DNA of 28,798 bases. Source: a virus. Every line of letters starts with the position of its first letter. Within the stretch, counting starts at the first letter, position 1. The translations under genes were made by a program, and so were the position numbers. Positions 1-28,798 of the stretch are shown piece by piece. Location of the stretch: positions 1-28,798 of the IMG/VR virus record IMGVR_UViG_3300005838_000049; one strand, written 5' to 3'. The notes beneath the pieces are model-generated. The model did not search any database. It was not told the origin of the DNA and worked only from the letters and a program-made list of their open reading frames with translations.

Positions 1-247
1 TGTCCCCTACCCCTATGAACATGTATCTACTTCTCTTGCTGAATACGATTGTGTTCTTGTTATCGAAGTTAAGAGCAAAGCGAAAATGATCTGACTCTGC
101 CTCAAAGGGATGTTCGCCCATATTCACTTCGAGATACTGAATAGCCTCCATTGCTGTCTTAGCTACATGAATACACTTATCATCCGCTACAACTGAAGAC
201 ATGAATAAGAACCCTGACAGTAATGATGTTAATAATAGTTTTTTCAT
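1..247 (-). CDS. Secreted hypothetical protein, 3' end cut by window edge
   Basis: The frame starts with ATG at 247 and stays open to the left edge, so only about 82 N-terminal residues are visible. The first 21 residues are a classic Sec signal peptide: MKK, a hydrophobic stretch LLLTSLLSGFLF, and a cleavage-like SSVVA before DDKC. A good Shine-Dalgarno (GGGAGTG) lies upstream inside the terL end. The start overlaps the terL stop by one base (TAATG), which suggests translational coupling. No domain was recognised. An exported protein next to terL could belong to lysis, superinfection exclusion or the virion, but that is inference. Sure of the frame and signal peptide, not of function. Confidence 0.75.
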   Translation of the reverse strand, partial: MKKLLLTSLLSGFLFMSSVVADDKCIHVAKTAMEAIQYLEVNMGEHPFEAESDHFRFALNFDNKNTIVFSKRSRYMFIGVGD

Positions 248-1722
248 TATATCACTCCCGCTCTACCACCTGCAAAGTTTAATTTATTAAAGGCACCGCT
301 AGCCGCATCCACCTGATCACTAAACTTACCAACAGGGAAGTTGGCATGTTCATCAACAAACAATCTTGTCCAATCCCTCTTCAGTACATATATGTTTCCT
401 ATATTAACTTGGCACGAATATGGTTCTGCTCGTACTTCTTTAGCCCCTGTGACCTTATCAGCTCTTACCATGTATCCAGCTAAATTCTTAACTGTATTTT
501 GTGCTGACTCTTTTCCACCACTCCCTGGCTCTTGCTCACAATAAACACTTATCTCGTTACCGTCCATCTCTGCAATAAGTTTAATTCTCTTCTCCCTGTT
601 CGAGGCTTCCCATTGACCACAAACAACATCTGTCACACAAAAGCTTCCATCTGACATTAGATACATTAATACGCCTGCGGTACGCTTGCCCCCATCCTCC
701 GTACCAGCTTTATCCCAGTATCTGATGCCTTGCAGAGGGGTACCTATCATATTCTTGATAATGCGGAATTGGTTAACTTCGAACATACCACCGCCCCTTG
801 GTGCTGGACGCTGTTGCATCTGTCCTGCCTCGGCATAACTTTCAATGATTGTTCTCCCTGTCTTCTCATTAATCTTACTACCGAGTTCCTTCTTTATAAT
901 GCCTAAAGCTTTTCTTGGATACTTGGCAGGCCACAAAACTTCCCTGTCTGTTACTCTTGGATCTTCAAATATAATCGTCTTGCATTTTCTATCCTTTTCA
1001 AATTCAGCAGGTAAGCATAAATGTTCGTATCCTAAGTCCCTTTCAAGTATCGCCCCTGTTAAGTCGTTCTCGTGTAGTCTTTGCATAACAACTATCTTAT
1101 GACAACTCTCAGGATCATTAACCCTAGTACTCATTGTTTCAAACCACCAGTCCAATGCCGTTTTCCTTTGAACTGCTGATTCAGTTTGTTTCACGTTATG
1201 AGGGTCATCCACAATTATATAGTCACCACCCTCACCAGTAGCAAGCCCACCAACACTTGTACTGAAGCGATATCCCATCTTGTCGTTGTCGAATCTCGTT
1301 TTCTGATTCTGATCACTTGTAAGTTGAAATGTTCCTCCCCACCTTGCCTGATACCATAACGATTGTATTAGTCTTCTACTCTTTACCGAGTCCCTTAGTG
1401 ATAAGTCACTAGAGTAAGATGAAAAGAGATATCGTAATGAAGGTCGTGTCGTCCATAGCCAACAGGGAAAGAATACTGATACTGATAATGACTTCATGTA
1501 TCGTGGTGGTATATTTATTATTAAGTTCTTTATCTGATTATCTGCCACGGCTTGGAGGTGATCACATATAGCCTCTAAGTGCCATCCCAGTTTAAATGGA
1601 GTTGCTGGTTCTAAGACATCCCAACCCTGTTTCACGAACTCTATTAGTTTTAGTTCTGCAAGAGCTGTGTCTACTAAGTCTTTTGTTGGTAGTCCCTGAG
1701 TGGTTTCTTTTTCTTTTAACAT
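247..1722 (-). CDS. terL: Terminase large subunit (TerL)
   Basis: ATP-driven packaging motor and nuclease that fills the capsid and cuts the concatemer; 491 residues, normal for the family. The N-terminal ATPase shows a Walker A-like IPPRYMKS at residues 71-78 and a Walker B DYIIVDD at 167-173. The C-terminal RNase H-like nuclease shows acidic candidates at D337 (YWDKAGTEDG), E398 (CEQEPGSGG) and D469/D472 (DQVDA). It follows the DUF1833-like gene with a 7-base overlap and precedes the secreted protein with a 1-base overlap, so the minus-strand genes form one operon. The type resembles the HK97-like 'phage putative large terminase' group; exact packaging mode cannot be told from this sequence. 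Confidence 0.95.
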   Translation of the reverse strand: MLKEKETTQGLPTKDLVDTALAELKLIEFVKQGWDVLEPATPFKLGWHLEAICDHLQAVADNQIKNLIINIPPRYMKSLSVSVFFPCWLWTTRPSLRYLFSSYSSDLSLRDSVKSRRLIQSLWYQARWGGTFQLTSDQNQKTRFDNDKMGYRFSTSVGGLATGEGGDYIIVDDPHNVKQTESAVQRKTALDWWFETMSTRVNDPESCHKIVVMQRLHENDLTGAILERDLGYEHLCLPAEFEKDRKCKTIIFEDPRVTDREVLWPAKYPRKALGIIKKELGSKINEKTGRTIIESYAEAGQMQQRPAPRGGGMFEVNQFRIIKNMIGTPLQGIRYWDKAGTEDGGKRTAGVLMYLMSDGSFCVTDVVCGQWEASNREKRIKLIAEMDGNEISVYCEQEPGSGGKESAQNTVKNLAGYMVRADKVTGAKEVRAEPYSCQVNIGNIYVLKRDWTRLFVDEHANFPVGKFSDQVDAASGAFNKLNFAGGRAGVI

Positions 1723-2030
1723 ATTAAATTACTCATCTCTAAACTAAACCCTAATCTTGCTGTTATAGTTTTTTCAGTTATCGTGGCGCTGTATAGTTCG
1801 AATGAAGGATACTCCATTTCTATTGTATCAGGATGAGATGGCGATATTATTTTAACATCTACCAATGGAGACTCCTGAAACGATAATAGTTTAGGTACTT
1901 GTGGTATTGCATTGTCAAATTTTAATACTGCATAATTGTGTTCACCATACTTATCAAAAGGCATGGTTAATGTAAACGGGCATGATATATATTTATCACC
2001 CTGTGAAACTATATCGTTAGGGCTGTTCAC
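1716..2030 (-). CDS. DUF1833-like minor tail protein; true start uncertain
   Basis: The product (104 residues from GTG at 2030) matches my memory of the DUF1833 family, found in tail-assembly modules of lambda-type siphoviruses. The signature stretches are SQGDKYISCPFTLTMPF and PDTIEMEYPSFEL. The start is doubtful. The family's conserved P-[IV]-R-[LV]-V-N-x-x-[ED]-D block begins before the GTG: the same frame reads APVRLVNSPND across 2031, and 20 further sense codons lead up to a TAA at 2091-2093. No ATG, GTG or TTG lies in those 20 codons, and the SD before the GTG is weak. Either an unusual start, readthrough of the TAA or a mutation is involved. It overlaps terL by 7 bases. Confidence 0.7.
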   Translation of the reverse strand: MNSPNDIVSQGDKYISCPFTLTMPFDKYGEHNYAVLKFDNAIPQVPKLLSFQESPLVDVKIISPSHPDTIEMEYPSFELYSATITEKTITARLGFSLEMSNLIC

Positions 2031-2070
2031 TAATCTTACAGGTGCATTATCTTTTTCTCTTATAGTAAGT

Positions 2071-2098
2071 AAGATTAAGAAGAATGCTTCTTAATCTT
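2071..2098. terminator. Perfect 12-bp stem-loop (possible terminator, plus-strand sense better)
   Basis: AAGATTAAGAAG (2071-2082) and CTTCTTAATCTT (2087-2098) are exact complements around a 4-base loop. On the plus strand the stem ends in TTTT; on the minus strand no T-run follows. There is no plus-strand gene upstream to terminate, so the role is uncertain. It covers the stop codon of the Tat-leader micro-ORF and the beginning of the open frame leading into the DUF1833-like gene. Confidence 0.5.
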
Positions 2099-2207
2099 TT
2101 ATCGTAGGAGGTTTCTTTGTTGATTTAGATAAGAATACCGTTGGGATAGTTAACCCTGCGACTACGACTAATGTACTCTGTATAAATTGTCTTCTATTTA
2201 TTTCCAT
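2091..2207 (-). CDS. Micro-ORF with twin-arginine (Tat)-like leader, 38 aa
   Basis: The ORF runs ATG at 2207 to TAA at 2091-2093. The peptide starts MEINRRQFIQS and continues with a hydrophobic VVVAGLTIPTVF, which is a textbook Tat leader layout (n-region with RR-x-F, then h-region). It ends KKPPTIKD. It is in the same frame as the DUF1833-like gene downstream, with only the TAA between them, and that TAA lies inside a perfect 12-bp hairpin. No clear SD precedes the ATG. It could be a real small exported protein, or the 5' part of a longer protein broken by the stop codon. The leader composition is convincing; the biology is not known. Confidence 0.5.
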   Translation of the reverse strand: MEINRRQFIQSTLVVVAGLTIPTVFLSKSTKKPPTIKD

Positions 2208-2261
2208 ATTATTCAAAAAATATAAAAAGTTGGTATTATTATTAGCTCCCTGCCACGAATA

Positions 2262-2906
2262 TTAGTTTTCATTTGTATGTGGTACATCTATAACCTTGCG
2301 GTTACCTTGCGATAATATATTACTCAGTTCTAATAACTTCTCCACACCTAATTCTTTTAATTCGTCTTTCTTTAATGTCAACTCCATTTGGTGTTTCTGA
2401 TTTACATCTACTTTCAGTTTCGGCAACATCATCCCTAGGTGTAATGCACATTTTTCCATTGCTTGCATCGCATCATGTAATTCAACTTTAGTTTCTATTC
2501 CAAATGCTGTTTTCTTTTTCTTTATACTCTTTATCATCGTTTGAGCCTGAGGGGGAAGTTTATGTATACCAACAAAGTTATCATTCTCATCATACATTAT
2601 AGCTGGATTGAAAAATGCCACCCTCATGTATTGTTTGAGCACATCTTCTGATTTAAGCTCCATCCTCTTCTCTTTTTTTGCTATCCTTCTGTGTATTTCA
2701 TCTAAGATATATCCTTTTTGTAATACCTCCCACCCTTTTTCTTTTCTCTTGCCTTCTGAGTATCCTGCCTCCCTAGCCGCCTTTGTTGCATTAAAGGAAA
2801 TACAGTACGCCTTTATGAATCGCATTTCCTTCTTAGTAAAGCCGTTGTCATCCCTCTGACTATTGCCTCGTTTCTTCTTCTTTAGTTTCTTTGTTTTTCT
2901 CTCCAT
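2262..2906 (-). CDS. terS: Terminase small subunit (TerS)
   Basis: DNA-recognition partner of TerL. The N-terminal third has the terminase_2-type helix-turn-helix layout (KKEMRFIKAYCISFNATKA, then AREAGYSEG), followed by EVLQKGYILDEIHRRI and an oligomerisation helix. The family's usual later DAMQAMEKCALHLGM region is present. I start it at ATG 2906, not at the upstream ATG 2942, because the latter lies inside a near-consensus promoter (2913-2942). The N-terminus is very basic (MERKTKKLKKKKRG). No SD lies in front of 2906, and the predicted transcription start falls almost on the ATG, so the message may be leaderless. It leads the minus-strand packaging operon. Confidence 0.88.
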   Translation of the reverse strand: MERKTKKLKKKKRGNSQRDDNGFTKKEMRFIKAYCISFNATKAAREAGYSEGKRKEKGWEVLQKGYILDEIHRRIAKKEKRMELKSEDVLKQYMRVAFFNPAIMYDENDNFVGIHKLPPQAQTMIKSIKKKKTAFGIETKVELHDAMQAMEKCALHLGMMLPKLKVDVNQKHQMELTLKKDELKELGVEKLLELSNILSQGNRKVIDVPHTNEN

Positions 2907-2912
2907 GGACAC

Positions 2913-2942
2913 ATTATATAGTCCTACATAGGAAATAGTCAA
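2913..2942 (-). promoter_or_regulatory. Sigma70-type promoter for terS operon with dyad in spacer
   Basis: Read on the minus strand: -35 TTGACT (2942-2937), 18-base spacer, -10 TATAAT (2918-2913). The spacer contains an inverted repeat TCCTA/TAGGA (2922-2926 and 2929-2933), a possible operator. Predicted transcription start is near 2906, at the terS ATG. Confidence 0.75.
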
Positions 2943-3023
2943 GAAATACTTGATTTTTTTTGTGTTGTAAGTCTTATCACGACAGTGGTTTACAAAATCG
3001 CCTATTTATTTTCTATATTCTGC

Positions 3024-3051
3024 TTGTTTTTCTATATTTTCATGCTACAAT
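3024..3051 (+). promoter_or_regulatory. Extended -10 promoter driving the gene-free region
   Basis: -35 TTGTTT (3024-3029), 16-base spacer, then TGC-TACAAT with the extended -10 TG (-10 at 3046-3051). The predicted start is near 3058, three bases before a hairpin that would form the 5' end of the transcript. No coding gene follows for 575 bases. Confidence 0.55.
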
Positions 3052-3057
3052 CTAGGC

Positions 3058-3605
3058 TAAGTTAAAGCATTGGTTTTAACTGTTGTATTTGACAATTGAT
3101 TCTTAATTGACTGCAAAGGCGCTTGCTAGTAGCCTTGTTAACAGGATTATAAGCAATACCAGAGGGTGGAGCTTAAGACTCAGGCAAGCAAAAGGCAGTA
3201 GATTGAGATGGACGTACTACTTATAGTAGTGGGCGGTATAAATCCTGTGCGACCTGTGAAGCGTTTGTACTACATAAATGGAAAGAGCTTTACCTAGTAG
3301 TTGTGAATCAGTTAGCGATCAGCACCATCCCTGACAGGTTAGGCAAAACAAGAATAAGCCAAGCGATAGGGTAGTCACTGAGACTACACTACTTCGATCT
3401 GCATACAAGCATCACACACCATTAATAGTAACTGCCAGAACATTGCACAAATCACATATCAAATCACCATAATTTCAAACATGAAGATCGAAGTAGGTTG
3501 TAGATGTACTATATAGTGCATCCCACGTTACCATTTCACATCACAACTCATTCGAATAAAAACTATCTTCATCACAACCGTGATGGAGAAGGTATTTATT
3601 TTAGT
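3058..3605 (+). ncRNA. Candidate large structured noncoding RNA (about 550 nt)
   Basis: The 691-base stretch 2943-3633 holds no convincing gene. Between the promoter at 3024-3051 and a terminator-like hairpin at 3562-3593 I find many complementary segments. They are: GTTAAA/TTTAAC (3061-3066/3075-3080); a long-range helix 3141-3151 with 3237-3248 (11 bp, one bulge); ACTACT/AGTAGT hairpin (3216-3230); 3251-3257 with 3334-3340; GTAGTC/GACTAC hairpin (3371-3387); a perfect 12-bp helix 3389-3400 with 3485-3496; and an 8-bp hairpin 3503-3522. By eye the stretch is more GC-rich than its surroundings, as structured RNA in AT-rich genomes often is. The size class is that of ornate phage RNAs such as ROOL and GOLLD, but I cannot assign it to a family. 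It could instead be a replication or packaging region. Confidence 0.5.
3562..3604 (+). terminator. Terminator-like hairpin at end of the structured region
   Basis: CATCAC (3570-3575) pairs with GTGATG (3580-3585) around AACC. The stem extends outward to 3562/3593 with one A-A mismatch and two G-U pairs. The tail is ATTTATTTTAG, a broken T-run, so termination may be partial and could let some transcription into the gene at 3634. Confidence 0.55.
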
Positions 3606-3633
3606 TGGTTAACTTTAGTGAAGGAGACGAGAA

Positions 3634-3936
3634 ATGAGAATTACAGAATTAGAGTACAGTGTACTAACAGCAATTATTAATAATGAATTTCAAACAGGAG
3701 GACCTGTCACAGAATGTCCCGTTTGGACATATAGTGTTGCTTATGATTGTGAAGAAAGATTTAATATATCAGGCAAAAAGTTTTCTGGAATAGTTTCTTC
3801 ACTTAGTAAAAAAGAACTTATCTTCATACAACATAATGGAACAGGTAGTGGAGCAACTATTGATGATGAAGATACTTTGTGTATTACACAAAAAGGATGT
3901 AGATCACAAAAAACCGCTTCACCTTGTGGAGCATAA
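3634..3936 (+). CDS. Hypothetical early protein, 100 aa
   Basis: Not recognised. ATG at 3634 follows a strong site GAAGGAGACGAGAA. The N-terminal part (ELEYSVLTAIINNEF) and the stretch FSGIVSSLSKKELIFIQHNG read like helices plus wing of a small winged-helix fold: helix ending in a loop, then a 'LxxKxLI' helix and beta hairpin. That is a shape guess only. The C-terminal tail has two cysteines and no clear domain. It is the first plus-strand gene after the structured region and so likely among the first expressed. Confidence 0.75.
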   Translation: MRITELEYSVLTAIINNEFQTGGPVTECPVWTYSVAYDCEERFNISGKKFSGIVSSLSKKELIFIQHNGTGSGATIDDEDTLCITQKGCRSQKTASPCGA

Positions 3937-3976
3937 TCTAATTTAACTTTTAACCTGTATCAATGGAGACAAGACA

Positions 3977-4195
3977 ATGACTAACGAAGAAAGAGTACAT
4001 AATTTACAAGAGGCTGAGAACTGCCTCCAAGAGGCTATCAACTACATATCTTTAGCGGTAGAAGGAACAAGGAAACAAGCTGTCAGTGAAGCATACGTCC
4101 TAGGGCACTTGAGAAGTTGGTTAGATGGAGATAATTCTCTTCAGGATACAGCACTACCTAAACTAATTGAACACTTTGACAATGGAGGCGAATAG
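3977..4195 (+). CDS. Hypothetical early protein, 72 aa
   Basis: Not recognised. Mostly helical and acidic (NLQEAENCLQEAINYISLAVEG, then LGHLRSWLDGDNSLQDTALPKLIEHF). The start is supported by ATGGAGACAAGACA before ATG 3977, the same leader type as at other early genes. It ends two bases before the next ATG at 4198, so the two are probably co-translated. Confidence 0.75.
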   Translation: MTNEERVHNLQEAENCLQEAINYISLAVEGTRKQAVSEAYVLGHLRSWLDGDNSLQDTALPKLIEHFDNGGE

Positions 4196-4197
4196 TT

Positions 4198-4926
4198 ATG
4201 ACAGACAAGAAAAGTATTATAGAAAAAATCAAAAAGCTTTTATCAATGGCTAATACAAAACATTACAACGAGCACGAAGCGGCAGTAGCCGCCTCCCAAG
4301 CACAAAGACTCCTAGACAAGCACAACCTAAGTTCAGCTGATATAGCTGTGGAGGAGATTAATGAGAAACCGTTGGAGACTAATCAACGTACTCCTTATCC
4401 TTGGATGCAGAGACTAGCTGGTAGTGTAGCTAGAAATTTCAACTGCACTATGTTCCTGAGACAGGATCATAAAAAACTGGATTTAATATTTGTTGGCACT
4501 GACTTAGATATTGAGATAGCTCAATATGTGTTTCAGTACTTATACAAAACGATTATCACCATGCACAGAAAGTTTGGCAAGTCAGTTAGCAAGGAGCACC
4601 ACAACAGGCAAGGAGCAATTGACTCATATATCCTAGGCATAACTATGTCGCTGAATGATGAACTGAGAAACTTTGCTGAAGCAAACAAAAAGAAATCTGA
4701 GACAGCAGTTAATCCTACCACTAAGATGACAGGCTTGGAGTTGATGATAGTAAAGCAAAACAAAATTGAAAACTACCTGAGCAAGTACAAAATGAAACAG
4801 AGCAAGGCACGAGGAGGCGGTATAACTGACCCTAACGCCTACGCTTCAGGACAATGTGCAGGCAGTAAAATTAACTTGCGTCGTGGAGTAGCAGGTTCTA
4901 ACAGTCGTGGACATCAGCTTGCCTAA
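4198..4926 (+). CDS. DUF2786-domain protein, copy 1
   Basis: Residues about 5-50 match the DUF2786 signature: IIEKIKKLLSMA, then YNEHEAAVAASQAQRLLDKHNLS. The domain is widespread in phages and has no settled biochemical role. The rest (WMQRLAGSVARNFNCTMF, FVGTDLDIEIAQYVFQYLY) is the extension usually seen with it. The C-terminus GGITDPNAYASGQCAGSKINLRRGV has the typical 'Y..G..AG..I.L' ending. A second protein with the same domain is at 12374. Start ATG 4198 is preceded by AATGGAGGCGAATAGTT, with the SD inside the previous gene's end. Confidence 0.85.
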   Translation: MTDKKSIIEKIKKLLSMANTKHYNEHEAAVAASQAQRLLDKHNLSSADIAVEEINEKPLETNQRTPYPWMQRLAGSVARNFNCTMFLRQDHKKLDLIFVGTDLDIEIAQYVFQYLYKTIITMHRKFGKSVSKEHHNRQGAIDSYILGITMSLNDELRNFAEANKKKSETAVNPTTKMTGLELMIVKQNKIENYLSKYKMKQSKARGGGITDPNAYASGQCAGSKINLRRGVAGSNSRGHQLA

Positions 4927-4959
4927 CAGCTGATATGCTATTGTATATACTAAGTATCG

Positions 4960-5008
4960 CGTCATATGGCTGAAGCTGGTACGGAGCATTTGGCTTAGCC
5001 ATATGACG
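4960..5008 (+). other. Long intergenic stem-loop
   Basis: CGTCATATGGCT (4960-4971) is exactly complementary to AGCCATATGACG (4997-5008). The helix continues inward with AAGC (4973-4976) and GCTT (4993-4996) after a one-base bulge, giving 16 bp around a 16-base loop. No T-run follows, so it is not a standard terminator. An RNase III processing site or mRNA stabiliser is a reasonable guess. It occupies the 144-base gap between the DUF2786 gene and the gene at 5071. Confidence 0.65.
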
Positions 5009-5070
5009 TCTTATATGTGCTGTATTGCATCTTATATCTACTACAATTAACGTATAAAAGGAGACTAGAA

Positions 5071-5514
5071 ATGAAAACCAAAATATATGAGAGCGAAAGA
5101 GGAACAGTCGTGGAGGTCACAGACAGAATAGCTAATCCTAAGAACAAAAGATTTTTTGAATCACAATGCGATTGCAGTTTATTCGTATTCGATCCTTCAG
5201 TAGCCACAAAGGAGTACTTTAAAAGTGAAACTGGAATAGACTTACTAAAAGAAGAACCAATGGAGAACCTTATAAAAGAACTTAAAGAACTGACTCATGC
5301 AAATCAACATACTGAAGCTAGAATTGCCTTAGCCAAATTTATAAAATGCAAATATTTAGTTACTGCCTACGAGGGTATTCAAATAATTGTATCTGGTTTT
5401 GGATTCATTCATCTTGCCCTCAAGGATTTTAGAAATACAATGGATAAAAATTTATTAAGATTGACAGCTGAACAATATCCAGATTATATTAATGACATTA
5501 AATCATCTTTGTAA
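5071..5514 (+). CDS. Hypothetical early protein, 147 aa
   Basis: Not recognised. I chose ATG 5071 (MKTKIYESERGTVVEV) because AAAAGGAGACTAGAA lies just before it; a longer frame from 5017 has no such site and would begin with non-conserved-looking sequence. The N-terminus is beta-rich with a short CDC, the middle helical (MENLIKELKELTHANQHTEARIALAKF), the C-terminus ends in ADQYPDYIND-like helix text. No membrane segment. Confidence 0.75.
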   Translation: MKTKIYESERGTVVEVTDRIANPKNKRFFESQCDCSLFVFDPSVATKEYFKSETGIDLLKEEPMENLIKELKELTHANQHTEARIALAKFIKCKYLVTAYEGIQIIVSGFGFIHLALKDFRNTMDKNLLRLTAEQYPDYINDIKSSL

Positions 5515-5532
5515 ACCTCTTGGAGACTAAGA

Positions 5533-5937
5533 ATGAAACGCAAAATGAAACGCAAGAAAAAACCTATAGAAATGAAACGCAAGAAGAAGGTCGTGGAGAT
5601 GAAGCGTAAACCTAAACCACCTCCAGAGCCTAAGAAAGTATTATACCCCAACATCATGATAAGGAAAGACGGTAAGCCTAGTTGTTTTGTATGCCATAAA
5701 CCACTACATGATCTCCGAGACCTAAGAGACATGAAAGGCACTGATGAAGAATACAGCGACTACTATCAAAAACTATTAAGCAAAGTATCAGGTTCGATTA
5801 CTATGTTATCAGGTATGGGGAGAAACTACCCTCTGTATCGACATGTTATATGCGAACCAAACAGCCCTAACTGGAACAAGAACCCCTACCTGGTTAAGGT
5901 AACTAAGAAACTACAAAAGCAAGATAAAGGACTATAA
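5533..5937 (+). CDS. Basic protein with MKRK repeats and zinc-finger-like cysteines, 134 aa
   Basis: The N-terminal 35 residues repeat MKRKKKP(IE)/MKRKKKVVE/MKRKPK; at DNA level the block ATGAAACGCAAG recurs. The rest contains CFVCHKPLH (about residues 51-59) and RHVICEPNSPNW, a possible C-x2-C...H-x3-C zinc site. A lysine/arginine tail plus zinc site suggests nucleic-acid binding, but no family was recognised. The start is supported by TTGGAGACTAAG before ATG 5533. Confidence 0.75.
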   Translation: MKRKMKRKKKPIEMKRKKKVVEMKRKPKPPPEPKKVLYPNIMIRKDGKPSCFVCHKPLHDLRDLRDMKGTDEEYSDYYQKLLSKVSGSITMLSGMGRNYPLYRHVICEPNSPNWNKNPYLVKVTKKLQKQDKGL

Positions 5938-5986
5938 AAGAATATCCCTCTACTCTTCTAAATTTTTTAATAAGGAGCCAAAAGCA

Positions 5987-6388
5987 ATGGAAATAGATAT
6001 CAAATGCAAAATAACCAATAATAGTTTATTTAAACATTCTTGCAAGAATAACTCAATCGAAAAAACTATAAAAAAAGCAATGAAAGAAAATGCTAATCTT
6101 AGGTATGCTAATCTTAGGTATGCTAATCTTTATAATGCTAATCTTAGGTATGCTAATCTTAGTATATTAAAACACATCTCCCTCTTAGATCATACATTAT
6201 TATCACAAATATTATTCAATCATGCCGAAACCAGACAACAAAGAGAATGGGCTGGCCTAATTAAAATATCCACTGACTGGTGTTGGGAAGATTTTATAAA
6301 AAATATGACAAAACCAGCGATAAAATGGTGTACCGACATATTATCCCAATGGCCTGAATTTAGGCAAACACTAGAAATATATATATAA
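5987..6388 (+). CDS. Pentapeptide-repeat protein, 133 aa
   Basis: Residues 36-60 are five A-N-L-x-x units (ANLRY, ANLRY, ANLYN, ANLRY, ANLSI), the consensus of the pentapeptide right-handed helix fold. Five units make barely more than one turn, so this is short for the fold. The following 70 residues (LLDHTLLSQILFNHAETRQQREWAGLIKI...) are not recognised; that layout of a short repeat followed by a helical tail is seen in some phage proteins. ATG 5987 is preceded by AAGGAGCCAAAAGCA. Confidence 0.78.
   Translation: MEIDIKCKITNNSLFKHSCKNNSIEKTIKKAMKENANLRYANLRYANLYNANLRYANLSILKHISLLDHTLLSQILFNHAETRQQREWAGLIKISTDWCWEDFIKNMTKPAIKWCTDILSQWPEFRQTLEIYI
6092..6166 (+). repeat. 15-bp tandem repeat encoding the pentapeptides
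   Basis: Five units of 15 bases, GCTAATCTTAGGTAT or close variants, run without gaps. Three units are nearly identical at the DNA level, which suggests recent expansion or slippage and not old protein-level selection alone. Confidence 0.85.
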
Positions 6389-6436
6389 ATATATCTTCTT
6401 GTCTCCAAAAACAGAAGAGGAAAGGAGGGCTGAACC

Positions 6437-6460
6437 ATGACAATGATAGTCTTGCAGTAG
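6437..6460 (+). promoter_or_regulatory. Seven-codon leader ORF (MTMIVLQ)
   Basis: ATG at 6437 follows a very strong SD (AAAGGAGGG, 7-base spacing) and is closed by TAG at 6458-6460. The stop is immediately inside a hairpin AGTAG/CTACT. Past the TAG the frame stays open for 21 more codons, to TGA at 6524-6526. It looks like a regulatory leader peptide or upstream ORF for the gene at 6567; a chance SD cannot be excluded. Confidence 0.4.
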
Positions 6461-6530
6461 AGGAACTACTCCTCATTGGCATATTGGTATACACTATCAG
6501 GCGAGGACATCTCATGGGGTGTCTGAGCCT
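6441..6530 (+). promoter_or_regulatory. Structured leader with competing helices
   Basis: CAATGA (6441-6446) can pair with TCATTG (6473-6478), or the overlapping TGATAGT (6444-6450) can pair with ACTATCA (6493-6499), but not both. A third element, AGGC...GACATC (6499-6511) with GGTGTC...GCCT (6518-6530), forms a stem with an internal GAG/TGA loop that could make tandem G-A pairs. The switch-like arrangement overlaps the seven-codon ORF, so ribosome movement could choose between folds. Confidence 0.45.
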
Positions 6531-6566
6531 AATCGTGTTTTATATTTTTAATTAAGGAAGGAGACT

Positions 6567-6863
6567 ATGCGTAGAAAGAAAAAGAAGAAAAAGAGAATGA
6601 TCTGCTTTACATACCTAGTATCTTTCAAAGGAGGATATGATAGACAAGCCAGTATAGAAGAACAGAAAAAAGCTAAAAGAATATACTTAGTTATACGTGA
6701 TAGGCAATACACTACTGACACTCCAGAGGAGTGGACTAGGGCATGGATAGATCGTATCAATTCAAATATGCCAGAACATAGATATAGAAAATTTCACTTT
6801 ATAAAGAAAGGCTGGTACATTGAAAAGAAAAAAAGACGTACCAAAGAAAAAGAAAAAGATTAA
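6567..6863 (+). CDS. Lysine-rich hypothetical protein, 98 aa
   Basis: Not recognised. Both ends are strongly basic (MRRKKKKKKR and EKKKRRTKEKEKD). The middle (ICFTYLVSFKGGYDRQASIEEQKKAKRIYLVIRDRQYTTDTPEEW) looks like a small alpha/beta unit. ATG 6567 is preceded by GAAGGAGACT. Its last 44 bases overlap the next gene. Confidence 0.7.
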   Translation: MRRKKKKKKRMICFTYLVSFKGGYDRQASIEEQKKAKRIYLVIRDRQYTTDTPEEWTRAWIDRINSNMPEHRYRKFHFIKKGWYIEKKKRRTKEKEKD

Positions 6864-7083
6864 AATAGTACAAAACCCTCACAGGTTTCCTGGAGAGCCT
6901 AAGCCAAATAAGAATGAATTGTTTATTAAATTCGTACAGAGAAAAATTAAATTTTTGAAAGGAGTCAAAAAGCATCAACTCAATGATACTGTAAAACACA
7001 AGAAGCAGAGAGTTATTATAAAACAGCATGTGGAGATGTTAGAACTATTATTAGAACAATGGGATAAGGAGAAACCGCTATGA
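6820..7083 (+). CDS. Lysine-rich hypothetical protein, 87 aa, TTG start
   Basis: Not recognised. TTG at 6820 fits an upstream AAAGAAAGG at somewhat long spacing; no ATG occurs early in the frame. The N-terminus (MKRKKDVPKKKKKIKIVQNP) is basic and the C-terminus is a helix (VEMLELLLEQWDKEKP). It overlaps the preceding gene by 44 bases in another frame and ends in an ATGA overlap with the next gene, so it is held within a co-translated group. Confidence 0.6.
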   Translation: MKRKKDVPKKKKKIKIVQNPHRFPGEPKPNKNELFIKFVQRKIKFLKGVKKHQLNDTVKHKKQRVIIKQHVEMLELLLEQWDKEKPL

Positions 7084-7298
7084 CAACACAGATACAACAG
7101 CAATCACAGACAGTGATAGTGATAAGTAAAGACTCACAAGACATTCGTAGCTACTTAGTAGTAGCACAAAGAAAAGACAGTAGAGCTAGGAGTGCTAGAG
7201 CATTAAAGCTGGCTGTAAAGATAGCAGAAAGTGCTATCAAACAATTAGAGCACAAGAATGAAGAACAGGCTGACACTTACTTTAGAGAAACCTTTTAA
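7080..7298 (+). CDS. Hypothetical protein, 72 aa
   Basis: Not recognised. Glutamine-rich beta start (TTQIQQQSQTVIVISKD) followed by a long helix (SRARSARALKLAVKIAESAIKQLEHKNEEQ). The start overlaps the previous stop (ATGA). No signal peptide or membrane segment. Confidence 0.7.
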   Translation: MTTQIQQQSQTVIVISKDSQDIRSYLVVAQRKDSRARSARALKLAVKIAESAIKQLEHKNEEQADTYFRETF

Positions 7299-7319
7299 CT
7301 TATACAAGGAGACAAGACA

Positions 7320-7499
7320 ATGGAAATTGAGAAAGTAACTCTTATACCTGAAGTAGATACTTTTGAAGAAGTACAAAGACAAGATTGGGAAGTAGAGGAA
7401 TTGATTAATGAAGTAGCTCAACTAGAAGATAATCTTACCAGTCAATTTGAAAATGATGTGCTAGAAGAAAAACGAGAGGGGAGGGGACGATGTTACTAA
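7320..7499 (+). CDS. Small acidic hypothetical protein, 59 aa
   Basis: ATG 7320 follows CAAGGAGACAAGACA, the same leader type as the gene at 3977. The product is very acidic (PEVDTFEEVQRQDWEVEELINEV) and probably all helical. No family was recognised. It overlaps the next gene by ten bases. Confidence 0.65.
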   Translation: MEIEKVTLIPEVDTFEEVQRQDWEVEELINEVAQLEDNLTSQFENDVLEEKREGRGRCY

Positions 7500-7660
7500 A
7501 ATTCTTGATCATATGTCTAATGGTATATACTTACATAGCCATATACGGTTCATATAAAACAGACTATGACAGCATTAATGAAGCAGACATTATTTGGAAA
7601 AGCACTCCAACGATAAAGCTGTATAAAGAAACGTGGGCCGATTGGGAGGTAATCGAATGA
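7490..7660 (+). CDS. Small membrane protein, 56 aa
   Basis: ATG 7490 follows GAGGGGAGGGGACG. Residues 2-20 (LLKFLIICLMVYTYIAIYG) form one membrane helix or an uncleaved signal; the remaining 35 residues are polar. It ends in an ATGA overlap with the helicase gene. Function unknown. Confidence 0.65.
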   Translation: MLLKFLIICLMVYTYIAIYGSYKTDYDSINEADIIWKSTPTIKLYKETWADWEVIE

Positions 7661-9060
7661 ACAAGGTTAAGATATCTGTTACTAATCACATAGAAGTAAA
7701 AGGGTTATCTAATAAAATAATCAGGCAAATAAGAGAGACACTGATTATAGACAACCCTAAGTACATAGAAAACGGCAAGATGGGGTATAGCAACTGGCAA
7801 ACTCCAAGAAGGTTGAGATTTATAGACGACAAAACAACCCTAATACCTAAAGGCTTTTTGAGTAGGTTGAAAAAGATGCTAATAAAAGAAGGAATAGTAT
7901 ATAGCATAAGGCACAAGACTGTTAATAGACCCTGTCTTCCTGTTATGAAATCTAAGATATCTTTTACTGGTAGACCCTATGGAGCTACCGCTGTAGATAA
8001 GATAATGAAGAAGAGGTTTGGGGTACTACAAGCCCCAACAGGCTCAGGCAAAACAGTAATAGCCATAGAAACTATTGTGCGTAGAAATAACCATACGCTG
8101 ATAGTAGTGCATACAAAAGAACTGATGCACCAATGGAAGGAGAGACTGTTGCAATTTACTAACCTACAAGAAGAAGATATCGGCTTGATAGGGGACGGTA
8201 AGAAAACATTTGGATTAGTTACTATAGGAATCATTAACTCATTACAGAAGAAACAACCTGCTGGTACTCCTGCACCATACAAGTATTGCAACTACTTTGG
8301 TTATGTAGTAGTTGATGAATGCCACAGGGCTCCGAGCAGTACATTTTCTAATTTCTTAAAGACTCTGAATACTAGGTACATGTTGGGACTGTCTGCTACT
8401 CCATATCGCCGAGATGGTTTGTCTGAGGTTATTCACTTCTTTGTTGGTGATATACTATATGTTATTGATCACATAGAACTTCAAGAGCAAGGGCATATAC
8501 TGCGGGCATCCCTCAAAGTAATCAAGACAGACTTTGTTTCTGAGGTTGATTCTATAAACAACTATCACGCATTGATAAGTGAATTAGTTGCAGACAAAAC
8601 AAGAAACACCCTAATAGTATCAGAGGCTATTAAGCAGAATAGAAAGAAGAAAGGAATAGTGTTACTTGTCTCAGACAGGAAGGAGCATTGCCAGACATTA
8701 CTAAGTGAAATACCGCTATCAGAGAAGGCTGTTATGCTGACAGGCAGTACGCCTACAAAACGAAGACAGCAGATCATTAAAGCTTTAAACGATGGAGTAT
8801 ATAACATGCTAGTAGCCACAGCACAACTTATAGGAGAAGGAACAGACATTGCAGATCTGTGGAGTATATTTCTAACCACACCTATAAGTGGAACTGATGG
8901 TAAGATGGGGAAGTTGATACAAGTGATAGGGAGAATCGTAAGAATAGCTGAAGGAAAAGATAAGGCTTTGATAGTAGATTTCGATGATCCCTGCTGGATG
9001 CTCAAAGGGAGCTTTGGTAAACGAATGAGAACTTATAAAGAAATGGGGGTAAAGATATGA
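7657..9060 (+). CDS. SF2 DNA helicase (UvsW/RadD-like)
   Basis: Superfamily 2 helicase of 467 residues. Walker A APTGSGKT is at 126-133, the DECH box at 220-223, motif III LSATPYRRDG near 245-254, and motif VI QVIGRIVRI near residue 430. Similar phage proteins remodel replication forks, D-loops or R-loops (T4 UvsW), and related bacterial ones act in DNA repair. The N-terminal 100 residues are a non-catalytic DNA-binding-type extension. I chose ATG 7657 because GGGAGGTAATCGA precedes it and it overlaps the upstream stop; the longer 7633 start has no SD. Confidence 0.92.
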   Translation: MNKVKISVTNHIEVKGLSNKIIRQIRETLIIDNPKYIENGKMGYSNWQTPRRLRFIDDKTTLIPKGFLSRLKKMLIKEGIVYSIRHKTVNRPCLPVMKSKISFTGRPYGATAVDKIMKKRFGVLQAPTGSGKTVIAIETIVRRNNHTLIVVHTKELMHQWKERLLQFTNLQEEDIGLIGDGKKTFGLVTIGIINSLQKKQPAGTPAPYKYCNYFGYVVVDECHRAPSSTFSNFLKTLNTRYMLGLSATPYRRDGLSEVIHFFVGDILYVIDHIELQEQGHILRASLKVIKTDFVSEVDSINNYHALISELVADKTRNTLIVSEAIKQNRKKKGIVLLVSDRKEHCQTLLSEIPLSEKAVMLTGSTPTKRRQQIIKALNDGVYNMLVATAQLIGEGTDIADLWSIFLTTPISGTDGKMGKLIQVIGRIVRIAEGKDKALIVDFDDPCWMLKGSFGKRMRTYKEMGVKI

Positions 9061-9353
9061 CCGATGAAGAAAAGGTTACTGAAGATATGAAAGAATTATT
9101 ATTTGAATTTGCTGAAGAAATAGCTGAAGTAATTATTGAGATAAAGAGGGCAGATGGTTTACACGGAGAAAGATTCCATTCGACAAAGGAGTGGTGGGGA
9201 GTAATGAAAGAAGAGTTTGATGAGCTGTGGGACGAGATAAAGAACACTAAGGCAGAGCAGACTCAAACTTTTAGAATGAGAAAAGAAGCTATACAATGTA
9301 TCGCCATGCTGTTGAAAGGTATGAGGGGCTTTATTAAAGGAGATAAAATATGA
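9057..9353 (+). CDS. MazG-like small protein, 98 aa (tentative)
   Basis: The pattern EEFDELWDEIKN followed by RKEAIQCIAMLLKGM resembles the E-x2-E...E-x-x-D metal-binding helices of MazG/dUTPase-type nucleotide pyrophosphohydrolases. The upstream FEFAEEIAEVIIEIKRADG is a second helix of that kind. Phages use such enzymes to clean nucleotide pools or reduce ppGpp. It overlaps the helicase stop (ATGA). The family match is from memory of pattern only. Confidence 0.6.
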   Translation: MTDEEKVTEDMKELLFEFAEEIAEVIIEIKRADGLHGERFHSTKEWWGVMKEEFDELWDEIKNTKAEQTQTFRMRKEAIQCIAMLLKGMRGFIKGDKI

Positions 9354-9571
9354 AATATTATATAATACCAGAAACAGATATTAAGGATTTAGAAAGAGCA
9401 AGAAAACAGATGTATAATTTAATTGAATACCATAATATTCATCTTGCTACTACTATCCCTATGACTCAAGCTATGTATAAAATAACTCATAGAAGATATC
9501 CAGTTGCTCCCTTTCCTAAACTCTTTAAGTTTCTTACAAAACACAAGCTATGGGGAATAAGATATGATTGA
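9350..9571 (+). CDS. Hypothetical protein, 73 aa
   Basis: Not recognised. Basic, with HNIHLATTIPMTQAMYKITHRRYP in the middle and no visible domain. ATG 9350 overlaps the preceding stop and an AAAGGAG lies upstream. Ends overlap the next small gene. Confidence 0.68.
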   Translation: MKYYIIPETDIKDLERARKQMYNLIEYHNIHLATTIPMTQAMYKITHRRYPVAPFPKLFKFLTKHKLWGIRYD

Positions 9572-9716
9572 TGAATTATTTGAGGTAGCAAAAAAAGATG
9601 TTGAAAGAAAAACATTTGAAGTTGCTGAATTTTATATTTATACTTTGACTAGAAATAGAAAACTAACTTTTGAACAATTTAGAAAATTAAATGAAACAAA
9701 TAGGGAGGCAAATTGA
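9564..9716 (+). CDS. Small hypothetical protein, 50 aa
   Basis: ATG 9564 to TGA 9714-9716, MIDELFEVAKKDVERK..., probably helical. It overlaps the gene before it by eight bases and its stop overlaps the primase ATG (TGATG). Position in an unbroken chain of coupled genes supports it; nothing in the sequence shows function. Confidence 0.6.
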   Translation: MIDELFEVAKKDVERKTFEVAEFYIYTLTRNRKLTFEQFRKLNETNREAN

Positions 9717-10618
9717 TGTTTAATATAGTTCAATTCTTTGGCGATCACCAGATAGACTACTCCCTAAGTGGTAACAATGTTATGGACGGCTGGGTTAATA
9801 TATGCTGTCCTTTCTGCGATGATCATTCAAACCATTTAGGGGTGTTTTTGAAAAAACCTGCAAACGTAAGATGTTGGAGATGTGGTAAACATACCTTGCC
9901 TAATCTTCTTGCACAATTCTCAGATAAGAAGCCTAAGACTTTATACAGTTTATACAGTTTAGATGGAGATGAAGAAATACCTGACGATGAGGGCGATATA
10001 ACTGAGAAAACGATACTATCTCACAATGAAGTGCATAAACTATTCACTCAAAACTCAAGTCCTTCCCTGATGGGAAATTATGCTAGGTATTTACTAAATA
10101 GAAAATTCAATATATCTATAAAAAACGAATGGGGGGTGCAGGGAGGTATAGAAATGGGAGACTATCGATATAGATTAATGATTCCTGTAATTCACAGAGG
10201 GAAAATGGTTAGCTTTCAAGGTAGAGACATAACAGACAAACAAGACGTGAAGTATATGACATGTGAAGATACACAGATAAACAATTACTTATATGGGTTA
10301 GATGATATAGCTGATGATAGAGTCATCATCACAGAGGGTGCTATGGATGTATGGCGCTTAGGTAGGGGAAATGCTGTAGCAACTTTCGGCATTGAATACT
10401 CTGCAGAACAATTAGTACTCCTACTTAAACATAAAATTAAACATGCTATAGTGTTCTTTGATAGCGAACCTCAGGCAATGTCAGCAGCTACCACACTGAT
10501 AGGGGAGTTGGAGCTATTAGACATCAATGTTAAGAACATAACGATTGCTGGAAAAGACCCAGCAAATCTAACAAAAGAGGAAGCGATAGGGATAGTTAAG
10601 TATTTAGCTAATATGTAG
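9716..10618 (+). CDS. DNA primase, zinc-binding plus TOPRIM
   Basis: Makes RNA primers for replication. The zinc domain shows C30/C31-x-x-C34 (ICCPFCDDH) and C53-x2-C56 (CWRCGKH), as in CHC2-type primases. The TOPRIM domain has E207-GAMD (residues 207-211) and the acidic D249-S-E251 (VFFDSEP). The 300 residues lack a helicase domain; the helicase is a separate gene at 13432, so this is a DnaG-like split arrangement, not a T7-like fusion. I start at ATG 9716, preceded by GGGAGGCAAATTG; the TTG three bases earlier is less likely. Confidence 0.9.
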   Translation: MFNIVQFFGDHQIDYSLSGNNVMDGWVNICCPFCDDHSNHLGVFLKKPANVRCWRCGKHTLPNLLAQFSDKKPKTLYSLYSLDGDEEIPDDEGDITEKTILSHNEVHKLFTQNSSPSLMGNYARYLLNRKFNISIKNEWGVQGGIEMGDYRYRLMIPVIHRGKMVSFQGRDITDKQDVKYMTCEDTQINNYLYGLDDIADDRVIITEGAMDVWRLGRGNAVATFGIEYSAEQLVLLLKHKIKHAIVFFDSEPQAMSAATTLIGELELLDINVKNITIAGKDPANLTKEEAIGIVKYLANM

Positions 10619-10630
10619 TTAAAAATTTAT

Positions 10631-10658
10631 TTGACAATTAATAACGATCTGTTATTAT
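10631..10658 (+). promoter_or_regulatory. Sigma70 promoter overlapped by an operator-like dyad
   Basis: -35 TTGACA (10631-10636), 16-base spacer, -10 TATTAT (10653-10658). A perfect dyad TAATAAC (10639-10645) / GTTATTA (10651-10657) with a 5-base centre covers the spacer and -10, the layout of a repressor operator. It would drive the replication genes from 10793 on. Predicted start is near 10665, just before the pseudoknot. Confidence 0.75.
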
Positions 10659-10674
10659 GTGCAAACTTATTACA

Positions 10675-10772
10675 CAACTGGAAATACAAAATTAAAACTC
10701 GCATCACCAGAAGCCCTCTTTGTTGGAGGTCATACTTTCCAGTTGGCTACCTTTAACATTGCAGGGCTTCTG
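10675..10772 (+). ncRNA. Pseudoknotted 5' leader (candidate cis-regulatory RNA)
   Basis: Two perfect 10-bp complements interleave. CAACTGGAAA (10675-10684) pairs with TTTCCAGTTG (10736-10745), and CAGAAGCCCT (10708-10717) pairs with AGGGCTTCTG (10763-10772). Order left1-left2-right1-right2 makes a pseudoknot if both form. GGAGGT (10725-10730) can further pair with ACCTTT. The second helix ends only a few bases before the SD (AGGGAGGAG) of the gene at 10793, as in riboswitches and autoregulatory leaders. It does not match any riboswitch I know. The two helices could also be alternatives. Confidence 0.6.
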
Positions 10773-10792
10773 TCATTTAGGGAGGAGTAAAT

Positions 10793-11011
10793 ATGCACAA
10801 ACTAACCGTAAGAGGTAACCACAAAGGAAAGCCGTTAGACAAAGTGCCTCTAACTTATTTAGATTGGTTAATAGGGCAGGAATGGATGGGGTTTAAATAC
10901 ACCGAAGACGCTAGAGCTATTAAGCTATATCTTGCTGATCCTGTTATTGCTAGAGAACTAAATGAGATACTTGCTGAACGTCAACAAAGGGAGGAAGAAC
11001 GTGATTACTAA
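10793..11011 (+). CDS. DUF3820-like small protein, 72 aa (tentative)
   Basis: The start GNHKGKPLDKVPLTYLDWLIGQEW resembles the DUF3820/exodeoxyribonuclease X C-terminal motif (GKhKGkpl..vP..YL.WL). The rest is a charged helix. First gene behind the promoter and structured leader; SD AGGGAGGAG supports ATG 10793. It overlaps the next start by eleven bases. The family match is from memory of the motif. Confidence 0.65.
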   Translation: MHKLTVRGNHKGKPLDKVPLTYLDWLIGQEWMGFKYTEDARAIKLYLADPVIARELNEILAERQQREEERDY

Positions 11012-11228
11012 AGAAGATATAAACAAAACTGTTAAGAACCACTACCCCATTACATTATATTTTTCAAGACACAATCATCAAATACTAAAAGAAATAAGAG
11101 ACTACAATAAACCCTGTGAAGTTGATGATATTAAATATATTAGAAAAGAACAAGTTGATAGATTAATTAAAGCAGCTGAACAAAGAGGATATAAAGAAGC
11201 TAGAATTAAATATGGAGGAAAGATATGA
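11001..11228 (+). CDS. Hypothetical protein, 75 aa, GTG start
   Basis: Not recognised. GTG 11001 is chosen because GGGAGGAAGAAC lies directly before it; the frame is open further upstream but without an SD. Polar, helical C-terminus (RKEQVDRLIKAAEQRGYKEARI). Ends in an ATGA overlap with the replication initiator. Confidence 0.65.
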   Translation: MITKEDINKTVKNHYPITLYFSRHNHQILKEIRDYNKPCEVDDIKYIRKEQVDRLIKAAEQRGYKEARIKYGGKI

Positions 11229-12358
11229 GCAATGAAGCTAATTATTATGGTATACTTCCTGCACAAGTAAGATATAATAAAAATCTTACTCTTAGGGCTA
11301 TCGTACTATATTCAGAGCTCACTGCCCTTACCTCTGCAAAAGGATACTGTTGGGCAACGAATAAACACTTTGCTGATTTATATAAAGTCACTACAACCAG
11401 TATTTCTATTTGTATTTCATTACTAGAGAAAGAGGGATTTATTACAACTACCATCACCCCTACAAAGTATGGTAATAAGCGAAAGATTTACCTAAACCCA
11501 CTTAAAGAAAACTTAAAGACCCCACTTAAAGAAAACTTAAAGAGCTATAATAGTAATAATACAAGTAAGAAGGAAAGAGTATCTAAAGATACAGTAGGTT
11601 CTTCGAACCCTGAAAGGATATTTAAATCAGCCTTTACCGAGAAGTGCATCTTAGGGTGGAATGAATATCAATTCGTTCAGAAGATCAGGGTGACTTCCAA
11701 AACCAATAACATCATGAAGATCGAGAAGTTCATTACACAACTATTGAAAGGAACTTTCTTAAATGTCAGAGGGAATAAAACATACGACGCTGAATGGTTT
11801 AAACAAAATAAAATACCGTTTAAACTAGGCAAGCTGACTAAGAAACAAATACTGCAAACGATCAGACATACTTCTTTGTATAGTGAAGAGGGTTACTTTC
11901 CTGAGAACAAGAAGCACATGCCAAATGATTTAGCCACACTAATTTATAATCCTAGGACAGGGAAGTCGTGGTTTCTTAAAGCATATCATTATCCTCCAAA
12001 GCCTTTACACACACAAAGAGACTTATTGAATCCAGACATTAAGACTACTAATTACTTGATTAAACAATTAGGTGGGGGATTTAACAAAGCCTCAATGGGA
12101 GATAGAATAAAGTTATATCGAGGAGTGTTAGGTATAAAGCTATTTGTTGAGAACATTCCTAAGAGATCATTGAGAAAGATGAAGATAGAATTAGAATGTG
12201 GTTCGGCACTTAGAATAACTAAAGAGTATATTAGATGGGTAAGTCATAGGGGGTGGATAGATAAAATATCTCTAGGTATACTTAATACAGAGAACAAAGT
12301 ATGGAAAGGTTTTATAGCAGAAAAAGAAGAAGACTATCAGGGGTATAAATTAAAATAA
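11225..12358 (+). CDS. Replication initiator-like HTH protein, 377 aa
   Basis: Residues about 5-90 are a HTH_36-type winged helix: YYGILPAQVRYNKNL, LRAIVLYSELTAL, WATNKHFADLYKVTTTSISICISLLEKEGFI. These domains are typical of phage replication initiators. A low-complexity linker (about residues 92-130) includes a duplicated PLKENLK and is encoded by four iterons. The C-terminal 240 residues are a basic unknown domain that may load the helicase encoded at 13432. This order (DNA-binding domain, iteron-encoded linker, partner domain) parallels lambda O. ATG 11225 follows ATGGAGGAAAGAT. Confidence 0.75.
   Translation: MSNEANYYGILPAQVRYNKNLTLRAIVLYSELTALTSAKGYCWATNKHFADLYKVTTTSISICISLLEKEGFITTTITPTKYGNKRKIYLNPLKENLKTPLKENLKSYNSNNTSKKERVSKDTVGSSNPERIFKSAFTEKCILGWNEYQFVQKIRVTSKTNNIMKIEKFITQLLKGTFLNVRGNKTYDAEWFKQNKIPFKLGKLTKKQILQTIRHTSLYSEEGYFPENKKHMPNDLATLIYNPRTGKSWFLKAYHYPPKPLHTQRDLLNPDIKTTNYLIKQLGGGFNKASMGDRIKLYRGVLGIKLFVENIPKRSLRKMKIELECGSALRITKEYIRWVSHRGWIDKISLGILNTENKVWKGFIAEKEEDYQGYKLK
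11497..11610. other. Candidate replication origin: four iterons inside initiator gene
   Basis: The nonamer ACTTAAAGA occurs four times on one strand at 11500-11508, 11511-11519, 11524-11532 and 11535-11543, forming two exact 23-bp repeats with 24-bp period. Directly downstream is an AT-rich block (about 11546-11566), then two hairpins: GTATC/GATAC (11579-11592) and GGTTC/GAACC (11597-11609). Iterons in the linker region of an initiator gene followed by an AT-rich stretch is the layout of the lambda ori. Confidence 0.6.
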
Positions 12359-12373
12359 AGAAAGGAGATCATA

Positions 12374-13126
12374 GTGGATAAGGAGAAGATAATAAGTAAG
12401 ATAAGAAAACTGCTGGCTATGGCAGGGTCTAAAAGTTACAATGAGCATGAGGCAACTAATGCCGCGTCACAGGCTCAGAAGCTTTTAACTAAACACAATT
12501 TATCTATATCAGAGGTAGAGGCAAAGGAAGTTGAAACATTAGATATGAAGTTTACTGATGATGGAGATCACGTCTACGATTGGAAAATATATTTATCTCA
12601 GGGAATAGAAACAGCCTTTGGGGTAAGGATATTCATTTTAGGAAATGTAGAATCAGGTAGACAGTTTGGAGTTAGGTTCATAGGTGGGGCGGTAGACATA
12701 TCAGTAGCTAAATACACATATGAATACCTAATAGAAACTGTAGATAGGTTGTATAAAGAAAAGCAAGAACAGGAACAAGAAGAACCTCTGGCAGAGTTTG
12801 GAGAGTGGAGTGCTGGACCAATGACAGCAGGGATATTTCAAGCAATAAGAACTTCTGCTAGAAAAAACACACATGAACATTCATTTAAAAAAGGAATAGT
12901 GGAAAGCCTTAATACAAAATTGAGAGCGATGGTTGCCAAAGCTCCTCAACAAGAAGAGACAGGAATCATTCATATCAAAGGACATGCGTTAAGACAATAT
13001 GTAGACAACCTGGATAATGTCAACGAAGAACCAATAAAGCAGAAACAACCTGATATAGATTTTGAATCATATTTATATGGTACACATGTAGGACATGGAG
13101 TAGAAATAAGAAAAGGAATACAATAA
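12374..13126 (+). CDS. DUF2786-domain protein, copy 2, GTG start
   Basis: Residues about 5-50 (KIISKIRKLLAMAGSKSYNEHEATNAASQAQKLLTKHNLS) closely match the first copy at 4198; beyond that the two proteins share only the general plan. GTG 12374 follows AAAGGAGATCATA. The middle is rich in E and Q. The C-terminus LYGTHVGHGVEIRKGI fits the family's G-rich ending. Function unknown; the position beside the initiator and helicase suggests a replication-associated job, which is inference. Confidence 0.8.
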   Translation: MDKEKIISKIRKLLAMAGSKSYNEHEATNAASQAQKLLTKHNLSISEVEAKEVETLDMKFTDDGDHVYDWKIYLSQGIETAFGVRIFILGNVESGRQFGVRFIGGAVDISVAKYTYEYLIETVDRLYKEKQEQEQEEPLAEFGEWSAGPMTAGIFQAIRTSARKNTHEHSFKKGIVESLNTKLRAMVAKAPQQEETGIIHIKGHALRQYVDNLDNVNEEPIKQKQPDIDFESYLYGTHVGHGVEIRKGIQ

Positions 13127-13153
13127 TTTTAATCTTAGAATAAGGAGAGAACT

Positions 13154-13432
13154 ATGGAAAATTTAACTAGTCAAGATATAAACATTATTTTAGAAGCTAT
13201 GGATTTATACGATAACTATGTGACTTTCAACAAACAGCAATCTGATAACCCTATAGTATCAATGCTTTCTAAAATGAATGTAGGTCAATTTCAATCAGAC
13301 GATAATAAGAAAGATGAGGAAGAGAAGCATAGGGCAGCTAAAGATCAAATTATTATGCTGAAAGCCAAACTACTGCAAATTAAAAACGCTAAGGCAGTTG
13401 AAACTTTTCTTGACGACAATAAGGATAATTAA
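13154..13432 (+). CDS. Hypothetical protein, 92 aa
   Basis: Not recognised. Charged and probably helical (INIILEAMDLYDNYVTF, later HRAAKDQIIMLKAKLLQIKNAKAVETF). ATG 13154 follows AAGGAGAGAACT. Stop overlaps the start of the helicase (TAATG), so it could be a helicase accessory factor; that is only a positional hint. Confidence 0.7.
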   Translation: MENLTSQDINIILEAMDLYDNYVTFNKQQSDNPIVSMLSKMNVGQFQSDDNKKDEEEKHRAAKDQIIMLKAKLLQIKNAKAVETFLDDNKDN

Positions 13433-14817
13433 TGAAAGACGCTAAAATAGAAAAGCAGATAGTGACAGGGATGATTGTTAGTACAGAGTTCTGCCAAGGA
13501 CTAGCCCCTATCTATAGGGAGCAGTTACAACTGCCCAGCACAAATAAAGTGGCTAGTTGGTGTATGGACTACTTCAGGGAGTACGGACAAGCCCCTAAGA
13601 AGCACATTAAGGACATATTCAAACATCATTCTAAAGCACTAAAAGAAGAGCACAGGTTTCTAATTGAAGAGTTCTTAGAGCGTCTCTCAAGCAAGTATAA
13701 ATCATCTAAGACGTTTAATGTGCAATATGTCTTAGACATTGCTGAGGAGTATTTGAGAACGATTGCTGTGGAAGAGGTACAACACAAACTATCTCAGGCT
13801 ATTGAGAAAGGTGCTGTTACTAGAGCAGAGAACATAATCAAAAAGTTTGAGAGAACTGCTAGACCAGAATCTAAGGGAGCTGATCCTTTTAGCAAAGATG
13901 CTGTTGTCAAAGCATTTACTAAAGACACAGGGAACATGATGTACTCTTATCCTGGAGAGCTAGGTAGAATCGTTGGGCCTTTTGAACGAGAATGTTTATC
14001 TGCATTTTTTGGCGTTAGGGGTACAGGGAAGACATGGTGGTTATTGTGGTCAGGGTTGCTTGGAGTATTTGCTGGATACAATGTTGTGTTCGTTAGTTTG
14101 GAAATGTCTGAGGAACAAATATTTAAACGAATACATCAGTACTTAAATGCTCGACCTACCAGGAGAGGAGCATTTAAACTCCCTGTGTTTAATGACAAAT
14201 CAGATGGTATAAAAACCAAACTATTAAAACGCAACAGAAAGCAACTCGACATAGGGTCTGCATTATCTAAACTCTCAGATATTGATGAAAGTAGTTTGGT
14301 GAAAGCCAACTTTAAACTACTAACCTATCCCTCAGGCACATTGACTATGGATGATCTTAGAGCACAACTACATAACATGGAATACTATGAAGACTTTATT
14401 CCTGATATGGTTATTACAGACATGGCTGATAAGTTCAAGTCAACAGAGAATGGGGACTATCGTCATAAGATAGGTAGCGTATGGAGGCAACACAAAGCAT
14501 TGGCACAGGAGAAGAAATGCCATGTACTTACTTGTAGTCACACAAATACTGCCCGCACAGGAAAGGATGCGGGAGTTGGTAGTGCGGCGGAAAGTATGGA
14601 GAAGGAAAACGAAAGCGATGTTATTTATGCACTTAATCAACATCCAGAACAGAAGCTAAGAGGGCTGATGAGAATATTACTTACTAAACACAGACACGAT
14701 GATTACGACTTACTAAGGGAAGTATATGTTACTCAATGCTTGTCGATAGGGCGACCGTACTTAGACAGTCGTCTTAAACCTAGAAAGAAGAAAGGAGCTA
14801 AAGTTGAACAAGATTAA
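13432..14817 (+). CDS. DnaB-like replicative helicase
   Basis: Ring helicase of 461 residues. The N-terminal helical domain spans about 1-150. The RecA-like core has Walker A GVRGTGKT at 194-201, the H1a-type VVFVSLEMSEEQ near 219-229, and Walker B MVITD at 326-330. A late motif CSHTN and a basic arginine region (LLTKHRHDDY) fit the family. It works with the separate primase at 9716. The start overlaps the preceding stop, and the ending carries the SD of the next gene (AAAGGAGCTAAAG). Confidence 0.9.
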   Translation: MKDAKIEKQIVTGMIVSTEFCQGLAPIYREQLQLPSTNKVASWCMDYFREYGQAPKKHIKDIFKHHSKALKEEHRFLIEEFLERLSSKYKSSKTFNVQYVLDIAEEYLRTIAVEEVQHKLSQAIEKGAVTRAENIIKKFERTARPESKGADPFSKDAVVKAFTKDTGNMMYSYPGELGRIVGPFERECLSAFFGVRGTGKTWWLLWSGLLGVFAGYNVVFVSLEMSEEQIFKRIHQYLNARPTRRGAFKLPVFNDKSDGIKTKLLKRNRKQLDIGSALSKLSDIDESSLVKANFKLLTYPSGTLTMDDLRAQLHNMEYYEDFIPDMVITDMADKFKSTENGDYRHKIGSVWRQHKALAQEKKCHVLTCSHTNTARTGKDAGVGSAAESMEKENESDVIYALNQHPEQKLRGLMRILLTKHRHDDYDLLREVYVTQCLSIGRPYLDSRLKPRKKKGAKVEQD

Positions 14818-15034
14818 AAAGTTTTTTAAAGGTACATGGGTGTGGGAAGTATTCTTTTCAACGGTAAGGTATTATCATTATGATAGGTTTTTAGATAGTA
14901 CTGATTATATTGAATTATCTCCAAGTGGAAAAATTACATTTGTTGATAGGGATGGGTATCGTGATCCTTCAATATATTGGACAAAAGAATTGCTAGATGA
15001 GATGGTTGAGAAAGGTACTTATGTTATAAAATAA
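14804..15034 (+). CDS. Hypothetical protein, 76 aa, TTG start
   Basis: Not recognised. TTG 14804 sits behind AAAGGAGCTAAAG in the helicase tail. Basic, aromatic N-terminus (NKIKKFFKGTWVWEVFFSTVRYYHYDRF) with no clear membrane helix. Last gene before the new promoter at 15040, so it probably closes the replication operon. Confidence 0.65.
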   Translation: MNKIKKFFKGTWVWEVFFSTVRYYHYDRFLDSTDYIELSPSGKITFVDRDGYRDPSIYWTKELLDEMVEKGTYVIK

Positions 15035-15039
15035 AGTAT

Positions 15040-15071
15040 TTGACTTTTTATATTTTGATAGTATAATCAAA
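15040..15071 (+). promoter_or_regulatory. Sigma70 promoter of the 7-deazaguanine cassette, with dyad at -10
   Basis: -35 TTGACT (15040-15045), 16-base spacer, -10 TATAAT (15062-15067). A dyad TTTGAT (15054-15059) / ATCAAA (15066-15071) brackets the -10. Start expected near 15074, 18 bases before queD. Confidence 0.8.
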
Positions 15072-15091
15072 CCAAAAAGATTGGAGATAAA

Positions 15092-15445
15092 ATGAAGATA
15101 AGTGTAACAAAATTATTTGAGTTCGAGGCAGCACATCATTTACCTAACTACGATGGAGCATGTGCTAACTTACATGGGCATACTTACAAGTTGGAGGTAG
15201 AAGTGATTGGGCATGTTGCTTTAGAGTCAGGGATGGTAGAAGATTTTAGTTTGTTGAAGAAAGCTGTTAAAGAGTTAGTGATAGATAAATATGATCACTG
15301 TAATCTTAATGATTGGTTTCATATGCCTACAGCAGAAAATATGGTTATAGAAATCTTTAACATACTGCGAAAAAGTTATAATGGTATGGTAACGAGGGTA
15401 AGGCTGTGGGAGACATCAACTTCATATGCAGAGGTAAAAGAATGA
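15092..15445 (+). CDS. queD: 6-carboxy-tetrahydropterin synthase QueD
   Basis: Second step of the preQ0 pathway: dihydroneopterin triphosphate to 6-carboxy-tetrahydropterin. Zinc ligands are H15 (AAHHL), H28 and H30 (NLHGH); the reactive cysteine is C24 (GACANLHGH). The catalytic DH...LND (residues 68-73), PTAENM (79-84) and WET (106-108) blocks are all present. Length 117 fits the family. ATG 15092 follows TTGGAGATAAA and a strong promoter. It overlaps queE by four bases. Confidence 0.95.
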   Translation: MKISVTKLFEFEAAHHLPNYDGACANLHGHTYKLEVEVIGHVALESGMVEDFSLLKKAVKELVIDKYDHCNLNDWFHMPTAENMVIEIFNILRKSYNGMVTRVRLWETSTSYAEVKE

Positions 15446-16110
15446 GAGTTCATGAGATATTTGCCAGCATAGATGGGGAGGTTAATAAATGGGGAGCGGG
15501 ACACCCCACTGTGTTCATACGATTTCAAGGTTGTAACCTCAGATGTACTTACTGCGATACCCCTAAATCATTAGATATCTTAGATGAAGATATAGCAGTT
15601 GATATGGAGATAGATGAAATTGTAGATAAGGTAATATCATTTGGTTTAAACAAAGTGACTATCACTGGTGGAGAGCCTCTGTATCAAAAGCCACCTGATG
15701 AACTTAAATCTATGTACCATGCCGCTGTACTTGAATTAGTTGATCGGCTATCTGACTTAGGGCAATTGATATCGGTTGAAACAAACGGTACACAACCCAT
15801 ACCGACCTATTATACATTACTTGATAATGTAGGTTGGGTAGTTGATTACAAGTGGGAGTACAATAGACAAATGATAGTGAACTATCAGGGACTAGGACCG
15901 CAAGACTGGATTAAATTTGTAGTATCTGCAGAACATGTCATAGAAACTTTTAATAAGATAAAAGAAATGAGGAAGGAGGGTGTATCAGCACAAATAGCTG
16001 TCAGTTCGACGACCAACAGCCACGCATGGCTGGCAGAGATGTTGATTAAAGAGAAGATGGCTGATGTTCATTTAAATGTGCAACTGCATAAACTAATTGG
16101 AGTAGCATAG
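15442..16110 (+). CDS. queE: 7-carboxy-7-deazaguanine synthase QueE
   Basis: Radical SAM enzyme that contracts the pterin ring to 7-carboxy-7-deazaguanine. The cluster motif is C31-x3-C35-x2-C38 (CNLRCTYCDT), with the following TITGGEPLYQ. The N-terminal HEIFASIDGEVNKWGAGHPTVFIRFQG is the family's usual start. 222 residues is normal. I start at ATG 15442 in the ATGA overlap with queD; an upstream in-frame ATG at 15406 lies inside queD and has no SD. Confidence 0.94.
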   Translation: MRVHEIFASIDGEVNKWGAGHPTVFIRFQGCNLRCTYCDTPKSLDILDEDIAVDMEIDEIVDKVISFGLNKVTITGGEPLYQKPPDELKSMYHAAVLELVDRLSDLGQLISVETNGTQPIPTYYTLLDNVGWVVDYKWEYNRQMIVNYQGLGPQDWIKFVVSAEHVIETFNKIKEMRKEGVSAQIAVSSTTNSHAWLAEMLIKEKMADVHLNVQLHKLIGVA

Positions 16111-16123
16111 GAAAGGAGAGTAT

Positions 16124-16372
16124 ATGAAAAAAGTATTTAAGTGTGAAGCAACTGGGGAAGAGATAGTTGTTCAGAAGACTAAGAACAGGGAGTATAATGA
16201 AACCCGCAATATGTCTATAGAAGAATTAACTAAAATTTTAGAGTGGGTTGATATACAAACTTTAAAGTCCGCCCTATCTAATGTACTCAATGGTAAAACT
16301 GATAGATTGATATACATTGCTCAGGCTCTCCATGGAAGAATCTACGACGTTTTAAGAAAAGCAGAATGGTGA
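16124..16372 (+). CDS. Hypothetical protein, 82 aa
   Basis: Not recognised. Starts MKKVFKCEATGEEIVVQK, then a mostly helical part (MSIEELTKILEWVDIQTLKSAL). SD AGGAAAGGAGAG is strong. It lies in the modification cassette after queE; no catalytic motif visible. Confidence 0.7.
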   Translation: MKKVFKCEATGEEIVVQKTKNREYNETRNMSIEELTKILEWVDIQTLKSALSNVLNGKTDRLIYIAQALHGRIYDVLRKAEW

Positions 16373-16406
16373 TAAAGGCATAGGGTCTTTATTATATTTT
16401 TTAATC

Positions 16407-16421
16407 CCTTAACCAAAAGGA
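16407..16421 (+). repeat. 15-base leader repeat, copy 1
   Basis: CCTTAACCAAAAGGA occurs here and again at 16781-16795, each time directly before an ATG. CCTT can pair with AAGG across the loop, which would cover the SD. Confidence 0.6.
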
Positions 16422-16429
16422 AATTTACA

Positions 16430-16756
16430 ATGTCAGTAAAAAAATACCATGAAGAAATTGAAGGTGAGTTAGATAAAGAAGATGTTAAAAAAGTGAAACA
16501 GATATTAAGAAATCATTTAATTAAGGTAAGATCAGCAGAAGCAGAAGTAAAAGCCATTACAAGAGCATTAACAAAGAAAATCAAACAGGCTGCTAAAGAG
16601 GCAGAGGGCTTAAGAAAAGAGTATACCTTGCTATTAACAAAAGAACAGGATGACATATTAAACAGTGTTGAAGACGAAGATGATAAGGAGATGATAATGA
16701 TTGATGGAGGAATGGAAAGAAGACAGAACAGTAGATTCGGTCGTTACGGAAGGTAA
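16430..16756 (+). CDS. Coiled-coil hypothetical protein, 108 aa
   Basis: Not recognised. Strongly charged and helical throughout (KYHEEIEGELDKEDVKKVKQILRNH, then EAEVKAITRALTKKIKQAAKEAEGLRKEY), with an acidic region and a basic tail ending RFGRYGR. Preceded by the 15-base block CCTTAACCAAAAGGA that also precedes the next gene. Confidence 0.7.
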   Translation: MSVKKYHEEIEGELDKEDVKKVKQILRNHLIKVRSAEAEVKAITRALTKKIKQAAKEAEGLRKEYTLLLTKEQDDILNSVEDEDDKEMIMIDGGMERRQNSRFGRYGR

Positions 16757-16780
16757 TTAATTTATTTTAGTAGTAAAAAA

Positions 16781-16795
16781 CCTTAACCAAAAGGA
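16781..16795 (+). repeat. 15-base leader repeat, copy 2
   Basis: Exact second copy of CCTTAACCAAAAGGA, 9 bases before ATG 16804 and containing its SD. Confidence 0.6.
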
Positions 16796-16803
16796 GTAGT
16801 AAA

Positions 16804-17316
16804 ATGAGTGTATCAAAGAAAGATTTAGAAAAAGCAATTGATGAGATTAATGAAAAGATCGTTGACACCCCTATCAAGAAGAAGGACGAGAAGAAGATGA
16901 CTCTTAAGATATTGAAAGCCGCAAAGCTGATAGAGCCAGATGATGATATCTCAAAGGAGACCCTGGCTACTATTAAGAAGTTGAAGAAGGCTAAGGGTGA
17001 TTCAACAGAAGAAGAGCCTAAGAAGAAAAAGAAAGGTAAGAAGAAAGAAGCAACTGAAGAAGAGCCTAAGAAAGGCAAAAAGAAAAAAACCGGAAAGAAG
17101 AAAGAGGGAGCAGGTACTTCTTGTTACGGTCATAAGCTAGGGTGTGCCTCTGGTTTAATTGACGAAGCAGTTAAAGACAAGAAAGGCCACAGCATAAAGA
17201 AAATTGCTGACAAGCTGGAGTTGAAAGTTGCCAGGGTACTTGGACATCTAAACCACTTGAAGAATGTTAAAGGTGTTAAGATGAAGATAGACGGCGACAA
17301 AGTTAAGGTTCTATAA
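16804..17316 (+). CDS. Histone H1-like lysine-rich protein with HTH-type end, 170 aa
   Basis: Residues about 55-100 are a low-complexity lysine block containing two TEEEPKK units separated by lysine-rich spacer (KKKKKGKKKEA). It recalls the tail of histone H1-like bacterial proteins. The last 60 residues (SGLIDEAVKDKKGHSIKKIADKLELKVARVLGHLNHLKN) look like a winged helix. The N-terminus (LEKAIDEINEKIVDTP) is helical. Condensing or DNA-binding function is plausible but not shown. It ends just before an intrinsic terminator. Confidence 0.75.
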   Translation: MSVSKKDLEKAIDEINEKIVDTPIKKKDEKKMTLKILKAAKLIEPDDDISKETLATIKKLKKAKGDSTEEEPKKKKKGKKKEATEEEPKKGKKKKTGKKKEGAGTSCYGHKLGCASGLIDEAVKDKKGHSIKKIADKLELKVARVLGHLNHLKNVKGVKMKIDGDKVKVL

Positions 17317-17330
17317 TTTTCCCACTGATG

Positions 17331-17368
17331 AGGGGCTCTGCATGTATTGGGAGCCCCTCTACTTTTTT
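17331..17368 (+). terminator. Rho-independent terminator
   Basis: AGGGGCTC (17331-17338) pairs perfectly with GAGCCCCT (17351-17358) and is followed by CTACTTTTTT. It sits between the lysine-rich gene and the folE fusion. Because the folE genes are still needed for the pathway, partial readthrough or an additional promoter must be assumed. Confidence 0.85.
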
Positions 17369-17381
17369 AATAAAGGAAACT

Positions 17382-18320
17382 ATGCACTACAAATTAGAAC
17401 AATTTCAAAAAGATGTTAAAAGGTTAGCACAATTAATTATCAATGAAACTGATGGGAAGTATGAATGTATATATGGAGTACCTCAGGGAGGGGTACCATT
17501 AGCAATGGCTTTGTCACACGAATTAGAAATACCGATAACAGAATTTTCCCCTCTTAATTTTTATGTTGGGGGATCAGTATTAATTGTAGATGATGTGATT
17601 GATTCAGGGGCTACTAGACAAAAATATAAAGGGTATGATTTTGCTTGTCTGCACATAAAGTCCCAGTCACCTAAGAAAATTATTGATGATTTAACTGCTG
17701 GTACTTTTGTAGTTAATAAAGACATAGATGGTTGGGTAGATTACTGGTGGGAAGGAGACGAAGCCCCTGCTGAAGACGGTGTGATTAGAATCATACAAGC
17801 TATAGGAGACGATCCAAATAGAGAAGGATTACTTGAGACCCCCAAACGTGTGGCAAAGAGCTGGGAACATTTGTTTAGTGGTTATAAGGTAGATGTAGAT
17901 AAAGAAGTTGAATCCCTCTTTAAGAAGTTTGGTGCTGACTCATATAATGAAATGGTTGTATTGAGGGATATTGAGTTTTATTCTATGTGTGAACATCACA
18001 TGTTACCCTTCTTTGGCAAAGCTCATATCGCTTATATACCTAATGGCAAAGTCGTCGGCATATCTAAACTAGCTAGACTACTAGAAGTACATTCTAGGCG
18101 ACTACAAATCCAAGAACGTATAGGGGAGAATGTAACTGCAGATATAATGAAGCATTTAAAGGCACAGGGTGCGGCTTGTATTATAGAGGCAGGTCATTTG
18201 TGTATGAAGATGAGAGGGGTTGAGAAACAGAATAGTGTGATGATTACTTCTTCCCTGAAAGGTACATTTTTAGAACAAGATAGAACTAGATCAGAATTAA
18301 TGTCTTTGATAAGGAGATAA
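17382..18320 (+). CDS. folE: Phosphoribosyltransferase-GTP cyclohydrolase I fusion (FolE)
   Basis: C-terminal half (about 130-312) is GTP cyclohydrolase I, first step from GTP to dihydroneopterin triphosphate. It shows DDPNREGLLETPKRV (143-157), zinc ligands C203 and H206 in SMCEHHMLPF and C274 in GHLCMKMRGV, plus GISKLARLLEVHSRRLQIQE. The N-terminal half is a type I phosphoribosyltransferase with the PRPP loop VLIVDDVIDSGAT (66-78) and a closing WVDYWWEGD like the WxVYPWE of xanthine-guanine enzymes. The PRTase could salvage guanine to feed FolE or be a regulator. ATG 17382 is chosen: it has AAAGGA before it, and the earlier in-frame ATG at 17328 would put the start inside the terminator. 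Confidence 0.9.
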   Translation: MHYKLEQFQKDVKRLAQLIINETDGKYECIYGVPQGGVPLAMALSHELEIPITEFSPLNFYVGGSVLIVDDVIDSGATRQKYKGYDFACLHIKSQSPKKIIDDLTAGTFVVNKDIDGWVDYWWEGDEAPAEDGVIRIIQAIGDDPNREGLLETPKRVAKSWEHLFSGYKVDVDKEVESLFKKFGADSYNEMVVLRDIEFYSMCEHHMLPFFGKAHIAYIPNGKVVGISKLARLLEVHSRRLQIQERIGENVTADIMKHLKAQGAACIIEAGHLCMKMRGVEKQNSVMITSSLKGTFLEQDRTRSELMSLIRR

Positions 18321-18323
18321 AAA

Positions 18324-18656
18324 ATGGCATTAAAAAGATGGGTAATCCCTACTGGATTAATAATTTTTATAATAGGAGTTATTTTATTTATTACTTCGAT
18401 AGTTTTTATTGTTAAAGCTGGCTATAGAAATGTAGACTATGTTAAATCTAAAGCTACTGAAACATCTACACAAAGTCACTTGTTAATAACAGGCTACGAG
18501 GGATATCAATGGTCTCCAATTTTTGGTGGATATGTATGGTATATCTTTAATAAAGTCCCAAACAATGGTATTTCTTATCATGGGGCATTTTTCAAAAGAT
18601 CTAATGGAGAGATTCATCTACAAGATCTTAGTGCTATAGATGCAATTAAACCTTAA
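18324..18656 (+). CDS. Membrane-anchored hypothetical protein, 110 aa
   Basis: Residues about 8-33 (IPTGLIIFIIGVILFITSIVFIV) form one membrane helix. The rest (YRNVDYVKSKATETS..., then a beta-rich part with GGYVWYIFNKVPNNGISYHG) would be on one side of the membrane. Not recognised. It lies within the modification cassette with only a 3-base gap to folE. Confidence 0.72.
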   Translation: MALKRWVIPTGLIIFIIGVILFITSIVFIVKAGYRNVDYVKSKATETSTQSHLLITGYEGYQWSPIFGGYVWYIFNKVPNNGISYHGAFFKRSNGEIHLQDLSAIDAIKP

Positions 18657-18665
18657 AGGAGAATA

Positions 18666-19682
18666 ATGCAAATAGTTAAAGCAGAAATTTTATGGACAAG
18701 AACATGTAATTTAAAATGCTCTTACTGTGGTATGGTCACAGGGGAATCTAATACCCCAACAGTAGAGCAATGGAAAAAAGGCATAGACAACATAAAGAAA
18801 TTAGGTGCTGACTTTATTGCTTTCTATGGGGCAGAGCCTTTAACTGATTTTGAAAAGTTACCTGAAGTGGTTGGGTATGCAGAGAAGAAAAAGATACACA
18901 CAACAGTTATTACCTCTGGAGTAGTTCCTGGATTGTATAAGAAGCTTCACCAGTTATATAAAGCAGGGGCAAAGTCATTAACGATGTCTTATGATATAGT
19001 CCCTCTTGACAAAAATAGTGAACGCAAATCAGAGAAAGCTCTCAAAGGGCTCAGGTATTTTAAATCTCTAGGTAAAAAAGTTCGCGATGTAGCCATAGTA
19101 ACAACTCTTACTAAACAGAACATACGTCAGCTCCCCCACACTATACGCTCTATGTCTGAAGAAGGTATTTGGACTTTGTTTGATCTGATTCACCCAAACA
19201 GAGGGCAAGAGGGAAGTAAATGTATTGGTAGTAGTAGAGACTTTATGTTTAAGACCGAAGAAGATCTTAAATTGTTTGATACTGTTATGCAGGAAGTTCT
19301 AGAATTAAAGAGATCAGGGCATTTAGTACATACAAGCGAACAATTTGTTGAGCTAGTCAAGAGGGACAATCATAAGATATTGCTTAACTACGATTGGAAC
19401 TGTGGGCAAGAAGATAACTTCCCTGCCTGGATAACAATTGATTGCAATGGTAGGGTATATTGTTGCGATGACTTTCAACCTCAATACTTAGAACTCCATA
19501 ACGAGAACAAGATTAAGATGAAGTTCTACATGTGTGGGATATACGACAACTGGAAAAACTTTACTATATACAACAAGAAACAAGTTCGTACTTGTCCAGG
19601 CTGTTGTTGGAATACACACATCGATGCTCATTATATCAAGAGGGGCGAAATACCAATGGGAGATTATACTCATACAAACTAG
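18666..19682 (+). CDS. Radical SAM protein with SPASM-like cysteine tail, 338 aa
   Basis: The cluster motif is C14-x3-C18-x2-C21 (CNLKCSYC). A GGEP-like GAEPL is at 55-59. A C-terminal cysteine-rich region (C246, C260, C266, C267, C290, C310, C313, C314) looks like a SPASM/twitch domain binding extra clusters. It is not QueE and not a known member of the preQ0 route. In this cassette it is a candidate for modifying the deazaguanine base or a tRNA/DNA partner. Reaction unknown. SD AAAGGAGAATA directly upstream. Confidence 0.82.
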   Translation: MQIVKAEILWTRTCNLKCSYCGMVTGESNTPTVEQWKKGIDNIKKLGADFIAFYGAEPLTDFEKLPEVVGYAEKKKIHTTVITSGVVPGLYKKLHQLYKAGAKSLTMSYDIVPLDKNSERKSEKALKGLRYFKSLGKKVRDVAIVTTLTKQNIRQLPHTIRSMSEEGIWTLFDLIHPNRGQEGSKCIGSSRDFMFKTEEDLKLFDTVMQEVLELKRSGHLVHTSEQFVELVKRDNHKILLNYDWNCGQEDNFPAWITIDCNGRVYCCDDFQPQYLELHNENKIKMKFYMCGIYDNWKNFTIYNKKQVRTCPGCCWNTHIDAHYIKRGEIPMGDYTHTN

Positions 19683-19684
19683 CT

Positions 19685-19774
19685 TGCAGGAGAGCCTGCA
19701 TATCATTCGAGGCATGTGCGTGTGAAAGCACTCCAGTCTGGAAAGGAACTGTGATGGGTGTATGTGCCTCGAAT
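19685..19774 (+). ncRNA. Structured intergenic RNA, multi-branch (candidate cis-element)
   Basis: A 6-bp hairpin TGCAGG/CCTGCA (19685-19700) is followed by a perfect 10-bp closing helix ATTCGAGGCA (19705-19714) / TGCCTCGAAT (19765-19774). Inside, GTGC/GCAC makes a small arm and CACTC-CAGT with ACTG-GGGTG (bulged) another, giving a three-way junction of about 70 nt. It precedes the small CxxC gene and queC, at the point where cassette expression could be tuned. No riboswitch family was recognised. Confidence 0.55.
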
Positions 19775-19796
19775 AATTTATTATAAAGGAGAAGTT

Positions 19797-19898
19797 ATGC
19801 TTAGAAAAATTAAATGCTTCTTTGGATTGCATCAGTGGTGGAGAGTAGTTTATTATGAAAGATACATTTGTAAATTTTGTGGAAAGGAGATGCGATGA
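19797..19898 (+). CDS. Small CxxC protein, 33 aa
   Basis: ATG 19797 follows AAAGGAGAAGTT. The peptide MLRKIKCFFGLHQWWRV...ends with ICKFCGKEMR. A CxxC pair like half a zinc finger is visible, and this C-terminal CKFCG pattern is common in tiny phage proteins. It overlaps queC (ATGA), so it may act as a coupling ORF. Confidence 0.65.
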   Translation: MLRKIKCFFGLHQWWRVVYYERYICKFCGKEMR

Positions 19899-20629
19899 TT
19901 TTACTATTTAGTGGTGGAGTAGATAGTTATGTAGCATGGTATTATTTAGGTAAACCAAAAACAGTTTACTTTAATGTTCAAAGTCGATACAGTAGAAGAG
20001 AACTTGGAGTAGTCAAGCGATTAATACCTGATACTATCATTGACAACAGTTTAAATTTCTCTGATAGGGAAGTGGGAGACAAAGCCTATATCCCTTTTAG
20101 GAATTTAATATTGGCTTGCCAAGCTGTTAAGTATAGTGACAAGGTTGTTATTGCTGGATTAAAAGATGACAATGTCTCAGATAAAAACCAGCAAGTGTTT
20201 TATAAATTTAGTGACATGCTCACTGAGATAGAGGGTAGAAGTATAATAGTGTCTTCCCCTTTCTGGGATAAAACAAAGGAAGAGGTTGTGCGTTGGTATT
20301 TGTCAGCAGTAGGGAACCAAGAAGAACTATTACAAACCTTTTCTTGTTATGCTCCAGATGAGAAACATTATTCAAACGTACAGACTCCCCCTCTTGGTTG
20401 TGGAAAATGTCCAGCATGTTTTCGCAAGTGGGTAGCCTTAATGAGAAATGGTATAGATGATATGGAATTCAATAACAAAGATCTTGCCTTAGAGTATTAT
20501 TCAGCGGCTAGGGAAGGGAAGTACGAGCCTTCTAGAAACGAGGCTATCATTAAAACAGTAGAGGAGAGTGGTTGGGTTAACGAAACTATTTTAAAATCAG
20601 TTCATGAGGGGGAAACAGTTGAAACTTAA
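19895..20629 (+). CDS. queC: 7-cyano-7-deazaguanine (preQ0) synthase QueC
   Basis: ATP-dependent conversion of 7-carboxy-7-deazaguanine to preQ0. The PP-loop is SGGVDS at residues 6-11. The zinc cysteines C151, C169, C172 and C175 appear in the order C...CGKCPAC. 244 residues is slightly above the usual length. I start at ATG 19895 in the ATGA overlap with the small CxxC gene; the frame opens earlier, at 19877, but without SD. No archaeosine-type amidotransferase (Gat-QueC) fusion is present. Confidence 0.92.
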   Translation: MILLFSGGVDSYVAWYYLGKPKTVYFNVQSRYSRRELGVVKRLIPDTIIDNSLNFSDREVGDKAYIPFRNLILACQAVKYSDKVVIAGLKDDNVSDKNQQVFYKFSDMLTEIEGRSIIVSSPFWDKTKEEVVRWYLSAVGNQEELLQTFSCYAPDEKHYSNVQTPPLGCGKCPACFRKWVALMRNGIDDMEFNNKDLALEYYSAAREGKYEPSRNEAIIKTVEESGWVNETILKSVHEGETVET

Positions 20630-21086
20630 CTTAGGATGCGGTAGAGATATTCAAGAAGGATTTATAAACTTAGACAAGCAAGAGTTAAAGGGAGTAGATG
20701 TTGTTCATGACGTGGAGCAGTTTCCATATCCTTTTGAGGATAATTCAATGGATCATATCAACGCTACCATGATTTTGGAACATATATGTCCAAAGAACTT
20801 CATACCGATTATGAACGAGTGCTGGAGGATATTACAAGCAGGAAAGACTATGTTTATAGGTGTACCGATAGCAGGTGCGTGGTTAGATTTCCAAGATCCG
20901 ACACATTGCAATCATATCGGTGAATGGACTATGCGTTATTTCGATCCTGCTTACCCTGAATATGCTTTTTATTCACCCAAGCCTTGGTGTATTCGTAAAC
21001 AAGCAAGGGAAGTATGTAAAAAGGGTGAGTGGATAAACATCCCTATTGATTGTTTAGAGATTACTTTAGAAAAGAGGCACGAATGA
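20619..21086 (+). CDS. Class I SAM-dependent methyltransferase, small
   Basis: The SAM-binding motif LNLGCG is at residues 3-8, followed by an acidic end of strand 2 (FINLDKQE) and HDVEQFPYPFEDNSMD (motif III-type). The rest fits a methyltransferase_11 core. I chose TTG 20619: GAGGGGG lies 6 bases before it, whereas the ATG at 20604 has no SD and lies in the queC end. 155 residues. Target not shown; the location suggests the modified base or sugar of the DNA, but a nucleotide pool or protein target is equally possible. Confidence 0.78.
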   Translation: MKLNLGCGRDIQEGFINLDKQELKGVDVVHDVEQFPYPFEDNSMDHINATMILEHICPKNFIPIMNECWRILQAGKTMFIGVPIAGAWLDFQDPTHCNHIGEWTMRYFDPAYPEYAFYSPKPWCIRKQAREVCKKGEWINIPIDCLEITLEKRHE

Positions 21087-21715
21087 AATATGTTGTGGAC
21101 ATAGATGGAGTGCTAACTAATGAAACTAAAGGTTGGCAATACCTTGACCGTACTCCAAACAAACGAAACATTGAATTAGTAAATGGGCTCCCTGATGTAA
21201 CATACTTTACTTCTAGATTTTTACAAGATGCTGAAGAGACGAGATATTGGATGCGTCAAAACAAAGTAAAGAATTGGTTACATTCTGCATTTGATAAACC
21301 ACAGTATGATGTTCTTATAGACGACAAGTCTATCCCTGCTCCAATGGAAAACTTAGACGAGTATATGAACTACGATTTGAAGGCAAGCTGTTGGAGGCTA
21401 AAGAAAGGCAGTAACCCTGAGGGAGAAGAACATGATTGTTTCTTTTGTGGACATGGTATAGCAATAGAAAAAGATTGGGAAAAAGATATGTGCCCTGACT
21501 GTGATTTAATCCCATGTACTTCATGTAAGAAATGTTTATGCAATGTCCCTGTCTTGTCTAGGATTACAGTAGCTCGTATTCATAAAAAATATTGCTGTAA
21601 TCTACCTGACTTCATAGGGAAGATTGAACTAGATGGATTTGTAGATATGAATGTAATTAGAAACGCTGAAAAAACTTTATCAAATTGTGCCTGCATTGAG
21701 GGGATACTAGAATGA
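21083..21715 (+). CDS. HAD-like phosphatase with zinc-rich C-terminal domain, 210 aa
   Basis: The HAD core shows DIDGVLTNE (D6, D8), TSRF (43-46) and VLIDDKSI (motif IV, D80/D81). The last 95 residues carry many cysteines: CFFCG (119-123), CPDCD (137-141), CTSCKKCLC (145-153) and CC (171-172), consistent with two zinc sites. That combination is unusual. HAD enzymes are phosphatases or nucleotidases, so it could act on a nucleotide intermediate. Start at ATG 21083 is in an ATGA overlap with the methyltransferase. Confidence 0.75.
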   Translation: MKYVVDIDGVLTNETKGWQYLDRTPNKRNIELVNGLPDVTYFTSRFLQDAEETRYWMRQNKVKNWLHSAFDKPQYDVLIDDKSIPAPMENLDEYMNYDLKASCWRLKKGSNPEGEEHDCFFCGHGIAIEKDWEKDMCPDCDLIPCTSCKKCLCNVPVLSRITVARIHKKYCCNLPDFIGKIELDGFVDMNVIRNAEKTLSNCACIEGILE

Positions 21716-22620
21716 TTATTTACTTAGGGGGAAACGATTATGAGTATCAAGCATCTGGATACAATAAAAAGAGTGAGCCCCCAGCTAGACTGTTCAGTTA
21801 CTTCTATCTTAAGGGGAGTGATAAGAAGCTTAAAGAGTTAAAGAATACTAAAGGTAAAATATTCTTAGACTCTGGAGCGTTCTCTGCCTGGAACTCTAAA
21901 AAAGAGATAGACCTAAAGGAGTATATCAAGTTTGTTAAGAAGCACAAAAATCATATGAACTCTTATGCTGGACTAGATGTAATAGGAGACCCTAAGGCTA
22001 CATTAGTAAACCAGAGGAAGATGGAAAAAGCAAAGTTAAAACCTCTACCATGTTTTCATTATAAGGAAGATGTTAATTATTTGAAAATGTACTTAAAGGA
22101 TCATGATCATATAGCTTTAGGGGGAATGGTTCATGCTAGTAAACGAAAAGGACAGTTATATGCTTGGTTAGATAAAATATTTAGCGAGTACCTTTGTGAT
22201 GATAAAGGGTATCCAAAGGTTAAAGTACATGGATTCGGTATTGCTTCTTTAGATGCTATGTTACGGTATCCTTGGCATAGCATAGACACTACCACATGGG
22301 GTTATGCTAGTAGAATGGGGGAGATAATGGTTCCTAAAATGAGAGAAGGTGATTGGGACTATACTGAGATACCCTCAAGAGTAGCAATGACTGAGACTAC
22401 TACTAAGAAGAAGAACAACTTTGCTAACCTTCCCCCATTGCGAAAGAAACAGGTGACTCAATATTGTATAGACAAAGGGTGGTCGGTTAAGAAGGTAGGC
22501 AAAGACATAGTAGCTAGGGGAGCCATCAACATACAATTTTTCCAAGACTTTGGTGCAAGTGTAGAGTACCCTAAACCAATGGTATTAGATACTGAGGAAA
22601 GGGGGTTTGGTTTAGAATGA
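21712..22620 (+). CDS. dpdA: DpdA-like 7-deazaguanine DNA transglycosylase, copy 1
   Basis: TGT-family enzyme that, in studied phages, swaps guanine in DNA for preQ0 or a related base. It shows the DpdA-type FLDSGAFSAW (D53), SYAGLDVIGDP (84-93), ALGGMVH (135-141), VHGFGIASLD (172-181) and HSIDTTTW with D192, the equivalent of the TGT catalytic aspartate. The zinc cysteines of bacterial TGT are absent, as in DpdA. 302 residues. ATGA overlap with the HAD gene and the second copy. The name reflects the family; substrate is not shown. Confidence 0.85.
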   Translation: MIIYLGGNDYEYQASGYNKKSEPPARLFSYFYLKGSDKKLKELKNTKGKIFLDSGAFSAWNSKKEIDLKEYIKFVKKHKNHMNSYAGLDVIGDPKATLVNQRKMEKAKLKPLPCFHYKEDVNYLKMYLKDHDHIALGGMVHASKRKGQLYAWLDKIFSEYLCDDKGYPKVKVHGFGIASLDAMLRYPWHSIDTTTWGYASRMGEIMVPKMREGDWDYTEIPSRVAMTETTTKKKNNFANLPPLRKKQVTQYCIDKGWSVKKVGKDIVARGAINIQFFQDFGASVEYPKPMVLDTEERGFGLE

Positions 22621-23642
22621 AAATATGGATGGCTGGAGTTACTTCTCTTGTAAGAGAAAAGATTGTGTCTGATATACTGCCTCAAAGGTTATTAAGTTAC
22701 TATTACCTAGGGGCGGTGGAGAATAGTTGTTTAAAGATTATGAAGTACGATGTTGAGAATGATGTTGATATATTTATAGACTCTGGTGCGTTCTCTGCTT
22801 TGGCACAGGGGAAGGAAATTAAACTTGATAATTATATTAAGTTTATAAAAGAGAACGAAGATGATATAGATGTGTATGCTAATCTAGATGTTATAGGGGA
22901 CGCCGAGGCTACATTAGAGAATCAAAAAGAAATGCAAAGAGCAGGACTAACTCCCTTGCCTTGCTTTCACTTTGGTGAGCCTATTAAATTTCTACATCAC
23001 TACCTTGATAACTATGATTATATAGCATTGGGTGGAGTAGCATCTGGAAGTAGAAAGCATACTATGTCTTGGTTGAACGATATGTTTGATAAACATATAT
23101 GTGATTCAGATGGAGAGCCTAAGGTTAAAGTACATGGCTTTGGTATAACAGCATTGGATTGGTTATTGAGATTCCCCTGGTACTCGGTAGATAGTTCGTC
23201 TTGGAATGTTACTGCCAGGGTAGGGAACATATATGTGCCTAAGGTTAAGAACTGTCATTGGGTATACAACCACATCCCTGATGTTATTCCTGTTAGTACA
23301 CAATCATCTAGCTTATCGACTAAGAAACATGCGACTACCTTATCACCTAATAGAAAGAAGCAGATGATGGAGTACTTAGCCCAGAAGGGATATATATTAG
23401 GACAGTCTAAATTTAGAACAGTCTCTGAGGGCTACAAGTTAAAAAAGAAAGAGGCTTGGGCTGATAAAAAGAAAGCTGGAAAGACATTAGTAGAGAAGAA
23501 GACTATTGTAGGGTTAGCAAATGATTACAAAATAAGAGATGGTATTAATGTAGAGTACTTTAAAGATGTGCAGACTTTTTTAAGTGATCACCCTAGAAGG
23601 TTTAAGGCTGAGCACAAAAGAGAAACTTTTAACTTAGAGTGA
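22617..23642 (+). CDS. DpdA-like 7-deazaguanine DNA transglycosylase, copy 2
   Basis: Paralogue of the neighbour, 341 residues. It retains the same key blocks: FIDSGAFSAL (D55), VYANLDVIGDAEATL, ALGGVASG (137-144), KVHGFGITALD and YSVDSSSW with D192. The C-terminus carries an extra basic stretch of about 40 residues (KKKEAWADKKKAGKT...) before the common ending. Both copies keep the catalytic aspartates, so neither looks dead. They may form a heterodimer, as queuine TGT does, or use different sequence contexts or bases. Confidence 0.82.
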   Translation: MKIWMAGVTSLVREKIVSDILPQRLLSYYYLGAVENSCLKIMKYDVENDVDIFIDSGAFSALAQGKEIKLDNYIKFIKENEDDIDVYANLDVIGDAEATLENQKEMQRAGLTPLPCFHFGEPIKFLHHYLDNYDYIALGGVASGSRKHTMSWLNDMFDKHICDSDGEPKVKVHGFGITALDWLLRFPWYSVDSSSWNVTARVGNIYVPKVKNCHWVYNHIPDVIPVSTQSSSLSTKKHATTLSPNRKKQMMEYLAQKGYILGQSKFRTVSEGYKLKKKEAWADKKKAGKTLVEKKTIVGLANDYKIRDGINVEYFKDVQTFLSDHPRRFKAEHKRETFNLE

Positions 23643-23654
23643 AAGGGGAAAGGG

Positions 23655-23837
23655 ATGAAGCAAGAAATACATAATTTGAGTTATATTTATTCAAATTTAG
23701 AAAATGCTATTTTAGAGTTAAGACGATTTGAAAAGCCATTAGAACCTTTACTTACTATCCCTATGAATCAATTAAGAGACGCAAGGAGAAGAGTAGATAA
23801 ATTATTAGATGAAGCTAAAATGAAAGGAGAGCAATGA
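23655..23837 (+). CDS. Small helical hypothetical protein, 60 aa
   Basis: Not recognised. Charged helix (LENAILELRRFEKPLEPLL...QLRDARRRVDKLLDEAKMKG). SD GAAAGGGGAAAGGG upstream; stop overlaps the clamp start (ATGA). Confidence 0.65.
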   Translation: MKQEIHNLSYIYSNLENAILELRRFEKPLEPLLTIPMNQLRDARRRVDKLLDEAKMKGEQ

Positions 23838-24835
23838 ATAAAAAAGAAGTGGTAGAAATACTGCAGGCAGTAAAGCCTGCTCTAGCAAACAAAGAGGTAG
23901 TGGAGCAAACTACAAGCTTCATATTTGCAAACAAAAGGGTATTCACCTTTAATGATGAGGTTATGATATCACACCCTATTGCTTTGAAGATTAAGGGAGC
24001 TGTTCCTGCTAAGGAATTGTTTGGTTTACTTAGTCAGGTAAAGACTGAGGAAGTAAGTATTAAACAAACTGAGAACGAGGTATCTATTGAGGGGGGTACG
24101 TTTAAGGCAGGAATTGCTTTAACAGAGAAAATAACCCTGCCTATAAAAGATATTAAGATATCTGATGGTTGGAAAAAGTTATCTAAGAAGTTCTGCGAGG
24201 CTGTGGAGTTCTGTTTGTTCTCTGCGAGTACTGACTATAGTAAGGTTGCCTTAACTCATATACATGTGAGCAAAGAGGGATTCGTAGAATCTGCAGACAA
24301 CTTCCGTGTAACTAGATACACAGATAAAAGTATTAAAGCCAGTATGCTAATCCCTGTGACTGCGGCTAAAGAATTAGTTAAGTACGAGCCAACTCATTAT
24401 CAGAGGGATAAAGGCTGGATTCATTGTAAGAATAAAGATGATGTTGTCTTTTCTTTTAGAACTCACATTAGTAAGTACCCTGACACGAGTAAAGTATTAA
24501 AGATGAAAGGGGAAGTTATTAAGTTTCCACCTGTGTTAGCTGACTCTTTGAGTAATGCTGAGACACTAAGTAAGGAAGAGATCAATGGGGATAGATTTGT
24601 AACTGTGTCTTTGAAAGGGAAAAAGATGTCAGTTAAGTCAGAGGGTGATGTAGGTTGGTATAAGGATACATTTAATTTGAGAAAGGCGTATGGAAAAGAT
24701 GAGATGTCTTTTGAAATCAACTCCAAGTCCTTTAGAGAAATACTAACACACTTAAAGAAAGGAACAGTGACTCAGAATAAATTGAAGTTTGAGGGTGATA
24801 ATTTTGTTCATGTTGTTATATTGAAAGGGGTATAG
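23834..24835 (+). CDS. dnaN: Sliding clamp (DnaN-like, phage type)
   Basis: Ring that tethers the polymerase to DNA. 333 residues with three repeats of the clamp fold typical in phage beta-clamps. I base this on SFIFANKRVFTFNDEVMISHP, VPAKELFGLLSQVKTEEVSI, FKAGIALTEKITLP and the late VRLKGKKMSVKSEGDVGW, plus the position among replisome genes. Divergent from E. coli DnaN, so a moderately strong call. ATGA overlap with the gene before. Confidence 0.82.
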   Translation: MNKKEVVEILQAVKPALANKEVVEQTTSFIFANKRVFTFNDEVMISHPIALKIKGAVPAKELFGLLSQVKTEEVSIKQTENEVSIEGGTFKAGIALTEKITLPIKDIKISDGWKKLSKKFCEAVEFCLFSASTDYSKVALTHIHVSKEGFVESADNFRVTRYTDKSIKASMLIPVTAAKELVKYEPTHYQRDKGWIHCKNKDDVVFSFRTHISKYPDTSKVLKMKGEVIKFPPVLADSLSNAETLSKEEINGDRFVTVSLKGKKMSVKSEGDVGWYKDTFNLRKAYGKDEMSFEINSKSFREILTHLKKGTVTQNKLKFEGDNFVHVVILKGV

Positions 24836-24837
24836 TT

Positions 24838-25056
24838 ATGTTTAGTATTCAACAAAAAAGAGAAATATCAGAAGCAGTTCAAAAAGCATTAAGGGATACA
24901 AACCACCCTGAGTTACCAGAAGAAGAAATCTGCTTCACTCTTCATGTAGAAGGCAGGGGAGATTTAGGGTATTCTTCTTATGCTGATATTAAAAATAATG
25001 GACAAGTAATGTTCCCAGTCGCTAATCCTCATAATGAAAGTCAGGATAAAAGATGA
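24838..25056 (+). CDS. Hypothetical protein, 72 aa
   Basis: Not recognised. Helical start (QQKREISEAVQKALRDTNHPELPEEE) then a beta-rich part. Two bases separate it from the clamp and four overlap the polymerase exonuclease gene, so it is co-translated with replisome genes. Confidence 0.7.
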   Translation: MFSIQQKREISEAVQKALRDTNHPELPEEEICFTLHVEGRGDLGYSSYADIKNNGQVMFPVANPHNESQDKR

Positions 25057-26234
25057 GAGAGGGATTCTTTGACAAAGAGTTGGAAGAGGCTAAGACATCT
25101 GATTGTACTAAATGCAAGCTCTATCAAAAGTGCAAGTCGCCTAGAATGAAACATAGTGGCAAAGGGGAGAAAGGCATTCTCATTATAGGCGAAGCACCAA
25201 GTTCAACAGAGGATAAGAAAGGGAAAGCTAATGTTGGGCAAGCAGGGAAGATACTGAAACTTGTATTACAAAAGCACGGTATTGATTTACATAAAGATTG
25301 TTGGAAGATCAATGCTGTGTCCTGTAGACCCCCTGAGGGGAAGGAGCCTTCTAAGAATCATATTAAGTGCTGCTTTCCTAGGGTAGAGAAACTAATTAAG
25401 AAAAAGAAACCTCATTTAACATTAGTCCTTGGGGGAGCGGCGCTGAATAGTTTCTTAGGGACTAGACTTAACGAAGCCCCTGGTGGGATAAACAAGTGGA
25501 GAGGTTTTATATGTCCTGATCAAAGATACAAGACATGGATGACTTCTACTTTCCATCCTAGTCACTTGTTATATAATCCTGATGATAAGATACTGCATAA
25601 TATGTTTCGTAGGGATATAGTAGCAGGGTTAAAGAGACTTAATAAAGATCTCCCTAGGTACGGAGATTATAAGATAAACATACATCGAGACGAGGACGAG
25701 CTCATTGCCCTGCTATGCCACATACAACAAAGTGATCCCCCAGAGCTGTTTAGCTTTGACTATGAGACTACGGGGCTAAAGCCGTACGTTAAGGGGCATG
25801 AAATTGTAACATGTGCGTTCCACATTGACAAAGAGACACATGCTTTTAGAATGACTAAGAAAGTCGCAAAGTATTGGAAGAAGATACTGAGGGACAAACA
25901 CATTCCAAAGACAGCACAGAATTTAAAGTTTGAACATCAATGGGGAAGAGTTGTCTTAGGGGTAGTGACTAGAGGTTGGGTGTGGGATACGATGCAAGCT
26001 TCACACATAATAGATAACCGTCAAGGAGTAACAGGATTAAAGTTTCAAGCCTATGCTAATTTTGGACAAGAGGATTACAGTTCGCATCTAGATAAGTTTA
26101 TTAAAACAAAGAAGGACGTGGAGTTTAATAAGATTCACAAAGCCCCTATCAAAGATGTATTACAATACAATGGTATGGACGCTGTGATAGAACATTATTT
26201 AGCTATTAAGCAGATGAAGGAGTTAATTAAATGA
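25053..26234 (+). CDS. UDG domain fused to 3'-5' exonuclease of DNA polymerase A
   Basis: Residues 15-200 form a family 4-like uracil-DNA glycosylase: iron-sulfur cysteines C18, C21, C91 and C106/C107, motif GEAPSSTED (46-54), and HPS (168-170). Residues 225-390 form the DEDDy proofreading exonuclease: D236-x-E238 (DYETTGL), N290-LKFE, and Y372-NGMD376. The polymerase domain is absent here and is encoded by the separate gene at 26386. The UDG domain could be catalytic or only a uracil sensor; the usual D/E water-activating position is GEAPSSTED. ATGA overlaps at both ends. Confidence 0.88.
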   Translation: MREGFFDKELEEAKTSDCTKCKLYQKCKSPRMKHSGKGEKGILIIGEAPSSTEDKKGKANVGQAGKILKLVLQKHGIDLHKDCWKINAVSCRPPEGKEPSKNHIKCCFPRVEKLIKKKKPHLTLVLGGAALNSFLGTRLNEAPGGINKWRGFICPDQRYKTWMTSTFHPSHLLYNPDDKILHNMFRRDIVAGLKRLNKDLPRYGDYKINIHRDEDELIALLCHIQQSDPPELFSFDYETTGLKPYVKGHEIVTCAFHIDKETHAFRMTKKVAKYWKKILRDKHIPKTAQNLKFEHQWGRVVLGVVTRGWVWDTMQASHIIDNRQGVTGLKFQAYANFGQEDYSSHLDKFIKTKKDVEFNKIHKAPIKDVLQYNGMDAVIEHYLAIKQMKELIK

Positions 26235-26389
26235 GTTTTAAACACGACGTAGTCTGTAAGGATTGTAATTGGGCAGGGGTTGTATTCGATCTTCAAAAAG
26301 ATGAAGACGGTAGTTCTTGTATCTGCCCAAAATGCCATAGCACAAATATAGAAGAGACTGTAAAGAACAAGGAGAAGTATTCTGAATGA
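26231..26389 (+). CDS. Zinc-ribbon protein, 52 aa
   Basis: Runs ATG 26231 to TGA 26387-26389. C9-x2-C12 (CKDC) and C32-x2-C35 (CPKC) make a rubredoxin/zinc-ribbon pattern. It overlaps both neighbours by four bases and is placed exactly between the exonuclease and polymerase genes. It may bridge the two subunits or be an accessory factor. Confidence 0.75.
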   Translation: MSFKHDVVCKDCNWAGVVFDLQKDEDGSSCICPKCHSTNIEETVKNKEKYSE

Positions 26390-27705
26390 ATAAACAAGCC
26401 TATAAACTTATGCACGAAGGAACACTAGCATTTGCTGACATGGAGTCTAATGGTATTAGGGTAGATACTGCATACTGCAAAAAGCAAATGAAAGACATAG
26501 ATAAAAAGATACAGCATCTAGAGAACAAGTTAGACAAGACAAGGGAGCTGAAGAAGTGGCATAAGGTATATGGTCATGAATTTAATCTAGACTCCAATGA
26601 CCAACTGAAAGATATATTGTTTATGCACTTAGGCATTGAGCCCCCTCAACGAACTAAGAAGGGGAACCCCTCTGTCGATGCGGCAAGCTTACATCTTATT
26701 GACTCTGAAATAACCAAACCATTAATACAATGGCGACAATTAAAGAAGATGAACAATACCTATTTGAAAAACATAATAGGGCAAAGTGTCAACGGTAGAC
26801 TGCACCCTTTCTTTAATTTAAATAAGGTTGTGACTTACAGATCTAGTAGTGATTCTCCTAACTTCCAAAACATGCCTATCAGAGATCCATACATGGGGAA
26901 GATAATTAGACAAGCATTTATTCCAAGTGATGGTGGTTGGATAGGGGGATTAGACTATGCAGGTATAGAACTATCTATTGCAGGGTGTAATAGTAGGGAC
27001 CCTGTTCTCATAGATAACTTCACAACTATCCATAAAACGATGGCGGCTATGCTGTATGACTTGGAGTTAGATCAGGTGACTAAAGATGTGCGTTACTGTG
27101 GGAAAAATAACTTTGTTTTCCCTGAGCTGTATGGTAGTTGGTATAAGCCTTGTGCCTTTACTTTGTTAGCCTCTATAAAAGAAATGAAGTTAAAGAGAGT
27201 TGATGGAGTAGGAATAAGGAAACATTTAAAGCAACAGGGCTTGGGAGATACTGAAGACTTTATACAGCATGTTAAAGAAGTGGAAGAGTGGTTTTGGAAT
27301 ACTTATCATGTTCATAAAAAGTGGCAGAAGAAGTGGTTAGCTGATTATGCGAAAAAGGGATACATTGAAATGCTCACAGGGTTTCAATGCGGGGGGCAAC
27401 TTAGTACAAACAAATTATTGAACTATGCTAATCAGGGTCCCGCATTCCATTGCTTACTATGGAGTATCGTACGTATGAATAAGTGGTTAAAGAAATATAA
27501 AATGAAGAGCATGGTCATAGGGCAAATACATGATGACATGGTCATGGACATTAATGGAAAGGAGAAAGATGATGTCTTACACAAGGCTAAGGAGATAATG
27601 TGCGAAGAGATTAAGAAAGATTGGAAGTGGATTATTACTCCTCTGGAGATAGAGGCTGAATTCTCTGAGGTTAATTGGTTTGAGAAAAAGGAGATTAAGA
27701 TATGA
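26386..27705 (+). CDS. DNA polymerase family A, polymerase domain only
   Basis: 439 residues with palm, fingers and thumb but no exonuclease. The beginning (LMHEGTLAFADMESNGIRVD) equals the point right after the exonuclease in one-piece phage PolA. Motif A is LDYAGIELS (D190), motif B RYCGKNNFVFPELYG (R236, K240, Y249-G250), motif C GQIHDDMVMD (H382-D383-D384). The template-binding RSSSDSPNFQNMP (152-164) is also present. Motif B has one more residue than in E. coli Pol I, so the position equivalent to F762 needs an alignment. Probably forms a complex with the preceding UDG-exonuclease. Confidence 0.93.
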   Translation: MNKQAYKLMHEGTLAFADMESNGIRVDTAYCKKQMKDIDKKIQHLENKLDKTRELKKWHKVYGHEFNLDSNDQLKDILFMHLGIEPPQRTKKGNPSVDAASLHLIDSEITKPLIQWRQLKKMNNTYLKNIIGQSVNGRLHPFFNLNKVVTYRSSSDSPNFQNMPIRDPYMGKIIRQAFIPSDGGWIGGLDYAGIELSIAGCNSRDPVLIDNFTTIHKTMAAMLYDLELDQVTKDVRYCGKNNFVFPELYGSWYKPCAFTLLASIKEMKLKRVDGVGIRKHLKQQGLGDTEDFIQHVKEVEEWFWNTYHVHKKWQKKWLADYAKKGYIEMLTGFQCGGQLSTNKLLNYANQGPAFHCLLWSIVRMNKWLKKYKMKSMVIGQIHDDMVMDINGKEKDDVLHKAKEIMCEEIKKDWKWIITPLEIEAEFSEVNWFEKKEIKI

Positions 27706-27932
27706 AAGTATATGTAACCATGTTAGAAGATAGACATGTAGACGTAGATGTATTTTTATTTACAACACAAATACCAGCACTCCTTAAAGCTCAAGAACTT
27801 CTTGATAAGTATAATAGAGGGGGAGAAATAAAAGCTGAAAAACCAGATGAAGAATTTGCAAGTCATATTTGGTATTATGGCTCAGAAGGTGATTTAGTAA
27901 GAGTGATGGAAAAGGAGGTGATAGGAATATAA
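27702..27932 (+). CDS. Hypothetical protein, 76 aa
   Basis: Not recognised. Beta-alpha start (KVYVTMLEDRHVDVDVFLFTTQIPALLKAQELLDKY), then an acidic tail. ATGA overlap with the polymerase and a one-base overlap with the clamp loader. Confidence 0.7.
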   Translation: MKVYVTMLEDRHVDVDVFLFTTQIPALLKAQELLDKYNRGGEIKAEKPDEEFASHIWYYGSEGDLVRVMEKEVIGI

Positions 27933-28798
27933 TGCTACATACAAAACATAGACCACAAGACTTTAAAGAAGTGATAGGGAATAAACATATAGTCGAAAGT
28001 TTAGAATCCTTATTCGACGATGGAAAAAGTGTAGCACATACATTCTTATTCCATGGCCCATCAGGGTGTGGGAAGACTACATTTGCTAGAATTATAGCCA
28101 GTAAACTAAACTGCTCTGAGTTTGACTTCGTTGAGATTAATGCTGGCAACAATAGAGGGATAGGTACGGCTAGGGAAGTATTAAAGACAGTAGAGTATAA
28201 ACCGATGCAAGGGGATACGAAAGTTATATTGTTAGACGAAGTTCACCAGACAACTAAAGACTTCCAGAATGCCCTGTTGAAAATACTTGAAGACACCCCT
28301 AGACACGCTTATTTTATTCTTTGTACTACTGACCCTAGGAAACTACTAACAACAATAAGAAACAGATGTGTAACTTACGAAGTAGAACCGCTAGGGAGAA
28401 AAAACTTAACAAAGCTTCTTAATCAAATAGTGAAGAAAGAGGGCGGTAAATTAAAAGATGAAGTGGCTGACAAGCTCGTTAAGAAAGCTGAGGGGTGTCC
28501 TAGACAATTACTTGTATTACTCCAGCAAGTAATAAACATGTCTGAGAAAAACCAACTTAAGGCTATTAAAACTTTTAAGACACAGGAACAAAAGGTTATA
28601 GACTTATGTAGGGCGATATTAGTTAAGAAGAAATGGGGTGAGATTGCCAAGATACTTAGAGGAATAGATGAAGACCCTGAGTATGTGCGTAGGGCTATCT
28701 TGGGATACATGAATTCAGTAATGTTAAAGAGCGAAGACCCTCATTGTATGATAGCTTATCTGGCATTTAAAGACCCATTCTATGATACAGGGAAAGCT
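27932..28798 (+). CDS. Clamp loader AAA+ ATPase (DnaX/RFC-like), cut by window edge
   Basis: Loads the sliding clamp encoded at 23834. 289 residues are visible and the frame is open at the right edge. Walker A GPSGCGKTT (residues 43-51), Walker B LLDEVH, sensor 1 CTTDPR and RNRC (SRC-box variant) are present. No zinc-binding cysteines of bacterial DnaX are seen in the usual position. ATG 27932 follows AAAGGAGGTGATAGG. Not in the middle of a gene, since the stop of the previous gene overlaps the start (TAATG). Confidence 0.9.
   Translation, partial: MLHTKHRPQDFKEVIGNKHIVESLESLFDDGKSVAHTFLFHGPSGCGKTTFARIIASKLNCSEFDFVEINAGNNRGIGTAREVLKTVEYKPMQGDTKVILLDEVHQTTKDFQNALLKILEDTPRHAYFILCTTDPRKLLTTIRNRCVTYEVEPLGRKNLTKLLNQIVKKEGGKLKDEVADKLVKKAEGCPRQLLVLLQQVINMSEKNQLKAIKTFKTQEQKVIDLCRAILVKKKWGEIAKILRGIDEDPEYVRRAILGYMNSVMLKSEDPHCMIAYLAFKDPFYDTGKA

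Follow-up and report, generated by a model that had tools for sequence, protein, structure and literature searches.

The window analysed here, the whole 28,798-nucleotide stretch of DNA, is a phage fragment known only as a metagenomic contig. It contains a cassette that we read, with moderate confidence, as a post-replicative DNA-modification system in which a divergent QueC-family protein (QueC'), a HAD phosphatase and a radical SAM enzyme divert 7-carboxy-7-deazaguanine (CDG) to a base that is not preQ0. Because the QueC has diverged and travels with the radical SAM enzyme and the phosphatase, the end product is probably not preQ0, and it may be a base new to known chemistry.

The cassette is situated in the replication region of the 28.8-kb fragment, and all features described below are on the plus strand. 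It encodes a QueD (6-carboxytetrahydropterin synthase, 15092–15445) that scores 101 bits against TIGR03367 (2.6e-29, above the cut-off), and a QueE-like radical SAM protein (CDG synthase, 15406–16110) that matches phrog_2076 at 9e-31 as well as the QueE models TIGR03963 (4e-34) and TIGR04349 (8e-32), both below their own cut-offs. The FolE (GTP cyclohydrolase I, 17328–18320) matches PF01227 at 2e-71 and exceeds the cut-off of TIGR00063 with 225 bits. The presence of these three enzymes in one cassette, proposed in an earlier sequence-only reading, is borne out by these HMM matches. That reading named FolE correctly but left unmentioned its N-terminal phosphoribosyltransferase (PRT) domain (PF00156, 6e-10). 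The PRT-FolE fusion is seen in 28 of the 85 FolE open reading frames of related loci, and the PRT domain has no match in annotated phages. A small, Lys-rich basic protein with a conserved C-terminal domain (16804–17316) belongs to no family found by HMM searches; its counterparts occupy the same place, between QueE and FolE, in the relatives L003, L054, L085, L088 and L183. The absence of QueF was also read correctly, as no protein in the window exceeds the Pfam cut-off and the weak match is FolE itself. QueF or QueF-L (preQ1 or dG+ branch) exceeds the cut-off in none of 16 records, and the window is a fragment. A search of the whole window against Rfam, permissive thresholds included, gave no match.

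A promoter with an operator-like dyad had been proposed upstream of queD. A putative sigma-70-like promoter (TTGACT-16-TATAAT, 15040–15067) is present in the gap preceding queD and matches 11 of 12 consensus positions, but promoter-like sites over 12000–27000 are as numerous (50) as in shuffled sequence (49.1). The dyad TTTGAT-N6-ATCAAA (15054–15071) is exact, but reading it as an operator does no better than chance, because the window contains 59 comparable 6-bp dyads (about 0.12 per 57 bp) and in L003 queD follows the helicase gene with no gap between them. The dyad was rejected as a regulon operator, with seven imperfect copies against 4.3 expected and only one exact.

QueC' (19895–20629, where ATG at 19895 is a likelier start than TTG at 19877) is an ATP-pyrophosphatase that exceeds the PF06508 cut-off, whereas it scores 36 bits against the canonical-QueC model TIGR00364, which has a cut-off of 150. 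The protein keeps SGGxDS, xPxRN ([IV]PxRN/VPxRN) and the zinc cysteines. It is without YPDC and YxQxHxxE, and reads KDDNVSDKN and YFNVQSRYSRRE. YPD[CN] is missing from every QueC' sampled; canonical QueC and Gat-QueC of sister phages keep YxD[CN], the exceptions being a few divergent rows such as L024 and L009. PF06508 scores are about 42–69 bits for QueC' versus 150–245 bits for most sister-phage QueC, and QueC' forms a separate clade, with 71 rows on one side of a branch with an SH-aLRT support of 100. In E. coli QueC, Tyr-131 of YPDC is essential, as Y131A abolishes activity and Y131F is only partially active, and QatC, which does not have these QueC motifs, is unable to make preQ0 (PMC13329287). 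The earlier claim that FolE, QueD, QueE and QueC make preQ0 is doubtful, since the QueC of the window lies in a divergent clade without the CDG-recognition tyrosine. Isolates served as calibration: Seuratvirus and Rosebush-species phages (dPreQ0) read YPDC, 9g (dG+) reads YPDN, and CP220 (100% dADG) reads FPDC, where dPreQ0 and dG+ were measured in the phage itself or in close kin (PMC6884629, PMC8306585).

Related families were also considered for QueC'. An N-terminal glutamine amidotransferase, as in Gat-QueC, is absent, and the window protein matches phrog_1550 only at positions 149–373 of 418. Against the QatC model NF041925 it scores 32–34 bits (cut-off 280), and its 244 residues include no N- or C-terminal extensions. 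The YxDC motif of Cap9 is absent from QueC', and no CD-NTase was recognised among the conserved neighbours. Structure comparison puts QueC' at similar distances from Cap9 (Z 17.6), QatC (16.7) and QueC (16.3).

QueC' is strongly linked to two other genes. Of 67 QueC' loci, 48 have a HAD phosphatase (Fisher 1.5e-21) and 27 a twitch radical SAM enzyme scoring above 200 bits (Fisher 1.8e-10); of 69 deazaguanine loci that have no QueC', none has either, and neither Fisher value is corrected for relatedness. About a quarter of the QueC' loci (17 of 67) lack both partners by these HMMs. In about ten loci QueC' and the HAD phosphatase are fused. The gene order FolE-rSAM-QueC'-HAD-DpdA stands in place of the QueC-FolE-DpdA order of sister phages, and in most loci the QueC' module lies inside the DpdA cassette. 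A Gat-QueC-like protein accompanies QueC' in 13 deduplicated loci, so there QueC' is no mere substitute; in six contigs of 65–96 kb QueC' is the only PF06508 protein. Dozens of uncultured phages share the QueC' gene set. Among isolates, the Bacteroides phage BS162P1 encodes a distant QueC', a DpdA-like protein and QueE, and neither a HAD nor a radical SAM gene was detected in their vicinity. The contigs compared are all fragments or of unknown completeness.

The radical SAM enzyme of the module (18666–19682, PF04055 5e-16) contains a CX3CX2C core and an auxiliary CX15GX4C...CX2C motif, which agrees with the definition of a twitch auxiliary cluster (PMC6231123). The core CX3CX2C and an auxiliary CX9-15GX4C...CX2C are present in nine of nine members, L086 having CX3C for CX2C. 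An AF2 model (pLDDT 88.7) has BlsE as its best PDB match (Z 25.2 over 305 residues, 16% identity). Relatives outside viruses are distant (24–27% identity over most of the length for the best cellular ones), so bacterial genomes offer no cellular context to borrow; annotated phages give only two weak partial matches from Acinetobacter, and a literature search for radical SAM enzymes in phage deazaguanine cassettes returned nothing relevant. A strongly folding RNA element (19705–19774; 81 nt folded, -29.3 kcal/mol, z -4.0, 0 of 200 shuffles) lies in the gap that separates the radical SAM gene from that of QueC'. It has no Rfam match, and a 22-mer from it matches no other viral contig. The HAD phosphatase (starting at 21050 or 21083 and ending at 21715) has complete HAD motifs (DxD, T/S, K, DD) and a Cys-rich C-terminal extension, and its PDB relatives are the capsule-biosynthesis protein 9iqw (9e-14) and 1xpj (9e-13). 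A SAM-dependent methyltransferase (Methyltransf_11, 20604–21086, PF08241 1.8e-7) lies in the same region; methyltransferases of several families recur across QueC' loci. A derivative made by the radical SAM protein, the methyltransferase or the HAD protein had been suggested before. The statistical and physical linkage of the radical SAM and HAD enzymes to QueC' lends weight to this suggestion for those two; for the methyltransferase, a gene that varies among relatives, the case is weaker.

The proposal of two DpdA-like enzymes holds. Copy a (21712–22620) and copy b (22617–23642) are DpdA1-type DNA-guanine transglycosylases that match phrog_887 at 7e-55 and 5e-59, and copy b shows 38–40% identity to DpdA of the 9g group, over about 72% of the length. 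Both contain the invariant DSGA, LD, KVHGFG (with His-196 of 9g) and the Asp of [IVC]D[ST][ST]xW. Modification of phage DNA by a 7-deazaguanine through DpdA is well supported at the level of sequence, by the 9g-type signature including His-196 in both copies and by the location of the cassette inside the replication module, as seen in tens of related phages. Tandem DpdA genes occur in only 3 of 91 DpdA loci, and L008 has one degenerate copy. A single origin of the tandem copies was dropped, as the DpdA tree has long branches and does not resolve the point. The same tree intermingles the copies of QueC' phages and of canonical-QueC phages, as would be expected if both groups inserted one base or two similar ones, or if extra steps followed insertion.

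Judged by family membership, FolE, QueD and QueE would convert GTP to CDG. QueC' would then activate a carboxylate with ATP; its product would be not the nitrile preQ0 but an amide or side-chain conjugate, formed from free CDG or from CDG after its placement in DNA. The twitch radical SAM and HAD enzymes would make or tailor the attached group, guanine in DNA would be exchanged for the new base by one DpdA copy or by both, and such DNA may be protected from restriction. We tentatively consider a more specific form of this pathway, which would be a third line of deazaguanine chemistry in phages: the radical SAM and HAD enzymes would provide an amine or a side chain, QueC' would use its QueC scaffold to couple it to CDG, whether free or DNA-borne, and the product would be an undescribed hypermodified guanine in phage DNA.

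Against a diversion of CDG stand the intermingled DpdA copies and the 17 QueC' loci with neither partner; further, the diverged QueC' could still make preQ0, or preQ0 could be supplied by the host. We consider an ordinary preQ0 cassette unlikely. In such a cassette QueC' would still synthesise preQ0 despite evolving fast, the phage DNA would contain dPreQ0, and the radical SAM and HAD genes would be bystanders or serve to decorate that base. The retained SGGxDS, xPxRN and zinc motifs, the position of QueC' at the expected QueC place beside QueD, QueE and FolE, and the resemblance of the DpdA copies to those of canonical-QueC phages all agree with this reading, but the essential tyrosine is gone from all QueC' sampled, 13 loci have Gat-QueC-like proteins alongside QueC', and the HAD and radical SAM genes split near-perfectly by QueC type. 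It is possible, if somewhat doubtful, that the QueC' reaction ends with the amide (7-amido-7-deazaguanine, ADG), the loss of the tyrosine removing the second, nitrile-forming step, so that the base would be dADG or a tailored dADG. This overlaps with diversion of CDG, being its simplest form. ADG is an intermediate of the QueC reaction, E. coli Y131F has only residual activity (PMC13329287), and CP220, the one 100% dADG phage checked, reads FPDC for YPDC. However, the correlation rests on that single phage, its QueC is otherwise canonical (156 bits) and keeps the Asp and Cys, and the linked radical SAM and HAD enzymes are left unexplained. A Tyr-to-Phe rule for dADG was rejected for the same reason of one phage, and is retained merely as this alternative.

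We give little probability to the radical SAM enzyme acting as a decarboxylase on CDG, the DpdL reaction reportedly predicted by Cui et al. in 2023, with 7-deazaguanine (dDG) as the base. Its best structural match, BlsE, is indeed a nucleoside-sugar radical SAM decarboxylase (PMC3715490), but a similar fold does not give function, BlsE acts at an sp3 sugar carbon while the CDG carboxylate is on an aromatic ring, and QueC' would be superfluous. Equally improbable is that QueC' modifies a protein and not a DNA base, the module serving in counter-defence or regulation. Cap9 performs N-terminal deazaguanylation, and something similar is proposed for QatC (PMC13279940, PMC13329287); QueC' is structurally about as close to these two as to QueC. 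In contrast, no Cap9- or QatB-like partner gene was found, the module is within the DpdA cassette in most loci, the YxDC kept by Cap9 is missing, and the QatC model score is low.

If CDG is diverted as proposed, automatic annotation misleads when it labels this widespread phage gene "QueC, preQ0 synthase", and many phages would carry a guanine modification absent from the current list and a candidate anti-restriction chemistry. It would also be a phage-side case of the recently found reuse of the QueC fold in other ligations. The radical SAM enzyme, QueC' and the HAD phosphatase are three linked genes with a product that can be read by LC-MS.

The closest known systems are the dPreQ0/dG+ cassettes of Seuratvirus and Nonagvirus (CAjan, 9g) and of Rosebush (Hutinet et al. 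2019, PMC6884629), which share FolE, QueD, QueE, a His-196 DpdA1-type transglycosylase with the DpdA identity given above for the 9g-group phages, and a location adjoining the replication clamp. In contrast to them, the window has neither a canonical QueC nor a Gat domain, and it has QueC' with the twitch radical SAM and HAD enzymes, two DpdA copies and a PRT fused to FolE. Canonical QueC (PF06508 cluster 1, PMC13329287) has a common fold with QueC', together with SGGxDS, [IV]PxRN and the Cys/Tyr zinc region, but in QueC' YxQxHxxE is altered, YPDC is absent, and the clade is separate. QatC (qatABCD) and Cap9 (type IV CBASS) keep an altered and a minimal QueC core, respectively, with ATP-dependent activation of CDG demonstrated for Cap9 and proposed for QatC; QueC' has neither the QatC extensions nor the Cap9 YxDC and is found in phage DpdA cassettes. 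The QueC of Campylobacter phage CP220, where dADG replaces dG, is also without the YPDC tyrosine, although there FPDC is set in an otherwise canonical QueC. BlsE, BtrN and MoaA (twitch/SPASM) share the radical SAM core and a twitch-kind auxiliary motif (CX13-15GX4C...CX2C) with the window enzyme, but the identity is about 16% at best, and the family of the window enzyme is found only in viruses here. The cassette is a variant of the known phage deazaguanine system, in which the chemistry predicted for the QueC'-radical SAM-HAD part may be new.

The 28,798-base IMG/VR record holds a phage replication region with a replication initiator, a DnaB-like helicase, a processivity clamp and a polymerase in two frames. 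The cassette lies between the helicase and the clamp. The sequence-only reading described a cassette in which FolE, QueD, QueE and QueC make preQ0 that DpdA can put into DNA; its observation of the genes was correct in its main parts. HMM searches find QueD, a QueE-like radical SAM protein, FolE, a second radical SAM protein (rSAM, 18666–19682), a QueC-family protein (QueC', about 19895–20629, + strand), a methyltransferase, a HAD phosphatase (21083–21715) and two adjoining DpdA genes (21712–22620 and 22617–23642). The promoter and operator-like dyad proposed at 15040–15071 scored no better than chance. The polymerase is split into a UDG-like and exonuclease frame (25053–26234, + strand) and a polymerase frame (26386–27705, + strand) across a 150-bp gap; it is also split in the related phage L003 and is a single frame in the related contig L054. 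By eye, L054 has apparent intein insertions in its DnaB-like helicase (L054:3–2492) and clamp loader (L054:16328–18406). A phrog_421 protein of unknown function is encoded twice (4198–4926 and 12374–13126, + strand), once on each side of the early replication genes.

Modification of the DNA with a 7-deazaguanine is well supported by the DpdA pair, which sits in a FolE/QueD/QueE cassette. The copies are 45% identical to each other. Each retains the residues that are invariant between it and the DpdA of phage 9g, among them His196, the histidine described as characteristic of the 9g-type family (PMC6884629). Tandem DpdA genes are rare (3 of 91 loci). The window FolE is preceded by a fused phosphoribosyltransferase domain with an intact PRPP loop (17328–17750, + strand). 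This fusion also occurs in loci L003, L006, L009, L013, L015, L086 and others, amounting to 28 of 85 FolE frames of related cassettes, with the PRPP loop degraded in some. Speculatively, the domain could recycle DpdA-released guanine to GMP/GTP. Between QueE and FolE, QueC' phages repeatedly encode a basic, Lys-rich protein whose C-terminal domain is conserved (16804–17316, + strand, in the window); it is possibly a DNA-binding helper.

The motifs of QueC, established by mutagenesis, are SGGxDS, YxQxHxxE, VPxRN, YPDC and a zinc motif with its tyrosine; in the E. coli enzyme, Y35A, R99A, Y131A and Y189A abolish activity and Y131F retains part of it, and QatC, from which these motifs have been lost, is unable to restore queuosine (PMC13329287). 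When QueC' proteins (nine module members and a wider set) were aligned to E. coli QueC, SGGxDS was kept in all, xPxRN in nearly all, and the Cys zinc motif was present. YPDC was absent from all nine module proteins and from the wider set aligned, its position being occupied by stretches like KDDxVSDKN or QKGEMxIPDRT. YxD[CN] is kept by the canonical QueC of sister phages and by Gat-QueC, the few exceptions being divergent rows, L024 and L009 among them. Among isolates with measured DNA modification, or their close kin, YPDC is found in QueC of Seuratvirus (the CAjan genus) and of a Rosebush-species phage, both of the dPreQ0 group, and YPDN in that of 9g (dG+). QueC of Campylobacter phage CP220 (locus L258, CP220 100978–101595), in which dADG replaces all dG, carries FPDC at the position of YPDC in dPreQ0 phages (modifications as given in PMC6884629 and PMC8306585).

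QueC' proteins score about 42–69 bits against PF06508 in the records examined, versus mostly 83–245 for others. In a quickly built tree of 150 rows, which has long branches elsewhere, a split with SH-aLRT 100 sets them apart from the rest. The AlphaFold model of QueC' (pLDDT 86) resembles Cap9 (Z 17.6), QatC (16.7) and QueC (16.3) to much the same degree, and the fold therefore does not settle the reaction. The stop of a 33-codon CxxC frame (19797–19898) overlaps the ATG at 19895 (+ strand), which suggests translational coupling and a QueC' start at 19895.

Relatives gathered by DpdA alignment comprise 80 viral loci, with a single canonical QueC in 24 and Gat-QueC in 45; many share the surroundings of helicase, clamp, UDG-exonuclease and polymerase. 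A window-type QueC with rSAM and HAD directly adjoining is found in a small set: the window, the near-identical L003/L004 phages and L054. A radical SAM family search added further phages with the order FolE-rSAM-QueC'-HAD-DpdA, the order in sister phages being QueC-FolE-DpdA. The same family yielded only distant relatives in bacterial and archaeal genomes. A QueC' scan gave 234 relatives, of which 80 were retained, leaving 67 QueC' loci after removal of duplicates. HAD occurs in 48 of these 67 versus 0 of 69 loci without QueC' (Fisher 1.5e-21), and rSAM, scored as present above 200 bits, in 27 of 67 versus 0 of 69 (Fisher 1.8e-10); because both p-values ignore relatedness, the independent events are fewer than those counted. 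On the DpdA tree the rSAM label changes up to seven times, two changes being forced by well-supported branches. In about ten loci QueC' and HAD form a single fused frame, a direct sign of joint function. Both HAD and rSAM went undetected by these HMMs in 17 of 67 loci. Many of these belong to a remote branch that carries FolE/QueD/QueE/QueC' and in which DpdA1 was not detected, so QueC' can also function when HAD and rSAM are absent.

QueC' is the sole PF06508 protein in contigs of 65, 89, 91, 92, 93 and 96 kb. In 13 loci a Gat-QueC-like protein lies beside it, and thus QueC' is not simply a replacement there. These Gat-QueC-like proteins are unusual, the zinc site often being CD, not CY. In those of L201, L205, L210, L212, L214, L215 and L216, CD replaces the essential CY and the zinc motif is altered; most of these proteins keep YPDN, and they always adjoin a QueC'. 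Possibly the QueC half-reactions are split between the CD-type protein and QueC'. The cassette of one phage (L092:7992–11282) combines a Gat-QueC-like protein and QueC' with a pair of neighbouring radical SAM genes.

All nine module rSAM proteins have CX3CX2C and the twitch-type auxiliary motif CX13-15GX4C...CX2C (described in PMC6231123), one with an extra residue. The best match of the rSAM model (pLDDT 88.7) is BlsE (Z 25.2), a radical SAM enzyme that decarboxylates the sugar of a cytosine nucleoside (PMC3715490), with SuiB and viperin behind at about 20–22. At 16% identity, this modelled likeness suggests at most a small-molecule or nucleoside-type substrate. The HAD protein has a complete active site and resembles capsule-biosynthesis HAD proteins. 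Some QueC' loci also carry methyltransferases of several families, a glycosyltransferase-like gene or a short-chain-dehydrogenase-like gene, named by eye from sequence, as might be expected in side-chain tailoring. Between the rSAM and QueC' genes lies a strongly folding 70-nt RNA element (19705–19774, + strand; z about -4), whose shape resembles a three-way junction and includes a GAAA loop. It is possibly a regulatory RNA; Rfam gave no hit to it, and a search of other viral contigs for its 22-mer core found nothing.

FolE, QueD and QueE, as established families, would convert GTP to CDG. QueC' would then be expected to make an amide or conjugate, not a nitrile, on the free base or on the base already in DNA, because its ATP-activation site is kept and the residue tied to preQ0 formation is lost. 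Radical SAM enzymes need a suitable C–H bond. An added side chain would offer a better one than the bare CDG ring, HAD would free phosphate from a precursor or intermediate, and DpdA would exchange guanine in the DNA. The ordinary reading is that unchanged preQ0 is inserted. Its best argument is the DpdA tree, in which copies from QueC' phages are intermixed with those from canonical-QueC phages; this pattern fits a base that is tailored once inserted, or a DpdA that is tolerant, and fits insertion of unchanged preQ0 equally well. No QueF scored above cut-off in the 16 records examined. With YPDC missing from the window QueC', preQ0 as the product is not well supported.

The linked rSAM-QueC'-HAD module looks undescribed in the literature searched, a search that did not cover Cui et al. 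2023. By analogy with other phages of this kind, the modified DNA would be expected to be protected from restriction.
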